Positions 1 through 64,000 of a DNA stretch of 64,000 bases are shown piece by piece. The DNA is taken from positions 744,001 through 808,000 of the forward strand of contig CANNCA010000001.1 in assembly GCA_947503005.1 (NCBI GenBank), in the 5' to 3' direction. The notes under the pieces were generated by a model that saw only the letters and a program-made list of their open reading frames with translations, ran no database searches and was not told the origin of the DNA. This DNA comes from an uncultured Flavobacteriaceae bacterium. GTDB taxonomy: Bacteria; Bacteroidota; Bacteroidia; Flavobacteriales; Flavobacteriaceae. The position numbers and the translations under genes were made by a program. Every line of letters begins with the position of its first letter. Position 1 is the first letter of the stretch.

Positions 1-2
1 TG

Positions 3-284
3 AAATTTGCAGATGAAATTCAAGATAAAACCAAGTCCGCTATAGAAGATGGTTTTGAGAAGTTTTTAATAGATAGTCAAGATGAAGAAGAAAGACGATA
101 TATAGATATTCAAGAACAAATAAACGAGGAATTGATACACGAACATTATATGTCACAAAAGGACATTGAATTTTGTTTGAATTATAATATTACCCAATTA
201 TCAGAACAACCGAATTATGCCGAAATTGAAAAGATATTTGAAGAATTGAAAACGGAATACACCCAAGAAGAAAGTACTTTATAA
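3..284 (+). CDS. Partial acidic protein of unknown function
   Basis: The window opens inside this reading frame; 93 codons are visible before the TAA. Bases 1-2 are 'tg', so the first visible codon could directly follow an ATG cut by the window edge, but the start is not known. The visible chain is very rich in Glu and Asp (runs such as SQDEEERRY and TYTQEESTL) and is predicted to be largely helical. It has no signal peptide or membrane segment in view. Only 9 bases separate its stop from the ATG of the Ntn-hydrolase-like gene, so the two are almost certainly co-transcribed. I do not recognise the family. A partner, substrate adaptor or regulator of the neighbouring hydrolase is an inference from position only. 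Confidence 0.6.
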   Translation, partial: KFADEIQDKTKSAIEDGFEKFLIDSQDEEERRYIDIQEQINEELIHEHYMSQKDIEFCLNYNITQLSEQPNYAEIEKIFEELKTEYTQEESTL

Positions 285-293
285 AACTTTATT

Positions 294-1334
294 ATGACTT
301 TAATAATTGGTTGTATCACAAAAGAATTTGGCATCATAGCTGGAGATACACAATTGTCTTCTGGTGATTTGGCTAGAGGAGAATTTGATAGACTAATTCA
401 GCATAAGGTACAACAGTATGGTCCAAATTTTATGATGGGTATATTGGGTAAATGGAGCTTTATTGACCCTATGAAAGATGGTACAGGCACTTTGATAGAC
501 TTTCACAAAACATTACAAAAAGCCTTGCTTAATTCTGAAAACACCAACAAACTCGACTTCCTAAATAAATATCTCCCTGGTAAACCAAATATAGAAGCTA
601 CGGCCATCTACGTTGCAAAAGATAAGGCATACAAACTGGATTGTGTTACTAGTGATGGAAATACCAAAACCATCAAAAATATCAAGGTACAGGGTAAGTC
701 ACTAATGTTCAATGAACCCTTTTTTGATACGAATCCAAATTTTGTAGAAGATTTGATTAGAGAGTTTTGCGAGAGTCACAAATTGTCCGATAATCTTCAG
801 GATACGATATTTCTCTTAAACAATGTTATACTTGATATCATAACAAGGGGTAAAACTTTGAGTTTATCGGTTAAAAATGTTACCCTTACAGGTATTCCAA
901 ATAGCGTGGGAGGCTACGTTACTATGCAAGTGCTATTAGGAGATGTTCATCACCGTAACTGCTTGCACAATGCCTACCTCGACCCTAAGGTATTCTTGGA
1001 CGGAACTACATTCCCATTCGCTAGATCTGTTGACCACTCAAATAAGACTAATTATGTCGATAATCTTGCTATGATAGCACGAAATACAAACAATTCCAGT
1101 AATAGTATTACAAATGAACTTAAAGAGGTACTACTAAAACAGATTGAGTTTATTAATTCCGAAGAAATTTTTGGAACAGACCTCTTAAATGAGTTGATTG
1201 AAAGAATTAATGACAATTTCGAGATGAAGCTCGTAAAATATCCTGAAGATAAAAGCTCAAACGCCCTACTAACCGGTTTCTTAGGTGATGACGGTACCGA
1301 GGAAAACCACGAATATTATAAAAGATTTTTCTAG
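294..1334 (+). CDS. Proteasome/HslV-like Ntn-hydrolase, stand-alone
   Basis: The N-terminus reads MTLIIGCITKEFGIIAGDTQ. After removal of Met1, Thr becomes residue 1 and an Asp falls at residue 17, as in proteasome beta subunits and HslV (Thr1 nucleophile, Asp17). A Lys in RLIQHK (processed residue 37) is the likely Lys33 counterpart, and MMGILGKW resembles the strand that follows the S1 loop in that fold. At 346 aa it is about twice the size of HslV; the C-terminal half is unfamiliar. No HslU-like or Mpa-like ATPase is visible, so it may act without an unfoldase or with a partner outside the window. It follows an acidic protein by 9 bases and sits at the edge of a tRNA-Asp island. The C-terminus overlaps a DUF2779 remnant, so its 3' end may have been altered by a deletion. 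Fold assignment is moderately sure; substrate and role are unknown. Confidence 0.6.
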   Translation: MTLIIGCITKEFGIIAGDTQLSSGDLARGEFDRLIQHKVQQYGPNFMMGILGKWSFIDPMKDGTGTLIDFHKTLQKALLNSENTNKLDFLNKYLPGKPNIEATAIYVAKDKAYKLDCVTSDGNTKTIKNIKVQGKSLMFNEPFFDTNPNFVEDLIREFCESHKLSDNLQDTIFLLNNVILDIITRGKTLSLSVKNVTLTGIPNSVGGYVTMQVLLGDVHHRNCLHNAYLDPKVFLDGTTFPFARSVDHSNKTNYVDNLAMIARNTNNSSNSITNELKEVLLKQIEFINSEEIFGTDLLNELIERINDNFEMKLVKYPEDKSSNALLTGFLGDDGTEENHEYYKRFF

Positions 1335-1497
1335 TGGTTTCCAATTGTTTACCGTAGCAATGTATGTTTTCGGGCGACTAGTTATCAAAAAGGAGTTTGA
1401 AGGCAAAGAAGAGGGAATGCGCCAAGACCTCTTACAATACTGCAAGCTAGATACCTTTGCAAAGGTTAAAATCTTATCCTATTTAGAGTACATATAG
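1324..1497 (+). pseudogene. C-terminal remnant of a DUF2779 protein
   Basis: This short frame ends with the block MRQDLLQYCKLDTFAKVKIL, the conserved C-terminal signature of DUF2779 proteins, which carry an RNase H-like nuclease-type core. It is preceded by SSGFQLFTVAMYVFG. Full members are several hundred residues long; only about 55 family-like residues remain. The open frame technically begins at 1285, inside the end of the Ntn-hydrolase gene in another frame, and the family similarity begins near the stop codon of that gene. This looks like a deletion junction that fused the tail of a DUF2779 gene to the hydrolase gene. A functional product is unlikely. Confidence 0.6.
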
Positions 1498-1657
1498 CTG
1501 CAATTATCAATGAAGCACGTTCTAGTTTGCCATATTTTAGTCTTAAGGGTAATCATAATTCGATAAAACGTTAAACTTATGTTAAAGGGTGAGCCTTGCG
1601 GTGCGTCCAAAAAATGACCCCCTGGCAAGCCTTTGATACAGGGCATTTTCAAGAAAA

Positions 1658-1680
1658 GTTCGAGTCCCGTCCAGACCGCA
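1658..1680 (+). other. Displaced 3' end of tRNA-Asp (island attachment site)
   Basis: These 23 bases match the 3' end of a bacterial tRNA-Asp: the T-loop TTCGAGT, the 3' T-stem strand CCCGT, the acceptor strand CCAGACC and GCA. The upstream strand of the T-stem, the anticodon arm and the D-arm are missing, so this is not a functional tRNA. A rho-independent terminator follows immediately, as expected for the original end of the tRNA transcription unit. An integrative element that uses a tRNA 3' end leaves exactly this scar on the distal side. The island therefore lies to the left, and the intact tRNA-Asp should be at its other end. Confidence 0.7.
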
Positions 1681-1682
1681 TT

Positions 1683-1709
1683 AGCCTCTAAGAAATTAGA
1701 GGCTTTTTT
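1683..1709 (+). terminator. Rho-independent terminator of the former tRNA-Asp unit
   Basis: A 9-bp perfect stem (agcctctaa / ttagaggct) closes a GAAA tetraloop and is followed by six T. It lies two bases after the tRNA-Asp 3' fragment. Confidence 0.8.
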
Positions 1710-1907
1710 ATGGGTAAGTTTTATTTAGAAGAGCAATATCCAAATATTACTGAGATTTCGTCTAAAGTTAATCCATCGCTTTCTTACAAGCTTACAGAAA
1801 TACTATTGGAAGTTGACGCTGTTGATATTGCGGTAGAGGATTAAAACACTGATTCTGCTTTGAGAGCTTTGCGTAAACTAAGTATTGACTATGAAATTAT
1901 AGAATGA
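1710..1907 (+). pseudogene. Small ORF split by an in-frame TAA
   Basis: An ATG overlapping the terminator tail opens a 44-codon frame that stops at TAA 1842-1844. The same frame then continues without gap for 20 more sense codons to TGA at 1905. The two halves look like one small alpha/beta protein of about 65 residues (first half with EEQYPNITEISSKVNPSLS, second with SALRALRKLSIDYEIIE). I do not recognise the family. The most economical reading is a small chromosomal gene beside tRNA-Asp that acquired a nonsense mutation. Two separate peptides, or a start further upstream lost at the island junction, are alternatives. No gene is apparent in 1908-2082. Confidence 0.35.
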
Positions 1908-2082
1908 ATTAAACCTCCGATTAAAATCTAGTTCGATACACATTTGTTTAAATATCATAAGGGGCAGAAGAGTACTAGTCCTGTATGATTTTTTAGGTCT
2001 TATACATACTTACCACTTGTGTTTTTTTTAGTTAGTTTTTATTTGAATACTTTTAAGAAGTAGGTAACATAAAAGCATTAAT

Positions 2083-2706
2083 ATGAATCGCAGGCTATTA
2101 TTAAATTTAATCGGTCTCAGTCCGCTCGCACTAATTTCATTTAAAATACCAAGCAATAACCCAATCGTACGGAATCTTATTAAACGGTGGAAAAGTTCTA
2201 AAGATTATACCATAGCCGTTCTTGAGGCTATGCCAGAAGAGAACTTTGAATATAGACCCTCGGAGGAACAAATGAGTTTTGCGCAACATTTTTTGCATAT
2301 TGGCTTCACAAATAATTCTTTTATCGGAATATTGATGGATTCCGAGACATATCCGGATTTTGACGCAATGATGCAATCTAAATTCTTTCTTGAGCGCCCA
2401 GATCCAATAAACCTATTTCAACCGGATAATTTAGTAAAGCGGAGCTTTAAAGCAAACAAGGAACTAGTAACTAAATATGTGAGTGATACCTTTGATTATG
2501 TAATTTCCAGTTTGGAAAAGTTAAGTGACGAAGTTTTAACAGAAGGAGAACTTAAAGTAAAGCCCTGGTATCTTGGAGGCCATACTAACTTAGACCTAAT
2601 TCTACGGAGCGAAAGTCATACAGCCCATCACAGAGCTCAAGCTATTTGCTATTTACGAATGAATGGTATTAGACCTCCAGGATATTCTAAGAACAATACG
2701 CTTTAA
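2083..2706 (+). CDS. DinB-like helical-bundle protein
   Basis: The 207-residue product has a hydrophobic N-terminus (MNRRLLLNLIGLSPLALI) that may be a signal peptide or anchor. A DinB/YfiT-type four-helix bundle follows. The family binds a divalent metal through three His. Here these are likely the His in FLHIGF (near residue 72) and those in HTAHHRAQ (near residues 180-184), followed by the usual IRPPGY tail. DinB-like proteins are linked to thiol transfer or metal-dependent hydrolysis, but most, including this one, have no assigned substrate. It is monocistronic, faces the kinase gene convergently and is the first intact gene to the right of the island scar. Confidence 0.8.
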   Translation: MNRRLLLNLIGLSPLALISFKIPSNNPIVRNLIKRWKSSKDYTIAVLEAMPEENFEYRPSEEQMSFAQHFLHIGFTNNSFIGILMDSETYPDFDAMMQSKFFLERPDPINLFQPDNLVKRSFKANKELVTKYVSDTFDYVISSLEKLSDEVLTEGELKVKPWYLGGHTNLDLILRSESHTAHHRAQAICYLRMNGIRPPGYSKNNTL

Positions 2707-2809
2707 ATTGCCAATGATTAAAAACGATGGTACTACCGACTGTTAATATCAATGTGATGTTTAGGAATCATTCTGATTGCAAAAAATTTCAATGATACCC
2801 GAAGGAATT

Positions 2810-3898
2810 CTAGTGTTTAATGGGCTTTAAGACTTTTAAAATTACCTTCTGCATATAATCCATTTGATTATGTGCTTTCTCTGTAAAATCGAACAGACTC
2901 AAACAACGATCCAAGTTTTGGTTTTCATAAGTGACTTTATAGTAAATGTCGTTGTTGAGGTAATCGGTAAGAGCTCGAATGCCATGTAGAAAGGGCATGA
3001 GTACGGTACCTATATGTAGCGAATCTAGTTCTTGCTGAGTGAGAAAGGGTTCATTTGCCGCTATTCCGTTGACAAAACTTTCGAATAAATCTCTTTCAAA
3101 TGTGATTTTAGAAAGTTCCTGTTCATCCTCCGGGGCCATATTGACAATGGTGCGAGTGGCATCTCCGAAATCATAGAGAAAATAACCTTTCATAATGGTG
3201 TCAAGGTCGATAAGGCAAAGTGCGGTATTCGTCTTTTTTGAAAACAATACGTTGTTGAACTTGGTATCATTGTGGCAAACACGTACTGGAAGGTTAGAAA
3301 TATTGAATGCCTTAAGACGCTTCAACATTTCTTTTGTAAATAAAATAGCCTCATTTGCAACTTCAGATCTTTCTTTGTTCGCAGTTGAAAGTGCAACCTG
3401 AAATTGGCGCTCACGCAATTGAAGACTATGAAATTGCGGAATTGTTTCTACATAATTTCTAACATCGGCATCGGCCAATAACAAATGAAACTTACCGATT
3501 ATGCGACCCGCCTCAAATGCAATTTTAGTTGAGGTGGTGGTATTGTATGTTGTACTGTTTTCAAGATAAGTCATAAGTCGCCAGAAGCCCGTGCTATCTT
3601 CTAGATAAGATTTTCCCAAGAAGGTGGAAATCAACTCTATTTTTTTATAATCGTTGGCGCACAGAAAGCGGAGAGCATTTTCAATATTGCCCATAAGTCC
3701 GTCTATATCTTTAAAAACGTTGTGGTTTACGCGCTGTAATATGTATTTGGGAGCCACCCTGTCCGAGATTAAGTAGGTATCGTTGATATATCCTATATTC
3801 AGGGGGTTTATCACATACTCTTGTTCAACCAAGTCAAATTTACTTAGGATACTTTTTAGTCTGTCTTCTGAATGTATCCCCATTACGCTTAGTTCCAC
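2810..3898 (-). CDS. APH-family sugar kinase (AmgK/NahK-like)
   Basis: The aminoglycoside-phosphotransferase fold is clear. There is a nucleotide loop near residues 36-44 (GYINDTYLI), the Brenner catalytic motif HNDTKFNN at 209-216 (His209, Asp211, Asn216) and the metal-binding DLD at 231-233. Such kinases act on small molecules. Antibiotic resistance is unlikely here because the gene overlaps the nucleotidyltransferase gene upstream by 10 bases. That pairing is known from AmgK-MurU (MurNAc/GlcNAc anomeric kinase plus uridylyltransferase in cell-wall recycling) and from NahK-type N-acetylhexosamine 1-kinases. The likely role is C1 phosphorylation of an amino sugar, the product then being activated by the neighbouring enzyme. 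The sugar is not determined by sequence reading. Confidence 0.8.
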   Translation of the reverse strand: MELSVMGIHSEDRLKSILSKFDLVEQEYVINPLNIGYINDTYLISDRVAPKYILQRVNHNVFKDIDGLMGNIENALRFLCANDYKKIELISTFLGKSYLEDSTGFWRLMTYLENSTTYNTTTSTKIAFEAGRIIGKFHLLLADADVRNYVETIPQFHSLQLRERQFQVALSTANKERSEVANEAILFTKEMLKRLKAFNISNLPVRVCHNDTKFNNVLFSKKTNTALCLIDLDTIMKGYFLYDFGDATRTIVNMAPEDEQELSKITFERDLFESFVNGIAANEPFLTQQELDSLHIGTVLMPFLHGIRALTDYLNNDIYYKVTYENQNLDRCLSLFDFTEKAHNQMDYMQKVILKVLKPIKH

Positions 3899-4773
3899 AG
3901 AGGCGAAACGTATTCACCCTCATCGGTTTTTTGTTGCAGAAAAGCCACGGCATTGTCGCGGTCGCTAGCGTACGTAACGCCAAACCATTCACCACCAGAT
4001 GGCACGACTTTAACCGTAATAGCACCGTCTTGAAGCATGTCTTGAACAATCTTAGGTATATATAACTCTGCTGTTTTAGCAGTTTCTTCGTCTGCTAGAA
4101 AACCTCTAAAATCAGATTCGATTCTTTCAAAAATGGAAGGCTTACAAACCCAGAAATTCATACTGACACTTTCTTCACCTGTATATTTGTTACCTGAATC
4201 ATGGTCTACCACATAGTCATCCTCTTGTTCTAGTTTCAATCTTTCATTCACTGATAAAAGGTTGTCTCCTTCTACCTGACAAACCCCACGAGAAACGGAA
4301 CCGTGCTCTGACAAAGTATTTTTCAAGATATAACCTACTAGGGCGTAGGTCTCATCATCGCTATACTCCCGCATAAAATTGGCGGCATTTTCATAGGCTG
4401 ATTTGCCATAAAAATCATCCGCATTGATTACCGCGAAAGGTCCGTTAATTACATTTCTGGCCGTCCATACTGCGTGGGCCGTGCCCCAAGGCTTGGGTCG
4501 TTCACCATTGAATACCGCTCCTTCTGGGAGATCGGTAATCTCTTGTGCAAGGACATCCAGTTTTATGTTTTCAGGAAGTCTTCCCTCCATATGATCCTCT
4601 GCCAGTTGTACATACTCTTTCTTTGTAATGATAACAATATGGTCAAATCCGTTTTTAATGGCATCATACATGGCGAACTCCATGAGAAATTCACCTTTAG
4701 GACCAAGGTCATCAAATTGTTTTAGTTTGCCGTAGCGGCTTCCGCTTCCAGCGGCCATTAAAAGTAGTGTCAT
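3889..4773 (-). CDS. Sugar-phosphate nucleotidyltransferase (MurU-like)
   Basis: The N-terminal signature AAGSGSRYGKLKQ is the NTP-binding loop of the GT-A-like nucleotidyltransferase family. FAVINADDFYG near residues 112-122 supplies the Asp pair that holds the metal-nucleotide. The length (294 aa) and absence of a left-handed beta-helix domain argue against bifunctional GlmU and fit a simple sugar-1-phosphate uridylyl/guanylyltransferase. Translation is probably coupled to the downstream kinase (10-base overlap), and the Gfo/Idh oxidoreductase lies 67 bases upstream on the same strand, so the three form one operon. The pair could recycle an amino sugar into a nucleotide sugar; the donor nucleotide and the sugar are inferred, not read. 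Confidence 0.8.
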   Translation of the reverse strand: MTLLLMAAGSGSRYGKLKQFDDLGPKGEFLMEFAMYDAIKNGFDHIVIITKKEYVQLAEDHMEGRLPENIKLDVLAQEITDLPEGAVFNGERPKPWGTAHAVWTARNVINGPFAVINADDFYGKSAYENAANFMREYSDDETYALVGYILKNTLSEHGSVSRGVCQVEGDNLLSVNERLKLEQEDDYVVDHDSGNKYTGEESVSMNFWVCKPSIFERIESDFRGFLADEETAKTAELYIPKIVQDMLQDGAITVKVVPSGGEWFGVTYASDRDNAVAFLQQKTDEGEYVSPLWN

Positions 4774-4840
4774 TGATTACAAATTTTGAGGCGTAAAAAT
4801 AGTTATTCAAGTTTATTTGAGAGCAGGTTGCGAATTAATT

Positions 4841-6235
4841 TTAAATTAACTGCATTTCTTTGGGGTCCCAATTAACAGGTTGCTTTTTAAAGTAACTTTC
4901 ATTTGCTAAAAGGGCTGCTCCTGCTGCTCTTAAACCAAACGTTGCATCCTGAATAATATTTCCTTTACCTCTAATGGCTTGAAAAAAGTTATAGAAGTGG
5001 TCATAATGACCTCCCATATAATCTCTAGGTGCTTCCCACGTGGTTGTCCCAGTTTCCAAGGAAGAGGCCCTACTTACAAGGTTTTTTGCCGCATATTCTT
5101 CTTTGATTTTTTCTTGCATCGCCTCGGTATAGGCAACCATTGAGTATCCTCCGGGAACCATTCCCAATTTGGAGCGTTTTAGCGTTACCGCATTTTGGCC
5201 TATTTCCATTTCACCTTCTGTACCAATTAGTCGGAAGCCACCAGCTCCGCCTGAGCCAGCAATAAAATTAATTCTGAAAGCAGCATTGAATGCGGCATGG
5301 GTTTCTGTTTTTGGATAGTCGTACAAAGTAATGGTCACATCGGGAACATCACGACCATCGTTCCAGTAGCGTAAGCCCCCTGTTGCCAATGCCCTGTTTG
5401 GACCATGCGAACTGATGACGTGGTTTAGTGTGGAAAAAGCGTGAACGAACAAATCTCCAGCTACTCCTGTACCATAATCTTGATAATTTCGCCATCTAAA
5501 AAATCGTTTCAGTTCGAACGGAGATCTGGGGGCATTCCCCAAGAATGTATCAAAGTCAATTGTATTTGGATTGGCATCGGGAGGAATCGGATATTGCCAA
5601 GCACCCTCGGCCGAGTACCGATCGTTATACATATCCAACATCACGATTTCACCTATTGCACCTTCTTCATATAGTTGTTTGGCCTTTTCAATTCCTAAGG
5701 AGGCCATACCTTGACTACCTACTTGGCAAATAAGCCCTGTTTCTTTTTGTGCCTTGATAATTGCATGTCCTTCATCGAAATTTTGTACCATTGGTTTTTC
5801 ACAGTATACCGCTTTACTGGCTTTCATTGCATCAATGGCAATTTTTTGATGCCAGTGATCTGGGGTTGCAACAATGACAGCGTCTATATCTTTTCGTTCC
5901 AATAGTTTTCTGTAATCGCGAGTTGTAAATAAGTCGCTGCCCCATAGTTCTTTGGCCCGGTCAAGTCTGCCATCATAGAGATCACAGACAGCTACCAACT
6001 TTACGCCACTTACTTTCAAGGCCGCGGTGGTATCATAAATGCCTTGAATTCCAGAACCTATAAGTCCCAATTGAATTTGATCGTTATTGGAAAATTCTTT
6101 TAGGTCGTATACTCGATCCAATAAAAACTTTTGCTCTCGGCTTGATCCACTAACGATTGTTGGTGCCGCGGCAAGGGCCGCCGTGCCTATACCCGCTTTT
6201 TTTAAAAAAGATCTTCTGGATACTTCTTTATTCAT
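4841..6235 (-). CDS. Tat-exported Gfo/Idh/MocA oxidoreductase
   Basis: The leader MNKEVSRRSFLKKAGIGTAA is a twin-arginine signal (RRSFLKK) followed by a hydrophobic, Ala-rich stretch, so the enzyme is folded with its cofactor before export. The Rossmann motif GLIGSGIQG appears near residue 60, and CEKPM near residue 145 is the EKP motif of the family, whose Lys takes part in catalysis. The 464-residue length and Tat leader are typical of the secreted Bacteroidetes branch, which includes GH109-like NAD-dependent glycosidases and many sugar dehydrogenases. It is the first gene of a probable operon with the nucleotidyltransferase and kinase. The substrate is unknown; an amino sugar would fit the neighbours. 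Confidence 0.85.
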   Translation of the reverse strand: MNKEVSRRSFLKKAGIGTAALAAAPTIVSGSSREQKFLLDRVYDLKEFSNNDQIQLGLIGSGIQGIYDTTAALKVSGVKLVAVCDLYDGRLDRAKELWGSDLFTTRDYRKLLERKDIDAVIVATPDHWHQKIAIDAMKASKAVYCEKPMVQNFDEGHAIIKAQKETGLICQVGSQGMASLGIEKAKQLYEEGAIGEIVMLDMYNDRYSAEGAWQYPIPPDANPNTIDFDTFLGNAPRSPFELKRFFRWRNYQDYGTGVAGDLFVHAFSTLNHVISSHGPNRALATGGLRYWNDGRDVPDVTITLYDYPKTETHAAFNAAFRINFIAGSGGAGGFRLIGTEGEMEIGQNAVTLKRSKLGMVPGGYSMVAYTEAMQEKIKEEYAAKNLVSRASSLETGTTTWEAPRDYMGGHYDHFYNFFQAIRGKGNIIQDATFGLRAAGAALLANESYFKKQPVNWDPKEMQLI

Positions 6236-6295
6236 CTATTCTTAAGTTAAAACTACTATCTAATTATAGCATTAATGACGTTCTAAAATAAGGAT

Positions 6296-6691
6296 TTAAT
6301 CCCTATTTCGATGTTCATAGATTTTCATAAACAACATGGTCGACATTTTTTGCGCCCTGTTTTTAGCTACCCATGCAGTTTCTCCTTTAAACAGTTCATC
6401 GATAGTTGCGAACCAGACATTGAGCCATAACCCAAAATGTTCTGAAGTAATGGAGTTACCTACTTTATCATCTACCTCTTGATGTGCCGTAACAGGATTG
6501 CCATGGTATTGTCGTTTCAGGAAAAGTTGGGTCTCCCAAAAGTCTGTCAGTAGTTCGAAATGACTTTCCCAATCTGTAATGATTGCATTGAAAATAGGAC
6601 CCAGGTCACCATGAACTCTGATTTTTGAATAGAAAGTTTCAACCAAGAGTCGAATGTGGGTTCTATTTTGAATATCTGTTTTTTCGCTCAT
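6296..6691 (-). CDS. Group III truncated haemoglobin
   Basis: This is a 131-residue 2-on-2 globin. FYSKIRVHGDLGPIF at the B/C region, FELLTDFWETQLFL in the E helix and RQYHGNPVTAH across E-F match group III truncated haemoglobins; the His of PVTAH is the likely proximal haem ligand. WLNVWFATIDELFKGE is the typical G-helix block. Members bind O2, NO or other small ligands in the cytoplasm and may handle NO or oxygen. It is divergent from the NDH-2 gene about 100 bases away, a pairing consistent with respiration or redox stress. The downstream Gfo/Idh gene starts 60 bases later on the same strand and may be read through. Confidence 0.88.
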   Translation of the reverse strand: MSEKTDIQNRTHIRLLVETFYSKIRVHGDLGPIFNAIITDWESHFELLTDFWETQLFLKRQYHGNPVTAHQEVDDKVGNSITSEHFGLWLNVWFATIDELFKGETAWVAKNRAQKMSTMLFMKIYEHRNRD

Positions 6692-6792
6692 GAAGTTTCA
6701 ATGTACTTATGAAGGTACTCATTTCTTGATTTTATTCAATCTGAATTTCCATATTCGAAGAGCCAATTCGTAATTTCGTACAAAGCAGTAAT

Positions 6793-8064
6793 ATGAATGT
6801 CCAAAAGACCGATAAAAAGAGAATTGTAATCATTGGCGGGGGTTTTGGAGGTATTTCACTTGCCAAAAAATTGAGAAATTTAAATGCTCAAGTAGTGCTC
6901 ATTGATAGGCATAATTACCATACGTTTCAACCCTTACTGTATCAAGTTTCTACGAGTGGTTTAGAACCGGACTCCATTGCGTACCCTATTCGCAAAGTAC
7001 TGAAACGTTTGACCAACTTCCATTTTCGTATGGCATCAGTTGAAAAAATAGACGTTGAACGCCAAGAAGTTCGCACTGATATTGGGACACTGACTTATGA
7101 CTATTTGGTTTTAGCCACGGGTACAAAAACCAATTTTTTTGGCAATGCAGCAATTGAGAAACATGCTATGCCCATGAAAACGGTTCCCCAAGCTTTGAAT
7201 ATCAGAAGTCTGATGTTGCAAAATTTTGAAAGAGCCGATGATTGTGAAAAAGAAGAGGAAACAAAAGCGCTGCTGCGCTTTTGCATTGTTGGCGCAGGTC
7301 CTACCGGAGTAGAACTTGCAGGTGCGTTCGCTGAATTAAAGCGGCATGTATTCCCAAAAGATTATCGACATCTCAATGTTGCCGAAATGGAGATTCATCT
7401 TTTTGAAGCCGGAGAACGAGTTCTTTCCCCAATGAGTGAAAGCTCTTCCAAAAAAGCAGTTGTCTTTTTGGAAAAACTGGGGGTCAAGATTCATGTGAAT
7501 ACGATGGTTGAAGATTATGACGGAGAAATTTTGAAGTTGAAAAACGGCGAAACCTTGCGTGCCAAAAATATGATTTGGGCCGCTGGTGTGACGGGTGCGG
7601 CCATTGAAGGGTTCGAAACGACAAAACTTGTGGAAAGACTAAATCGATATAAGGTTAATGAATTCAATCAGATAGAGGGTTTCGATACTATTTTTGCAAT
7701 TGGCGATGTAGCCCATATGAAAACTATGGAATACCCAAATGGCCATCCACAGGTAGCACAGCCTGCTATTCAACAGGGTGAACATTTAGCTAAGAATCTG
7801 AATTTGCTATTTCGTGGAAAAGAAATGAAACCCTTTTCTTACTTTGATAAAGGTACCTTGGCGACCATTGGAAGAAACCGTGCGGTAGCTGATTTAGGAA
7901 AACTGAAATTCGGAGGTTTTTTCGCCTGGTTTATTTGGATTTTTGTTCACCTCGCTGCTTTGGTGGGTTTTAGAAACAAAGTTATTGTGCTTTTCAACTG
8001 GGCTTATAATTATATAAACTATGATAAAGCCGCACGTCTCATTGTTCGGCCCTTCAAAAGATAG
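6793..8064 (+). CDS. ndh: Type II NADH:quinone oxidoreductase
   Basis: The 423-residue flavoprotein carries two dinucleotide folds. GGGFGGISLAKKL near residue 15 binds FAD and GAGPTGVELAGAF near residue 168 binds NADH. FAIGDVAHM near residue 300 is the FAD-closing motif. The segment HNYHTFQPLLYQVSTSGLEP is characteristic of NDH-2 rather than ferredoxin reductases. The C-terminus has two hydrophobic amphipathic segments (FFAWFIWIFVHLAALVGF and the following helix) ending in Lys/Arg, which anchor the protein to the inner membrane face. It passes electrons from NADH to menaquinone without pumping protons. It is probably monocistronic, with a candidate small RNA just downstream. Confidence 0.9.
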   Translation: MNVQKTDKKRIVIIGGGFGGISLAKKLRNLNAQVVLIDRHNYHTFQPLLYQVSTSGLEPDSIAYPIRKVLKRLTNFHFRMASVEKIDVERQEVRTDIGTLTYDYLVLATGTKTNFFGNAAIEKHAMPMKTVPQALNIRSLMLQNFERADDCEKEEETKALLRFCIVGAGPTGVELAGAFAELKRHVFPKDYRHLNVAEMEIHLFEAGERVLSPMSESSSKKAVVFLEKLGVKIHVNTMVEDYDGEILKLKNGETLRAKNMIWAAGVTGAAIEGFETTKLVERLNRYKVNEFNQIEGFDTIFAIGDVAHMKTMEYPNGHPQVAQPAIQQGEHLAKNLNLLFRGKEMKPFSYFDKGTLATIGRNRAVADLGKLKFGGFFAWFIWIFVHLAALVGFRNKVIVLFNWAYNYINYDKAARLIVRPFKR

Positions 8065-8105
8065 GTATAAAGTCAATCAGAAGTTACTAATTCGAAAAGC
8101 TTTCT

Positions 8106-8113
8106 TATCTTTG
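8106..8113 (+). promoter_or_regulatory. -7 promoter element TATCTTTG of a small transcript
   Basis: This is an exact match to the flavobacterial TAnnTTTG element, 41 bases after the ndh stop. No good TTG lies 17-23 bases upstream. Transcription would begin near 8120, ahead of the two hairpins at 8130-8185. Confidence 0.45.
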
Positions 8114-8119
8114 ACCCGT

Positions 8120-8204
8120 TGTGTTGTGTCTCATGTCTAGATAGACTTGAGCCAATGAAAGGCTTTCCTCCTGATTGTTATCAGGATTACGGGAGGCTTT
8201 TTTT
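8120..8204 (+). ncRNA. Candidate small structured RNA
   Basis: About 85 bases between a TAnnTTTG promoter element and a T-tract contain no credible ORF but two hairpins. The first is at 8130-8151 (CTCA-t-GTCTA pairing with TAGAC-t-TGAG, with one T-T mismatch). The second is at 8170-8185 (CCTGAT, loop TGTT, ATCAGG), followed by GGGAGGC and seven T as a terminator. The size is compatible with short regulatory RNAs of Flavobacteria (for example 6S-like molecules), but I cannot match it to a named family by eye. The alternative is that it is just the 3' end and terminator of ndh, with the promoter match a coincidence. Confidence 0.4.
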
Positions 8205-8224
8205 ATGGAAATCCGTTAGTTAAA

Positions 8225-8389
8225 TTAGGATGATTTTCTTATGGACCGCCTCGTTTTGGCACTTTGACCAGAATCTTGATTTGAGTTTAAATCTGATGTA
8301 TCCAGCGCTTTTTCTTCTTGCAGTCTCTCCCAAGCTTTTTTGGCTTTATGTACTTTGGCTAGTTTATTGAAGTCGAGGGTCTTCTTCAT
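8225..8389 (-). CDS. Small basic protein of 54 residues
   Basis: A clean ATG-to-TAA frame encodes a product starting MKKTLDFNKLAKVHKAKKAW. It continues with a charged helix (ERLQEEKALD), then a Ser/Asn/Gln-rich stretch, and ends in a basic tail (KTRRSIRKSS). It has no signal peptide or membrane segment. The amphipathic, charged N-terminal helix and the polar disordered tail suggest a small cytoplasmic binding protein. I do not recognise a family. It lies alone between the candidate small RNA and the homogentisate dioxygenase gene, on the opposite strand to both. The regular amino-acid make-up for a Lys-rich cytoplasmic protein supports it as real. Confidence 0.5.
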   Translation of the reverse strand: MKKTLDFNKLAKVHKAKKAWERLQEEKALDTSDLNSNQDSGQSAKTRRSIRKSS

Positions 8390-8571
8390 AATAGTTAGTT
8401 AATGGTTTAGTCATTGACAAAGTATAGTAGGCGGGATGAAGTGCAAATTTTAATCGATAACATGCCAATGCCGACGTTAAAATACGCATTTTTAGGATAA
8501 ACGTAAAGCTTCTTATTCGACTATTCACAATGAATTATTGTAAATTTATAGAGCTAAAACAAGCTTATTAT

Positions 8572-9729
8572 ATGCCACAATATCACAGATTGGGAAAGAT
8601 TCCTCAAAAGAGACATACGCAATTCAGAAAAGAAGATGGTTCCTTGTACTACGAACAACTTTTTGGAACTATTGGTTTCGATGGTATGTCTTCGTTGATG
8701 TATCATGTGCATCGGCCAACACAAGTTAAAGATGTTGGTAAAACTCTGGATGTTTCACCAAGGGCCGCAGTAGAATATAATATCAAGTCAAGATTATTAA
8801 AGGGACTCGAAATTCGACCAGAAGATGATTACTTAATGAGCAGAAAAACAATTCTGTTTAATTCAGATGTACACGTTGAATTGGCCGCACCTAAAAAATC
8901 GATGACCGACTACTTCTATAAAAATACCGATGCCGATGAGTTGCTTTTTATCCATAAGGGAACAGGAACCTTGAAAACTATTCTGGGTGAAATTGCTTTT
9001 GAATATGGCGATTATTTGCTGATTCCCAGAGGGATGATATACCAAATCGAATTCGAAACCGACGATAACCGGTTGTTGATTACCGAGAGTTATCATCCAA
9101 TATATACGCCAAAAAGATATCGAAATTGGTTCGGTCAGCATTTGGAACACTCGCCGTTTTGCGAACGCGATTTCAAATTGCCGCAAAATCTGCAGACGCA
9201 TGATGAGAAAGGAGAGTTTTTGATTAAAGTCAAAAAGCAAGGACAATTGCATCACATGGTTTATGCCACCCATCCGTTTGATATTGTGGGTTGGGATGGT
9301 TACAATTACCCTTACGGATTTTCTATTCACAACTTTGAACCAATTACCGGAAGGGTACACCAACCACCTCCGGTACATCAGACTTTTGAGACTTCAGCTT
9401 TCGTGGTTTGTTCCTTCTGTCCGAGGTTGTACGATTACCATCCTCAAGCTATACCTGCACCTTACAATCATTCCAATATTGATTCTGATGAGGTGCTTTA
9501 TTATGTTGATGGTGATTTTATGAGTCGAAAGGGAATCGACCAAGGTTATATTTCTTTGCACCCAGCGGGGATTCCTCACGGTCCACACCCTGGAACCTAT
9601 GAAGCAAGCATTGGTAAAAAAGGCACGGAAGAATTAGCAGTAATGATAGATACCTTTAAGCCGTTACAATTGACCCAAGCAGCTTTGGATATTGATGATG
9701 GAAAGTACTACCAAAGTTGGTTAGAATAG
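8572..9729 (+). CDS. hmgA: Homogentisate 1,2-dioxygenase
   Basis: This Fe(II) cupin enzyme opens the aromatic ring of homogentisate to maleylacetoacetate in tyrosine/phenylalanine degradation. I place the start at the ATG giving MPQYHRLGKIPQKRHTQFRK, which is where family members begin; the upstream ATG at 8530 would add 14 unrelated residues. The length is then 385 aa, normal for the bacterial branch. VHQPPPVHQTFE and the C-terminal HPAGIPHGPHPG blocks contain the His residues of the active site, and SDEVLYYVDG contributes the Glu ligand. It is convergent with the hut operon, so a tyrosine and a histidine degradation gene sit side by side. No maleylacetoacetate isomerase or fumarylacetoacetase gene is adjacent. 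Confidence 0.93.
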   Translation: MPQYHRLGKIPQKRHTQFRKEDGSLYYEQLFGTIGFDGMSSLMYHVHRPTQVKDVGKTLDVSPRAAVEYNIKSRLLKGLEIRPEDDYLMSRKTILFNSDVHVELAAPKKSMTDYFYKNTDADELLFIHKGTGTLKTILGEIAFEYGDYLLIPRGMIYQIEFETDDNRLLITESYHPIYTPKRYRNWFGQHLEHSPFCERDFKLPQNLQTHDEKGEFLIKVKKQGQLHHMVYATHPFDIVGWDGYNYPYGFSIHNFEPITGRVHQPPPVHQTFETSAFVVCSFCPRLYDYHPQAIPAPYNHSNIDSDEVLYYVDGDFMSRKGIDQGYISLHPAGIPHGPHPGTYEASIGKKGTEELAVMIDTFKPLQLTQAALDIDDGKYYQSWLE

Positions 9730-9770
9730 GTCCTTAAGTTGTCATCACTGAGCTCGATTTGAAAGGGCAA

Positions 9771-10724
9771 CTAAATTTGATGCATTACGTAATGAACAAG
9801 AGATGCGCCAAGTTTTGCGGTTTGATTATCAATATCATATTTCGGATTCATCTCAGCTATATCAAGTGATATCAACTTTTTGGATTTTAGGATCAACTCT
9901 AAAGATTCAATGACGATTTTAGGATTGAAACCCATAGGTGATGGAGCACTTACGCCTGGAGCATAGGCCGAGGAAAAACCGTCGAGATCTATAGTCACGT
10001 AAACGTGGTCAACCTTTCTAATAAAATCTAAAAGCACTCGGACAATATTTACAGCTTCGTTCATTGAAAAATGAATATTTTCAATATATACGACTCCTAA
10101 GTCCACAGCCGTTTTAAAAAGAACTTGATCATTAGCATCTTTGCGAATTCCGAGGCATAAGTAATTAAAAGTAGCACCTTCTTTCTCACAGTCTTTGGCA
10201 ATTTGAAAAAATGGCGTTCCTGAATTGTTTCCGTTGGTGTTATTTCTCAAATCAAAGTGTGCATCAAAGTTGATGATGCCGATTGACTTGTTTACTTCTA
10301 AATGTTTTTTGATTCCCTTGTAGTGGGCGTATGCAATATCGTGTCCTCCTCCCAAAAGAATCGGAAAAACATTGTTTCCTAAGAGATGTGTTACTTTTTC
10401 CGATAGGCTCTCTTGCGCGGTTTCCATGTCCTCGTGCAAGCATTGAATGTTACCGACATCTAGAAATTCTACATCTAAATCTAAATGATTCGGCATTTTT
10501 GCCAACTGTTTTCGAATAGCATCTGGTCCCTCAAAACTTCCGATCCTGCCTTGATTTCTTTTAACACCTTCTCCACAGGCATACCCCAATAGACCTATAC
10601 TTTTTGGGGAATTCAATTTTCCCTGATCTAAATCAACGAAGCCAACTTTCTCATGAAGATAGAGCTGCTGGTCCGATTTTCTTCCTGACCAAATTGAGGA
10701 TTTTGTTTTGCGGTAGTTTGACAT
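9771..10724 (-). CDS. hutG: Formimidoylglutamase, arginase family
   Basis: Last step of the hut operon: formimidoyl-glutamate is hydrolysed to glutamate and formamide. The ureohydrolase metal motifs are present: GGGHDIAYAH, then INFDAHFDLR, then TIDLDGFSSAYAPG (binuclear Mn site). SPKSIGLLGYACGEGVKRNQ and SFEGPDAIRKQL match HutG rather than arginase. I use the ATG at 10724, two bases after the hutU stop, giving 317 aa; the TTG at 10730 would overlap hutU and add only two residues. Its place in the hut operon, rather than motif differences, fixes the substrate. Confidence 0.9.
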   Translation of the reverse strand: MSNYRKTKSSIWSGRKSDQQLYLHEKVGFVDLDQGKLNSPKSIGLLGYACGEGVKRNQGRIGSFEGPDAIRKQLAKMPNHLDLDVEFLDVGNIQCLHEDMETAQESLSEKVTHLLGNNVFPILLGGGHDIAYAHYKGIKKHLEVNKSIGIINFDAHFDLRNNTNGNNSGTPFFQIAKDCEKEGATFNYLCLGIRKDANDQVLFKTAVDLGVVYIENIHFSMNEAVNIVRVLLDFIRKVDHVYVTIDLDGFSSAYAPGVSAPSPMGFNPKIVIESLELILKSKKLISLDIAEMNPKYDIDNQTAKLGASLVHYVMHQI

Positions 10725-10726
10725 AA

Positions 10727-12730
10727 TCAATTAAAGAGATTATCCAGTAATTCATCTTCCACTAAATTAGGTAAAGTTACTTTTAGTTCAGGGGTGCGTT
10801 CCATTTCTCTTTTGATGGCGAAAATGGCTTCATCGTTCCGAGCCCAACTTCGACGCGAGATTCCGTTGTTAACATCGTAGAAAAGCATATTTTTTAATTT
10901 TCTTGAGGCTTCTTCGGATCCATCTAACAACATACCAAATCCACCGTTGATGACTTCTCCCCACCCAACACCTCCACCATTGTGAATGGAGACCCAGGTT
11001 GCTCCACGAAAGCTGTCACCAATGACATTGTGAATGGCCATGTCCGCTGTGAATTTACTGCCATCGTAAATATTGCTTGTTTCTCTGAAAGGGGAGTCCG
11101 TACCACTGACATCATGATGGTCTCTGCCTAAAACAACAGGTTGAGATATCTCTCCAGAGCTTATTGCTTGGTTGAAAGCTTCGGCAATTTTTGCACGTCC
11201 TTCCGCATCGGCATAGAGTATTCTCGCTTGCGAACCGACGACCAGTTTGTTTTGCTCCGCTTCTTCAATCCATTTGATATTGTCTTGCATTTGCTGCTGG
11301 ATTTCTGTTGGAGCTTCAACTTTAATTACTTTCATGACCCTTAGAGCAATTGCGTCGGTTTTTTGCAAATCTTTCGGATTTCCTGAAGTACATACCCAAC
11401 GGAAGGGTCCAAAACCGTAGTCAAAGCACATAGGCCCTAAAATATCTTGAACGTAGGAAGGATACCTGAAATCGATTTTGTTTTCGGCCATTACATCGGC
11501 TCCGGCTCGGGAAGCTTCCAATAAAAATGCATTTCCGTAATCAAAAAAGTAAGTCCCTCTGGCCGTATGCTTATTAATTGCTGCAGCATGTCTTCGCAAC
11601 GATTCCTGAACTTTAGCCTTGAATTCCTCGGGATTCTCGCTCATCATTTTATTCGACTCCTCAAAACTCAATTCGACAGGATAATACCCGCCTGCCCAAG
11701 GGTTATGCAACGAGGTTTGGTCTGAACCTAAATGAATGAATATGTTCTCTGCATTGAAACGTTCCCAAACATCAACTACATTTCCTATAAAGGCTAATGA
11801 TACAATTTCAGTTGTGTTGATTGCAGTTTTAGTCCGTGCCACGAGAGCATCGATATCATCAATAAGTACATCGACCCACCCTTGAGAATGTCGCTTTCTT
11901 GCCGCAGCTTCATTGACTTCGGCACAAATGGTTATGCATCCGGCAATATTTCCCGCTTTTGGTTGCGCTCCACTCATACCCCCAAGGCCAGCGGTCAAGA
12001 ATATTTTTCCTGCAGGACTTTCATCAGTTTTCAGAACTTTGCGAAATGCGTTCATCACTGTAATGGCCGTGCCATGCACAATACCCTGAGGACCAATATA
12101 CATATAAGAGCCCGCAGTCATTTGTCCGTATTGTGTAACGCCTAAAGCATTGTATTTCTCCCAGTCATCGGGTTTGGAGTAATTAGGAACCATCATGCCA
12201 TTGGTGACCACCACTCTAGGAGCCTCTTGTGAAGAAGGAAATAATCCCAGCGGATGTCCGGAATAAATATGCAGTGTTTGTTGATTGGTCATAGTGGCTA
12301 AATACTGCATGGTCAAAAGGTATTGAGCCCAGTTTTGAAAAACAGCCCCATTACCACCATAGGTTATTAGTTCATCCGGATGCTGTGCGACAGCGGGATC
12401 GAGGTTATTCTGAATCATTAACATGATTCCCGCCGCTTGAGAAGTTTTTGAAGGATATTCGTTTATGGGCCTAGCAAATATTCTATAAGTTGGCTTGAAG
12501 CGGTACATGTAAATTCGACCGTAAGTATTCAATTCTTCTGCGAACTCATTTGTAAGTTCGCTATGCCACGCTGCTGGAAAATAACGCAAAGCGTTTCGAA
12601 TTGCCAATTTTTTCTCTTCTTTGGACAGGATGTCTTTTCGTTTGGGGGCACGATTGACATTTGAGATATATTCTGCTTTTATGGGAAGTTCAGTAGGTAT
12701 GCCCTGCAGTATTTGTTCTTGAAAAGTCAT
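10727..12730 (-). CDS. hutU: Urocanate hydratase
   Basis: The 667-residue enzyme converts urocanate to imidazolonepropionate, using NAD+ as an electrophile. Recognisable blocks are GGNGAVFQNWAQY near residue 124, SGHPLGLFPSS near 156, TAGLGGMSGAQPKAGN in the NAD-binding core near 246, SDQTSLHNPW near 344 and the C-terminal NGGGVGWGEVINGGFG. It is longer than the about 556-residue E. coli/Pseudomonas type, as is usual for the Bacteroidetes branch. It lies third in hutH-hutI-hutU-hutG with gaps of 8 and 2 bases to its neighbours, so all four are co-transcribed. Confidence 0.95.
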   Translation of the reverse strand: MTFQEQILQGIPTELPIKAEYISNVNRAPKRKDILSKEEKKLAIRNALRYFPAAWHSELTNEFAEELNTYGRIYMYRFKPTYRIFARPINEYPSKTSQAAGIMLMIQNNLDPAVAQHPDELITYGGNGAVFQNWAQYLLTMQYLATMTNQQTLHIYSGHPLGLFPSSQEAPRVVVTNGMMVPNYSKPDDWEKYNALGVTQYGQMTAGSYMYIGPQGIVHGTAITVMNAFRKVLKTDESPAGKIFLTAGLGGMSGAQPKAGNIAGCITICAEVNEAAARKRHSQGWVDVLIDDIDALVARTKTAINTTEIVSLAFIGNVVDVWERFNAENIFIHLGSDQTSLHNPWAGGYYPVELSFEESNKMMSENPEEFKAKVQESLRRHAAAINKHTARGTYFFDYGNAFLLEASRAGADVMAENKIDFRYPSYVQDILGPMCFDYGFGPFRWVCTSGNPKDLQKTDAIALRVMKVIKVEAPTEIQQQMQDNIKWIEEAEQNKLVVGSQARILYADAEGRAKIAEAFNQAISSGEISQPVVLGRDHHDVSGTDSPFRETSNIYDGSKFTADMAIHNVIGDSFRGATWVSIHNGGGVGWGEVINGGFGMLLDGSEEASRKLKNMLFYDVNNGISRRSWARNDEAIFAIKREMERTPELKVTLPNLVEDELLDNLFN

Positions 12731-12738
12731 TTTTTGAA

Positions 12739-13986
12739 TTACTTATGTTTATCGAACACGATTTCACCGTTTTTAAATACAACGCAAGGTTTAAACGAAC
12801 CTTGATTATACAATATCTCTTTATAGTCATCAGTATGAAATAGGATAAAATCTGCCAAGAATCCTTCGGAAAGTTGACCTCGATCCTGAAGTTTAAGAGC
12901 TGCTGCAGCTCGAAAAGTTATTCCCGCTAATACCTCGGAATTGGATAGTTTTTCGAAGGAACCAAGTACCGCTGCTTGCGTCAATAAATCACCCATAGGA
13001 GCAGAGCCAGGGTTGTGATCACTTGCAATGGCCAAAGCACCACCAGCATCCAAAATCTTTCTAGCCGGTGTGAAATTGCAACCTAAACCAAGTGAGGCAC
13101 CTGGTAATGCCGTCGAGATGACATCACTGTTCGCTAACAGATTTATTTCAGTTTGAGTACTGGCTTCTAAATGATCTGCACTGATTGCCCCGAATTCAAC
13201 CGCGACTTTACTTCCACCTGTAGAGAATTGATCGGCATGAACCGTGATATCGAAACCTAAGGACTTCGCCTTTTGGAAATAAGAGGTGATTTGACTTTTA
13301 GTAAATGCGCTTTCTTCGATAAAGGCGTCGATGCGATTTGTTAAGTCTTCTTCCTTTAAAATGGGAAACAATTCATTTGCGATATATTCCAAGTATTCGA
13401 CTTCATTTCCCATAAAATCTTTAGGAAGCATGTGAGCTGCCAAACAAGTCGGAATTAAATCTACGGGTAGCTGTCCATCGGCCATTTTAATAGCTCGCAG
13501 CATTTTTAATTCCTCAACTACTGAAAGTCCGTAGCCACTTTTCACCTCTATAGTAGTCGTTCCGTTTTTAAGGTGTTGTTTTGCTCTTTTAATAGTCTTC
13601 TTAACAAGTTCAGCTTCGGTTGCTTTTCGGGTTTGGGTGACGGTATCCCAAATACCACCGCCCGCTTTTGCAATTTCCAAATAGGTTTTTCCGCCATTTC
13701 TCATTGCATAATCATTGGATCGAGAACCACCAAAACAAATATGGGTATGGGAGTCTACAAAACCAGGAAGGCAGGTATGGTCTCCTTTTAACTCGTGTAG
13801 CTCTGCATTTGTATGGTCAGCTTTCAAGGTATCGAATCTTCCGACTGATTTAATTTTACCCTTCTCGACTAAAATTCCCGCATCTTCCAAGATTATTAAT
13901 TGGTCGTCCGAAATAGGCCCTTTCAAAGGTAAACGGGTCATCGGTAGCAGTTGTCTGAAAGGGCCGATAAGTTTTATAGTGCTCAT
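12739..13986 (-). CDS. hutI: Imidazolonepropionase
   Basis: An amidohydrolase-superfamily enzyme that opens the imidazolone ring to give formimino-glutamate. The metal-binding VDSHTHICFGG (near residues 77-87), then TTIEVKSGYG, DITVHADQFS (near 244) and ASDHNPGSAP (near 321) are the expected HutI motifs. The 415-residue length is normal. It is cytoplasmic, second in the hut operon, with a single base between its start and the upstream hutH stop. Confidence 0.94.
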   Translation of the reverse strand: MSTIKLIGPFRQLLPMTRLPLKGPISDDQLIILEDAGILVEKGKIKSVGRFDTLKADHTNAELHELKGDHTCLPGFVDSHTHICFGGSRSNDYAMRNGGKTYLEIAKAGGGIWDTVTQTRKATEAELVKKTIKRAKQHLKNGTTTIEVKSGYGLSVVEELKMLRAIKMADGQLPVDLIPTCLAAHMLPKDFMGNEVEYLEYIANELFPILKEEDLTNRIDAFIEESAFTKSQITSYFQKAKSLGFDITVHADQFSTGGSKVAVEFGAISADHLEASTQTEINLLANSDVISTALPGASLGLGCNFTPARKILDAGGALAIASDHNPGSAPMGDLLTQAAVLGSFEKLSNSEVLAGITFRAAAALKLQDRGQLSEGFLADFILFHTDDYKEILYNQGSFKPCVVFKNGEIVFDKHK

Positions 13987-13987
13987 A

Positions 13988-15568
13988 TTAATAGGTTTCG
14001 AATTCTTCAGAGAAAGGTACTTCGAATTTTAGGTTATTTTCTTTTTTTACGCGCTCTATGACCGTAATAATGGTTTTGTTTTTAATCATTTTGATTCCCT
14101 TTTCGATATCGGCTGCAAATACACGATCTTTTTTGGCAAACGCTACTTTTTTTCTGATTTCTTTATGGATTTCGTCCAGAAAGATTCCTGACTTCATCGG
14201 TTTTCGGTATTCAAATGCCTGAGCTGCCGTCAAAAGTTCGATGGCCAGAATCTTTTCAATATTTCCGATGACCTGAAGCGCTTTTCTACCACCGATAGAA
14301 CCCATACTTACATGATCTTCCTGTCCCAAAGAGGTCGGGATGCTATCTGCACTTGAAGGAAAACAGAGTCCCTTGTTCTCACTGGCCAACGCAGCGGTGG
14401 TATACTGTAAGATCATGTAACCCGAGTTGATTCCGGTATCATCCATTAGCAGCTTGGGAACCCCAGGGCTGTTTCCTTCAAGTGCCAAGTAAATTCTACG
14501 GTCCGAAATACTTCCAAGTTCAGAGGCAGCCAAACAAGTGTAATCCAATGCCATTGCCAAGGGTTGACCGTGAAAATTTCCACCACTGATGGTCAGTTCG
14601 TTGTTTATAATTACCGGATTGTCAGTTACCGAATTCAGTTCCACTTCCAATAATTCCTTTAAATGCAACCAAGCATTTCTAGACGCCCCATGAACTTGTG
14701 GGATGCAGCGCAACGAGTAGGGGTCCTGTACCCGTTCACAATCAATATGATCTTCTAATATCTCTGAACCCTTGAGCAATCGTTTGATGCGTTTGGCGAC
14801 ATGTATGTTGCCTTTAAAGGGCCGTAGCGCGTGTAATTCATTAAAGAAGGGCTTGACAGAACCTTGAAGTCCCTCGATCATCATGGCCCCGATGACATCG
14901 GCTTGTGCCAAACAACTTTGAAATTTTTCAATTACTTTGACGGCATGTGCCGCAATGAATTGGGTGCCGTTTATTAAAGCAAGACCCTCTTTTGGTCCTA
15001 ATTCTAACGATTTCAGCCCTGTTTTCTTAAACAAAGCTGTAGTAGAAATTTCTTTGCCCTGAAACTTTACCTTGCCCAAACCGATAAGTGGAAGAAATAA
15101 ATGCGATAACGGAGCTAAATCGCCGGAAGCTCCAACCGACCCCTGTGAAGGAACCACTGGAATAGCATTATTTTCGATATGCCAAATGATACGTTCTAAG
15201 GTGGTTTCCGCAATGCCGGAAAATCCTTTCGCCAACGCATGGGCTTTCAGTATCATCATGAGTTTGGCGATTTCGGGATCGATGGGGTCGCCTACGCCCA
15301 CACTATGACTTTGCAAAATATTGGTCTGTAAAATCTTGGTTTCTTCTTTTGAGATTTTGGTAGTGCACAACGGTCCAAAACCAGTATTAATTCCGTAGAC
15401 AGGATGACCTTTTTCAATGATTTGTTGCACAACCTTCCAACTAGCTACAACTTTTTTTCTAGATATTGCTGTCAGTTTCATCTGGGTTGCACCTCTGGCA
15501 ATGGATAAAGTAATGCCCGCAGAGAGCCGATCTTCTCCTAATTTAAAAATCTTCAATTTTGAACTCAT
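13988..15568 (-). CDS. hutH: Histidine ammonia-lyase
   Basis: First enzyme of the pathway: it deaminates histidine to urocanate using the self-made MIO group. The MIO tripeptide Ala-Ser-Gly lies in GSVGASGDLAPLSH. YGINTGFGPL near the N-terminus carries the catalytic Tyr loop, and LQSHSVGVGDP follows. I chose the ATG at 15568 (MSSKLKIFKLGE) because the upstream start at 15604 adds 12 residues unlike the family; this gives 526 aa. It leads the operon, and about 90 bases separate it from the divergent nitroreductase gene, so the hut promoter must lie there. No HutC or HutP-type regulator is visible nearby. Confidence 0.94.
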   Translation of the reverse strand: MSSKLKIFKLGEDRLSAGITLSIARGATQMKLTAISRKKVVASWKVVQQIIEKGHPVYGINTGFGPLCTTKISKEETKILQTNILQSHSVGVGDPIDPEIAKLMMILKAHALAKGFSGIAETTLERIIWHIENNAIPVVPSQGSVGASGDLAPLSHLFLPLIGLGKVKFQGKEISTTALFKKTGLKSLELGPKEGLALINGTQFIAAHAVKVIEKFQSCLAQADVIGAMMIEGLQGSVKPFFNELHALRPFKGNIHVAKRIKRLLKGSEILEDHIDCERVQDPYSLRCIPQVHGASRNAWLHLKELLEVELNSVTDNPVIINNELTISGGNFHGQPLAMALDYTCLAASELGSISDRRIYLALEGNSPGVPKLLMDDTGINSGYMILQYTTAALASENKGLCFPSSADSIPTSLGQEDHVSMGSIGGRKALQVIGNIEKILAIELLTAAQAFEYRKPMKSGIFLDEIHKEIRKKVAFAKKDRVFAADIEKGIKMIKNKTIITVIERVKKENNLKFEVPFSEEFETY

Positions 15569-15659
15569 TTCGTTTGTGTGTAACAGTATCTTAAAAGTAT
15601 TCATTCCATTTGAGAATAGCGAAAGGATTGTTTTAACTTTAGGGAGTAAAAAAATTGCT

Positions 15660-16214
15660 ATGATTTTCGACTTGATAAAAAGTAGACGTTCTGTTTTTCC
15701 CGCTCAATATATTGACAAGCCTATTGCTAAAACAGATATTGAAAAAATATTGGAAGCAGCCAATTGGGCGCCCAACCATCGAAAAACAGAACCTTGGCGC
15801 TTTAAGGTGATACAAGGGGAGTCTAAAGAAAAACTAGGACTATTCCTCTCTTTGAAATATATGGAGACTGAAGAGCGACCAAAGGAGATGAAAGTTAAAA
15901 AACTTATTGATAACCCAAAGAAGGCAGCTGCCATAATCGCCATCTGCATGCAGCGTGACCCAAAAGAAAGCGTGCCAGAGTGGGAGGAAGTGGCCGCAAC
16001 GGCCATGGCAGTTCAAAATATGTGGCTGTGCTGTACGGAAATGGGAATTGGTAGTTATTGGAGCTCACCCGGACTTATTAAATATATGGATGAATTTTTT
16101 GAAATGAATGAAGGGGAGAAATGTTTGGGTTTTTTCTATATGGGGTATTATGAGGGAGAGCTTCCGGAAGTTACTAGAAGACCTATAGAAGATAAAGTAG
16201 TTTGGGCGGATTAG
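15660..16214 (+). CDS. Nitroreductase-family flavoprotein
   Basis: A 184-residue FMN-dependent nitroreductase. The first block MIFDLIKSRRSVF is the classic N-terminus with the phosphate-binding Arg pair, and AANWAPNHRKTEPWRF is the second FMN contact region. The C-terminal GYYEGELPEVTRRP block completes the family pattern. The frame is open far upstream (to 15417, across hutH in antisense), but the family begins at this ATG. Substrates of such enzymes range from quinones to nitroaromatics; none can be named here. Its stop codon overlaps the convergent DUF456 gene by four bases, so the two terminators must lie inside the opposite genes. Confidence 0.88.
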   Translation: MIFDLIKSRRSVFPAQYIDKPIAKTDIEKILEAANWAPNHRKTEPWRFKVIQGESKEKLGLFLSLKYMETEERPKEMKVKKLIDNPKKAAAIIAICMQRDPKESVPEWEEVAATAMAVQNMWLCCTEMGIGSYWSSPGLIKYMDEFFEMNEGEKCLGFFYMGYYEGELPEVTRRPIEDKVVWAD

Positions 16215-16720
16215 GAAAAGTAAGGAAACAGGCCTTCTCTGTAATCCCAAGCCTTTCCAATAAAAAGTCCGATAAATATAATGGCTACCACAAACTTCAT
16301 AAATGCCCCGGTTAGGAATCCCAAAAACGAACCGAATGCAGCCTTTAAGGCAGTTTTGTTGTCTGCTTTGTTCGAAAGTTCACCAATAAAAGCACCTACG
16401 AACGGACCGATGATAATCCCACCTGGAATTGGGGCGAGTAATCCCACGATGAGGCCGATAGTTGTACCAATCATACCAGCCCTGGTGCCACCAAATTTTT
16501 TGGTGCCCATTACGGGAATAGCATAATCTAATGCGAAAATGATAAGAGCGATAACTCCTGTAATTGATAAAAACCACCAGTCATCCGGCACTGCTTTAGT
16601 TAAATGAAGAAGAAGCAAACCCACCCAACTTACGGGAGGTCCCGGTAAAACAGGGAGAAAACTCCCGAGAATTCCCAAAAGCATTAGAATAAATCCGATA
16701 ACCAAAAGTGCAATATCCAT
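16211..16720 (-). CDS. DUF456 membrane protein
   Basis: A 169-residue integral membrane protein with about five hydrophobic segments. The opening MDIALLVIGFILMLLGILGS with LPVLPGPPVSWVGL and the central Gly-rich GGTRAGMIGTTIGLIVG block identify DUF456. The glycine zippers suggest tightly packed helices. No function is established. It ends in a four-base overlap with the convergent nitroreductase gene and is divergent from the BlaI gene, whose operator region begins about 50 bases upstream of its start. Confidence 0.85.
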   Translation of the reverse strand: MDIALLVIGFILMLLGILGSFLPVLPGPPVSWVGLLLLHLTKAVPDDWWFLSITGVIALIIFALDYAIPVMGTKKFGGTRAGMIGTTIGLIVGLLAPIPGGIIIGPFVGAFIGELSNKADNKTALKAAFGSFLGFLTGAFMKFVVAIIFIGLFIGKAWDYREGLFPYFS

Positions 16721-16771
16721 TCAAATATTTTTCTATTGGACGAAGATAGGAAGGATTTGTTACAAGTATTT

Positions 16772-16828
16772 AACTAAAAAATTAGTTTAAACTAAATATT
16801 TAGTTATATTTGAACTAAGAAATTAGTT
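16772..16828 (+). promoter_or_regulatory. Triple BlaI operator with embedded promoter
   Basis: Three 16-bp palindromes of the form AACTA-N6-TAGTT stand at 16772-16787, 16790-16805 and 16813-16828, with start-to-start spacings of 18 and 23 bases. A flavobacterial -7 element TATATTTG (16805-16812) starts on the last base of the second palindrome and ends one base before the third; a weak TTA occurs 20 bases upstream where TTG is expected. BlaI/MecI repressors bind as dimers to palindromes of this kind, so the BlaI gene 103 bases downstream is very likely autorepressed here. The divergent DUF456 gene could also be affected. Confidence 0.75.
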
Positions 16829-16889
16829 AATATTCAAATTCTGTCACCTCGAGTGTAATCGAGACTTAGATTTTGAATATAGTTAAGTT

Positions 16890-16916
16890 GATTCCGGCCT
16901 TCGCTGGAATGACAAT
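16890..16916 (+). repeat. Short palindromic repeat, copy 1 (ATTCC-CTTC-GGAAT type)
   Basis: An 8-bp stem with one G-T pair (attccggc, loop cttc, gctggaat) is followed by gacaataaa. A sister copy with the same loop and the same trailing bases is found at 23461-23490. It lies in the leader of the BlaI/M56 transcript, 15 bases before the start codon, and could form a hairpin in the mRNA. Confidence 0.6.
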
Positions 16917-16930
16917 AAAAGAGCATATTT

Positions 16931-17293
16931 ATGAAACAATTGACAAAAGCGGAAGAAGAGGTAATGCAACAGTTATGGAAATTGGAAAAATGTAACGTGG
17001 CTTCCATCATTGACGAATTGCCCGAGCCCAAACCTGCATATAATACGGTATCAACTATTGTTCGAATATTAGAGGACAAAGGTTTTGTAGGTCATGAAAA
17101 AGAGGGTAGAGGGTATTTATACTATCCGCTTGTGAGAAAGTCTGATTATAGCAACCAGTCCATCAACAAATTGGTAGATGGCTATTTTCAAGGTTCCTTT
17201 AAAAGTATGGTATCTTTCTTTATGAAAAAGAACGATATGAGCCTTTCGGAACTGGAATCGGTTTTAAACGAAATTAAAAAGGAAGAGAAATGA
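16931..17293 (+). CDS. BlaI/MecI-family repressor
   Basis: A 120-residue winged-helix repressor. MKQLTKAEEEVMQQLWKLEK is the usual opening, PKPAYNTVSTIVRILEDKGF is the recognition helix region and GRGYLYYPLV is the wing. The C-terminal helices mediate dimerisation and carry the site cleaved when the partner protease is activated. Its stop overlaps the start of the M56 gene (ATGA), so the pair is translationally coupled. The three palindromes upstream are its probable operators. No beta-lactamase is nearby; in Bacteroidetes such pairs mostly regulate themselves and unlinked genes. Confidence 0.9.
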   Translation: MKQLTKAEEEVMQQLWKLEKCNVASIIDELPEPKPAYNTVSTIVRILEDKGFVGHEKEGRGYLYYPLVRKSDYSNQSINKLVDGYFQGSFKSMVSFFMKKNDMSLSELESVLNEIKKEEK

Positions 17294-18963
17294 TTCAGTA
17301 TGTTTTGGAGTGTATCGCCTTTCAATTAGTTTTCATCATCATCTATGACTTGTTCTTAAAACGGGAAACTTTTTTTCAATGGAATCGAGTTTATCTAATC
17401 GGCACCTACATGCTGTCAATGATAATACCATGGGTAAAAATAGAGGCTATGAAAACCGCTATGCCGGAAGTGTTTCAAGGCTACCCTGAATATTTGTGGG
17501 GCCTGAACAATGCTACAGTCGCGGTTAAGGAATTGAATCAATCTACCTTAACCGTTTCGTGGGAATATCTTTTTCTCTTTGGAGGAATGCTATTGGCAAC
17601 CTTGTTCTTTGGTTATAAATTATATCAAATTGTAGAGCTCAAAAAAAGCAGTAATAAGCAAATCTTCAAAGATTTTACCCAATATGTGATTGCCAACAGC
17701 GGTGCCGCTTTTTCTTTTTTCAAAGCCATTTTCTTAGGAGATAAAGTTTTAGAAAAAGAGCACCAAAGTATCGTGCAACACGAGTTGGTGCATATTCGTC
17801 AAAAACATACGTACGATCTACTGTTTTTTGAACTGATGCGCATTGTGGGGTGGTTCAATCCGTTGGTCTATGTTTATCAAAGCAGGGTTTCAGAATTGCA
17901 CGAGTTCATTGCGGATGCCCATGTAGCTAAAACGCACAAAAAGGAACAATACCAATTATTGCTGTCGGAAGTTTTTCAGACGCAACATATTTCGTTCATC
18001 AATCAATTTTTTAAATCATCATTAATCAAAAAACGAATTGTCATGTTACAAAAAGCAAAATCAAAACGAGTTTTTCAATTGAAGTATTTATTCCTAATTC
18101 CAATTATTGCGGGGATGCTTTTTTACACATCATGTCAGAGCAGCTCACAAGAGATGGATACAATATTTGTTGAGGATGTATCGAACCTGAGTCCGAAAGA
18201 GGAGAAAGAGGTATTTGAAAAGCTCTTTCAATTATCAGGAAGTTCAGATGACTGGAAGTTATTCGTGAAAGACGATAATTCAAGCATGAAGTTCATAAAA
18301 TCTGAAAATGGATCATATTTATCCGGACCAAATGGCGAAAAAATACACGCTAAACTAGCCATTGATTCCAAGTTGAGTGATAGTGAAATGGATTTGTTCA
18401 CGGCATTTCTAGGCGAAAAAAGTGGTGGTGAATTAAATCTTAAAAATGCAGTGGAAAAGTATAACTTGTTAGTAAATGAGCGTCAAAGACTCTTAAAATC
18501 AGCGAATGAGAAAAACCCAATAATTGTTAATCTTGATCAACAGATAAACGCTTTAAAAAAATCTTTTGAAGGAACAATTGGCCAGTCAGTAAATCAGGAT
18601 TCAGATATTGCTTTTGCATTAGTTGACGAAGCACCTGTTTTTCCGGATTGTGAGAATGAAGAAGATACCAAAGAGTGTTTTAAAAAGATGATATTTCGGC
18701 ATATTTCAAAGAATTTCAATTATCCTAAGGAAGCTCAAGAAAAAGGTTTGGAGGGTCAAGTAAATACAATGTTCACCATAGCTGTGGATGGAACTATCAA
18801 AAATATCAAGCTTCGCGGACCACATGAACTTTTAGAAAATGAAGTAAATCGAATTATTGAGAGATTGCCAAAAATGAAACCAGGTATTCATCATGGAGTA
18901 AAAGTAAACGTACCGTTTTCCATTCCTGTTACCTTCAAACTGGACGACAATGATTCCCAATAA
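17290..18963 (+). CDS. BlaR1-like M56 metallopeptidase with TonB C-terminal domain
   Basis: A 557-residue membrane protease. Three or four transmembrane helices occur in the first 110 residues. The zinc motif HELVH is at 164-168 with the third ligand in HEFIAD (near 205), and another membrane segment near 270-285 (YLFLIPIIAGMLFY) precedes a periplasmic region. Instead of a penicillin-binding sensor domain, the C-terminus (about 455-550) is a TonB_C-type domain with YPKEAQEKGLEGQV and VPFSIPVTFKL. Activation should lead to cleavage of the BlaI partner. The sensor input is probably mechanical or a protein contact through the TonB-like domain; this is inference. Confidence 0.85.
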   Translation: MIQYVLECIAFQLVFIIIYDLFLKRETFFQWNRVYLIGTYMLSMIIPWVKIEAMKTAMPEVFQGYPEYLWGLNNATVAVKELNQSTLTVSWEYLFLFGGMLLATLFFGYKLYQIVELKKSSNKQIFKDFTQYVIANSGAAFSFFKAIFLGDKVLEKEHQSIVQHELVHIRQKHTYDLLFFELMRIVGWFNPLVYVYQSRVSELHEFIADAHVAKTHKKEQYQLLLSEVFQTQHISFINQFFKSSLIKKRIVMLQKAKSKRVFQLKYLFLIPIIAGMLFYTSCQSSSQEMDTIFVEDVSNLSPKEEKEVFEKLFQLSGSSDDWKLFVKDDNSSMKFIKSENGSYLSGPNGEKIHAKLAIDSKLSDSEMDLFTAFLGEKSGGELNLKNAVEKYNLLVNERQRLLKSANEKNPIIVNLDQQINALKKSFEGTIGQSVNQDSDIAFALVDEAPVFPDCENEEDTKECFKKMIFRHISKNFNYPKEAQEKGLEGQVNTMFTIAVDGTIKNIKLRGPHELLENEVNRIIERLPKMKPGIHHGVKVNVPFSIPVTFKLDDNDSQ

Positions 18964-19016
18964 GAACATTATCAAGTAAACATCTTTCAATCGATTCAAC
19001 TCTTTATATTTCATTG

Positions 19017-19169
19017 ATGAAAAAAAAGGGCACCAAGGAAGATTTTAGAGATTTGGATGAGAATTTCATTAATGCTATTAATTTACTTAGAGTCAATTCT
19101 GCTAAAAATAAATGTTGGGATGCTTTTCAATTCAGGGTTGTGACGGTAATTTCTAATAATAAGTATTAA
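19017..19169 (+). CDS. Small ORF of 50 residues, doubtful
   Basis: An ATG frame encodes a peptide starting MKKKGTKEDFRDLDENFINA and ending RVVTVISNNKY. It lies 53 bases after the M56 gene, in the only long space of this block (18964-19292). The protein has a plausible charged helix but matches no family I know. Nothing else is visible in the space except a T/A-rich stretch around 19170-19230. It could be a remnant or a chance frame. Confidence 0.25.
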   Translation: MKKKGTKEDFRDLDENFINAINLLRVNSAKNKCWDAFQFRVVTVISNNKY

Positions 19170-19292
19170 GTTCAACTATTTTTATATTATACTTATCAAT
19201 TTTGCCAATTACTTATTTTAAGTTAGTGGGCTTGTTCGGTTATCGATTAAAATCAGTCTGCCCAAAAAATCGTAATTTCCGCCAAGAATTCA

Positions 19293-19775
19293 ATGGCAAT
19301 GCAGCGTATTACCATACTGGTTTTATTGTGTTTGATGACCTCTTGTGATTTGTTTACCTCAACGGACAAAAAAACCCAAGAACTGGTCAACAAAGAACTG
19401 TTGGAAATTGACTGGAATGATGTCGACTCTTATCCACTGTTTGAAACTTGCGATGAGAATATGACCAAAACAGGACAGCGCGAATGTTTTGAGAACGAGC
19501 TTTTAAAGCACTGTGCGGAAACATTAAATGAATTTGACTTTGTTTTGGAATCGGATATCAATCCCACCGTGATCGTTGATTTTTTGGTAGATAAAGATGG
19601 GAGAATTGATATCATCGATATTGAAAAAGATTCAGCAATAAATAAACAGATGCCTGAATTTGATGGAATCATTCGGCAGAGCCTTAAAAACATGCCATCA
19701 TTGGCTCCAGCTTTGAAACGGGGTATTCCAGTCAAAGCGAAGTTCCGTATTCCGATTGTACTGAAATCTGGTTAA
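19293..19775 (+). CDS. Lipoprotein with TonB_C-like domain
   Basis: The 160-residue product has a lipoprotein signal ending LMTSC, with the lipidated Cys near residue 18. A Cys-containing segment (FETCDENMTKTGQRECFE) follows, then a C-terminal alpha/beta unit (VIVDFLVDKDGRIDIIDIEK ... GIPVKAKFRIPIVL) that resembles a TonB C-terminal domain without the membrane anchor. The same type of domain ends the M56 protein encoded just upstream, including the paired-Cys pattern (PDCENEEDTKECF there). The two genes are on the same strand, so it may be a split or duplicated partner of that domain. It could be periplasmic or outer-membrane attached. No function is known. Confidence 0.7.
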   Translation: MAMQRITILVLLCLMTSCDLFTSTDKKTQELVNKELLEIDWNDVDSYPLFETCDENMTKTGQRECFENELLKHCAETLNEFDFVLESDINPTVIVDFLVDKDGRIDIIDIEKDSAINKQMPEFDGIIRQSLKNMPSLAPALKRGIPVKAKFRIPIVLKSG

Positions 19776-19851
19776 AAGTTGAATAAAACAATTCCACTTT
19801 GAGGGGATAAGTGGTGTTCTCCCAAGCTGAATAATAAAACTAAGTCAACAA

Positions 19852-20406
19852 TTGTCAAAAGAAAAAATCATATTAGGTATTGACCCCGGCACAACGATAA
19901 TGGGTTTCGGACTCATCAAAGTGACCGGTAAAAAAATGAAATTCATTCAAATGAACGAATTGCTTCTAAGTAAATATAAAGACCCGTACACCAAATTAAA
20001 ATTGATATTCGAACGTACGATTGAACTTATCGATACCTATCATCCTGATGAAATTGCTATTGAAGCCCCTTTCTTCGGAAAAAATGTACAATCAATGCTC
20101 AAATTGGGTCGTGCGCAAGGCGTTGCCATGGCAGCAGGACTTTCAAGACAGATTCCTATAACGGAGTATTTACCCAAAAAGATTAAAATGGCGATAACCG
20201 GAAACGGAAATGCCAGTAAAGAACAAGTGGCTAAAATGTTGCAAAGTGTTCTAGGGTTAAAATCCCTCCCAAAAAACCTCGATAGCACTGACGGACTTGC
20301 GGCGGCAGTTTGCCATTTTTATAACGAAGGTCGCACTGAGATTGGCAAAAGTTATACCGGTTGGGATGCTTTTGTGAAGCAGAATGAAGGGCGAGTTAAA
20401 AAATGA
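19852..20406 (+). CDS. ruvC: Holliday junction resolvase RuvC
   Basis: A 184-residue RNase H-fold endonuclease that cuts four-way junctions during recombination. ILGIDPGTTIMGFGLI holds the first catalytic Asp (near residue 11), EIAIEAPFFG the Glu near 69, and the C-terminal DSTDGLAAAVCHFYN the final acidic pair near 144-147. The only start that keeps the family N-terminus is a TTG at 19852 (encoding MSKEKIILG). The stop overlaps the hemW start by four bases. No ruvA or ruvB is adjacent, which is usual in this phylum. Confidence 0.93.
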   Translation: MSKEKIILGIDPGTTIMGFGLIKVTGKKMKFIQMNELLLSKYKDPYTKLKLIFERTIELIDTYHPDEIAIEAPFFGKNVQSMLKLGRAQGVAMAAGLSRQIPITEYLPKKIKMAITGNGNASKEQVAKMLQSVLGLKSLPKNLDSTDGLAAAVCHFYNEGRTEIGKSYTGWDAFVKQNEGRVKK

Positions 20407-21572
20407 GCGGGATTTACATACATATTCCCTTCTGCAAGCAAGCTTGTCATTATTGCGACTTCCATTTCTCCACTTCACTAGGAAAGAAGGAGGCAATGCT
20501 ATCCGCATTAAATAAGGAACTGGTTCTGAGGAAAGATGAATTCAACGATGAGGTTGTGGAAACCATTTACTTTGGAGGAGGTACTCCATCCGTTTTGACA
20601 TCCGAAGAAATCAGTTCAATTATTTCAACCGTTTATTCAAACTTTAAGGTTGCTGAAAACCCTGAAATTACTTTAGAAGCCAATCCTGATGATATAACTA
20701 CAAATGTCTTCTCGAGCACAGACGAGAGCCCACAACGCAATAAGTTAGTCGGTTTCAAAAAAGCTGGCATCAACCGTCTAAGCATCGGAATCCAATCTTT
20801 CTATGAAGAAGATTTGATACTGATGAACAGAGCTCACGATGCCCAAGAGGCCGAAGATTGTATTTCGGGAGCCTTGAAACACTTTGATAATATTTCCATC
20901 GATTTGATTTATGGTATTCCTGGGATGAGTAATGACCGTTGGAAGAAGAATATAGATAAAGCACTATCATTTGGAATTCCACATATTTCAAGTTACGCTT
21001 TGACTATAGAACCCAAAACGGCATTGGCTAACTTCATCAAAAAAGGAATCGTAAAACCTGTCGATGACGAAGTGGCCCAAGAGCATTTCAACATCCTTTT
21101 GGACGCTATGGAGGAAGTGGGTTTCGAGAGTTATGAGATTTCCAATTTTGGAAAACCAGGATTTTTCTCAAAGAATAATACAGCCTACTGGCAACAAAAA
21201 AAGTATATAGGAATAGGGCCGTCCGCGCATTCTTTTGATGGCAAGCGAAGGGGTTGGAATATCAACAACAATCCGAAGTACATCAAATCTTTAGAACAAA
21301 ATAGAATTCCTATAGAAGTTGAGGTACTTTCTAAAAAGGACAAATACAATGAATATTTGATGACCGGCTTGCGCACGATTTGGGGTGTCTCATTGGAAAA
21401 AGTAAAGACGGAATTTGGGGAACAATATCTAGAGTACTTAAAAAAACAAGCAGCAAAATATCTTGAAGAACATTTGCTTTATCAAGATGGCGATAAACTT
21501 CTAGCGACAAAAAAAGGACGTTTTTTGGCCGATGGTATTGCGGCGGATCTTTTTATGTTAAATTTGGGATGA
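20403..21572 (+). CDS. hemW: Radical SAM haem chaperone HemW
   Basis: A 389-residue radical SAM protein. The cluster-binding Cys triad is at residues 11, 15 and 18 (HIPFCKQACHYCDF), with a fourth Cys-like position absent, as in HemW. The TIYFGGGTPS motif, RLSIGIQSF and ISIDLIYGIPG follow as in HemN/HemW proteins. The short N-terminus, lacking the extra helix of true HemN, marks it as HemW, the haem-binding chaperone, not the oxygen-independent coproporphyrinogen dehydrogenase. Translation is coupled to ruvC by an ATGA overlap. Confidence 0.9.
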   Translation: MSGIYIHIPFCKQACHYCDFHFSTSLGKKEAMLSALNKELVLRKDEFNDEVVETIYFGGGTPSVLTSEEISSIISTVYSNFKVAENPEITLEANPDDITTNVFSSTDESPQRNKLVGFKKAGINRLSIGIQSFYEEDLILMNRAHDAQEAEDCISGALKHFDNISIDLIYGIPGMSNDRWKKNIDKALSFGIPHISSYALTIEPKTALANFIKKGIVKPVDDEVAQEHFNILLDAMEEVGFESYEISNFGKPGFFSKNNTAYWQQKKYIGIGPSAHSFDGKRRGWNINNNPKYIKSLEQNRIPIEVEVLSKKDKYNEYLMTGLRTIWGVSLEKVKTEFGEQYLEYLKKQAAKYLEEHLLYQDGDKLLATKKGRFLADGIAADLFMLNLG

Positions 21573-21595
21573 AGTAAACCCTATGTCATCCTGAA

Positions 21596-21635
21596 CGCAG
21601 TCGAAGGGCTAGAATACGAAAGGTTTTCGACTGCG
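21596..21635 (+). repeat. Dispersed hairpin repeat (CGCAGTCGAA type)
   Basis: A perfect 10-bp inverted repeat, CGCAGTCGAA at 21596-21605 and TTCGACTGCG at 21626-21635, with a 20-base loop, sits between hemW and the cyclase gene. The lead-in (gtcatcctgaacgcagtcgaaggg) is of a type known as a scattered intergenic repeat in flavobacterial genomes. It could act as a terminator-like or mRNA-stabilising hairpin. Confidence 0.6.
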
Positions 21636-21658
21636 ATTTGGTTGAAAGATTGCCAATT

Positions 21659-22396
21659 ATGAAAGCAAAAATCAAGAACGATTTTATCGATTTATCCAAA
21701 CCTTTGGATATCTCAATACCCCTTCGGGGTGATGCTTCAAATGTGAGTGCTTGGTATATCGAACCTCCTAAAATTGAACCAAGAATAGAAGGTGATTTTG
21801 TCGGAAAAGTTTCGGAGGGCGCATCGACAAATTTTAATGATATTCAATTCAATCCGCATGCCCATGGAACACATACGGAGTGTGTGGGTCATATTACAAA
21901 GGAATTCCACTCTGTAAATAAAAACCTAAAGCGTTATTTCTTTTTGGCCGAAGTGGTTACCATCGCTCCCGAAAAATACCAAGATGATTTCGTAATCTCA
22001 CGGAAGCAATTGCAATATGCCTTAGGGAACAAAAAAAGAGAAGCTTTGGTGATACGAACACTACCTAATTTAAAAGAGAAATTGAACCGCCAATATTCGA
22101 ATACGAATCCACCATATTTGTTGGAACAAGCCGCAGAGCTCTTAGTGGAAAAAGGCATTGAACATGTGCTGGTGGATTTACCTTCAGTAGATAAGGAAAA
22201 AGACGGAGGGGCTTTACTCGCCCATAATGCTTTTTGGAATACAAAGGGAGCAGTACGTTATGCCGCTACGATAACCGAATTCATATTTGTGCCCAATACC
22301 GTAAAAGATGGTAAATACTATTTAAACCTGCAGGTTGCATCTTTCGAGAACGATGCGAGCCCGAGCAGACCTGTACTATATAAAATAGAAGATTGA
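21659..22396 (+). CDS. Cyclase-family (kynurenine formamidase-like) hydrolase
   Basis: The 245-residue protein belongs to the cyclase/arylformamidase family. It opens FIDLSKPLDISIPLRGD, and the metal motif usually written HxGTHxD appears as HAHGTHTECVGH near residue 73-84, with Glu in place of the final Asp. I choose the ATG at 21659 because the TTG at 21638 adds seven unrelated residues. Family members hydrolyse amide or ester bonds of small molecules such as N-formylkynurenine or are polyketide cyclases; there is no tryptophan-degradation gene nearby to support a specific reaction. It is the first of a tightly packed run of small genes. Confidence 0.8.
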   Translation: MKAKIKNDFIDLSKPLDISIPLRGDASNVSAWYIEPPKIEPRIEGDFVGKVSEGASTNFNDIQFNPHAHGTHTECVGHITKEFHSVNKNLKRYFFLAEVVTIAPEKYQDDFVISRKQLQYALGNKKREALVIRTLPNLKEKLNRQYSNTNPPYLLEQAAELLVEKGIEHVLVDLPSVDKEKDGGALLAHNAFWNTKGAVRYAATITEFIFVPNTVKDGKYYLNLQVASFENDASPSRPVLYKIED

Positions 22397-22758
22397 TGAA
22401 ATGGATTTTGAAAATTGAAGAGCTTTTCATGATGGGATTGGGAATTTATCTTTTCAGCCTATTGCCTTACAAGTGGTGGTGGTTTTTGGTATTATTGCTA
22501 GCGCCAGATATAGGAATGATAGGATATCTTTTTGGTAATAAAGCAGGTGCTTTTCTTTACAACTTGTTCCATCATAAAGGGGTGGCCATTGCGATTTATT
22601 TTTTAGGGGTTTATCTTACCAGTCCATTAATACAGCTCATCGGTGTTATGCTCTTTTCACATGCGTCATTTGATAGAATTATGGGGTATGGTCTCAAATA
22701 TGAACGTGGATTCAAATACACCCATTTGGGTGAAATAGGAAAACAAAACAATGGATAA
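22396..22758 (+). CDS. DUF4260 membrane protein
   Basis: A 120-residue membrane protein with three to four hydrophobic helices. MGLGIYLFSLLPYKWWWFLVL, then LAPDIGMIGYLFGNKAGAFLYNLFHHKG and the end FDRIMGYGLKYERGFKYTHLG are the hallmarks of DUF4260. I use the ATG that overlaps the cyclase stop by one base (TGATG). The C-terminus overlaps the DUF4230 start by eight bases. Function is unknown; the packing suggests a shared transcript rather than a shared role. Confidence 0.85.
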   Translation: MKWILKIEELFMMGLGIYLFSLLPYKWWWFLVLLLAPDIGMIGYLFGNKAGAFLYNLFHHKGVAIAIYFLGVYLTSPLIQLIGVMLFSHASFDRIMGYGLKYERGFKYTHLGEIGKQNNG

Positions 22759-23374
22759 TATTTTCGATACTTTTTTGGGTTTGGTACTCGGGGCGATAGT
22801 TACCTACTGGGTCTACACTTTTTTTCGGAAAAAGAAGCGTAAGGAGCTTACGACACATCAGTCTACCGTGCTTTTAGAAAAAATCAGAAGTGTCTGCAAG
22901 TTGATTTCGGTAGAAGGTGATTTTGCCGAAATTTATAAGTACGAAAATACGAAGGAAAGGTTCATGAGTTTGATCAGTAGCAAGAAAAAAGCACTAGTGG
23001 TAATCAATGCCAAAGCCCACATTGGATATGATCTGCAAAAAATTTTAATGCATGCCGATACGGAAAGCAGGAAAATTATTTTGAAGAACTTCCCACAGCC
23101 CGAGATATTATCCATTCAGCCAGAGCTTGAGTTTTATGATATTAAAAATGGATTTTTCAATTCATTCAAACCTGATGACCTGACGGTTTTAAATCAAGAG
23201 GCCAAAAAACACATCCGTGAGAAAATTCCTGAAAGCGGACTTATGGAAACGGCAAGGAAAGAGGCATTAGAAACGGTACTACTAATCGAAAAAATCGTTG
23301 AGACCATTGGTTGGAAGTTAGACTACTCTGCCTTGGAAATACCTGAAAAAGAAAAGAAAAAACTTTTGGGATAA
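22751..23374 (+). CDS. DUF4230 membrane-anchored protein
   Basis: A 207-residue protein with one N-terminal transmembrane helix (FLGLVLGAIVTYWVYTFFRK) followed by a soluble domain. KIRSVCKLISVEGDFAEIY and the paired ILSIQPELEFYDIKNGFFN block are typical of DUF4230. The domain probably faces the periplasm. The family is widespread and has no assigned function. It is co-transcribed with the genes on either side (8-base overlap upstream, 17-base gap downstream). Confidence 0.85.
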   Translation: MDNIFDTFLGLVLGAIVTYWVYTFFRKKKRKELTTHQSTVLLEKIRSVCKLISVEGDFAEIYKYENTKERFMSLISSKKKALVVINAKAHIGYDLQKILMHADTESRKIILKNFPQPEILSIQPELEFYDIKNGFFNSFKPDDLTVLNQEAKKHIREKIPESGLMETARKEALETVLLIEKIVETIGWKLDYSALEIPEKEKKKLLG

Positions 23375-23391
23375 TAAATAACTTAGAATAC

Positions 23392-23826
23392 ATGAGAAAA
23401 GTCTGCTTTATTTTACTTTTAACCTTCACCATGACCACTTTTGGACAAACAAATGACTCAGATTCCCACCTTCGTGGGAATGATAATAAATCCATTTCTA
23501 TGAAAGAATTCGATTCTAATTTCGCACATACCGTTTATTTTTGGCTGGCAAATCCGGATAATGAAGTCGACTGTAAAACTTTTGAAGCCTCTTTGCAAAA
23601 GTTTTTGGACAATTCCGCCTACGCCAAGACTAAATTCATTGGCAAGCCGCCAAGAGCAAGTCGTGATGTGGTTGATGGCTCTTTTACATACTCGTTGATA
23701 GTTACGTTTGAATCTGCTGAAGCGCAGCAAAATTATCAAGATGAAGCTCCACACAAACTGTTCATTGAAGAATCAAGTAAGTTATGGACCAAGGTCATCG
23801 TGTATGATTCCAAAGGGGTAAACTGA
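23392..23826 (+). CDS. Secreted Dabb-family (alpha-beta barrel) protein
   Basis: The 144-residue product has a signal peptide (MRKVCFILLLTFTMTTFGQ) followed by a dimeric ferredoxin-like Dabb (stress-responsive A/B barrel) domain: FAHTVYFWLANPDN, then FVVDGSF-like and SAEAQQNYQDEAPHKLFIEE. Between signal peptide and domain a short palindromic repeat has been inserted in frame and is translated as SDSHLRGNDNK. A repeat in coding sequence is unusual; here it falls in what is probably a flexible linker and so may be tolerated. Ligand or reaction is unknown. Confidence 0.8.
   Translation: MRKVCFILLLTFTMTTFGQTNDSDSHLRGNDNKSISMKEFDSNFAHTVYFWLANPDNEVDCKTFEASLQKFLDNSAYAKTKFIGKPPRASRDVVDGSFTYSLIVTFESAEAQQNYQDEAPHKLFIEESSKLWTKVIVYDSKGVN
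23461..23490 (+). repeat. Short palindromic repeat, copy 2, inside a coding region
   Basis: A perfect 8-bp stem (attcccac, loop cttc, gtgggaat) is followed by gataataaa. It has the same loop and the same trailing bases as the copy at 16890-16916. It is read in frame within the Dabb gene just after the signal-peptide codons. Confidence 0.65.
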
Positions 23827-23838
23827 AAAACTTAGTAC

Positions 23839-24198
23839 ATGAACATCGAAGAATTTAGAGCATATTGTTTATCAAAAAAAGGGGTGACCGAAGGACTACC
23901 TTTTGACGAACATACGCTGGTTTTCAAGGTATTGGGTAAGATGTTCGCTTTGACGGGCCTCGAAAGGCTTCCTCCACAAGTCAATTTAAAATGTAATCCT
24001 GATTATGCGGTTGAGCTTCGAGAAAAGCATGATGGTGCGATAATTCCCGGGTACCACATGAGTAAAGTCCATTGGAATACTGTGATTATCGACCAAGTAC
24101 CTCCAAAATTGATAATCCATTTAGTCAATCATTCCTATGATTTGGTAGTGTCCAAGTTTACTAAAAAACTTAAAGCTGAGTTCGAAGCCTTAGAATAA
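23839..24198 (+). CDS. MmcQ/YjbR-family protein
   Basis: A 119-residue protein of the MmcQ/YjbR (CyaY-like fold) family. MNIEEFRAYCLSKKGVTEGL, PFDEHTLVFKVLGKMFAL and the C-terminal HLVNHSYDLVVSKFTKKLK match the family from end to end. A DNA-binding role was proposed from structure, but the cellular function is not established. It is packed 12 bases after the Dabb gene and 4 bases before the DinB gene in the same transcript. Confidence 0.87.
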   Translation: MNIEEFRAYCLSKKGVTEGLPFDEHTLVFKVLGKMFALTGLERLPPQVNLKCNPDYAVELREKHDGAIIPGYHMSKVHWNTVIIDQVPPKLIIHLVNHSYDLVVSKFTKKLKAEFEALE

Positions 24199-24202
24199 GT
24201 AC

Positions 24203-24676
24203 ATGGGAGAGGAAATCAAAGTTATTATCAGAAATCTTAACGAAAGTTTCAACGGCAAACCGTGGTACGGAATTTCTATGATGGATAAATTGGATACCGT
24301 TCCTTGGCAAATCGTTAACGAACAAATCTACGGTACAAAGACCATTGCGGTTCTGGTACAACATATTATCAATTGGAGGATTTTTGTTTTAAAAAAGTTG
24401 GAAGGTGACCTTGAGTTCAATATCGTCATAGATGGAGAAAATGATTGGGATGCAGTTCATATTTCGAGCCTTGGTGAATGGGATAAGCTTAAAGGCAAAC
24501 TTCGGAGCACACAAGAGCAACTTATCCAGAAGCTTTCACAGGAAACAGATGCATTACTTCTTAAGCGTGTACCGGGAAAGGATTATACATTCGGCCCAAT
24601 TCTTACCAGTATCTCACAGCACGATATTTACCACTTAGGTCAAATTGCTATGCTAAATGCCATGCATAAGGGCTGA
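24203..24676 (+). CDS. DinB-family protein
   Basis: A 157-residue four-helix bundle of the DinB superfamily. The metal-binding His triad is likely in LVQHIINWRIF (near residue 53) and in SISQHDIYHLGQIAML (near 137-141), and the internal ENDWDAVHI block is typical of a small-molecule-transferase-like subgroup. It is cytoplasmic, with no signal peptide, unlike the DinB-like gene at 2083. It ends the run of small genes that begins at 21659. Confidence 0.82.
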   Translation: MGEEIKVIIRNLNESFNGKPWYGISMMDKLDTVPWQIVNEQIYGTKTIAVLVQHIINWRIFVLKKLEGDLEFNIVIDGENDWDAVHISSLGEWDKLKGKLRSTQEQLIQKLSQETDALLLKRVPGKDYTFGPILTSISQHDIYHLGQIAMLNAMHKG

Positions 24677-24717
24677 GGGAAATACCTATCTTTACCGAGA
24701 TAAAAATGTCTCCCTGA

Positions 24718-26490
24718 ATGCAGGATTTAAATTCCTTTTACCAAACTCAAATTAAAGAACATTCAATAGCCCTGTCAGATGTAAAAAAGCAACTGGCGGG
24801 TTCCAGTACGCTTCGTTTATTAGTGTTCACTGCCACCTTATTCATTGGTTATCTTTTCTTTGGAAATACCAAGTTGGTCTTGGGAATAGCTGTGCTAGGC
24901 ATTTCTATTTTCTTGTATTTGGTGAACCGTCATACGAATTTGCAGTACAAACGCAACAAATTGAACGCGTTGAAAACCATCAATGAAACGGAGCTTCAAG
25001 TATTGAAACGTGATTTTCATGGGTTGTCGGAAGGAAATGAATTTAAAAACCCATCTCACCATTTCAGTCAAGATATCGACCTTTTCGGCAGGGGTTCTTT
25101 TTATCAATATTGTAATCGTACCGCACTGAATCAGGGCAGTATAACTTTAGCCAACATTTTAACGGAAAATGCTATCGAAAACATTGCCCAAAAGCAGCAG
25201 GCGATTAAGGAACTTTCTCAAAAACCTCAATGGAGGCAAGAGTTTTTGTCAATTGCTTCCTTAACCAAAACCGAAACTTCGACTGATACCATTCAGCATT
25301 GGCTTGAAAACTATGTTCCATTTGTTCCAAAGCCGATGCAATATTTACCTCATATTTTTTCGACTGTGTCAGTGGTCGCTTTTATCCTTTATTTCTCGGG
25401 ATTTATTTCGGGTTTAGTACTGTTGTTCTTGTTGGTTTTAGGGTTTGCGATTTCAGGTGTTTTTGCCAAGAAGATCACAAAATTGGGCCATGCAAGCTCC
25501 AAAATGCAAAGCACGTTTGAACAGTACCACAAACTGCTTTTAATCATTGAGGAAACGGAGTTTGAAGCGGAATTACTAAAAAAGAAAAAAAATCAAATCA
25601 TTAAGGAAGGCAAAAAGACTTCCGCAATCCTAAAGGAGTTTTCAAAACTCCTAGGAAACCTGGATCAGAACTACAATGTATTCTATCTCTTTTTCGGCAA
25701 TGGTTATTTCTTAAGGGGATTGGCAACTAGTTACCAAATTGAACAATGGATCGCACGACATGGAAATTCTGCCAAAGAATGGTTTGAGGTGATTGCATTT
25801 TTTGATGCCTATATCAGTTTAGGTACTTTTGCATTCAATCACCCTGCATATACATATCCAAACCTAAGTGATTCCGATGTTGTGCTAAGATCAGAAGGTG
25901 CAGGGCATCCGCTTTTGAATCCTGAGAAAAGCGTATTGAATGATTTTGAAATTGGTTCAGAGCAGTTTTTTATAATTACAGGGGCGAATATGGCAGGCAA
26001 AAGTACCTTTCTGCGAACGGTTTCATTACAGATTATGATGGCCAATGTTGGGCTTCCGGTTTGTGCCCAAGAAGTATTGTACAACCCTATAAAATTAATT
26101 ACAAGTATGCGAACCACCGATTCGTTGACCGATGACGAATCGTATTTCTTTTCAGAACTGAAACGATTGAAATTCATAGTTGACGAAATTCAGAAAGACC
26201 GCTATTTTATTGTTTTGGATGAAATTTTGAAAGGTACCAATAGCACGGACAAGGCAAAGGGTTCCAGAAAGTTTGTAGAGAAGTTGGTCCGTTCAAAATC
26301 CACCGGAATCATCGCCACTCACGATTTGAGCCTCTGTGAAGTAGCCAAGGAACTTCCTGAAATCGAAAACCACTATTTTGATGCCGAGATTATAGATAAT
26401 GAGTTGCACTTCGATTATAAATTTAAAGAAGGTATTTGTCAGAATATGAATGCTTCCTTCCTTTTGAAGAAGATGCAGATAGTTGATTAA
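24718..26490 (+). CDS. MutS-like ATPase with N-terminal membrane segments
   Basis: The 590-residue protein ends in a complete MutS domain V ATPase: Walker A GANMAGKSTF near residue 422, then SMRTTDSLTDDESYFFSELKR, Walker B YFIVLDEILKGTNSTDK and the ATHD switch. The N-terminal part lacks the mismatch-binding domain. It has hydrophobic pairs near residues 30-70 (LLVFTATLFIGYLFFG ... VLGISIFLYLV) and near 210-250 (FSTVSVVAFILYFSGFISGL), so it is probably membrane-bound. Such MutS-related proteins are common in Bacteroidetes and unlikely to do mismatch repair; no function is assigned. It is convergent with the symporter gene 33 bases away. Confidence 0.85.
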   Translation: MQDLNSFYQTQIKEHSIALSDVKKQLAGSSTLRLLVFTATLFIGYLFFGNTKLVLGIAVLGISIFLYLVNRHTNLQYKRNKLNALKTINETELQVLKRDFHGLSEGNEFKNPSHHFSQDIDLFGRGSFYQYCNRTALNQGSITLANILTENAIENIAQKQQAIKELSQKPQWRQEFLSIASLTKTETSTDTIQHWLENYVPFVPKPMQYLPHIFSTVSVVAFILYFSGFISGLVLLFLLVLGFAISGVFAKKITKLGHASSKMQSTFEQYHKLLLIIEETEFEAELLKKKKNQIIKEGKKTSAILKEFSKLLGNLDQNYNVFYLFFGNGYFLRGLATSYQIEQWIARHGNSAKEWFEVIAFFDAYISLGTFAFNHPAYTYPNLSDSDVVLRSEGAGHPLLNPEKSVLNDFEIGSEQFFIITGANMAGKSTFLRTVSLQIMMANVGLPVCAQEVLYNPIKLITSMRTTDSLTDDESYFFSELKRLKFIVDEIQKDRYFIVLDEILKGTNSTDKAKGSRKFVEKLVRSKSTGIIATHDLSLCEVAKELPEIENHYFDAEIIDNELHFDYKFKEGICQNMNASFLLKKMQIVD

Positions 26491-26523
26491 AAATTCACGG
26501 GTATTGCTTAGAACTTTGTTTTT

Positions 26524-28008
26524 TTAAACTTTAAGCTTCCTTTGGTTTAGCAGCGCAAACAACAATGCCAGACCAATCAATGCCAATGTCGATGCCGCGC
26601 CAATGATAATAGGGTCAATTTTGCATTCTAGCCACGAATAACTATCGGGCAAATCCCTTAAAAAAGTTCCCCAAACAATTACGAGTATACTAAAGGCAAC
26701 AGCTACTATTCCTTGCGACTTTGTAATTTTTACGTTGTAGATCGCTAATAGAAATAGCCCCAAAATACCACCCCCGAAAATACCGGAAATCTGCCACCAA
26801 ACATCCAGGGCACTTTTGGCTTTTATCATAAGCAACGCAAAAACAACTCCTAGAACTCCCCAGATAACGGTTGAAATACGAAGAACCCGAAGACTGTTTT
26901 TTTCCGATGCATCTGGGTGGAAATACTTTTTATAGAAGTCGATGAACAGTACCGTGGCCGAACTGTTCAATGCAGAATCAACCGTACTCATTGATGCTGC
27001 CATGATAGCAGCGATCATCAAACCTTTCATTCCTACAGGGAGTTCGGTCGCAATGAAAAATGGAAAAACTTCATCCCCTTTAGTAATGGCATCGCTCAAT
27101 ATGTGACTTTCACCTCCGTAAAACGAAAAAAGTGCGGTTCCGATATAGAGAAATATAGCGGTCAAGGGCAAATAAATGAGCATGGCGATCCAAACCGATT
27201 TTTTGGCCTCACTTTCCGTAGCGACGGAAGTATATTTTTGGGTATAGTTCTGGTCGGCGATGAGGTTGCGAACGTTTTCGGTAATACCGTAGATAATCAT
27301 GACCCAAATGGTGCTGCTGCCGAATGAAAAATCGGAATCTCCCAAACCGAATTTTTGGTTTTCAAAGGCTTTTTGAATCAAGTAATCTGGTTGTGCGAAG
27401 ATTTCAGAAGTAAGTATATAGCCTACGAAAAAAATACCACCGATCATGATAATCGATTGCATCACATCGGTCCAAATGACCGCCTCCATCCCTCCCATTA
27501 AGGTATAGATTATTGTTACGACACCGACCAAAATAATAACAGTTTCGATATCCGTATTCACGAACGAGGTCAAGAGCAACGATGACAAGTAGAGAATGAC
27601 CGCAACCCTTCCCACCATGTACAGAAGAAATGAAAAAGCGGCATAAATGCGTCCCCAACTTCCTATTTTTTCCTCCAAATAACCATAGACAGATACAATT
27701 TTATTCTTTCGATAATGAGGAATCACGTATTTGGTAACAAACCAAGTAACCGGAATGGCCGTTAACGCAAAGATCAACGGATGCCAATTGTCATCGAAGG
27801 CCTTACCGGGCACGGCGATATAAGAAATACTGCTCGTGTAGGTACTCATTACGGCGATACCCGCAGCCCAGGCCGGAATACTCTTGCCCGCTATCATGAA
27901 TTGCTCTGAGGACTTACTTTTTTTAAAAAAGTAAAAACCCATACCCAACAGAATCAGGCCATAGACTATAATTACGGCCAGATCAACGGTTCCGAGCTCA
28001 TAGTTCAT
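26524..28008 (-). CDS. Sodium:solute symporter (SSS family)
   Basis: A 494-residue transporter with about 13 transmembrane helices. MAGKSIPAWAAGIAVMSTYTSSISYIAVPG is not needed in full: the stretch with SIPAWAAGIAVMSTYTS is the SSS sodium-site region in TM1-2, and LMGGMEAVIWTDVMQS is the family signature in the middle. It imports a solute with Na+ at the inner membrane. Its start overlaps the stop of the aldolase-family lyase gene upstream (ATGA), so the likely substrate is what that lyase acts on: a keto-acid sugar such as a sialic-acid-like compound is possible. Confidence 0.88.
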   Translation of the reverse strand: MNYELGTVDLAVIIVYGLILLGMGFYFFKKSKSSEQFMIAGKSIPAWAAGIAVMSTYTSSISYIAVPGKAFDDNWHPLIFALTAIPVTWFVTKYVIPHYRKNKIVSVYGYLEEKIGSWGRIYAAFSFLLYMVGRVAVILYLSSLLLTSFVNTDIETVIILVGVVTIIYTLMGGMEAVIWTDVMQSIIMIGGIFFVGYILTSEIFAQPDYLIQKAFENQKFGLGDSDFSFGSSTIWVMIIYGITENVRNLIADQNYTQKYTSVATESEAKKSVWIAMLIYLPLTAIFLYIGTALFSFYGGESHILSDAITKGDEVFPFFIATELPVGMKGLMIAAIMAASMSTVDSALNSSATVLFIDFYKKYFHPDASEKNSLRVLRISTVIWGVLGVVFALLMIKAKSALDVWWQISGIFGGGILGLFLLAIYNVKITKSQGIVAVAFSILVIVWGTFLRDLPDSYSWLECKIDPIIIGAASTLALIGLALLFALLNQRKLKV

Positions 28009-28928
28009 TGGATGGGGGCAAATTCGGTATTCGACAAGAAATTGTTCATGTACGTCTGGATCTTAGCTCGTTCCGTTTCATTGAAACGTTTGATAGGTGG
28101 CGCGGTGAAATCCTTACAAATACCTAGTACGGCTAGAGCACTTTTGATTCCCTTGATATATTTCGATATGTTTTCGCCCACGGAATATATGGTGTTGTCA
28201 ATTTGTAAGATGGTTTCACGAAGTAAGGCAATTTTCTCCAAATCACCGTCGACCGATGCTTCATACAGATCGACGAACAATCTGGGAAAGAAATTGGCAC
28301 CACCGGCAACGGCACCGTGGCCACCGTTCAGTATTGTCTCGTGGAGGAAGATTTCGGATCCGGTGATAATCGAAAATTCCGGGTCACTTCCAAAAACTTT
28401 GATAAGTTCATTCATGTACTGCATCTCTCCAGAGCTATCTTTGATTCCTATAGCTCCCAACTTTTTTGCGAGCGTTAAGGTCTCCATGGATAGATTCATT
28501 TTGGTGCAACTGGGCATATTGTACATCAAAAAAGGAAGAGGTAGGGCCGGTAAAAGTATTTCAAGATAATCTTGCAGCTCAGCTTGTGAAATCGGCAGAT
28601 AGTAGGGTGGAGCGACAACCAGGACATCCGCGCCGACTTTCTCAGAATGATGTGCCAGTTCCAACGATTCTTCCAATGAAGTATCCGTTATACAAACCAA
28701 AACAGGAACCTTTTTCTGAACTAGAGAACAGGTCTCTGTAACCAATTGTTTTCTAAAGGTATGCGATAGACTTGTGCCTTCGCCAGTTGTTCCCAATAAA
28801 AATAGACCATGAACTCCACCATCTAGGATATAATTGACCAATTTGGCAAGTCCTGTGAGGTCTAACGTTCGGTCTTCCATAAGCGGAGTGACCATGGGGG
28901 GTATAATTCCTTTTATTGGTAAGTCCAT
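28005..28928 (-). CDS. DHDPS/NAL-family aldolase (lyase)
   Basis: A 307-residue class I aldolase of the dihydrodipicolinate synthase/N-acetylneuraminate lyase family. LGTTGEGTSLS binds the pyruvate carboxylate, the Tyr in FLMYNMPS assists catalysis and the Schiff-base Lys is in GAIGIKDSSGEM near residue 163. It is not the biosynthetic DapA by context: it is coupled to an SSS symporter and divergent from an AraC regulator next to an Asp-box hydrolase. Members in such loci cleave sialic acids or 2-keto-3-deoxy sugar acids to pyruvate plus an aldehyde. No nanE or nanK homologue is visible, so sialic acid itself is not proven. Confidence 0.88.
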   Translation of the reverse strand: MDLPIKGIIPPMVTPLMEDRTLDLTGLAKLVNYILDGGVHGLFLLGTTGEGTSLSHTFRKQLVTETCSLVQKKVPVLVCITDTSLEESLELAHHSEKVGADVLVVAPPYYLPISQAELQDYLEILLPALPLPFLMYNMPSCTKMNLSMETLTLAKKLGAIGIKDSSGEMQYMNELIKVFGSDPEFSIITGSEIFLHETILNGGHGAVAGGANFFPRLFVDLYEASVDGDLEKIALLRETILQIDNTIYSVGENISKYIKGIKSALAVLGICKDFTAPPIKRFNETERAKIQTYMNNFLSNTEFAPIQ

Positions 28929-29011
28929 AGTATCAAATAACGTTTAAAAATGTATTCAAAGCCACCATTATATTGCGCTAAACACATGATATCTTGACTT
29001 TATTGGTAAGA

Positions 29012-29019
29012 TAAATTTG
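29012..29019 (+). promoter_or_regulatory. -7 promoter element TAAATTTG of the AraC gene
   Basis: An exact TAnnTTTG match 33 bases before the AraC start. A TTG lies at 28994-28996, 15 bases upstream, shorter than the usual 17-23 spacing. The 124-base divergent region must also carry the promoter of the lyase-symporter operon. Confidence 0.45.
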
Positions 29020-29052
29020 TATATTCAATGATTCTAGTTAAAATAGCTGCAA

Positions 29053-29901
29053 ATGGAATTTGTCTTTGAGAAAATACATGTACCCACCAAGCACTCCTTT
29101 ATCACTAGAAAATTGCCGCTGAAGTCGATTGATAATATCCATTCCCATAAAAATTTCGAACTCAATTATATTACTTCAGGAACAGGGCGAAGAATTGTCG
29201 GCGATAATATATCCGGATTCGAAAAAGGGGACCTTGTCTTGTTGGGCCCCGATTTACCACATTGTTGGGAATTGGCACCTAACGACGAAGAAAGAACATC
29301 TTTTTGTATCGTTACCCATTTTTCTGAGGATATCGTAACTTCTGATTTCTTCAAAATGCCGGAGCTTGAAAAAGTCGTTGACCTATTAAGTCAATCTGAA
29401 CGTGGACTACGGTTTAAAATCGACAATCGAGATAAAATTCAGGCCACCCTTGAAAGAATGACGCAATTGGCAGGTCTTGAATACTACATCGAAATGCTGA
29501 AAGTCTTTCATATGTTGTTACAGATTGAAAATCGCGAGCTCTTATCGAACCCTATTTACTCAGATGTGGTGTTCTCAAAGAATTTGAAGAAGATCAACAA
29601 AGTGTACGAGTACGTTTTTCAGAATATTCAAGAGGGAATTCGATTGGAAAAAGCCGCCGCTCTGCTCGATATGGCGCCAGGATCATTCTGCCGTTTTTTC
29701 AAAAAAAAGACCGATCTTACCTTCATGGAATATGTTAAGCGCGTACGTGTTGGAATGGCTGCCAAATTATTGGCCGAATCTGACAAGCGGATTACGCAAA
29801 TCTGTTTTGAAAGCGGGTATAACAACTTGGCCAATTTTAACTATTATTTTAAAAGTATCATGGGCCAAACCCCTTCTGAGTATCGCAAGAGCTTTGTGTA
29901 A
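29053..29901 (+). CDS. AraC-family transcriptional regulator
   Basis: A 282-residue regulator with an N-terminal cupin sensor (HSHKNFELNYITSGTGRRIVGD type block, near residues 30-55, and KGDLVLLGPDLPHCW) and a C-terminal pair of helix-turn-helix motifs (IRLEKAAALLDMAPGSFCRF near 197-216 and ITQICFESGYNNLANFNYYF near 247-266). The cupin probably binds a sugar or sugar acid. Placed between the divergent lyase-symporter operon and the downstream hydrolase gene (11 bases away), it most likely activates both when substrate is present. Confidence 0.9.
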   Translation: MEFVFEKIHVPTKHSFITRKLPLKSIDNIHSHKNFELNYITSGTGRRIVGDNISGFEKGDLVLLGPDLPHCWELAPNDEERTSFCIVTHFSEDIVTSDFFKMPELEKVVDLLSQSERGLRFKIDNRDKIQATLERMTQLAGLEYYIEMLKVFHMLLQIENRELLSNPIYSDVVFSKNLKKINKVYEYVFQNIQEGIRLEKAAALLDMAPGSFCRFFKKKTDLTFMEYVKRVRVGMAAKLLAESDKRITQICFESGYNNLANFNYYFKSIMGQTPSEYRKSFV

Positions 29902-29912
29902 AAATTAATGGT

Positions 29913-31022
29913 ATGAAGTGTATTAAATGGACCAAAATGACACGAACACTTTTTGCATTTATAATATTTTTGCTTTTTTGTAAGGGATTTGCACAAAAAA
30001 AGATCCTGCCTCCAGTTGTGCAATTGGATCATCCGGCGATTGTCACCCAGGAATTTATTTATGCCTTGGAGGATGCATTGACTCCCGAGTGTCATGCATC
30101 AACAGTTGAAATCAGTAACGAAGTGATGGTAGCCTCTTGGTTCGGTGGTACAAAGGAAAAAAACAAGGACGTGGGTATTTGGCTCTCGCGTAAATCAAAT
30201 GGCATATGGTCGACCCCGACTGAAGTTGTAAACGGGGTTCAAGCTGATGGCATGCGTTATGCTTGTTGGAATCCGGTGCTTTTTAAACCGAAAGATGGTC
30301 CTTTGTTTTTATACTACAAAGTAGGGCCAAGTCCGCAAGAATGGTGGGGAATGTACATGACCTCGGAAGATGATGGGGAAACTTGGTCAACACCGGTCAA
30401 ACTTCCCGAAGGTATTTTAGGACCAATAAAGAACCAACCCGTTCAGCTGGACGATGGCACTATTTTATCTCCCTCAAGTAATGAAACCAAATCGGGAATT
30501 TGGACGATACATTTGGAGCGGAGCGAAGATTCGGGCAAAACTTGGACAAAAACGGAGCAGTTGAACAACGCTGAAGATTTTGGAGCAATTCAACCTGTAA
30601 TATTGAATTACGGCAATGGGAAACTACAATTGTTGAGCAGAACGAAGAATAGCGTGGTTTCCCAAAATTGGTCGGAAGATTACGGAAAAACTTGGAGCAA
30701 AATGACGGCCACGGTACTTCCGAACCCGAATTCTGGAATTGATGGGGTCACCTTGAAGGATGGACGGCAGCTTTTGGTCTATAACCCAACAGAAAAAAAC
30801 TGGGGCGATCGAGTTCCTTTGAGTATCGCAATTTCCATAGACGGAAAAGATTGGAAACGTGTTTTGGATCTGGAACCTTTACGCGAGATCACCGATAAAG
30901 AAGGCGAAGAATATTCTTACCCTACCGTAATCCAAGATTCGAACGGTCTGATTCATTTGGTCTATACATGGAATCGTAAGACCGTGAAGTACGTTACTTT
31001 GGATCCCGATAAACTTCAATAA
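29913..31022 (+). CDS. Secreted Asp-box (sialidase-like) hydrolase
   Basis: The 369-residue product has a signal peptide ending FLLFCKGFAQ and a six-bladed propeller with at least three Asp boxes: SEDDGETWSTP (near 150), SEDSGKTWTK (near 205) and SEDYGKTWSK (near 252). The catalytic FRIP motif of true GH33 sialidases is not seen; instead there is HASTVEISNEVMVASWFGGT, typical of a large Bacteroidetes family annotated broadly as sialidase. It probably acts in the periplasm or at the surface to release a sugar that the symporter and lyase then use. The substrate is open: sialic acid, a rhamnosyl or uronosyl unit are all possible. Confidence 0.75.
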   Translation: MKCIKWTKMTRTLFAFIIFLLFCKGFAQKKILPPVVQLDHPAIVTQEFIYALEDALTPECHASTVEISNEVMVASWFGGTKEKNKDVGIWLSRKSNGIWSTPTEVVNGVQADGMRYACWNPVLFKPKDGPLFLYYKVGPSPQEWWGMYMTSEDDGETWSTPVKLPEGILGPIKNQPVQLDDGTILSPSSNETKSGIWTIHLERSEDSGKTWTKTEQLNNAEDFGAIQPVILNYGNGKLQLLSRTKNSVVSQNWSEDYGKTWSKMTATVLPNPNSGIDGVTLKDGRQLLVYNPTEKNWGDRVPLSIAISIDGKDWKRVLDLEPLREITDKEGEEYSYPTVIQDSNGLIHLVYTWNRKTVKYVTLDPDKLQ

Positions 31023-31118
31023 AAAGAGTTTAGACATAAGAAGTTAAGTTTTCTTCCAAAGAGAATTTTACAATCACCATACATTTTGAACTTGTTACTT
31101 GCACTTAATATTTAATTT

Positions 31119-32120
31119 ATGGATTCACTAACCCAAATAGTTTTAGGCGCGGCCGTCGGGGAGGCGGTTCTTGGAAAGAAAGTGGGTAACAAGGCCATGC
31201 TTTATGGCGCGATTGCCGGAACCATTCCCGATTTGGATGTCTTGGCGCGCTATTTAGTGGACACCGTAACAGCTACGGAGTGGCATCGTGGTTTTAGTCA
31301 TTCCATCTTTTTTTCAGTGTTGTTCGCACCTATTTTCGGCTGGCTGATTTGGAAACTGAATCCAAAGGCAGATGCCAATTGGAAAGATTGGTCGAAGCTC
31401 ATGTTCTGGGGATTGTTCACGCACCCGATCCTCGATACATTTACAACATGGGGCACGCAGTTGTTCTGGCCTTTCAAAACACGTTTGGCCTTTCAGAATA
31501 TTTTTGTCATTGATCCCTTGTATACCTTACCATTTTTGCTCTTTTTGATATTGACAATGTTTCAAAAACGGACTTCGGCCAAAAGGCGTAAATACAATCG
31601 GTTGGGCTTGATTGTTAGTGGTTTATATTTGTTGCTCACGTTGATTTTAAAAGGCTTCGCCTATAAACAGTTCACGAATAATCTAGAGATGCAAGGCATC
31701 AGTTATATAGAAATGGATATCTGTCCGGCCCCTTTCAGTACTATATTGTGGACGGCGAATATCAATATCGGAAACGCCTATTTAATTGGCAATTATTCGT
31801 TCTTTGATACCCAACCGGTTCAATTTATATTATATCCTCAAAACCATCAATTACTAGGCGAGTTGGAAACAAATGATAAAGTGATTCGTCTTATCAATAT
31901 TGCTGAAGGATGGTTTACTATTACAAAAGAGAATCAAAAACTTATTTTTAATGACCTTCGCTTCGGTTTACTCAGCTTAAAGGACGATGAAAAACGATTT
32001 GCCTTTACTTATGAATTGATAAATACTCCGAATGGTCTTGAGGTTCTGGAAACACCTAAAACCTCGGCCGATGCTGAAGGACTTTTAGGCAGTCTTTGGC
32101 AAAGAATTTTGGGAAATTAA
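31119..32120 (+). CDS. YdjM-type membrane-bound metal-dependent hydrolase
   Basis: A 333-residue membrane protein. It opens MDSLTQIVLGAAVGEAVLG. GTIPDLDVLARY with the Asp pair, then EWHRGFSHSIFFSV and FTHPILDTFTTWGTQL supply the conserved His/Asp metal ligands of the YdjM/YfhO (DUF457) family. Four to five helices precede a C-terminal soluble domain (about residues 210-320). E. coli YdjM is SOS-induced, but the reaction of the family is not known. It starts a same-strand group with the DUF998 and DUF5060 genes. Confidence 0.85.
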   Translation: MDSLTQIVLGAAVGEAVLGKKVGNKAMLYGAIAGTIPDLDVLARYLVDTVTATEWHRGFSHSIFFSVLFAPIFGWLIWKLNPKADANWKDWSKLMFWGLFTHPILDTFTTWGTQLFWPFKTRLAFQNIFVIDPLYTLPFLLFLILTMFQKRTSAKRRKYNRLGLIVSGLYLLLTLILKGFAYKQFTNNLEMQGISYIEMDICPAPFSTILWTANINIGNAYLIGNYSFFDTQPVQFILYPQNHQLLGELETNDKVIRLINIAEGWFTITKENQKLIFNDLRFGLLSLKDDEKRFAFTYELINTPNGLEVLETPKTSADAEGLLGSLWQRILGN

Positions 32121-32125
32121 AGAAT

Positions 32126-32755
32126 ATGATAAAACAAATGGTTTTTTTGTCAGGTGTTTTAGGGGCATCCTTATTTGCACTCGCAAGCATTTTGGGAGGT
32201 TTACAAATTGAAGGATACAGCACTGTTAGTCAGTATATCAGTGAGAGCTTTGCAACTGGGTTGCCGAATACAGGTTACCTGCGGCTTATGTATGTCATAG
32301 GCGGATTTTTACTTTTTATTTTCGGTGTAATGGCACCCACGGTTTTACCTAAGTCGAAAATATTGAAAATAGGATTTCTATTATTTGCTATATTTTATGG
32401 TTTAGGTACCATAACCGTTGCGTTGTTCCCTTGTGACTTTGGCTGTCCTTCAGATATTGAAAATCTTAGTCTTTCACAGTTCATTCATAATATTGTAGGA
32501 TTCTTTACTTATTTAATAACACCATTAGGTATGATTGCCACTGGTGTCGCTTCGCGAAAGTGGCACTATTTAAATGGGTTATCAAAGGTTTCACTAATTT
32601 GTGGTGTAATTGCTTTGACTTTCGTTTTCTTTTTGTTCACAGATTCGACAGGGCCGTACATTGGTTTGTTTCAAAGAATTATTGAATGTAATATTCTTTT
32701 TTGGGTAGTGTACACAGCATTTTTTAGTAGAGTTTCCAAATATCAGGTTAGATGA
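32126..32755 (+). CDS. DUF998 membrane protein
   Basis: A 209-residue protein with six hydrophobic helices. EGYSTVSQYISESFATGLPN near residue 25 is the DUF998 signature and the FPCDFGCPSD loop near 107 is typical. I prefer the ATG at 32126 (MIKQMVFLSGVLG), six bases after the upstream stop, over the overlapping start at 32096. The last four bases overlap the start of the DUF5060 gene. Function unknown. Confidence 0.82.
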   Translation: MIKQMVFLSGVLGASLFALASILGGLQIEGYSTVSQYISESFATGLPNTGYLRLMYVIGGFLLFIFGVMAPTVLPKSKILKIGFLLFAIFYGLGTITVALFPCDFGCPSDIENLSLSQFIHNIVGFFTYLITPLGMIATGVASRKWHYLNGLSKVSLICGVIALTFVFFLFTDSTGPYIGLFQRIIECNILFWVVYTAFFSRVSKYQVR

Positions 32756-34566
32756 AAAAAGTAATCATAGTATTGATTGTTGTACTAAGTTTTTCCTGTA
32801 TGACCAAAGAAAAGGAAATGCCACTTGCAGAATATCAACAATGGCACACCATTACCTTGCCTTTTGTGGGCCCTCAGACTTCTGAAAGCGCAGCAGAGAA
32901 TCCGTTTTTGAATTATAGGCTGACCGTTGAGTTTCATCATAAGGATGTAAAATACAGCGTCCGTGGATTTTTTGCCGCCGATGGTAATGCGGCGGAAACA
33001 AGCGCAACTTCCGGTAGTGTTTGGCAAGTTCGTTTTACACCCGACAAATTAGGAAAATGGAGTTATTCAGCACATTTGGACAAAGGGGATAATATTGCTT
33101 TAATAGAGGGTGGGGGTACACCCGTTGAGATAAAAAATGCAGCTGGGGAGTTTATGGTCATTCCTTCGGATAAAAAAGGTGCTGATTTTCGGGCACACGG
33201 TCGTCTGGTAACTGACAAAGGTTATTTCAGGTTTAAAGACTCCGGGAAGTACTGGCTCAAAGGAGGCGCCGATAGTCCTGAAAATTTGCTTGCTTTTGAG
33301 GATTTTGATGACACCTATCGAATGCAAAGTATGAACGAAGACGGTGAGGCCAAAACCAACGATAGCATCCACAGTTATGAGCCTCACTTAAAAGATTGGC
33401 AAGATGGAGACCCTACTTGGAAAGAAGGTCAGGGTAAAGGCTTAATTGGTGCCATGAACTATTTGGCCTCGAAAGGTATGAATGTTGCTTATTTTTTGAC
33501 ACTGAATATTAAAGGCGATGGAAAAGATGTTTGGCCGTATGTGACACCCGATGATTTTATGCGCTTCGATGTGAGTAAATTGGATCAATGGGAAATTGTT
33601 TTTCAGCATATGCAATCCAAAGGAATTCTGTTGCACATGGTACTACAGGAAACTGAAAATGAAACCATTTTGGATAATGGTGATACGGGACCCTTGCGGC
33701 AACTCTATTTCCGCGAATTAATGGCACGCTTCGGACATCATTTGGGCATTAATTTTAATTTGGGAGAAGAAAATGGGTATGCCGAATTCACACCTATTTC
33801 GCAAAACGATTCTCAACGAAAATCGATGACCGACTTTCTAACTGAAATAGACCCTTATGACCACCCCATTTTGTTGCACACGCATTCACACGAACCGTAC
33901 AGAGGTATTATTCTGGATTCCATCTTAGGGTTTAAAAATCTTGATGGACTTTCATTACAAGTGGATAAACGTGAAGGTGCTGCGGAAGTAGTTTCGACAT
34001 GGAAGCAAAAATCAGAACGTGCAGGCCATAACTGGATGATTACTATGGATGAAATCGGCATGTGGCATACAGGTGCGCAGTCAGATTCTATAACTCCTAA
34101 TCATGATTCATTGCGACGTTATGTGCTTTGGGGAACTTTGTTATCGGGTGCTGCCGGAGTTGAATGGTATTTTGGCGCCAATAATCGCTATAATGATTTG
34201 AATACGGAAGATTGGAGAACGCGGGATCGTTTGTGGGAATTGACCAAACACGCTTTGGACTTTTTTCAAAATCATTTACCGTATTGGGAGATGCGACCGG
34301 ACCATAATTTGGTAGAACCTCTCGGAGCCTACTGTTTTATGAAGAATGGGGAAGTATATGCCATCTACCTCCCAGATTCCAATGAACACACCCTGAATCT
34401 TGGCGCCACAAGAAATACATTTGAAGTGAAATGGTTCGACCCCTTAACAGGTGGCGATTTACAGACCGGTTCCCTTGAAAGCATTGAAGGTGGCCGTGTT
34501 GTGTCCTTAGGGTTTCCACCTTCTATGGGTCAAGACTGGATAGTTCTTTTGCGACGAATAGAATAA
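32752..34566 (+). CDS. DUF5060 glycoside-hydrolase-like lipoprotein
   Basis: A 604-residue lipoprotein (lipobox VLSFSC, Cys near residue 16). An N-terminal beta domain (DUF5060, about 25-120) reads LTVEFHHKDVKYSVRGFFAADG and RFTPDKLGKWSYSAH. A central TIM-barrel-like domain follows, with YWLKGGADSPENLLAF, GVAYFLTLNIKGDG-like and MARFGHHLGINFNLGEENGY, whose Glu pair is a candidate acid/base. The C-terminus (YLPDSNEHTLNL ... VKWFDPLTGG) is a DUF5605/collagen-binding-type beta domain. Related proteins degrade marine or plant polysaccharides at the cell surface. Its distance of 1.7 kb from the sialidase-like gene on the same strand suggests the same catabolic locus. Confidence 0.75.
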   Translation: MKKVIIVLIVVLSFSCMTKEKEMPLAEYQQWHTITLPFVGPQTSESAAENPFLNYRLTVEFHHKDVKYSVRGFFAADGNAAETSATSGSVWQVRFTPDKLGKWSYSAHLDKGDNIALIEGGGTPVEIKNAAGEFMVIPSDKKGADFRAHGRLVTDKGYFRFKDSGKYWLKGGADSPENLLAFEDFDDTYRMQSMNEDGEAKTNDSIHSYEPHLKDWQDGDPTWKEGQGKGLIGAMNYLASKGMNVAYFLTLNIKGDGKDVWPYVTPDDFMRFDVSKLDQWEIVFQHMQSKGILLHMVLQETENETILDNGDTGPLRQLYFRELMARFGHHLGINFNLGEENGYAEFTPISQNDSQRKSMTDFLTEIDPYDHPILLHTHSHEPYRGIILDSILGFKNLDGLSLQVDKREGAAEVVSTWKQKSERAGHNWMITMDEIGMWHTGAQSDSITPNHDSLRRYVLWGTLLSGAAGVEWYFGANNRYNDLNTEDWRTRDRLWELTKHALDFFQNHLPYWEMRPDHNLVEPLGAYCFMKNGEVYAIYLPDSNEHTLNLGATRNTFEVKWFDPLTGGDLQTGSLESIEGGRVVSLGFPPSMGQDWIVLLRRIE

Positions 34567-34595
34567 CACAATGTAATGGGTCGGCCAAAACGATT

Positions 34596-34603
34596 TAATT
34601 TTG
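34596..34603 (+). promoter_or_regulatory. Possible -7 element TAATTTTG upstream of the Hpt-like gene
   Basis: TAnnTTTG match 120 bases before the start at 34723, with no TTG at the usual distance. The rest of the 157-base space shows nothing else. Confidence 0.25.
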
Positions 34604-34722
34604 CGAAGTATTTGAATATAAGTAGGATAATTCTTACATTTACATATTATTGAATTTTAATATGTAGTTGAACTAGTCTTCTCTTCTTAATTGCAGAACG
34701 CTGTTCAATCCCAATTCTAAGT

Positions 34723-35064
34723 ATGAATATCTCTGACAAATATTTGGAGGAAGTTCCAAATTACTCTTATGTAAAGTCGCTTGCCAAGGCCGATTTTGCT
34801 TTTCAACAAAATTTTATTAAGATACTTAAAGAAGAATACACTATTGATTCATTGGCCTATCTATATCACGTTAAAATTGAAGAACCGAGGGCTGCATCAG
34901 AAATTGTCAATAAGTTAAAATATACCTTCAGCTTTCTGAGTATGACCCAAGCTTATAAATTTGCGGAACTGCATCAAGAGAAACTAAGAGTGGGAGATGA
35001 GAGTCTGCATAATCAGTTTACAAAGATTCTTGTTACTATTCATCAATTTCTGAGTAAAAACTAG
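34723..35064 (+). CDS. Hpt-like four-helix protein lacking the phospho-His
   Basis: A 113-residue all-helical protein. SEIVNKLKYTFSFLSMTQAY occupies the position of the Hpt motif (A-x-H-K-L-K-x-x-x-x-x-L-G-M), and the preceding ALYHVKIEEP-like turn fits as well, but the phosphorylatable His is Asn. If the alignment is right, it could bind a histidine kinase or response regulator without carrying phosphate, as an anti-adaptor. The alternative is an unrelated helical bundle. It stands alone and is convergent with the DUF4407 gene. Confidence 0.5.
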   Translation: MNISDKYLEEVPNYSYVKSLAKADFAFQQNFIKILKEEYTIDSLAYLYHVKIEEPRAASEIVNKLKYTFSFLSMTQAYKFAELHQEKLRVGDESLHNQFTKILVTIHQFLSKN

Positions 35065-35084
35065 AGAGCTTTTTTCTGTTTACA

Positions 35085-36185
35085 CTATAAACTCTTTATT
35101 TGTAAATCTTGAAAAGCATCCGCTTGTAGTTTGAGTAGTTCTTCAGCCTTTTGCTTTTTATAGGCGTAAACAGCTTCTTCATCCGCAATTTCACCATAAA
35201 TCTTTTCATTTAATGCGGTGTCAGTTGACAATACTTGTTCGCGCTGTTGTACTTTTTGCATCACCCATGTTTTCAAGACACTTTCCTCGTCCTCCAGTTT
35301 CAAATCGTACTCCCCTTTTGGAGCTAAAAGCTTTGCGATAATGGGAGAGGTTTCAATAGCCAGGAATAATAAAAAGATAAAAAAGGATGGTAACCAGGGT
35401 AGTTTATCCAAAGCATTTATTCGTGCCATGAGTCCGTCGAAACCATCAATTATGGGTTGTGAATTTTTGACCACTTCTGCATATTCGGTATTCAGACCTG
35501 CGATTTGGGTTTCGATTCCCAATATTTTTCCCGAGTTGGTCTCTTTCAATTGCTGCAGCTCTGTCAATGCAGCATCATGTTTTTCTCGTTTTTCTTTATA
35601 GACGGGGCCTTTACCTAAAAGTAGGGTGCCGGCCGTACCTTCGGCTTCCGTAATGTAAGTATCATATAATGCATTGGTCTCGGCTTCCTTAACTGCGATT
35701 TCAGATTTTAAAGCAACAATATCTTGATGCAATTTTTCGACAGCTGGCGTGTATTGCAATGCCAGTTGTTCTTTGTTGGCAAGAGTCATTTCATTTTTCT
35801 CTTCCAGAAGAACTTGATTGATTTCCTTTTCGAAAATCTTCATTTCCAAGGGTTTTGAAATTACAACGGCAATTATAACCGCGAGGATGATTCGTGGAGT
35901 GGCTTGTATAAGTTCATTACTAAAACTGTTTCTTTTCTTGATGGTCGAAACAATGAAGCGGTCCAGGTTGAAAATTAAGAGTCCCCAGATCAATCCGAAG
36001 AAAATAGCCGTAATCAGATTATCAAAAACTGTATACAAGGCATAACTACTGGCGATAAATGCCATCACAGCAGTAAAAAAGACAGTGGCACCGATACCGG
36101 CATATTTATTTTGTTCGCCTTCAGAACAGGTTTTTAAAATTGCGGAATCTGCTCCTGAGCAGAGAATGAAGAATGATTGTAGCAT
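35085..36185 (-). CDS. DUF4407 membrane protein with coiled coil
   Basis: The 366-residue protein opens with the DUF4407 block LCSGADSAILKTC near residues 8-20, followed by two helices (VFFTAVMAFIASSYALYTVFD and LITAIFFGLIWGLLIFNLDRF) and a third at about 90-110. A long coiled coil (130-245) precedes a fourth helix near 265-285 (LPSFFIFLLFLAIETSPIIAK). The coiled coil is probably periplasmic and extended. The family is widespread in Bacteroidetes and phage-linked genomes; its role is unknown. Confidence 0.82.
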   Translation of the reverse strand: MLQSFFILCSGADSAILKTCSEGEQNKYAGIGATVFFTAVMAFIASSYALYTVFDNLITAIFFGLIWGLLIFNLDRFIVSTIKKRNSFSNELIQATPRIILAVIIAVVISKPLEMKIFEKEINQVLLEEKNEMTLANKEQLALQYTPAVEKLHQDIVALKSEIAVKEAETNALYDTYITEAEGTAGTLLLGKGPVYKEKREKHDAALTELQQLKETNSGKILGIETQIAGLNTEYAEVVKNSQPIIDGFDGLMARINALDKLPWLPSFFIFLLFLAIETSPIIAKLLAPKGEYDLKLEDEESVLKTWVMQKVQQREQVLSTDTALNEKIYGEIADEEAVYAYKKQKAEELLKLQADAFQDLQIKSL

Positions 36186-36274
36186 TGTGTTTTGATTTGA
36201 ATGATGAATTGACCACTGTACTTATAAGGGTAACTTGCTTTTAGATGATATTAGTATAGACAACTTCATTTTTG

Positions 36275-36305
36275 TTACAAAAAAAGCCTTCATTTGGAAG
36301 GCTTT
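36275..36305 (-). terminator. Rho-independent terminator of the second BlaI/M56 operon
   Basis: A perfect 9-bp stem, aaagccttc (36283-36291) and gaaggcttt (36297-36305), with a 5-base loop. Read on the minus strand it is followed by a T-run and lies 25 bases after the M56 stop. Confidence 0.75.
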
Positions 36306-36329
36306 GTGTCAATTTTAAACTCGTATTTA

Positions 36330-38357
36330 CTAAAAATGAGTATCGATTTTTACAACGGGAGTTTCGTTGTTCTTTTTAGAGATGTCCAGACTTAAATCCT
36401 TATCCTTCTTTAAAATAGAAATGGCCTCGTCAGATGTGATTTTTTTCTTTTTGTAATAAAAAGTAGCACCCTGTTTTGCCATTTCAATGGCATGATCTAA
36501 AGGAGTTTGAGGTTCTGGTGGGGTCGGCGGCAAGTATATTATATTAGTCTCTCCTTTTATGTAATTATTTGGATGGTCATTCGGGTCTTGTTGTGCTATA
36601 GTTTCTTCAATAATCTGTTCAGCAAATTCTTCGTTGCTTAAGTTAGGCGCTGGTGGTGGAGGCGGAATATTGCTTTTCTCCCCTTTCTTTACTTTGGGCG
36701 CTTTTGCGGCCTTTGGCGCTTTGGGTGCTGCTGGCGGATCAGGCATTGGTGGAAAATCAGGAAAAGGCTCTGCATCTGCTTTTTGCTTTTCTGACATTAA
36801 ACCATAGATATGTTCCAATCGCTCAACGTCTTTCTTTTTGATTTGAATACTCCTACTTTGTGAAAGCATGTTATTGTATTTTTTTGCTAAGGCGTTGTAT
36901 TCTGACATTAGTTTTCTTGAAGCGCCGTCTTGCGAGTTCTTAGGAAGGCATTCTGGAAAAGGCTGTGCATTTCCCTTTTGCTCTTCGTTCATATTTCTAA
37001 AGACCGTCTCAAGAATTTTTAAGTCGGACAAGGGAATTTCTCTTTCATCTATCGGAATGGCATTATATTTTTTTGCTAGGGCATTGTATCGTGCAATTTG
37101 CTTAGGTGTCACGTTTTGAAAGGGAGAAACCAGCGACATCTTATTGGTGGTCAATTTAATGGTTCCTGAGTCAACATCAATTTCTTCTTTATATTCACTT
37201 TCTGGCATAATGTATTCTTCAGAAAAAACATTGATGGTTGTCGGTTTCACTTTTTCAAGTTCCTTGTTGAGTTGGCTTAGAAATTTCGATTGGAGGGCTT
37301 CAGGGGTAGCAATCTCAATCTTCAAAATTGCTCCACTTTCTTTAGTAGACGTAATCTCCAAAATTTTTGAGGCGATGTTTTCTAGCTTAATGGGGTTCTC
37401 CTTTAGCCAAATTTCATTGTTGTTTTTAATGTCAATGCGAATAGTTATTGATGGAGGTGTGGCTTCTACTTCTATTGATTTTGTTTCACTAAAACCTAGC
37501 AGCAATATGGCGAGTAAAGGCAATAACAATAAACTTCGTAGTAAAACTGCTTTTTTTGATGTGTGTGTTTTCATGACTGTAAATCGTTTTTTGATTGATG
37601 AATAATTGATGGCATTAACCAATTCTGGCTGATACTTCTTTTGACTATCGGGTGATAAGTACGATAGTAGAGTATTTTGATAGGTAGTTTTGTCAATGTT
37701 ATTTTGAAGCACGGCTTGGTCCGCCAAGAATTCGTGATTGAGCTTTATCGCTTTTTTGACAAGAAAGACAACAGGATTGACCCAAAAAAGCACTTGGAGC
37801 AGTTCTACGAAAACAACATCCCAACTGTGTTTTTGCAGTGCGTGCGTTTCTTCGTGCAGCATAACTTCTTTGGGTATTTCGTTGGACTCCAACTTCTTTT
37901 TATTTAGAAAAATATACTTGAAAAAGGTATGGGGAGGAATTTTTTCCGAAAGTAAAACTTGGGTAAACCGTTCCCATCTTTGTTTGGGGTTCACGCGGAT
38001 TCTCCTTAAAATTTGAAAAAGGTTTTTGAGAAACTTTATCCCAAAAAATAGAAGTCCTAAGAAGTAGACCGTCCAAAGAATAGGGGCGATATCAAGAATG
38101 TCCGACTCCAATGCCGGGGGCACATTGATTATCTCATTAGTATGGGTTATCGGTTGTGATTCCGTGACAGTAAGATTTTGTGCTGGCACTTCAACATATT
38201 CGGTAAACACTATCGTGGGAACTGTCAAAGCGATAACTAATGATGCAAGTAAATAAAAACGCTTGAATACATGCATATTCTCTTTTTCGAGAAACAGTTT
38301 ATAGAACAGAAATAAAATGGCAAGACAGGCCGTGGATTTTAAAATATATACTAACAT
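36330..38357 (-). CDS. BlaR1-like M56 metallopeptidase with repeats and Pro-rich tail
   Basis: A 675-residue membrane protease. N-terminal helices are at 5-20, 33-52 and 92-110; the zinc motif HEETH is at 168-172 with the third ligand in HEF (near 209); and another helix lies at 272-289 (LLRSLLLLPLLAILLLGF). The periplasmic part carries two tandem repeats of about 47 residues, at 424-470 and 487-536, each starting YNALAKKYN and ending in an AQPFPE/AEPFPD motif. A Pro/Ala/Lys-rich stretch (537-580) and a TonB-like or energising tail follow. No penicillin-binding domain is present. It is paired with the upstream BlaI gene two bases away. Confidence 0.85.
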   Translation of the reverse strand: MLVYILKSTACLAILFLFYKLFLEKENMHVFKRFYLLASLVIALTVPTIVFTEYVEVPAQNLTVTESQPITHTNEIINVPPALESDILDIAPILWTVYFLGLLFFGIKFLKNLFQILRRIRVNPKQRWERFTQVLLSEKIPPHTFFKYIFLNKKKLESNEIPKEVMLHEETHALQKHSWDVVFVELLQVLFWVNPVVFLVKKAIKLNHEFLADQAVLQNNIDKTTYQNTLLSYLSPDSQKKYQPELVNAINYSSIKKRFTVMKTHTSKKAVLLRSLLLLPLLAILLLGFSETKSIEVEATPPSITIRIDIKNNNEIWLKENPIKLENIASKILEITSTKESGAILKIEIATPEALQSKFLSQLNKELEKVKPTTINVFSEEYIMPESEYKEEIDVDSGTIKLTTNKMSLVSPFQNVTPKQIARYNALAKKYNAIPIDEREIPLSDLKILETVFRNMNEEQKGNAQPFPECLPKNSQDGASRKLMSEYNALAKKYNNMLSQSRSIQIKKKDVERLEHIYGLMSEKQKADAEPFPDFPPMPDPPAAPKAPKAAKAPKVKKGEKSNIPPPPPAPNLSNEEFAEQIIEETIAQQDPNDHPNNYIKGETNIIYLPPTPPEPQTPLDHAIEMAKQGATFYYKKKKITSDEAISILKKDKDLSLDISKKNNETPVVKIDTHF

Positions 38358-38359
38358 GA

Positions 38360-38725
38360 TTATTTCTTTTTGATTTCGCTATCTATTAAAGCTTTTAACT
38401 CTTGAAGTTCTTCTTTGCTCAAATTGGTTTCTTGTGTGAAGAAAGAGGCAAATTGACCAGGACTGTCATTGAAAAAGTTTTTGATGAGTCCGTTGACGTG
38501 TTTGGAAAAGTAGTCCTTCTTTTTTACCAAAGGATGATACTCTCTAGACCGCCCTAAAGATTTGTAGGCAACAAAGCCTTTGTCCGTCATTCGTTTTAAA
38601 AGTGTCGCAACAGTTGTTGTAGCCGGCTTGGGTTCAGGGTAAGCATCCAACAGATCTTTCATGAAAGCTTTCTTTAGCTTCCAGAGGATGTTCATGAGTT
38701 CTTCTTCCGATTTTGATAGCTGCAT
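38360..38725 (-). CDS. BlaI/MecI-family repressor, second copy
   Basis: A 121-residue winged-helix repressor: MQLSKSEEELMNILWKLKKA, PKPATTTVATLLKRMTDKGF (recognition helix) and GRSREYHPLV (wing). It is a paralogue of the BlaI at 16931 but its recognition helix differs (ATTTVATLLKRM against AYNTVSTIVRIL), as do its putative operators. The operator array begins three bases upstream of its start codon, so repressor binding would also block the ribosome-binding region. It is cotranscribed with the M56 partner. Confidence 0.9.
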   Translation of the reverse strand: MQLSKSEEELMNILWKLKKAFMKDLLDAYPEPKPATTTVATLLKRMTDKGFVAYKSLGRSREYHPLVKKKDYFSKHVNGLIKNFFNDSPGQFASFFTQETNLSKEELQELKALIDSEIKKK

Positions 38726-38727
38726 AC

Positions 38728-38789
38728 TCTACAAATTTAGAATTAACTCTACAAACATAGAACAAATAATTGTATTCTACAAATGTAGA
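38728..38789 (-). promoter_or_regulatory. Triple BlaI operator with embedded promoter, second locus
   Basis: Three 14-bp dyads with the form TCTACA-N2-TGTAGA are at 38728-38741, 38748-38761 and 38776-38789; the last one is perfect, the others each have one or two changes. On the minus strand the -7 element TATGTTTG (38752-38759) lies within the middle dyad and a TTG (38780-38782) within the distal dyad, separated by 20 bases, as in a full flavobacterial promoter. A bound repressor would cover both promoter elements. Confidence 0.75.
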
Positions 38790-38932
38790 GTTAAAAAATC
38801 GGCTACTAAGTCAATAATGTGTGGCGGAGGTTGCATTTGCACGATGCAATAGAGCTGTAAGGCCAGAACTAAGGTCTGGTCGAAAAAGTCAGATAGAATT
38901 ACAAGATAATTCGGGAATAGGCTGGTAGCTTC

Positions 38933-39559
38933 CTATTTTTCGAGTTGCTTTGAGCTGGCCAAAATTGAAATTAAGGCTGTGAAAAGCCCTATTATCAAAA
39001 GCAAGTTCCCGTTTAGTATCCCAATTTCCCAATGAAGAATTATAAATAAGGAGGCCATTACTATATAAACAGTAGCAAGATCGGCAAGAATAAATGATAG
39101 GTCTTCTCTGCCAAAACTACTTAATAAGAGATTATTGTTCTGGGTGATATCTTGAAAGGATGTTACAATTTTTTTAATGTAAAGTATTAGAAAAGCGATG
39201 AGCGCCAACTTAGTGATCAACGTAAGTATATGTACATAAGGAAAACCAAAGAGGTTGAATGCATAATTACTTGAAAAAGAAATAATCAGCATAAGCCTGG
39301 CATAGTCTAGTGGAGTTCTTTGTTCTTTTTGAAATAATTGAATACTGAGAAAAATGACCATACCAACAGCTCCCACAATAATTAGGAAGGAGGGCATGAA
39401 TTTAAAAAGAGCGCTGAATACCGTAATGGAAATACTTAGCCTGAAAAACAAGGCGGTTTTTTGCTTAGAAATCGACATGGGAAATTTGTTTGCATAGTAG
39501 GTCAACCCATAACGGTACAAAATGGTTTCTAGTACCAAAAAGTGAAGTTTTACGACCAT
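38933..39559 (-). CDS. Multi-span membrane protein of unknown function
   Basis: A 208-residue hydrophobic protein with about six helices, for example FFRLSISITVFSALFKFM, FLIIVGAVGMVIFLSIQLF, LTLITKLALIAFLILYIKKI and LATVYIVMASLFIILHW. Short polar loops (QKEQRTPLDYAR and ITQNNNLLLSSFGRED) connect them. I see no catalytic or binding motif and do not recognise a family. It is divergent from the PhnA gene 51 bases away. A later start (MSISKQ, residue 28) is possible. Confidence 0.65.
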   Translation of the reverse strand: MVVKLHFLVLETILYRYGLTYYANKFPMSISKQKTALFFRLSISITVFSALFKFMPSFLIIVGAVGMVIFLSIQLFQKEQRTPLDYARLMLIISFSSNYAFNLFGFPYVHILTLITKLALIAFLILYIKKIVTSFQDITQNNNLLLSSFGREDLSFILADLATVYIVMASLFIILHWEIGILNGNLLLIIGLFTALISILASSKQLEK

Positions 39560-39583
39560 CTACCAACTTTAGCGATAAAATGA

Positions 39584-39591
39584 TAAGTTTG
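39584..39591 (+). promoter_or_regulatory. -7 promoter element TAAGTTTG of the PhnA gene
   Basis: Exact TAnnTTTG match 19 bases before the PhnA start codon. No TTG lies at the usual distance upstream. Confidence 0.45.
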
Positions 39592-39610
39592 CACGGATAA
39601 ATTAATAACA

Positions 39611-40189
39611 ATGAGTGTAATCGAGCAATTAAGTGATCGAAGTGGCGGACAGTGCGAACTATGTTCTGCCACTGATAACCTAAAGGTCTATGAGGTACCT
39701 CCAGTATCTACCGGAGGATTAGACGGAAGCCTTTTGGGTTGTGAACCATGTATCGAACAAATCGAAAAACGGAACACAATGGATGCGAATCATTGGCGTT
39801 GTTTGAACGATTGTATGTGGAGCGAGCACGATTCCGTCAAAGTGGTGGCTTGGCGAATGCTCAACCGTTTAAAATCCGAAGGCTGGTCTAGAGATTTATT
39901 GGAAATGTTGTATTTGGATGATGAAACTTTGGACTGGGCGAAAGCGACCGGAGAAGGATTAGCGGAGAACGAAAAAATAACTCATAGAGATGTAAACGGG
40001 GTAATTTTGGAAAACGATGATAGTGTTGTTCTTGTGAAAGACCTCAAAGTTAAAGGCTCAAGCATTGTTGCCAAACAAGGAACTGCAGTTCGCCGGATTT
40101 CGCTAGATCGCGAAAATGCCGAATATATCGAAGGTAAGGTTGGAGAACAGCAGATTGTCATTATTACGAAATATGTTAAGAAGATTTGA
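39611..40189 (+). CDS. PhnA-domain zinc-ribbon protein
   Basis: A 192-residue protein. The N-terminal zinc ribbon has two Cys pairs, GGQCELCSATDNL and LGCEPC (near residues 15-60). The C-terminal PhnA domain includes RDVNGVILENDDSVVLVKDL and VKGSSIVAKQGTAVRRISL, an SH3-like beta fold. Despite the name, PhnA proteins do not have a proven phosphonate role; the domain may bind protein or nucleic acid. It is monocistronic with its own promoter element. Confidence 0.85.
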   Translation: MSVIEQLSDRSGGQCELCSATDNLKVYEVPPVSTGGLDGSLLGCEPCIEQIEKRNTMDANHWRCLNDCMWSEHDSVKVVAWRMLNRLKSEGWSRDLLEMLYLDDETLDWAKATGEGLAENEKITHRDVNGVILENDDSVVLVKDLKVKGSSIVAKQGTAVRRISLDRENAEYIEGKVGEQQIVIITKYVKKI

Positions 40190-40246
40190 TTTTGGCTAGA
40201 AGCTAATAGTCTTGGCTCTTGTGTCGCAGCGGTCTTAAATCTTTTT

Positions 40247-41635
40247 CTATCTGTTCATCTCCGTAAAATACTTGTAGAAATACGGTATTGTTTCAATTCC
40301 TTTGAGGTAATTCCATACTCCAAAATGTTCGTTGGGGGAGTGGATAGCGTCGCTATCCAACCCGAAGCCCATTAAAATAGTTTTACTTTTCAATTCCTTT
40401 TCGAACAAAGCAACAATGGGAATACTGCCTCCGCTGCGCTGTGGAATCGGCTTTTTGCCAAAGGTGGTTTCGTAGGCTTTTGAGGCTGCTTGATAACCAA
40501 TGGTGTCAATAGGAGTTACATATCCTTGGCCACCATGATGGGGCGTAACTTTAACTTTGACTCCCTTGGGAGCGATGTTTTCGAAATGTTCTTTAAACAG
40601 CTCTGTGATTTCCTTCCAATCTTGATGCGGTACCAAGCGCATAGAAATTTTGGCATAGGCTTTACTAGCGATTACTGTTTTGGCGCCTTCGCCAATGTAA
40701 CCGCCCCAGATGCCATTTACATCTAAAGTTGGTCTGATAGAATTGCGTTCATTGGTGGTGTATCCCTTCTCTCCATAAACGGTCTCGATTTCCAAGGCAT
40801 CTTGATAGTCCTTTAAAGAAAAAGGAGCTTTTGCCATTTCGGCCCTTTCTTCGTTTGAAAGTTCTTCAACCTTAGCATAAAAACCGGGAATGGTAATGTG
40901 GTTATTATCATCATGCAAACTTGAAATCATTTTCGTAAGAATATTTATCGGGTTTGCAACCGCTCCACCATATAATCCCGAATGTAAATCTCTATTTGGC
41001 CCAGTTACTTCGACTTCTACGTAGCTTAAACCTCGTAATCCGGTAGTAATGGATGGCACGTCATTGGCAATCATTCCCGTATCGGAAATTAAAATAATAT
41101 CATTAGCTAATTTTTCTTTGTTGTTGGCTACATAAACAGCCAAGTTATTACTGCCCACTTCTTCTTCACCTTCAATCATAAATTTCACGTTACAGGGCAG
41201 CTGGTCATTCTTCACCATATACTCCAATGCTTTGACATGCATGTACATCTGTCCCTTATCGTCACAAGATCCACGGGCGAAAATCGCACCTTCGGGATGA
41301 ATTTCTGTTTTCTTAATCACGGGTTCATACGGTGGGGAATCCCATAATTCTAGTGGATCGGCAGGTTGTACATCATAATGTCCGTAAACCAGCACCGAAG
41401 GCAATTTTACATCGATAATTTTTTCACCATAAACGATTGGGTAACCTTCAGTTTCATGAATTTCCGATACATCACAACCCGCTTCAAGCAATGCTTTTTG
41501 AACCGCTTCGGCGGTATTGAGAACATCTTGCGAAAAAGCAGGGTCCGCACTTACTGAAGGTATCTTTAAAAGCTCACAAAGCTCATTTATAAAACGTTCT
41601 TTGTTTTGTGTGATATATTCCTTTGGGTCTTGCAT
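40247..41635 (-). CDS. M20-family dipeptidase
   Basis: A 462-residue dinuclear zinc peptidase. VLVYGHYDVQPADP (near residue 82) and GSCDDKGQMYMH (near 122) supply ligands and the catalytic Asp, MIEGEEEVGS (near 159) holds the general-base Glu pair, and a dimerisation domain lies at about 205-360. The end SGGSIPIVALFE and DAIHSPNEHFGVW completes the M20 pattern. No signal peptide is seen, so it cleaves dipeptides in the cytoplasm. It lies just left of the tRNA-Leu and is the last chromosomal gene before the second island. Confidence 0.9.
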   Translation of the reverse strand: MQDPKEYITQNKERFINELCELLKIPSVSADPAFSQDVLNTAEAVQKALLEAGCDVSEIHETEGYPIVYGEKIIDVKLPSVLVYGHYDVQPADPLELWDSPPYEPVIKKTEIHPEGAIFARGSCDDKGQMYMHVKALEYMVKNDQLPCNVKFMIEGEEEVGSNNLAVYVANNKEKLANDIILISDTGMIANDVPSITTGLRGLSYVEVEVTGPNRDLHSGLYGGAVANPINILTKMISSLHDDNNHITIPGFYAKVEELSNEERAEMAKAPFSLKDYQDALEIETVYGEKGYTTNERNSIRPTLDVNGIWGGYIGEGAKTVIASKAYAKISMRLVPHQDWKEITELFKEHFENIAPKGVKVKVTPHHGGQGYVTPIDTIGYQAASKAYETTFGKKPIPQRSGGSIPIVALFEKELKSKTILMGFGLDSDAIHSPNEHFGVWNYLKGIETIPYFYKYFTEMNR

Positions 41636-41715
41636 TCCGATTTTTGTTTATCAGTTATTAAAATTACAAAAAGAACTTTTGGGCATCTATTATTTAAAGA
41701 ATTGATTTTTTAATT

Positions 41716-41723
41716 TATATTTG
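41716..41723 (+). promoter_or_regulatory. -7 promoter element TATATTTG of tRNA-Leu
   Basis: Exact TAnnTTTG match 21 bases before the mature tRNA start; the initiation point would be near 41730. No well-spaced TTG is visible upstream. Confidence 0.5.
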
Positions 41724-41744
41724 CAGCCCGAATTATTGGGATAT

Positions 41745-41826
41745 GCAGGCGTGGTGGAATTGGTAGACACGCTAGACTTAGGATCTAGTGCCGCAAGGTG
41801 TGAGAGTTCGAGTCTCTCCGCCTGTA
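41745..41826 (+). tRNA. tRNA-Leu (anticodon UAG)
   Basis: Complete cloverleaf. The acceptor GCAGGCG pairs with CGCCTGT (one G-U). The D-arm contains GGTAGAC, the anticodon stem TAGA/TCTA closes the loop CTTAGGA (anticodon TAG), a long variable arm follows as in class II tRNAs, and the T-arm is GAGAG-TTCGAGT-CTCTC. The discriminator base is A; CCA is not encoded. It has its own promoter and terminator. The DNA to its right is accessory, so its 3' end is a probable attachment site. Confidence 0.95.
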
Positions 41827-41833
41827 CAAAGGG

Positions 41834-41864
41834 AAAAGCCGACTTTTTAAAAGTCGGCTTTTTT
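41834..41864 (+). terminator. Rho-independent terminator after tRNA-Leu
   Basis: A long perfect inverted repeat (aaaagccgactttt / aaaagtcggctttt) is followed by a T-run, eight bases after the tRNA. Confidence 0.85.
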
Positions 41865-41869
41865 GATTT

Positions 41870-41889
41870 GGTACAACATAGGTACAACA
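41870..41889 (+). repeat. Direct repeat GGTACAACA x2 beside the tRNA-Leu
   Basis: Two identical 9-mers at 41870-41878 and 41881-41889, 11 bases apart start to start (one helical turn). Short direct repeats next to a tRNA attachment site are typical of arm-binding sites of tyrosine integrases. Confidence 0.5.
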
Positions 41890-41978
41890 ATTGTTAAATT
41901 TTCTTCTCTTCTTAAAAATAGGATTAATTGATATCATTTGAATTCAAAATAGAACTCCCAAATCTTACCCAAAACTTT

Positions 41979-42049
41979 GCGCATGGTTCCTGTCCTGTTT
42001 TTGTAGTGTTCCGGCAGATAAGCGTTTAGCAAAAACAGGAGAGGGCGCA
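41979..42049 (-). repeat. Inverted element-end copy S1 (variable arms, conserved core)
   Basis: A 71-bp unit has 11-bp perfect arms, TCCTGTTTTTG (41993-42003) and CAAAAACAGGA (42030-42040), around a 26-base core. Outer flanks are GCGC on one side and AGGGCGCA on the other. It is homologous, in inverse orientation, to the unit at 43946-44015. The core and flanks are conserved between the two copies while the arms are different yet self-complementary in each. Weaker similarity continues outward for about 25 bases (shared TAAGATTTGGG). It ends three bases from the stop of the mobilization-linked gene at 42053. The region 41890-41978 shows nothing else. Confidence 0.7.
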
Positions 42050-42052
42050 TAC

Positions 42053-42520
42053 CTACTTTTGATTTGGAACACTGTCTTTCTTCTTAGTCCATTTTATATA
42101 ATCTTCATAGATAATGGGATGGTCTTCAAAATATCCTCTCATGCTCTCATAATCTTCTTTTTTACCTTCTATGAGAGCAGCTTTGTTTCTATCTTTAAAG
42201 TGGATGAAGTGATAGCCGAAATAACTCAGTGAAAGAACTTGAGTTGATACTACAATACAAAACAAGGTCGCCAGCCAATTTGGGGTTATTCTTGCCAATT
42301 TTACTTCTTGCCTTACTTCTGTTATTTTCTCGTTGTACATCATCACGGCTTTCTTCTGTTCCTTTGTAAAGCCTTTTATGTAGTTTTCGATACTTGAAGT
42401 GTCCATATTTATTTTCAAGTCCTTGAAATTCTTTGACAAGGCTTCCAACTTGCTTATCGATTTATGGAACCCTTCAATTTCCTCGGTCAAAAGTCCCATC
42501 ATCTCCTCCATCTTTTTCAT
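42053..42520 (-). CDS. Mobilization-linked coiled-coil membrane protein
   Basis: The 155-residue product has an N-terminal amphipathic coiled coil (about 1-80; LLTEEIEGFHKSISKLEALS), one membrane helix near 88-108 (NWLATLFCIVVSTQVLSLS) and a charged C-terminal tail (about 110-155). Proteins of this make-up commonly follow relaxase genes in Bacteroidetes mobilizable elements and may link the relaxosome to the membrane or a coupling protein. It starts 17 bases after the relaxase stop. No enzymatic motif is visible. Confidence 0.7.
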   Translation of the reverse strand: MKKMEEMMGLLTEEIEGFHKSISKLEALSKNFKDLKINMDTSSIENYIKGFTKEQKKAVMMYNEKITEVRQEVKLARITPNWLATLFCIVVSTQVLSLSYFGYHFIHFKDRNKAALIEGKKEDYESMRGYFEDHPIIYEDYIKWTKKKDSVPNQK

Positions 42521-42537
42521 AATTCTATTCTTTACGT

Positions 42538-43407
42538 TTATATTCCTATGCCCCGGTCCAGCGTTCTCTTAATAACTCTTTTCAAGACCCTCTTTGCAAT
42601 ACTGGTCGCTATATTCGTGCTTAGCTCCGTTGTCTTTCCCGCTAGCTTGATCGTGTTCCCTTTTTTAAGTCGAATCCCCATTATGGAATTATTGGCTATT
42701 TGAACAGCCAATTTGCCTCCCGACATCGAACGGTGTACTTCGCTTCCTTTTAGGTTTCGTCCTTTAAATTCAAAGCGAAACCCCTGTAACTGGTTTTGCC
42801 TATTGATACTTGGTAAGACCTTTATCCCGTTTTGTTTCATGTATTTGATATACTGATCAAAGTCTTTTGGTCTCTTCTCCGTCATTACTTTTTCGTGGGT
42901 CTGTTTGATTTCTTTGCGTATTCTTTTTAGTTCGCTGAGTTTTTCCGCTTGTATTTCCCTTGCAGTGGTAAGTCCCATTTCCTTGGCAACCTTCTCGGCC
43001 GCATATTGACTTCTCTTTCCGATGAAGTTGTCCTTATAGGCCGTGCCATCGAAATTGATCCTATTGACATAAACATGTACGTGGGTATGCTGTTTGTCCC
43101 GATGCACGAAACCTATTCCCTGGTGCTCTTCAAGTTTCATTTCGGCAATGAATCTTTGGGTTAGCTCTTGGAGCCGTTCACTGGATAAATCCTTCCCATC
43201 TTCAATAGTCGGGCTTAGTACAAAACTCAGGCTGTTGTTCTTTGTTCTTATGTTCTGCTCTTGGATGATCTTGAATTCCTCTGTGATCTCCCTTGGGTTA
43301 TCCCCTGCCAGATGTTGCTTATATACAACCTCTGCATTCTTCTCCTGATTCCATCCATAACCCATGGATGCTCCTGTATGCGATATCGATTTTCCCTTTC
43401 CTATCAT
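42538..43407 (-). CDS. Relaxase/mobilization nuclease
   Basis: A 289-residue DNA-nicking relaxase of the MobP/MobV-like Bacteroidetes group. The three-His metal motif HTHVHVYVNR is at residues 107-116 (His107, His109, His111, Asn115). MIGKGKSISHTGASMGYGWN at the N-terminus and GGKLAVQIANN at the C-terminus match mobilization proteins of this phylum. It would cut one strand at oriT and stay attached to the 5' end during transfer. Its start overlaps the stop of the MobC-like gene by four bases. At 289 aa it is a short type without helicase or primase domains. No conjugation machinery is seen, so transfer would depend on a helper. Confidence 0.87.
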   Translation of the reverse strand: MIGKGKSISHTGASMGYGWNQEKNAEVVYKQHLAGDNPREITEEFKIIQEQNIRTKNNSLSFVLSPTIEDGKDLSSERLQELTQRFIAEMKLEEHQGIGFVHRDKQHTHVHVYVNRINFDGTAYKDNFIGKRSQYAAEKVAKEMGLTTAREIQAEKLSELKRIRKEIKQTHEKVMTEKRPKDFDQYIKYMKQNGIKVLPSINRQNQLQGFRFEFKGRNLKGSEVHRSMSGGKLAVQIANNSIMGIRLKKGNTIKLAGKTTELSTNIATSIAKRVLKRVIKRTLDRGIGI

Positions 43408-43700
43408 TTTTTGAAATTGTACAGATGCATTCGTATTTCATTGGCGAGCTGTTCTACTTCTTTTGCCAATTTGGGATTCCGCTTTTTGAACATATTGCCT
43501 ATCCTTGTAAAGTTGTTCTTGTATTTCACGAGCATCGCATATTGTTCCAATTGCTGCGAAGTAAGCCCTTCTACGATGTCGTTTTCAAAAGCCGCACTCC
43601 TGCAATATTCGGATAGGGAAAGCCCTGCCTTTTTGGCCTTTAACTTGAGCATTTTTTTTTCATAAATGCTGCAACGAAACTGAATGAACTCTCGCTTCAC
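43404..43700 (-). CDS. MobC-like relaxosome accessory protein
   Basis: A 98-residue protein with a ribbon-helix-helix N-terminus (MKREFIQFRCSIYEKKMLKL then KAGLSLSEYCRSAA) and the MobC block LVKYKNNFTRIGNMFKKRNP. It binds oriT and guides the relaxase. The start codon is GTG. It is the first gene of the module mobC-relaxase-membrane protein, and the oriT-like inverted repeats lie immediately upstream. Confidence 0.85.
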   Translation of the reverse strand: MKREFIQFRCSIYEKKMLKLKAKKAGLSLSEYCRSAAFENDIVEGLTSQQLEQYAMLVKYKNNFTRIGNMFKKRNPKLAKEVEQLANEIRMHLYNFKK

Positions 43701-43714
43701 CTTTTTCCTTTTTT

Positions 43715-43768
43715 CTTTTGCGACCTACGGGAGCAAAAGCAAGATTGTCATGACAATGACACATCTTG
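43715..43768. other. Candidate origin of transfer (oriT)
   Basis: Directly upstream of mobC lie two nested dyads. The first is CTTTTGC (43715-43721) with GCAAAAG (43733-43739). The second is CAAGAT (43740-43745) with ATCTTG (43763-43768), enclosing a perfect 14-bp palindrome ATTGTCATGACAAT (43744-43757). Position and structure suit an oriT or the autoregulatory site of MobC. The nick site cannot be assigned by eye. Confidence 0.45.
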
Positions 43769-43945
43769 AATTGCCAACCGACTTCAAATTAACCGTTAGG
43801 CAGAGTAAGAGAAGAAAGTGCTTTGATTTTTAACTATAGTAGAATGAGTATTTTAAGGAATATTCAAGGAAAACCAGTAATCAGTGGAAATACAAAATCC
43901 AATAAGAGGACAAGTTCTAACCGGGACTAAAAAGAAAATAGCAAG

Positions 43946-44015
43946 TGCGCCCTATTTCGATTTTAATTTACGCTTACCTATCTGGACACTATAAAATCGA
44001 AACAGGATCCGGCGC
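43946..44015 (+). repeat. Inverted element-end copy S2 (variable arms, conserved core)
   Basis: A 70-bp unit has 11-bp perfect arms, TTTCGATTTTA (43955-43965) and TAAAATCGAAA (43992-44002), around a 26-base core. It shares about 18 of 26 core bases, both outer flanks and an outward extension with the unit at 41979-42049, in inverse orientation. In-frame reading of both copies gives a similar 20-residue peptide, so part of the conservation could be coding. It lies 246 bases before the mobC start. The spaces 43769-43945 and 44016-44329 contain no convincing gene. Confidence 0.7.
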
Positions 44016-44329
44016 GGTCAAGTTATGGTAAGATTTGGGTTATAAATATTATTGAATAAAGTAAATGCCTTTATATTTCTGTCCTAACGTATATCATGGT
44101 TTATGTAAACATTGCGTATCCAATAAAAGGTAACTTAAAGAAACTACTAAAGGAGACCACGATTGTGATACTTCCGGTATTGATAAAAGATGCTTTCGTA
44201 ATAGTCCATTTACAGAACGACTTTGGACGGAATTAGAACACTGCCATTAAAAATTTAGGGTTTAGTAATTTGGCTCTAGGCAATTGATTCAAGTACAAAT
44301 CTTAAGGTATTACCTCTTTAAATAATTAA

Positions 44330-44357
44330 AACTGCCCCAAGTTAGCTTGGGGCAGTT
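44330..44357 (-). terminator. Rho-independent terminator of the lipoprotein operon
   Basis: A perfect 11-bp stem, aactgccccaa / ttggggcagtt, with a 6-base loop. Read on the minus strand a T-rich tail follows. It lies about 110 bases after the stop of the lipoprotein gene at 44470. Confidence 0.75.
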
Positions 44358-44469
44358 CATAAAACCTTCCTTTTTCATACGGAGAAACTTTTATCAAGGA
44401 ATCGGGAAGATTCTCAACACTAACACCAAAATGTGGGGAATGCTAGTGCGTTATTGCCGATAAGTGGGT

Positions 44470-45381
44470 CTAATTCTTTTCAAAAGTCAATAGATCGGTG
44501 CCACCGTTTCCTCCGCTCACATGTTTAAGTTCTATTTTAGTGGCAGAATGTGAGATAATATCCCAGTCTTCTGAAAGTTCTGCGAAATCCGCGGGAGAAG
44601 CGAAGAAAATATTAAAATCAATATCGCCAGAAGTGTTTCCCGACGAGTCGCCTCCGGAAAAATTGCCGATGGTGCAATCGTTCTTAAATCGCAGTCGGTC
44701 ATCGCCACCGATGCGCAGGTCCACTTTCGATTCCCCATTTTCCAATTCGATTTCATGAAGTGTCCATGTAGCCTCCAAATCACTAATGTCGGTGATCGTT
44801 ATCACTACTTGAATATTATTCCCGCTCCCGGATGCTTCCCAAGTGCCCGAATATTCATCATTGTTCCAGGATACGTTCATGGTGCCATCTGCAGAGAAGT
44901 CAAAAGTGTACCCGTTCAGATTATCTTCCAGGTCATTGTCATTCAACTCAAGCTTATCCACATACCATCCAGAACAGGCAGTCAGCACATCGGTCAATTG
45001 GGACACACTGCAATTGTTACAGTCGTCGTCTGAGTTGTCATCGCTCAAACTACTGCTGGAGCTATCATCGTCTGAATCGTCATTGGAGTCATCATCAATT
45101 GTAATCGACCATGTCCCAGTTGCATTATTAGTTGCATTATCGGCCACCAAGCTTCCGTCCGTATTGAAGGAGAAACCATAGCCTGTGAAATCACCAGTTT
45201 CATTTTTTTCCGAATCGATGAAATTGGTAATGACCCAAGATCCTGTAGAAACATTGTTGGTAATCGTCTCGATATCCGCTTGTAGGTTTGCAAAATTGTT
45301 GCCGTCATCGGCATCTTTGGTACATGCGGTTAAGAATAACGTCACCACACCTAAACCATAAATCAAAATGTTCTTTTTCAT
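44470..45381 (-). CDS. Asp-rich lipoprotein with lipocalin-like modules (short paralogue)
   Basis: A 303-residue lipoprotein (lipobox TLFLTAC, Cys near residue 20). The first beta module (near 47-95; GSWVITNFIDSEKNETGDFT and GTWSI) is followed by an Asp/Ser-rich linker (about 96-120) and the motif DDCNNCSVSQLTDVLTACSGW. A second lipocalin-like module then reads VDKLELNDNDLEDNLNGYTF and YSGTWEA, and the C-terminal block runs WDIISHSATKIELKHVSGGN. The protein is probably on the surface or in the outer membrane. The acidic linker suggests cation binding. It is a paralogue of the gene 25 bases upstream, with the modules in a different order. Confidence 0.7.
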   Translation of the reverse strand: MKKNILIYGLGVVTLFLTACTKDADDGNNFANLQADIETITNNVSTGSWVITNFIDSEKNETGDFTGYGFSFNTDGSLVADNATNNATGTWSITIDDDSNDDSDDDSSSSSLSDDNSDDDCNNCSVSQLTDVLTACSGWYVDKLELNDNDLEDNLNGYTFDFSADGTMNVSWNNDEYSGTWEASGSGNNIQVVITITDISDLEATWTLHEIELENGESKVDLRIGGDDRLRFKNDCTIGNFSGGDSSGNTSGDIDFNIFFASPADFAELSEDWDIISHSATKIELKHVSGGNGGTDLLTFEKN

Positions 45382-45406
45382 AGCAATTGTTTTAAAGGTT
45401 ATTGTA

Positions 45407-46831
45407 TTATTGTTTATTAAGAATCAATGTATCCGTTCCCCCGTTACCACCACTGACATCTCGTAATTCTACTCGGGTATCCGTAGCGGAAATAACGTCC
45501 CAGGTATCGTCGAACTCATCCAAAGGTGCCGTGCTTCCAAAATTCAAGTTGAGTTCACTATCCGAATTTTGTGGTGCCCATGTTCCATTGGCAACAGTAC
45601 CATTATCAGCAACCGCAGTACCATCACTGTTAAAGTTGAAGGTGTAACCGCTGTAATTACTTGTTTGGTCATTTGCGTCCTCTGTGTAAGAACCGACAAC
45701 CCAAAGACCATCAGTCAAAATAGTTGCAAGTGTTCCGTTATTTCCATTTCCATTATCTCCATCATCAGTACAATTACTCTCGAATCGTAAACGGTCGTCC
45801 CCGATTCGAAGGTCTACTTTGTTCTCCCCCCCATTTTGCTCTATCTCATGTAGGTTCCAAATGGCATTGAAGTCGCTTAGATTTGGAATATTGATTGTAA
45901 AGCCAATATTATTGGCGGTTCCGGCACTTTCCCAAGTACCTGAAAAGGAATTGTTGTTCCCTACAACGGTCAATGTGCCATCGGCAAGAAAATTAAATTG
46001 ATAGGCCGAGTAAGCATCTTCAAGGTCTTGGTCGTTGCGTTCCAGTTTATCGACCATCCAATCAGAGCATCCCGTCAATAGATCCGCAAGCTGGTTCGTG
46101 GTGCAGTTATCGCAGTCGTCATCGTTAAAGTCGTAATCATCGTCTTCGTCGCAACTATCTTTAGCATCATCAATTACCTGTTCCAAGGAAATAAGATTTC
46201 CGATACTGGTCTCCGTACCATCAGCTAGGACAACATTTATCGGAAAGGCAATGTTCACCACATCATCACTCTCTAAGTCATCAATAAAATTATAGAGTTG
46301 AGCATCGCTGGTAATGGATAGATTATCAAATGCCTCTGTGGTCTGATTGAAAATAGATGCCGTAATCGGATATTGAACATCCAAGCACTCAATATCGTCA
46401 TCTGGCACATTCTCTCCGTTACAGCTGGATGAAAAAGAGTCGAATTCCGTTTGATCAGCAATCCCGACTTCGGTAAAATCACTCAAGATAATCGTAATGG
46501 GAAATTGAATCTCGAGTACATCCGTATCATCGTCAGAGGCATCAAAAATTGCTTCAATGTTGGCATAGTCATCTTCGGTATCCACTAAAAGATCCGTTCC
46601 GTTTGCCGTGACGACAACTGGTAATTTTACCGTAAAACAATTTGATCTATCAATTATGTTATCAATGGAGCCGTCGTTCAAAGCTGTTCTTTCCAGTAGA
46701 TCGGCGACCATTGAATTGGCGAGGTTCGGCTCATCAATTGGAGGAAAATATTCGAATTCCTCTTGTCTACAGCTTAGGTTTAGCAAGACAATCAATAATA
46801 AGAAAGCTAATATTACAAAGGACTTTTGCAT
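45407..46831 (-). CDS. Asp-rich lipoprotein with lipocalin-like modules (long paralogue)
   Basis: A 474-residue lipoprotein (LLNLSC, Cys near residue 21). Three repeats of a beta unit (near 60-230) carry the phrase FPITIILSDFTEV or its variants (YPITASIFNQ, FPINVVLADG). An acidic stretch DEDDDYDFNDDDC then leads to the shared motif DNCTTNQLADLLTGCSDW, a lipocalin-like module (VDKLERNDQDLEDAYSAYQF) and another (GLWVVGSYTEDANDQTSNYS) before the same C-terminal block as its neighbour (WDVISATDTRVELRDVSGGN). It is divergent from the sigma factor gene, and the two lipoprotein genes form one operon. Function is unknown; a surface-exposed binding protein is the most likely reading. Confidence 0.7.
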   Translation of the reverse strand: MQKSFVILAFLLLIVLLNLSCRQEEFEYFPPIDEPNLANSMVADLLERTALNDGSIDNIIDRSNCFTVKLPVVVTANGTDLLVDTEDDYANIEAIFDASDDDTDVLEIQFPITIILSDFTEVGIADQTEFDSFSSSCNGENVPDDDIECLDVQYPITASIFNQTTEAFDNLSITSDAQLYNFIDDLESDDVVNIAFPINVVLADGTETSIGNLISLEQVIDDAKDSCDEDDDYDFNDDDCDNCTTNQLADLLTGCSDWMVDKLERNDQDLEDAYSAYQFNFLADGTLTVVGNNNSFSGTWESAGTANNIGFTINIPNLSDFNAIWNLHEIEQNGGENKVDLRIGDDRLRFESNCTDDGDNGNGNNGTLATILTDGLWVVGSYTEDANDQTSNYSGYTFNFNSDGTAVADNGTVANGTWAPQNSDSELNLNFGSTAPLDEFDDTWDVISATDTRVELRDVSGGNGGTDTLILNKQ

Positions 46832-46877
46832 GATAGAAAACTATTTCGGTTAACGGGTTCTGCTACTAAAACAACCT

Positions 46878-46897
46878 ACTCCTGAAAACTCCTGAAA
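46878..46897. promoter_or_regulatory. Tandem 10-bp direct repeat in the divergent control region
   Basis: ACTCCTGAAA occurs twice head to tail at 46878-46887 and 46888-46897, one helical turn apart. A 12-bp palindrome TAAAATATTTTA (46903-46914) follows. This 115-base space must drive both the sigma-factor operon and the divergent lipoproteins, so the repeat is a candidate site for an activator or for an alternative sigma factor. Confidence 0.4.
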
Positions 46898-46946
46898 AAT
46901 TTTAAAATATTTTATTTCTACATTTAGCCACACAAAATTCAAAGGC

Positions 46947-47471
46947 TTGTCAAAGGAACTACATGAAGATATTTGTCAAAAACACGTCTTTTCAGGCGTT
47001 TATAACAAATACGCCAAAAGTCTACATGACTATCTCTATTATAAATATGGGGAACGATTGAACCCGAACGATAAGGCACAGGAAGCATTTATCAAACTTT
47101 GGGAAAATTGCAGAAAGGTCACTTTGGGTAAAGCCAAATCTTATCTATATACTGTAGCCAACAATATGATGCTGAACGAGGTCAAGCACCAAAAAGTGGT
47201 CTTACGGTATCAAAAATTACAACCAGCTGAGCATACCAACGAAACTCCCGAATTCCTTATGGAAAAGGAGGAGTATTTTCAGAAATATCAAAAAGCCTTG
47301 GAAAAACTTTCCGAGGAGCAGCGGGTGGCTTTCATGCTGAATAAAGCAGAAGGCAAAAAACATGAGGAAATTGCGGAAATGTTGGGAGTCACCCGTAAGG
47401 TGATTGAGTACCGTATTTATACTGCTTTTGGCATCCTAAAAAAAGAATTAGACAATTTTAAATTAAAATAA
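46947..47471 (+). CDS. ECF-type RNA polymerase sigma factor
   Basis: A 174-residue sigma-70 family protein with region 2 (YNKYAKSLHDYLYYKYGERL, with DKAQEAFIKLWENC) and region 4 (ALEKLSEEQRVAFMLNKAEG with KHEEIAEMLGVTRKVIEYRI). The start is a TTG (MSKELHEDICQK), the only one fitting the family. It precedes a FecR-type anti-sigma gene by 47 bases and a TonB-dependent receptor with an STN domain: the standard cell-surface signalling set of Bacteroidetes. It probably activates its own operon and the divergent lipoproteins. Confidence 0.9.
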   Translation: MSKELHEDICQKHVFSGVYNKYAKSLHDYLYYKYGERLNPNDKAQEAFIKLWENCRKVTLGKAKSYLYTVANNMMLNEVKHQKVVLRYQKLQPAEHTNETPEFLMEKEEYFQKYQKALEKLSEEQRVAFMLNKAEGKKHEEIAEMLGVTRKVIEYRIYTAFGILKKELDNFKLK

Positions 47472-47518
47472 TCAGGAAAAAACAGACCTTGGTTGTTATA
47501 TAATCAGAAGCCGAATCG

Positions 47519-48430
47519 ATGGATAAGGAATATTTGATACAAAAATGGTTGACAGATGAGCTTTCAGAGCAAGAAATGAAGGCTTTCAAAGAACTTGACG
47601 ATTACCCTGAACTTACGGGTATCATTGAGAATGCCAAGTATTTCAAAGCCTCCGGATTTTCGACTGTGGACGATTTGGAGACCTTTAGTTCGCGACTTGA
47701 AAAAGATACCGTGCCCGTTAGAAAACTAACTTGGCTTAAGCCCTTTTTACGAATAGCAAGTGTCTTTGTCGTCGGTCTGGCACTTTCCTATTTCTTTCTT
47801 TTTAATGGGGATGTAGAGATTAATACCCTTGCAGGCGAAAAGACTACCATAGAACTTCCGGATGCCTCTACTGTTGTAGTAAATGCCCTATCCGAACTAA
47901 GTTATTCCAAAAGTAAGTGGAGCGATAAACGTGAAGTTGAGCTACAGGGAGAGGCCTATTTTAAGGTTGCCAAAGGTGCAAAATTCGATGTAGTTACTTC
48001 CGAAGGAACGGTCAGTGTAGTGGGAACCCAATTCAATGTCAAGCAGCGGGGGAGCTATTTTGAGGTTGAATGTTTTGAGGGTATTGTGAAGGTTACCTCA
48101 CCGAACGCCACGGAACAACTTACCGCAGGAAATCGCTTTCGTTTTTCAAACGGTACCGCTTCCCTTGGAAAAACCACCTATCAAAATCCCCAATGGACCA
48201 AGAACGTCAGTAGCTTTGAACGCGTGCCTTTTTCGGAGGTCGTTGCCGAATTGGAGCGCCAATACGATATAACGGTCCAAATGGAAAGCATAAGTGACGA
48301 GCTGCTTTTCACGGGAGGTTTTGTACACGATAACTTGGATAATGCGTTGAAATCGGTCAGTGAACCTTTGAATTTGGGGTATCAAATAGCGTCTGAAAAA
48401 CGGGTCAGTATTTATTCCATCAAAAAATGA
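47519..48430 (+). CDS. FecR-type anti-sigma factor with DUF4974
   Basis: A 303-residue inner-membrane protein. The cytoplasmic N-terminal part (1-75; YLIQKWLTDELSEQEMKAF) binds the sigma factor. One membrane helix is at about 78-97 (LRIASVFVVGLALSYFFLF). A periplasmic FecR domain (LAGEKTTIELPDASTVVVNA, AYFKVAKG and VVGTQFNV) and a C-terminal DUF4974 domain (about 230-303; FERVPFSEVVAELERQYDI) complete the layout. DUF4974 contacts the STN domain of the cognate receptor. Sequence order and spacing leave little doubt about its role. Confidence 0.92.
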   Translation: MDKEYLIQKWLTDELSEQEMKAFKELDDYPELTGIIENAKYFKASGFSTVDDLETFSSRLEKDTVPVRKLTWLKPFLRIASVFVVGLALSYFFLFNGDVEINTLAGEKTTIELPDASTVVVNALSELSYSKSKWSDKREVELQGEAYFKVAKGAKFDVVTSEGTVSVVGTQFNVKQRGSYFEVECFEGIVKVTSPNATEQLTAGNRFRFSNGTASLGKTTYQNPQWTKNVSSFERVPFSEVVAELERQYDITVQMESISDELLFTGGFVHDNLDNALKSVSEPLNLGYQIASEKRVSIYSIKK

Positions 48431-48597
48431 GGAAGCTTGATTTAGTCTTTTCCAAAGTTGAAATTTCCTTCTGGAACTTCTTATTACGTTATTCGCCATG
48501 ATTTTTTGCCCTAAAAAAAATACACTTAATTTGACCTAGAAAGAGCAAAAACACGTTTAAACCATTAAAGTACTAGGCCTAATCGGGCGTTCTGTAA

Positions 48598-51108
48598 GTG
48601 AACCGTATTCTATCATATATAGTCCTTCTTTTACTACTCTTTAATTCTACCAAAGTTTTAGGGCAGGATACTCCTGCCAAGCCCCTAATCGAAGTTTTGA
48701 AGGAACTGCAAACACGTTTCGGCTATCAATTCAATTATGCCTCTGAAACCTTGGATGGCGTGCAAGTCATACCACCTTCCAAAGAGCTATCCTTTTACGA
48801 GTCACTTCGCAGTCTACGGGAAAGTACTAAACTGGTTTTTTCTGTTCTTGACGATAAATTCGTTTCCATTAAAAAACCAGAATTACAACTCTGCGGATAC
48901 TTAAAGGACAAGGATACACAAGAACCCATTGTGAATGCCACGGTTCAAGGAACTAAAAGTTCTACGATTACCGATGAGAACGGATATTTCGAGTTGAGAC
49001 CGGGTACCAAAAACGACCTCATAAGCATTCGTCATATAGGCTATAAAACCTTGGACAGGAGCTATCAATTTTTCAAGGAAACTGCTTGTGGAACTATCTA
49101 TTTAGTGCCTGATGATTTGCAATTGGCCGAGGTTGTCCTATCGGATTTTTTGATTCGGGGAATCGATAAGTTGAATGACGGTTCGTTCAAGATAGATTTT
49201 GATAGGTTCAGTATATTACCCGGGCTGATAGAGACCGATGTATTACAATCCATTCAGGCCTTTCCAGGCATTCAAAGCATTAACGAAACGGTATCCGATA
49301 TCAATATCAGGGGCGGTACCAACGACCAGAACCTGATTCTTTGGGATGGGATAAAAATGTATCAATCGGGACATTTTTTTGGCCTTATCTCCATGTACAA
49401 TCCTCAGATAACGCAAAAAGTAGGCATACGTAAAAATGGGACACCGGTTAGCTACACCGATGGGGTTTCTGGTACAATATCCATGGAAACCGATAAGGAG
49501 GTCACGTCTAAGTTTCAAGGGAACGTCGCCCTTAATTTTTTGGATGCCAATGCCTTTGTTGATGTTCCGTTAGGTAGAAAATCCTCTGTACAGATTGCCG
49601 CTAGAAAGGGCATCAGCAATTTTGTGGAATCGCCAACCTATACGGCCTATTTTGAGCGAATTTCGCAGGACACAGAGGTGGAATCAAATACGGCAGACGT
49701 AATCAATTCCGATTTTGAATCCGATTTTTACGACCATTCGCTAAGGTGGTTGTACAAGCTTTCCGAGAAGGACGATATTCAACTGAACTTCATCAATGCC
49801 GATAATGAATTGGTCTTCAACGAAAATGCGACCTTAAACGGGACGGAGGAATCTCGAAGGAGCAGCGTCGCCCAAAACAGTATCGCAGGAGGATTGCAAT
49901 ACCATCGCTCATGGAATGACCGTTTGAGCACCAGTTTACATATTTATGAAACTGATTATACCTTAAAGGCCATCAACGCCAATATTTTGGATAATCAACG
50001 ATTTTTACAAAAAAATTCGGTTTCGGAAACAGGTGCCAAATTAGAAGGGTTGTACCAACTTTCTGAACAATGGCGAATAAAGGGAGGCTACCAATATGTG
50101 GAAACAAAAGTGACCAACTTGGATGATATCGATGATCCTCGATTCATAAGGTTAGAGGGCGAAGTACTGCGAACACATGCCGGATTTTCGCAACTGGGTT
50201 ATATTTCGAATGACAGGATGACCACCTTCAATGTCGGAGTACGGTATAATTATCTGGACAAGTTCAAAAAACAACTATTTGAGCCGCGTTTTAGCTTTAA
50301 CCAACAGTTCTTAAATTCGTTCAATCTTGAAATACTAGGGGAGTACAAACATCAGAATACCTCACAAATCATCAATTTTCAAAACGATTTTTTGGGAATA
50401 GAAAAGCGAAGATGGCGCTTGTCGAACGATGCCGATATTCCGGTGATAATGAGCAGGCAACTATCCACAGGACTGAGTTACAGCGACAAAGGTTGGCTCG
50501 TAAATCTGGTCGGGTATTATAAAAACGTGAATGGAATAACTACTTCAAGCCAAGGTTTTCAGAACCAATACCAATTTGTTGCGGCCAGTGGTAGTTATGA
50601 TGCAAAGGGCGTGGATCTATTGATCAGAAAACAATTCAAAAACGTTAACACCTGGTTGAGCTATTCATATCTATCAAGTGATTATACGTTCGAGACCTTA
50701 ACTGACACCAACTTTTCGAATAATCTGGAAGTGGTACAAAGTGCCTCCTTTGGAGCAACCTATACAACACCGCATTTTTTGTTTTCCTCTGGTTTGAACT
50801 GGCGTTCCGGTAAACCCATGACAAGACCTGTCGCAGGCAATGAAGTATTAGAAGATGGTACTATCAACTATGGACCCGTAAATGAAGAAAGGCTTGATGA
50901 TTACATGCGTGTTGATGTATCTGCCATTTATCAGTTTAAATTGAAAGGAACCAGAAAGGTAAACCTTGGTGTATCGGTTTGGAATCTTTTGGACAAGGAA
51001 AACAACATTAATACTTTTTATAGGGTAAATACTCTTGGGGCGGCCGAGCAAGTTGAACAAAATTCGTTGGGGATAACTCCAAATGCAGTACTTCGGGTTT
51101 ATTTTTAA
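48598..51108 (+). CDS. STN-type TonB-dependent receptor
   Basis: An 836-residue outer-membrane receptor starting at a GTG. A signal peptide (ending VLGQ, residue 23) is followed by an STN domain (about 27-95; LIEVLKELQTRFGYQFNYAS), a carboxypeptidase-regulatory-like beta domain (about 98-175), a plug (FPGIQSINETVSDINIRGGT) and a beta-barrel to the C-terminal Phe. It imports a large or scarce ligand with TonB energy and signals through the STN-DUF4974 contact to the sigma factor. No SusD partner is adjacent, so a metal complex, siderophore or other ligand is more likely than a glycan. The divergent Asp-rich lipoproteins may supply the ligand. Confidence 0.9.
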   Translation: MNRILSYIVLLLLLFNSTKVLGQDTPAKPLIEVLKELQTRFGYQFNYASETLDGVQVIPPSKELSFYESLRSLRESTKLVFSVLDDKFVSIKKPELQLCGYLKDKDTQEPIVNATVQGTKSSTITDENGYFELRPGTKNDLISIRHIGYKTLDRSYQFFKETACGTIYLVPDDLQLAEVVLSDFLIRGIDKLNDGSFKIDFDRFSILPGLIETDVLQSIQAFPGIQSINETVSDINIRGGTNDQNLILWDGIKMYQSGHFFGLISMYNPQITQKVGIRKNGTPVSYTDGVSGTISMETDKEVTSKFQGNVALNFLDANAFVDVPLGRKSSVQIAARKGISNFVESPTYTAYFERISQDTEVESNTADVINSDFESDFYDHSLRWLYKLSEKDDIQLNFINADNELVFNENATLNGTEESRRSSVAQNSIAGGLQYHRSWNDRLSTSLHIYETDYTLKAINANILDNQRFLQKNSVSETGAKLEGLYQLSEQWRIKGGYQYVETKVTNLDDIDDPRFIRLEGEVLRTHAGFSQLGYISNDRMTTFNVGVRYNYLDKFKKQLFEPRFSFNQQFLNSFNLEILGEYKHQNTSQIINFQNDFLGIEKRRWRLSNDADIPVIMSRQLSTGLSYSDKGWLVNLVGYYKNVNGITTSSQGFQNQYQFVAASGSYDAKGVDLLIRKQFKNVNTWLSYSYLSSDYTFETLTDTNFSNNLEVVQSASFGATYTTPHFLFSSGLNWRSGKPMTRPVAGNEVLEDGTINYGPVNEERLDDYMRVDVSAIYQFKLKGTRKVNLGVSVWNLLDKENNINTFYRVNTLGAAEQVEQNSLGITPNAVLRVYF

Positions 51109-51259
51109 ATATCTATGGTGAGATGCAAGGGATATGAAATTTAATTATAAATGACGATTTCTACCTTTCCATAAACAAGTTTTTTTTAAGACTATTACCA
51201 ATTTCCAAATCAATTCTATCAACCGTCGGTTTATGGGACCTTTAATTTAATGTATTCCT

Positions 51260-51292
51260 GTATTTAAGCAAATGCTAAAATACCTATCTTTG
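51260..51292 (+). promoter_or_regulatory. ArsR operator palindrome and promoter
   Basis: GTATTTAAGCA (51260-51270) and TGCTAAAATAC (51273-51283) form a dyad with a 2-base centre and 10 of 11 pairs matching, directly before the -7 element TATCTTTG (51285-51292). The start codon at 51297 begins only four bases later, so the transcript would be almost leaderless, or translation begins further in. A bound ArsR dimer would block the promoter. Nothing else is seen in 51109-51259. Confidence 0.65.
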
Positions 51293-51296
51293 ATTC

Positions 51297-51665
51297 ATGG
51301 GAAAACAAATATGCATCCGGTTAGAGGCAGACGCAAGACAGATTATGGATTGTAGAGCTTCCATCGCGGAATTGGGTAGCTCATTAAGCTTAGTTTCTGA
51401 GGTTTTGAACTTGGCAGGAAACAAGGTTCGGCTTCAGATTCTCTTTTTGTTGCAAAGAGAGGGAAGGCTTTGCGTTTGTGACCTTAGTGACATTTTGCAA
51501 ATGAACGTTTCGGCAATCTCCCAACATTTGAGGAAATTAAAGGATAGAGACCTTATATATGCCACGAAAGAAGCCCAAACCATTTTTTATGCACTGAATA
51601 AAGGCAAATCGTTCATATTGAATCCTCTTTTTGAATTGGTAAAGGGTAAAAACGTATTGGTATAG
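51297..51665 (+). CDS. ArsR/SmtB-family metal-sensing repressor
   Basis: A 122-residue winged-helix repressor. The helix-3 metal motif is RLCVCDLSDILQM (Cys-Val-Cys-Asp, near residues 58-63), and MNVSAISQHLRKLKDRDLI is the DNA-recognition region. A further Cys near the N-terminus (KQICIRLE) and one in MDCRAS could add thiol ligands. The Cys pair and the downstream MerTP gene point to Hg(II) or another soft metal as inducer. Derepression would turn on the merTP-GDCCVxC operon. Confidence 0.88.
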   Translation: MGKQICIRLEADARQIMDCRASIAELGSSLSLVSEVLNLAGNKVRLQILFLLQREGRLCVCDLSDILQMNVSAISQHLRKLKDRDLIYATKEAQTIFYALNKGKSFILNPLFELVKGKNVLV

Positions 51666-51669
51666 GATT

Positions 51670-52266
51670 ATGAACAACAATAAAAAATTAATCGGGACTT
51701 CCGTTCTTGCGGCGATTACCGCTTCACTTTGTTGTATAACCCCGGTATTGGCACTGCTAGCAGGAACAAGCGGAATTGCATCTACTTTTTCGTGGATAGA
51801 ACCTTTCAGACCTTATTTAATCGGTATTACTATTTTGGTATTAGCTTTTGCCTGGTACTTAAAATTAAAGCCTAATACAAAAGCCGAGATTGATTGTGAA
51901 TGTGAAGATGAAAAACCGAAGTTTATCAACTCCAAAGGATTTTTGTTCTTGGTAACGATATTTGCCGGAGCCATGTTGGCCTTTCCCCGCTACTCCCATG
52001 TCTTCTATCCCACTCCTGACACAAGTAAGGAAATCGTATACGTGGAGCAATCGAACGTTAAAGAAATCAGAGTAACCATTGAAGGAATGACCTGCTCGGG
52101 TTGCGAAGCACATATCGAAAGCAAAGTAAACAAACTTGATGGTATATTAAAAGTCGATGCGGATTACGAAGCGGCGAATACAACAGTTAAATATGATGAA
52201 ACCAAGGTCGACCTTCAAAAGATAGAAACTGCCATATTAAGTACGGGATACAAAATAATCGAATAA
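51670..52266 (+). CDS. merTP: Fused mercury transporter MerTP
   Basis: A 198-residue fusion. The MerT part has three hydrophobic helices with the Hg-binding Cys pair in helix 1 (SLCCITPVLALLAG, residues 21-22) and a second Cys pair in DCECED near 76-78. The C-terminal MerP-like HMA domain carries GMTCSGCEAH near residue 143-152. The protein picks up Hg(II) in the periplasm and moves it inward. No merA mercuric reductase is visible in the window, so import for reduction is unproven here; the reductase may lie elsewhere. Gap to ArsR: 4 bases. Confidence 0.85.
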   Translation: MNNNKKLIGTSVLAAITASLCCITPVLALLAGTSGIASTFSWIEPFRPYLIGITILVLAFAWYLKLKPNTKAEIDCECEDEKPKFINSKGFLFLVTIFAGAMLAFPRYSHVFYPTPDTSKEIVYVEQSNVKEIRVTIEGMTCSGCEAHIESKVNKLDGILKVDADYEAANTTVKYDETKVDLQKIETAILSTGYKIIE

Positions 52267-52475
52267 TGGAAGTACTGTTAGAATCTATAATTACCTGCCC
52301 TAAATGTGGTCATAAATCTAAGGAGGAGATGCCCACAACGGCCTGCCAATTCTTTTATGAATGCGAAAATTGTAAGACCCTGTTGAAGCCAAAAGAAGGC
52401 GATTGTTGTGTATATTGCTCCTATGGGACTGTAGCTTGCCCGCCGATACAAGAAGGTTTAAATTGTTGCTCTTAG
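52266..52475 (+). CDS. GDCCVxC-motif small Cys-rich protein
   Basis: A 69-residue protein with nine Cys. The signature GDCCVYCSYG and an N-terminal zinc-ribbon pair (ITCPKCGHKS) with YECENCKTLL and the end LNCCS define the GDCCVxC family, which is found with ArsR and MerT-type genes. It probably binds a soft metal in the cytoplasm, as a buffer or chaperone. Translation is coupled to merTP (TAATG overlap). Nothing is apparent in the 143-base space to the convergent CusB gene. Confidence 0.85.
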   Translation: MEVLLESIITCPKCGHKSKEEMPTTACQFFYECENCKTLLKPKEGDCCVYCSYGTVACPPIQEGLNCCS

Positions 52476-52618
52476 TGTTGAGTTTCGAAAAATGAACCTT
52501 TTTTGCAACTTTCCTTTTGTCTTCACTCAGTTCTATTAACTGGCTGCTTAAAAAAACTTGTAGCGCACATTAACTTTACCTAAAATAAGTTCGGGTTATA
52601 GGCGACGTTAATTCGAAT

Positions 52619-54391
52619 CTAGTTTATAATTTCAGCAACACTTCCACAAGTAAGCATCTGCTCACCGTAATAAGGGTTGCTGATTGCTTTATCCTTGCTT
52701 ATCCAAAATGCCCCTCTATAATTATTTGCCATTGGACATTTTTGAATATATACCTTTGAGTTTAGCCCTTTAATAGCCTTAACAATCGGTACAAAATTCT
52801 GGTTCAATACCACAAAAAGGTCACGCTGATTTTCAATGTCATCACTTTCAGAAATAGACATCAACATTTTTTTGATTTTGGAAATGTGGGCTTGTTCCAT
52901 TTTACCTAAACCCGAATCAGAAACTGGCTCTAGTATTCCAAAGGTTTCCTGTGAGAAAGACAACACTTTGTGAGCATCACTAGCTACAAAGGCATCTTTC
53001 ATTTTAAGATAAGGCGTTAAAGCAGACCGAAATGCAACCTGAACTGTTTCTGGTAGTTCCATTTTCATTGCCGAACTATCATCGGTTTCACTACCTGTAT
53101 TCTGCATACCTAAATGTCCTTCGTGTCCTTTCATTGTTTTTCCACCTGATTTATTCATCATTGAATTCTTACCCTGTAATTGTGCAGCTGCATCAACCGT
53201 GAAAGTCCCATTAGTTACTATTTCATCGCCTTCTTGTAATCCGGAAGCGACCATAAAAATATCACCAACTCGATTGCCAAGAGTTACTTCCTGCATTTCA
53301 AAAATGGGTTCATTTGGATTTGTCTTAAGGTAAACTAATGAGCGTTCGCCCGTCCACAATACCGAACTCGCTGGAATACTAAGTTGTGCTTCTGAGCTAT
53401 TCGATTTACTTTTGATTCTGCCTGTGACAAACATTCCCGGCTTAAAAAGGCCTTTATTGTTTTTCAAATTGGCCCGAACTACGACAGTTCTCGTTTTAGT
53501 ATTCAGAACAGGGTCTATAAATGAAACCGTGGCATCAAATACCTCGTTGGGATAAGCATTGGTTGTAACCTTGATTTTTTGGCCTTTCTTAAATTCCGAA
53601 ATCTGGCTTTCATAAGCATCAAATTCTGCCCATACCGAATTTAGATTGCTCACCTTTACGATGGGTTGCCCTTGCTTTACGTAATCGCCTTCAGAAGCCA
53701 TCTTTTCAGATACCGTACCGCTAACCGTTGCGTATATGGGAAAGTTTTCTCTAACCTTCCTTGATTCTTCGATACTATTAATTTGGCTTTCCGTTAGCTT
53801 CCAAAGTTTAAGTTTATTGCGTACCGCTTTATATAATTCTGGTTGCGATGCTTTAAGCGAAGCTGCGGTTATCAATTCTTGCTGAGCCGCTACTAAATTT
53901 GGCGCATAAATGGTTGCCAAAAGTTGCCCTTTCCTTACTTCCTGACCCTCAAAGTTGACATTGAGCCGTTCAATCCTACCATCAAAATAACTGGCTTGAA
54001 TGGCGTTTTCCTCTTCATTCATTTTGATTTTTCCTGAAAGCGAAATCATATTTTCGCTGTCTGCCGATGCATTTCCTACAGTAGTGGTTTGGATGTTTGC
54101 CAATGCCATTGCATTTTTAGTCATCTTTATTTCATTCAGTGCAAGGCCATCAGCACTAGATTCTGCCGGAATTAAATCCATACCGCATATAGGACAGTCG
54201 CCTGGTTCTGGTTGCATAATTTGTGGATGCATAGAGCACGTCCACATTTGTTCAGCACTTTCGGCAGAATGGTCGTGCGTTTCGGTCATTGCCGCCTCGT
54301 CTTTTTCGATAGAATTGCCACCAAAAATGAGCCACCCACCAAACAGTCCTATGACAGCTGCGATACCGATGTATAAAATGTTTTTATTCAT
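52619..54391 (-). CDS. CusB-like RND periplasmic adaptor with fused DUF3347
   Basis: A 590-residue membrane-fusion protein: membrane anchor (about 5-25), heavy-metal-binding box (CSMHPQI then [10 protein letters not shown], near 50-75), barrel-sandwich hybrid and hairpin (about 120-240; LNVNFEGQEVRKGQLLATIY) and a beta-barrel (about 250-400). At the C-terminus it carries DUF3347 (about 450-590), with CPMANNYRGAFWISKD and PYYGEQMLTCGSV. That domain is also present as a separate lipoprotein in this operon. It links CusA to TolC and may pass Cu(I)/Ag(I) to the pump. It is the last gene of the operon. Confidence 0.88.
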   Translation of the reverse strand: MNKNILYIGIAAVIGLFGGWLIFGGNSIEKDEAAMTETHDHSAESAEQMWTCSMHPQIMQPEPGDCPICGMDLIPAESSADGLALNEIKMTKNAMALANIQTTTVGNASADSENMISLSGKIKMNEEENAIQASYFDGRIERLNVNFEGQEVRKGQLLATIYAPNLVAAQQELITAASLKASQPELYKAVRNKLKLWKLTESQINSIEESRKVRENFPIYATVSGTVSEKMASEGDYVKQGQPIVKVSNLNSVWAEFDAYESQISEFKKGQKIKVTTNAYPNEVFDATVSFIDPVLNTKTRTVVVRANLKNNKGLFKPGMFVTGRIKSKSNSSEAQLSIPASSVLWTGERSLVYLKTNPNEPIFEMQEVTLGNRVGDIFMVASGLQEGDEIVTNGTFTVDAAAQLQGKNSMMNKSGGKTMKGHEGHLGMQNTGSETDDSSAMKMELPETVQVAFRSALTPYLKMKDAFVASDAHKVLSFSQETFGILEPVSDSGLGKMEQAHISKIKKMLMSISESDDIENQRDLFVVLNQNFVPIVKAIKGLNSKVYIQKCPMANNYRGAFWISKDKAISNPYYGEQMLTCGSVAEIIN

Positions 54392-54397
54392 ATCAAA

Positions 54398-54886
54398 TTA
54401 TTTATTTTCCAATCGTTTAATCATTTGCTTCATTTCCTCAATTTCCTTTTTCTGTGCCTTAATGATATCCTCTGCCAGTTTCTTCACTTCAGGGTCTTTA
54501 ATATCAGCACGTTCACTCGTTAAAATCGCAATAGAGTGATGGGGAATCATAGCTTTCATCCAGAGAACGTCCCCAACTGTTGTCTTTTGTTCTCTTACTA
54601 AAGTCAAAGCCCCAACAAATAGGACTAGGCTGCCTACCAAAATGGCAATATTCTTCTTTTTATCGGTATACATATTCCGCATAAAAAACCACATTATTAC
54701 GGCCATAGTCGCTATGCCAAGGCATACCATATAAAAGCGGGTCAAGCTAAAAAATACGTGGTCTAAAGAATATGTGTTTAAGTACATTGTGATGTACATA
54801 GCAATGAATGAGCAACCGAGCATCAAGTAAAATTTAGTGTACTTACTTAATCCATTGTTCTCGTTTTTGTGTTCTTGTGAATTCAT
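54398..54886 (-). CDS. DUF305 membrane protein
   Basis: A 162-residue protein with three helices in the first 105 residues (FYLMLGCSFIAMYITMYL, YMVCLGIATMAVIMWFFM and AILVGSLVLFVGALTLV) and a C-terminal DUF305 four-helix domain with the key block LWMKAMIPHHSIAI. The His pair may bind metal. Proteins of this make-up are frequent in copper and mercury operons. It is 6 bases upstream of CusB in the same transcript. Confidence 0.85.
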   Translation of the reverse strand: MNSQEHKNENNGLSKYTKFYLMLGCSFIAMYITMYLNTYSLDHVFFSLTRFYMVCLGIATMAVIMWFFMRNMYTDKKKNIAILVGSLVLFVGALTLVREQKTTVGDVLWMKAMIPHHSIAILTSERADIKDPEVKKLAEDIIKAQKKEIEEMKQMIKRLENK

Positions 54887-54912
54887 AAATTTTGGTTTTT
54901 ATAGTTAAAGAA

Positions 54913-57414
54913 TTATTTAATTGATTTCGTTTTAAGTCTAAGTGCATTGGCAATTACGGATACGGAACTGAAACTCATTGCTAAAGCGGCAATCATAGGG
55001 GATAATAAGATTCCGAAAAACGGGTAAAGTAAGCCCGCGGCTATTGGAATGCCCAACGTATTATAAATGAGTGCAAAAAACAGATTCTGCTTTATATTTC
55101 TCATAACAACATCGCTTAGATTTCGTGCTTTAACAATACCTTGTAAGTCGCCCTTGACCAATGTTAGTGCTGCACTTTCAATCGCTACATCTGTTCCCGT
55201 TCCCATTGCTATACCAACATCACTTTTTGCCAATGCAGGGGCATCATTGATACCATCACCCGCCATTGCGACTACGTGACCATCATTCTGCAATTTTTCA
55301 ACTTCCTGTAATTTATTTTCAGGTAACATTCCAGCCTTGAAATCAGCCAGGTTGAGCTCTTTTGCCACGGCTTGGGCTGTATCGTGATTATCGCCTGTAA
55401 GCATTATGACATCAATATTTTTGTCCTGCAATGCTTTGATAGCTTTGGCACTTGTTTTCTTGATTTTATCACCTATAACAACATATCCAACAGTCTTGCC
55501 ATCAATAGCCAGATAAGAAACCGTCTTGCATTGCTTTTGATAGGTTTGTGCCTCATTTTCCATAGCCTCTGAAAGTTTCGCATTTGCTACTTCCATCATT
55601 TTAGTATTACCCAAAGACAGTTCTTTTCCATTGACCTTTCCTTCAACACCCTTACCAGTTACAGCATTAAAACCAGTTGCCTTTAGAAATTCAGTTTGTT
55701 GTTCCCTTCCGTATTTAACTGTTGCTTCAGCGAGTGGATGCTCACTTTGGCTGTTCAGGGAAACGATATATTGTAGTACTTCATTTTCAGTAAAGCCATT
55801 ATCAAAAGCCCTAACTTTTTCAACTGTCGGTTTACCTTCCGTAATTGTTCCCGTTTTGTCAACTATGAGTGTATCTACCTTGTCCATCTTTTCGAGGGCT
55901 TCGGCATTTTTGATAAGCACGCCATTCTGTGCGCCTTTACCAACACCTACCATTACGGACATTGGTGTGGCAAGACCCAAAGCACAAGGACAAGCGATTA
56001 TTAATACAGCGATGGCATTGACCAAGGCATAAACATAGGCTGGCTCTGGCCCCCAAATTGCCCAGACCGCAAAGGTTATCAAGGCAATTATGACCACAAC
56101 TGGTACAAAATATCCCGAAACCTTATCAGCTAAATTCTGGATGGGCGCACGGCTACGACTGGCATCATTCACCATATGAATAATTTGGGATAATAATGTG
56201 TCCGAGCCTACTTTTTCAGCTTTCATTAAAAAAGACTGGTTACCGTTTATAGTACCGCTACTCACTTTATCATCCACCGTTTTGTTTACTGGAATGGGTT
56301 CGCCTGTTATCATTGATTCATCGACCGAAGTTTCCCCTTCAGTCACAACACCGTCAACAGGAATCTTATCACCTGGTTTAACTCTTAGAATGTCGCCTAA
56401 TTCAATGTCGTCAATACTCACTTCTTTTTCTTCGCCATCGACTACTTTAATGGCTTTATTAGGTGCTAACTTCAATAGCTCTTTTACTGCGGAATTGGTC
56501 TTGCTATGAGCACGAGCTTCAAGTAACTGCCCCAAAAGGACTAAAGTGAGGATTACAGTTGCAGCTTCAAAATAGACGTGAACCGTACCTGCTTCGGTCT
56601 TAAATTGGTCTGGGAAAAAGTCAGGTGTAAGCATACCTATTACACTAAATAACCAAGCTACACCAGCACCGATTCCAATGAGCGTAAACATATTGAGATT
56701 CCAAGTTTTAATACTGCGGTAGGCACGTTCAAAGAACATCCAAGTAGCATAAAACACGACCGGAATGGAAAGCACAAACTGAATCCAATTCCAATACTTC
56801 AATTCCAGAATATCATATAATGGATTATTGGTCAGCATTTCCGACATTGCTATTAAAAAGATGGGCAATGTAAATGCGACAGCTGCCCAAAACTTTTTAA
56901 GCAGTTTTCGATACGTATTTTCCTCTGCGGACATATCGGGTTCCATCGGCACTAAATCCATCCCACAAATGGGACAGCTTCCAGCTTCTTCCTTTACAAT
57001 TTCGGGATGCATAGGACACGTATATTGCGTAGCTGAAGAATTGGATAGATTTTGTTCTTCGACCAAATCCATTCCACAAACTGGGCAATCACCTGGCTTA
57101 TCATAGGTTTTGTTACCCTCACAATGCATCGGGCAATAGAACGTTCCCGTTCCTTTGCCTTTGGATTTTTCCTTCTTTTTATCCGGATTGGGATGATACT
57201 CACCTACGTTATGAATACTGTATGTGCCGCCATCTTGCATTAGAGCTTCTTGAAATTTTTCGATTGGAATATGGGATTCCATTTCAATGTTCGCCTCTCC
57301 GTTCTCTAAGTTGACGGATGTATTTGATACACCATTAACATTTTTCAATGTATTCTCAACTTTAGTTTCACAAGCCTTGCAGGTCATTCCGTTTATGTGA
57401 TATGTATGTTTCAT
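54913..57414 (-). CDS. copA: Copper-translocating P1B-type ATPase
   Basis: An 833-residue pump with an N-terminal HMA domain ([11 protein letters not shown], near residues 9-19). Two heavy-metal-binding boxes follow, each with CPMH and CPICGMDL or CPVCGMDL (near 92-120 and 133-157). Eight transmembrane helices include the transport motif [11 protein letters not shown], the phosphorylation motif [11 protein letters not shown] and [14 protein letters not shown]. It exports Cu(I)/Ag(I) from the cytoplasm using ATP. It is longer than a minimal CopA because of the two boxes. It sits between the acetolactate-decarboxylase-like gene (5 bases upstream) and DUF305. Confidence 0.93.
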
Positions 57415-57418
57415 TTTT

Positions 57419-58141
57419 TTAGCCTTTTGGTAATATTAAAATCATATTACTACCTAATTTTAAGTCATCAACGTGTCCGGCTAATTCTTCATTTTGATTT
57501 TTAAAATGCATATGCAAAAAGGTAGTATGATGAGTAAATACCGCTTGATGCGATTTGGAAAAGAAACCTATAATTTCAACTTTCTTATTTTCCTCAACAC
57601 CATTTAAACCAGATTCCTTATGCTTTTGATGGGTGTGTTCAGTATCGCCATCCTTCCAATTGATGACGTGCCAACTTAATGATTTCGCCATTCCTTCAAT
57701 TAAAAACGGAATAGGCTTTTCAGCATTGATACCTAACTGATTTGCCTGTTTTTCAATAAATGTTTCTAATTTCTTCGAAGAATCAATTGCACTTGGAATT
57801 TCAATATTCTGCCAACTGGATATTTCAGCATATACAATGAGCGATGCCTTTTTATCGAAGGTTTTATCAAAGACAAGCTTTCCAGATTGCACAGTTGAGT
57901 TAAATGCCTTACCGTCAAAAATTTGAATCTCACCTTTCAAATTTTCAAAAGCACCCAATGCGTATAAATGAGGCTTTTTTGAAAGCGAGTCCAAAGAAGC
58001 AGTCGCTTGTAAATCACCCGACATCATTGAGCGCAATGCACCTGAGTATTTTACTTCCGTATTCTGATTGCCTGAATTACAACCAACCACTAATAAGGCA
58101 AATGAAGCTACGATAAGAATTTGTTTTGATAAACGACCCAT
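57419..58141 (-). CDS. Acetolactate-decarboxylase-like lipoprotein
   Basis: A 240-residue lipoprotein (LVVGCNSG, Cys near residue 21). The body follows alpha-acetolactate decarboxylase from end to end: [19 protein letters not shown] (usually the substrate loop), [20 protein letters not shown] and, near the C-terminus, [10 protein letters not shown] with GHVDDL eleven residues on. In acetolactate decarboxylase that His-x-His plus distal His binds zinc, and the spacing is the same here. A secreted lipidated form in a copper operon cannot be making acetoin in the usual sense. It might be a metal-binding or sensing protein. The fold assignment is fairly sure; the role is open. Confidence 0.7.
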
Positions 58142-58147
58142 AGTTGA

Positions 58148-58663
58148 TTACTTCAAAGTTTCTGTGACTTTACCACATTTCAACATCTTATTCCCGAAGT
58201 ATGGATTGCGGATTTCCTCTTCTTTAGACAGCCAGTAACCGCCTTTATTGTTAAAGGCCATTGGGCAAAATTGTTTATAGACCTCACCACGAGAAAGTGA
58301 TGCAGCTACCACATCAGTCATCTTTTCCGTAACATCGGAAAATATAGTACGTTGTACTTCGATATCAGTTGTTTCTGAAATTTTAGAGAGCATACCTTTT
58401 AAATCTGCATCACCCGTGTTTTCCATTAACATTTTTGCCCCGGATTGAGCCTCATTGAAATCTGAGTTTACCAATGCGGTCTTTAAATGAATGTAGTGCT
58501 GAAATTGTTTTCCAACCTTATCATCATTAAAAGTTAATCCAGCTGTCTTGGCATTCTCAGTAACGGAATCTGAATTTTTGTTGTCATTTTTTGTTTCATT
58601 TTTACACGAAACCAAACTTGCGATAGCAAGCATTAATACTGTTGTCTTAAATAGTGTTTTCAT
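58148..58663 (-). CDS. DUF3347 lipoprotein
   Basis: A 171-residue lipoprotein (ASLVSC, Cys near residue 20). The DUF3347 domain (about 45-171) has YIHLKTALVNSDFNEAQSGA and the closing metal-type block QFCPMAFNNKGGYWLSKEEE with NPYFGNKMLKCGKV. The same domain ends the CusB protein of this operon. The Cys, Met and His pattern suggests periplasmic copper binding. It is 15 bases after TolC and 6 bases before the acetolactate-decarboxylase-like gene. Confidence 0.87.
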   Translation of the reverse strand: MKTLFKTTVLMLAIASLVSCKNETKNDNKNSDSVTENAKTAGLTFNDDKVGKQFQHYIHLKTALVNSDFNEAQSGAKMLMENTGDADLKGMLSKISETTDIEVQRTIFSDVTEKMTDVVAASLSRGEVYKQFCPMAFNNKGGYWLSKEEEIRNPYFGNKMLKCGKVTETLK

Positions 58664-58678
58664 TGCTATAATTTTAGA

Positions 58679-59899
58679 TTATTGATTTATTAAATAATTG
58701 ATGACGGCAGATTGCACATAGTACATTTGCACCGACACGATTTGATTAATTTGAAATTTTAATTGTAATTCTTGAATGTCCAGCACATCGTTAAAATCTA
58801 TTGTCCCTGTTTCATAATTCTTTATCAGAATTTCTTCAGCATCCTTTGCTTGTTTTAGATTTTTTTCCTGAGTATTGAATTTTATCCGTGCTTGATTACG
58901 TTGCGATTTTGCTTTTGCGAAAGCAGTTTCCAACGTATTTAATCGCTCATTTTTTTGAGATTCTATTTCCTGTTGTCGCAACTTGTTTTGCTTGGAAACA
59001 GAGCTATACTTATTATTGAAAATGGGTATGGAAAGTGTAACCATTGGCATCACTATATCCTTTCCGTTATCGTTAAAGTTCATCGCTGGTCGCTCTGCCA
59101 CGGGAACATAGTCTAGCCCAAATCCTAGATTTGGCGCACTTTCTTTTTGATTTAAAAGTTCTGATTGTTCTACGGATTTGTAGAGCTTGTCGTATTTAAG
59201 CAGTTCAGGATTGAGGGACAATCCTTCATCGCTAAAAACAGGGTCTTCCGATGGAATCATCATTTCCGAAACAACATCAACGACTATATCTTCTTTACGA
59301 TTCAACAGATTATTGAACACAGAATGTTCTGCGAGATATTCTTCCTGCAAAACTTCCTTTTGTTGTTGCAGTTCATTTTGTCGAATTTGCAAACGTAGCA
59401 CATCAACAGCTGAAGCTTTTCCAACTTCAACTGATGTCAATGCCAACCGCTCATAGGTTTGCAATAACTGGATATTATTGTCCAATACATTTTGCTTCGC
59501 TTTATTAGCATATAAACGGTAATACGATTGTGCAACCGAAAGTGCCAATTTGCGTTTCGCAATGGCAATTTCCACAAATTCCGTTTCTGCCATTGAACTA
59601 GCATAATTTTCCCTAGCGGTAATTGTACCGAACCAAGGCAACATTTGGGATATTGAAAAACGCGCACGTTGCGCACCTGTTCGGGTTTCGGGTTCGCTCA
59701 CAAAATAACCAGTACTAATTGTAGTGTTGGGCAATGTATTGACTTCACTTACCTTTTCTCGGGCAATATTATACCGCAATTCATACGCTTGGATATCTGG
59801 ATTGTTCGCCTCTGCTTCTTGAATATAGGATTGCAGTTCTTGTGCTTTCGCAAAAGCGGAAACAAGCAAAAGACATACTATGATTATTATATTTTTCAT
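58679..59899 (-). CDS. TolC/CusC-like outer-membrane efflux protein
   Basis: A 406-residue outer-membrane channel. The start is the ATG at 59899 (MKNIIIIVCLLLVSAFAKAQ, a signal peptide); the longer frame to 60091 would read through the cusA 3' end and is not real. Two OEP repeats are visible, with helices such as AYELRYNIAREKVSEVNTLP and LLQTYERLALTSVEVGKASA, and the second half repeats the pattern. It forms the exit duct for the CusA-CusB pump. It shares a 4-base ATGA overlap with the cusA stop. Confidence 0.9.
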   Translation of the reverse strand: MKNIIIIVCLLLVSAFAKAQELQSYIQEAEANNPDIQAYELRYNIAREKVSEVNTLPNTTISTGYFVSEPETRTGAQRARFSISQMLPWFGTITARENYASSMAETEFVEIAIAKRKLALSVAQSYYRLYANKAKQNVLDNNIQLLQTYERLALTSVEVGKASAVDVLRLQIRQNELQQQKEVLQEEYLAEHSVFNNLLNRKEDIVVDVVSEMMIPSEDPVFSDEGLSLNPELLKYDKLYKSVEQSELLNQKESAPNLGFGLDYVPVAERPAMNFNDNGKDIVMPMVTLSIPIFNNKYSSVSKQNKLRQQEIESQKNERLNTLETAFAKAKSQRNQARIKFNTQEKNLKQAKDAEEILIKNYETGTIDFNDVLDIQELQLKFQINQIVSVQMYYVQSAVINYLINQ

Positions 59900-62800
59900 T
59901 TGCTCGCTTGTTTTAGTTGAAACTCTTTTTTCATACTGAATAGCACAGGAACAACGAACAGCGTAATCAACGCTATCAGCATTCCACCAAAACTTGGAAT
60001 GGCCATTGGTATCATAATATCGCTTCCTCGACCTGTTGAAGTCAAAATGGGTAGCAATGCCAATATGGTCGTTGCTGTGGTCATTAGGCAAGGACGAATT
60101 CGCTTTTCGCCAGCTTCGACTATCGAATCACGAATCTCATTTTTGTTTTCAGGTGTATTTCGGTCAAACGTTTGTGTCAGGTAGGTCGCCATTACTACAC
60201 CATCATCGGTAGCAATACCGAACAGCGCAATGAATCCTACCCAAACTGCTACACTTAGATTTATAGTATGCATCTGAAACAAGTCCCGAAGATTTTCGCC
60301 AAAGAAATTGAAGTTTAAGAACCAGTCTTGACCATAGAACCATATCATTAAGAAACCACCTGCAAATGCAACGGCAATTCCAGTAAAGACCATTAACGAA
60401 GTTGCTACCGAACGAAACTGGAAATAAAGAATCAAGAAGATGATGATGAGTGCCAATGGAACAACTACGGACAATGTTTTTTCTGCGCGTAATTGATTTT
60501 CATACGTTCCCGTAAATTGATAGTTTATACCTTTCGGAACAGTTAATTCGCCACTATCAATTTCGTCTTTAATCAATGCCTGGGCATTTTCTACTACATC
60601 CACTTCAGCAAAACCATCCAGTTTATCAAAGAGTACATAACCTACTAAAAAGGTATCCTCGCTTTTAATGACTTGTGGCCCTTGTTCGTAACGAATATCC
60701 ACAAGCTCACCGAGAGGAACGGGATTTCCTTTTTCCACAGGTACATAGATATTTTTCAAGTCCGTTGGGTTTTCTCGTAATTCCCGAGGATAGCGTACAC
60801 GTACCGCATAACGTTCTCGACCTTCCACGGTCTGTGTTAAAGGCATTCCCCCCACGGCTACTTGCAAAATTTCTTGAACTTTCATTATCGAGATGCCGTA
60901 CCGCGCCAGTTGCTCTCTATTAATATCAATTAGCAAATAAGGTTTACCTACGATACGGTCTGCAAAAACAGCTTGTTCTTTGACACCTTCCGCCTGTTTT
61001 AGAACAGCTTCAAGCTGAAGGCCGAAATCCTCGATTTCGCTTAAATTTTGACCTTTGACTTTAATGCCCATTGGCGCACGCATTCCTGTCTGTAACATTA
61101 CCAATCGCGTTTCAATGGGCTGTAACTTTGGTGCTGAAGTAATGCCAGGTAGTTTTGTAACTCTTACAATTTCATTCCAAATATCGTCTGGACTTTCAAT
61201 TTCAGGACGCCAATTTCTATAGTACTCGCCATCATCGTCAGTAATCAATTCATCCCTTGTAACCGTAGTTTGTATTTGGGACGCTTCATAATTTGCCCCA
61301 CCTTCAACTTCGTTGTTAGGGTTGATGACCAGCTTGTTATTTTTTAGAACAAAAAGACCATCATCATTAACTTTATAACGCTCTCGTTTTCCTTCCGAAT
61401 TCATCATATATTCAGATTTATACTGAATAATATTTTCGTACATCGAGAGTGGTGCTGGGTCAAGTGCAGATTCGGTTCGTCCAGATTTACCGACTACGGT
61501 TTTTATTTCGGGTATGGTGGCAACGGCCATATCCAATTGCTGTAATATTCGTTTGTTTTCTTCAACCCCTGCGTGTGGTAAAGACGTTGGCATCAATAAG
61601 AATGAACCTTCATTTAATGAAGGCATAAATTCCTTGCCTGTATTCTGCATTATAAGAACACCGAATATGATTATAGCCGTTGGTATGGAAAGGAATAGAA
61701 ATTTATTCCGTAAAGCCCATCTTAAAATTCTTGTATAATATTTGCGGAAGACCCAAAATGTACCAAGCAATCCAAAGCACACAATACTTACAAAAATGAG
61801 GTTCATTGCAATGCTTCTGTCAAAACCTAATGGTCGCCAGTATTCCGCTAATAGGAAGACAATGGCTACCGACGAAATGATGATGTTGACCAAATTTGCC
61901 TTCGTTTCAGTCAGCTTTCCTTGTAATCCAGCAATTCCCGAAGCACCAAAGGCTATCAATATAATACCTAACCAGAACCCAGATATCATTGCTATTATAC
62001 CTGCAATTATCAAAGAAATATTTAGGATATACTTGAATGGATTTTTTAGGCTTTTCTTTCGGAATAAAAAGGCCGCAAATGGTGGGATTAAAAATAGTGC
62101 GACGATAATAGATGCCGTGAGTGCCATTGTTTTTGTAAAGGCTAATGGACGGAAAAGTTTCCCTTCGGCACCTACCATTGTAAAGACAGGAATAAAGCTG
62201 ATAATTGTGGTTAACACCGCTGTAAGGATTGCACCTGATACTTCTGTTGTAGCATTGTAAACTACTGTGTTTATTGGCAGTTTATTTCCTTCGGAATCGG
62301 TGTTTTCCATATCCAAATGCCTGATAATATTCTCGGAAAGAATTACGCCAACATCGACCATTGTGCCTATGGCAATAGCGATTCCGGAAAGTGCAACGAT
62401 GTTTGCATCTACATCGAAAAGTTTCATCGCAATAAAAACCATCAATACCGCAACAGGTAACAGACCAGAAATTAAAACAGAGGCTCGTAGGTTAAAGACC
62501 ATTATGATAATGACCAGAATTGTAATTAAAATTTCGAGCGTTAACGCTTCATTCAGCGTACCTAAAGTTTCTTGAATGAGTTCGGTTCGGTCATAAAACG
62601 GAACTATGGTAACTTGTGAAGTGCGACCATCGGCCAATTCTTTAGAAGGTAGTCCAGCACTTAAATCGTTGATTTGGTCTTTAACATTGTTAATGACTTC
62701 CATAGGATTTGCACCATATCGAGCCACAACCACACCGCCGACAACTTCAGCACCCTCTTTGTCAAGAATACCGCGTCTTGTAGCTGGACCTAAATGGACT

Positions 62801-63642
62801 TTGCCCACATCCTTTATCCTGATAGAAGTGAATTCTTTAGAGGTAACTACCGCGTTTTCTATATCTTCTATAGACTTTACATAACCTAGACCACGAACCA
62901 GATATTCAGCCTGATTCATTTCCAAAGTCTGAGCACCGATATCCTGATTACTATGTTTAACGGCTTTTACAATATCAGATAGTCCAATGTTGTACTGGCG
63001 CATCAATTCTGGATTTACGTCCACTTGATATTCCTGAACATAACCACCAATAGAAGCAACTTCTGAAACACCGCTTGCCGACGACAGCGCATATTTCACG
63101 TAATAGTCTTGAATACTGCGAAGTTCCTGTAAGTCCCATCCACCTGTAACATTGCCATCTTTATCACGACCTTCTAATGTGTACCAGAAAATCTGACCCA
63201 ATCCCGTGGCATCAGGCCCTAAAGCTGGGTTTAAACCCTCGGGCAATAGACCGCTTGGAAGTGAGTTGAGTTTTTCAAGAATTCGACTTCGTGACCAATA
63301 GAATTCTACATCCTCTTCAAAAATGATATAGATGCTCGAAAACCCAAACATTGAGGAACTTCTAATGGTTTTTACCCCAGGTATTCCCAATAAAGAAGTA
63401 GTAAGGGGATAGGTAATTTGGTCTTCAATATCCTGTGGCGAACGTCCTTGCCATTTGGTAAATACGATTTGCTGATTTTCGCCAATATCGGGTATGGCAT
63501 CTACGGCCACAGGGTTACTAGGCAGAATGCCAGTTTCCCAACCAAAAGGTGCATTTACAATACCCCAACCCACAAATAGAGCGAGCATCAGTACCGCAAC
63601 GAGTTTGTTCTCGATTAAAAATTTTATGCTTTTATTGAGCAT
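59896..63642 (-). CDS. cusA: CusA/CzcA-type heavy-metal RND pump
   Basis: A 1248-residue RND transporter with two sets of six helices (for example LNEALTLEILITILVIIIMV and VVPLALIIIFLILYFQF), the motif SGIAIAIGTMVDVGVILSEN in TM4 with the proton-relay Asp, and two large periplasmic loops. Its two HME-RND signatures, FTKWQGRSPQDIEDQITYPL near residue 63 and MPTSLPHAGVEENKRI, point to Cu/Ag or Co/Zn/Cd. An extra periplasmic stretch of about 90 residues near 745-835 makes it longer than E. coli CusA (1047). It is the second gene of the operon and starts 120 bases after the HYC_CC_PP gene. Confidence 0.93.
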   Translation of the reverse strand: MLNKSIKFLIENKLVAVLMLALFVGWGIVNAPFGWETGILPSNPVAVDAIPDIGENQQIVFTKWQGRSPQDIEDQITYPLTTSLLGIPGVKTIRSSSMFGFSSIYIIFEEDVEFYWSRSRILEKLNSLPSGLLPEGLNPALGPDATGLGQIFWYTLEGRDKDGNVTGGWDLQELRSIQDYYVKYALSSASGVSEVASIGGYVQEYQVDVNPELMRQYNIGLSDIVKAVKHSNQDIGAQTLEMNQAEYLVRGLGYVKSIEDIENAVVTSKEFTSIRIKDVGKVHLGPATRRGILDKEGAEVVGGVVVARYGANPMEVINNVKDQINDLSAGLPSKELADGRTSQVTIVPFYDRTELIQETLGTLNEALTLEILITILVIIIMVFNLRASVLISGLLPVAVLMVFIAMKLFDVDANIVALSGIAIAIGTMVDVGVILSENIIRHLDMENTDSEGNKLPINTVVYNATTEVSGAILTAVLTTIISFIPVFTMVGAEGKLFRPLAFTKTMALTASIIVALFLIPPFAAFLFRKKSLKNPFKYILNISLIIAGIIAMISGFWLGIILIAFGASGIAGLQGKLTETKANLVNIIISSVAIVFLLAEYWRPLGFDRSIAMNLIFVSIVCFGLLGTFWVFRKYYTRILRWALRNKFLFLSIPTAIIIFGVLIMQNTGKEFMPSLNEGSFLLMPTSLPHAGVEENKRILQQLDMAVATIPEIKTVVGKSGRTESALDPAPLSMYENIIQYKSEYMMNSEGKRERYKVNDDGLFVLKNNKLVINPNNEVEGGANYEASQIQTTVTRDELITDDDGEYYRNWRPEIESPDDIWNEIVRVTKLPGITSAPKLQPIETRLVMLQTGMRAPMGIKVKGQNLSEIEDFGLQLEAVLKQAEGVKEQAVFADRIVGKPYLLIDINREQLARYGISIMKVQEILQVAVGGMPLTQTVEGRERYAVRVRYPRELRENPTDLKNIYVPVEKGNPVPLGELVDIRYEQGPQVIKSEDTFLVGYVLFDKLDGFAEVDVVENAQALIKDEIDSGELTVPKGINYQFTGTYENQLRAEKTLSVVVPLALIIIFLILYFQFRSVATSLMVFTGIAVAFAGGFLMIWFYGQDWFLNFNFFGENLRDLFQMHTINLSVAVWVGFIALFGIATDDGVVMATYLTQTFDRNTPENKNEIRDSIVEAGEKRIRPCLMTTATTILALLPILTSTGRGSDIMIPMAIPSFGGMLIALITLFVVPVLFSMKKEFQLKQASK

Positions 63643-63761
63643 ATAGAATGATAATTAGACAGTTATACAAAAGCTGGTCTTGATGTAGTTCTGAAAAAAG
63701 ACCACAACAAAAGGAGCCCAAAACGGAAATACCGCAGGGCGAAAAGGTTACTGTCTAAAAA

Positions 63762-63998
63762 TCAAATAAGGAAAGTCTGATCTAGGATTTGAACATCACG
63801 TATCAGGGGTGGGGGCGCATAGTCTTTAAAGGGAACTACATCTTTATCGAATCCTTCAAAGCGGCTTATATAGGTAAATACAAAAGAGGCAACAAACACT
63901 TGTTGGTCAAAAGTGAGTTGATCGAATGAAATTTTCAGATCATCTTGGCCTTCAACTACTACTTCGACATCGGTACAACAGTCCATCTCCATTTCCAT
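63762..63998 (-). CDS. HYC_CC_PP-family small protein (partial)
   Basis: The last 78 residues of a small protein; the visible ATG at 63998 may be internal, as the frame reaches the window edge. It has the CC motif (DCCTDVEVVVEG), the aromatic block SFDQLTFDQQVFVASFVFTY and the PP motif (KDYAPPPLIRDVQ) of the HYC_CC_PP family, which accompanies CusA-type operons in Bacteroidetes. The HYC part would lie beyond the window. It is probably the first gene of the metal operon in view and may bind copper at the CC pair. Confidence 0.75.
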   Translation of the reverse strand: MEMEMDCCTDVEVVVEGQDDLKISFDQLTFDQQVFVASFVFTYISRFEGFDKDVVPFKDYAPPPLIRDVQILDQTFLI

Positions 63999-64000
63999 AA

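Follow-up and report, generated by a model that had tools for sequence, protein, structure and literature searches.

A covarying hairpin site beside the mobilization modules of flavobacterial integrated elements, possibly a single-strand origin

A site of about 100 nt, made up of an outer box, a spacer and a hairpin with a fixed loop, recurs beside mobilization and integrase genes of integrated elements in the Flavobacteriaceae, and its stem is conserved by covariation. It was characterized in a window of 64,000 nucleotides from an uncultured marine member of this family (contig CANNCA010000001.1), where two inverted copies enclose a mobilization unit. The site is possibly a single-strand (lagging-strand) origin that would turn transferred single-stranded DNA into duplex, a tentative reading to which our analysis gives a probability of about 0.42. 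Selection on a fold, proposed in an earlier note on this DNA, is borne out, the coding alternative raised there is not, and the single-strand origin is a further reading beyond those first listed.

The left hairpin, H1, lies at 41979–42049 on the + strand and the right hairpin, H2, at 43946–44015 on the − strand, the structured strand reading inward in both. Their description as inverted copies is confirmed with unchanged coordinates, and an arm search and direct reading likewise confirmed that the arms differ between H1 and H2, yet pair within each. The arms span 41989–42003 and 42030–42044 in H1 and 43951–43965 and 43992–44006 in H2 (15 nt and 93% complementary in each case), and the inner 11 bp of the stem, read directly, are perfect in both. 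DNA folding against 200 dinucleotide shuffles each gave z values of −5.07 for H1 and −3.98 for H2, with none of the 200 shuffles folding as well as either hairpin, and of −3.10 and −3.58 for the respective complementary strands. Outside the hairpins, a repeat search found a perfect 13-bp inverted pair of boxes that the earlier note had overlooked: the outer box of H1, CCCAAATCTTACC (41957–41969, + strand), which is conserved in other copies, and its exact inverted match beyond H2 (44027–44039, − strand). Pairing between the two outer boxes of a unit was rejected, since by eye the box differences in the loci L197, L081, and L083 are not compensated. The mobilization unit between the boxes measures 2,083 bp. 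Its genes lie on the − strand and comprise mobC, coding for an MbpA accessory protein (NikA-like PF21983, 43404–43700) that scores above the cut-off of NF041418, a relaxase gene (PF03432, 42538–43407) whose nearest NCBIfam model is MbpB at 98.5 bits, under the 400-bit cut-off, and, as the third gene of the operon, DUF6730 (PF20503, 42053–42520), a profile match whose stop codon abuts H1. An oriT-like region on the + strand (43715–43768) contains two inverted repeats and a nick-like CACATCTTG, with the presumed nick after 43768. Open reading frames and profiles revealed no transposase or recombinase in the window unit, only mobC, the relaxase and DUF6730 being recognized, and the window copy has no target-site duplication, its flanks (...GAACT and TTATA...) being different. 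When a stretch of about 2 kb (length 2096) was searched against the whole genome, it matched shorter relatives and a second full copy of the unit, 85% identical over query positions 7–2090 of 2096 (window 41956–44039). This copy, at G000:C1:1016901–1018971 (L081:10902–12971), directly adjoins an integrase gene and had also escaped the first reading.

The mobilization module forms the left end of an island of ~24 kb inserted in a tRNA-Leu gene (41745–41827, + strand). The 3′ part of this gene (41773–41827) is attL of the island and recurs as attR at contig positions 809746–809800, 1.75 kb past the window end, the two sharing a 51-bp identical run. The integrase, a tyrosine recombinase, is encoded at contig positions 808376–809587 (L126:12377–13588), 376 bp past the window end. 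Because the integrase and attR lie just past its end, the window holds most of the island, which has several features of an integrative and mobilizable element (IME): tRNA-derived direct repeats at both ends, together with an integrase, a relaxase and an oriT-like region. The hairpins bound the 2,083-bp unit and not the island, whose ends are the tRNA-Leu repeats. The suggestion that they are element ends thus applies to a 2.1-kb mobilization unit recurring in several integrase backbones, and not to the island; similarly, the remark that no integrase lies in between is right within the unit, but the island has an integrase at its other extremity, past the window. In L132 the same tRNA is occupied by a different island organized in the same way. 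The relatives L134–L138, where the retrieved stretch contains tRNA-Leu with no detected integrase or hairpin, are candidate empty sites; the joined flanks align past the tRNA end for 77 bases in L134, 41 in L135 and 11 in L137 but not at all (0 bases) in L136 and L138. No protein encoded right of attR has a match in these five loci. L133 was rejected as an empty site; it is occupied, since arm repeats of the type seen in the window and L132 come after its tRNA-Leu. The cargo scan, which covered the right part of the window (approximately 52619–63642, L126 620–11643), recognized an RND efflux pump, outer-membrane and fusion proteins and a heavy-metal P-type ATPase.

Conservation of the fold was assessed in two alignments. 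The first comprised 15 ends aligned without a model, from which the covariance model was then built. In these ends 98.0% of the cells paired, 35 cells carried changes on both sides compared with 10.7 in shuffles, and the covariation score was 0.318 compared with 0.109, a value that none of 500 shuffles reached; the number of double-change pairs (6) and of pair types (13) was reached by 88 and 297 of the 500 shuffles, respectively. The second consisted of 119 matches at E up to 1e-7 from 100 loci given to the model. Here 96.8% of 2,369 pair cells pair, changes on both sides occur at 16 of 20 pairs, and the covariation score is 0.373 compared with 0.131; on none of the five measures did any of 500 shuffles come as high. 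Fitting to the model biases this second alignment towards it, related and near-duplicate copies are included, and the shuffle statistics of both alignments take no account of relatedness. The further copies, which might have had arms that fail to pair, thus keep their pairing, and selection on a fold is strongly supported by the covariation in both sets. The stem contains 138 G-T cells and 22 A-C cells, an excess indicating that the folded strand is the one reading inward from the box. Across the 119 matches the loop hardly varies (TAGYGT..YC.G..AGRTAAGCGT), its first word being TAGCGT in 35 and TAGTGT in 69, and the conserved AAGCG recalls the AAGCGG word of PriA-type sites. Four copies are about 20–45 nt longer than usual (L062:7507–7629, L066:2006–2124, L068:4200–4344, and L197:7577–7697); their additional letters, which look palindromic, follow TAAGCG in the loop and suggest that small inserts are tolerated there.

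In a family-level sample of 397 genomes, the covariance model has matches in 46 (E up to 0.01). With the cut-off at 0.001, 6 of 395 genomes sampled across the order and 2 of 395 sampled across the phylum match, and every match falls in the same family; the bacterium's own genome is counted in each draw, some genomes are shared between draws, filtering is stricter in large searches, and how many of the order and phylum genomes lie outside the family is not specified. The site is likely restricted to the family. When 84,980 named species genomes were scanned for the pattern, at least 116 stretches were returned, and among the 80 matches listed most are from Maribacter, Arenibacter, Allomuricauda/Flagellimonas/Muricauda, Croceitalea, and other flavobacteria. 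Pattern matches in records titled Saccharibacteria (L198) and Clostridiales (L204), where the covariance model has no match, were taken as chance. The left hairpin has no blastn match in plasmid and phage records, and viral contigs contain no exact match to the pattern.

Mapping the covariance-model matches relative to mobilization genes showed that the fold recurs in company with them. There are 122 distinct hairpins (differing in their last 60 bases) in 100 of 123 sources, of which 83 abut mobilization or integrase genes and 39 abut none of the gene types sought. The stop codon of DUF6730 precedes 33 of the 122 by 1–22 nt, that of a MobB/DUF5712 relaxase gene 19 by 14–18 nt and that of an integrase gene 31 by 13–126 nt; three hairpins fall in two of these groups, and a convergent BfmA/BtgA-like gene adjoins three. 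As the hairpin is common to modules with different relaxases, it does not depend on one relaxase. The integrases beside hairpins have a best match of 26–100% to a query integrase. A role as integrase attachment site was discarded, because the sequence is kept beside integrases down to 22% identity and its distance to the tRNA varies.

The definition of the oriT-like region rests on 16 sequences, and a profile was then used to recognize it. One of its two inverted repeats shows compensating changes by eye, and its CACATCTTG resembles the MOBP nick consensus (C/T)ATCCTG(C/T), which in the excerpt of the source is preceded by an inverted repeat (PMC3772185). From the likeness of CATCTTG to this consensus, the transfer strand is presumed to be the + strand, which would place H1 on the nicked strand and H2 on the opposite one. 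An oriT-type match occurs within 6 kb of 54 hairpins, and in 53 of them it is on the inner side. The hairpin is on the same, presumably nicked, strand as oriT in 40 of the 54 and on the opposite strand in 14, including H2 of the window; 13 of the opposite-strand hairpins have oriT on the inner side (12 of them at 145–241 nt) and one, in L065, on the outer side. A rule that the hairpin always sits on the nicked strand was abandoned, as it is broken by these 14 and the picture is mixed relative to a second candidate oriT block. This second conserved inverted-repeat block, GAATAGCAAGAGGG plus a stem with compensating changes by eye (L083:5283, L092:7073, and others; 52 rows, some of them decoys), lies upstream of BfmA/BtgA-like and MobB relaxase genes, beside many hairpins. 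Its reverse strand reads as a stem followed by CCTCTTG and may be another oriT. With the block on the inner side, the hairpin is on the opposite strand in 33 and on the same strand in 17 of the 52 rows, decoys included. A DnaG-like primase (Toprim plus zinc ribbon) precedes mobC in the single-hairpin modules L071 (1604–2467), L077, L078, L088, L090, L094, and L095; no such primase turned up in the window or in the two-hairpin units L061, L062, L081, L085, and L087.

The observations agree with a strand-specific site that would act in cis with oriT, independently of the relaxase family, and a single-strand origin is the known thing with these properties. The covariation, the near-invariant loop, the fixed polarity, the pointing toward oriT, the gene-free spacing of 28–39 nt to oriT in four loci and the association with different relaxases argue for this reading. 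Against it stand the 14 of 54 opposite-strand hairpins, H2 among them, which do not fit simply, the 39 of 122 that abut none of the gene types sought, the lack of a blastn match to the left hairpin in plasmid and phage records, the mixed orientation to the GAATAGCAAGAGGG block, the outer box and a nicked strand presumed from sequence likeness. In the mechanism we propose, the relaxase would nick oriT and one strand would leave, the hairpin would fold on the departing strand, a host polymerase or primase would lay a primer at the folded hairpin, and the element would become duplex again in the recipient or the donor. The second hairpin of a two-hairpin unit might serve the other strand, comparable with the one ssi per strand of RSF1010, and this is the weakest step. 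The nicked strand, the single-stranded state of the DNA and the priming itself are what we infer and did not observe. Single-strand origins are best known from rolling-circle plasmids, and the ssiA and ssiB sites of RSF1010 face each other. To our knowledge, the outer box has no role in any known sso.

The closest parallels lie in other kinds of elements. Lagging-strand origins, as characterized in the excerpt of PMC5714925, need host machinery only and not an initiator. Like sso1 of ICEBs1, the window site would be a structured single-strand site beside the relaxase gene of an integrated element; the excerpted ICEBs1 study describes an sso1 fragment that spans the 3′ end of the relaxase gene nicK and works in one orientation only (PMC4595007). 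In contrast to sso1 with its three predicted stem-loops, the window site has one hairpin and an outer box. Its TAGYGT loop word is like the CS-6 word TAGCGT carried by a plasmid sso in the excerpt of PMC4598088, a weak likeness of six letters in a ~27-nt loop. Unlike in ICEBs1 and the rolling-circle sso, the function here is putative and some copies are on the other strand; the phylum is different, and no sequence relation has been shown. RSF1010 resembles the window unit in having one site per strand, with ssiA a hairpin, in the excerpted source (PMC4434180), whereas the window unit has no primase gene and many of its relatives have a single hairpin. Among Bacteroidota IMEs, NBU1, NBU2, Tn4555, and Tn4399 share a site-specific integrase, a MobP-type relaxase, an oriT of their own and MbpA/MbpB-type mobilization, and the excerpt of the source mentions no such hairpins for them (PMC5704250).

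A different view of box and hairpin is that they are border sites of a mobilization cassette, an oriT-relaxase unit exchanged or inverted between integrase backbones by some recombinase, by the relaxase or by plain homologous recombination in the conserved sites. We consider this unlikely, although several features of the two-hairpin units agree with it. In pairwise comparisons of nine such units, each taken with 600 flanking bases (63 at one side of L214), similarity between backbones mostly started and stopped within 3 bases of the boxes. It ran past the boxes by 35–37 bases at one end in L061-L085, 10 in L061 and the window, 5–6 in L214-L227 and 4 in L062-L087; several comparisons with L214 and L062 stop short, and breaks occur inside the more distant units L062, L214, and L227. 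Only L081, L087, and L156, which share an integrase lineage, align on for up to hundreds of bases, and L061 and L062 share a separate outer block. The unit also occurs in either orientation: the integrase is on the mobC side in L081 and L087 and on the DUF6730 side in L061 and L085. Shorter stretches retain both boxes. The breaks at the boxes would fit a dedicated process or, equally, ordinary recombination through conserved sites, which predicts the same pattern. Most hairpins, moreover, are single and have no partner near oriT, a second, opposite-strand kind making up 12 of the 122, and the window unit encodes no recombinase and its copy has no target duplication. Transposon ends were rejected on the lack of a transposase in the unit and the commonness of single-hairpin copies. 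Insertion-sequence ends and integron attC sites likewise present inverted ends or foldable sites with variable arms; the window unit differs from insertion sequences in lacking a transposase and, at the window copy, a target duplication, and from integrons in that the island integrase, the one compared, scores 45.4 bits against a 265-bit integron-integrase cut-off. A transposase-free cassette, in which the oriT-relaxase unit would hop or flip between integrase backbones via folded single-strand ends during conjugation, is very improbable in our judgment; if it were true, the transfer process itself would do the recombination. Some shorter arrangements were seen in addition. Three stretches in integrase-linked elements of the same genome (L082:4940–5324, L083:5121–5505, and L084:6276–7197) have one hairpin and a second outer box that has no hairpin, followed by TTGCAGCACGAAAC; oriT comes after it in L082 and L083, and a BfmA/BtgA-like gene lies between in L084. 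L068 has three hairpins in a row on one strand (at 3179, 4200, and 6025), of which two match weakly, next to a partial match to a relaxase; they may be repeated insertions that have decayed. In L197 a 0.8-kb stretch (6889–7697) with two facing hairpins and oriT, and no gene recognized, is possibly a minimal non-autonomous unit.

Proximity to oriT raises the alternative that the hairpin belongs to the transfer origin and is bound there by the relaxase or accessory proteins, as a relaxosome or termination hairpin. The inner position of oriT in 53 of 54 cases agrees with this, as do L070, L170, L182, and L223, where oriT follows the hairpin by 28–39 nt with no gene between (the L170 locus ends close by, and a relaxase may lie beyond), and the ATCCTG found in 58 of 119 matches, which is the MOBP nick core in the excerpt of PMC3772185. 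The same motif is absent in 61 of 119, however, and sits in the 5′ arm of the stem and not after an inverted repeat; the distance to oriT spans 28 to 3,526 nt in same-strand copies beside modules, and the site is common to MbpB-like and MobB relaxase modules, which leaves a transfer-origin part rather improbable. Much the same standing belongs to a structured RNA or insulator, a transcribed hairpin that would end or control transcription at module borders. Hairpins often lie between convergent genes or right after an integrase stop, and among the 116 better-matching ones the nearest outer gene (tRNA genes not counted) points toward the hairpin in 78; in 34 it points away, so that no gene there reads into the folded strand, and 4 are at an edge. 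Four consecutive T follow within 7 nt of the stem in 2 of 119, and an Rfam scan of window positions 41500–44500, with E up to 1, gave no family for the hairpins. That the hairpins are gene fragments, as a short shared peptide reading between H1 and H2 had suggested, deserves almost no credence: any one reading frame stays open in at most 35 of the 119 copies, copy lengths run from 96 to 145 without regard to threes, several copies being ~20–45 nt longer, and the changes preserve pairing.

Searches of the literature, including under DUF6730/DUF5712, the box and loop words, pBI143 and MbpA/BtgA, turned up no paper that appeared to describe the hairpin site. A single-strand origin or a transfer-module border is a known kind of thing; this family of sites, characterized by its box, loop and placement, seems to be new. 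With more than 100 members that combine a covarying stem and a fixed loop, it offers a well-defined site for experiments, a marker by which mobile elements of marine flavobacteria can be found, and a clue to the shuffling of mobilization modules between integrases.
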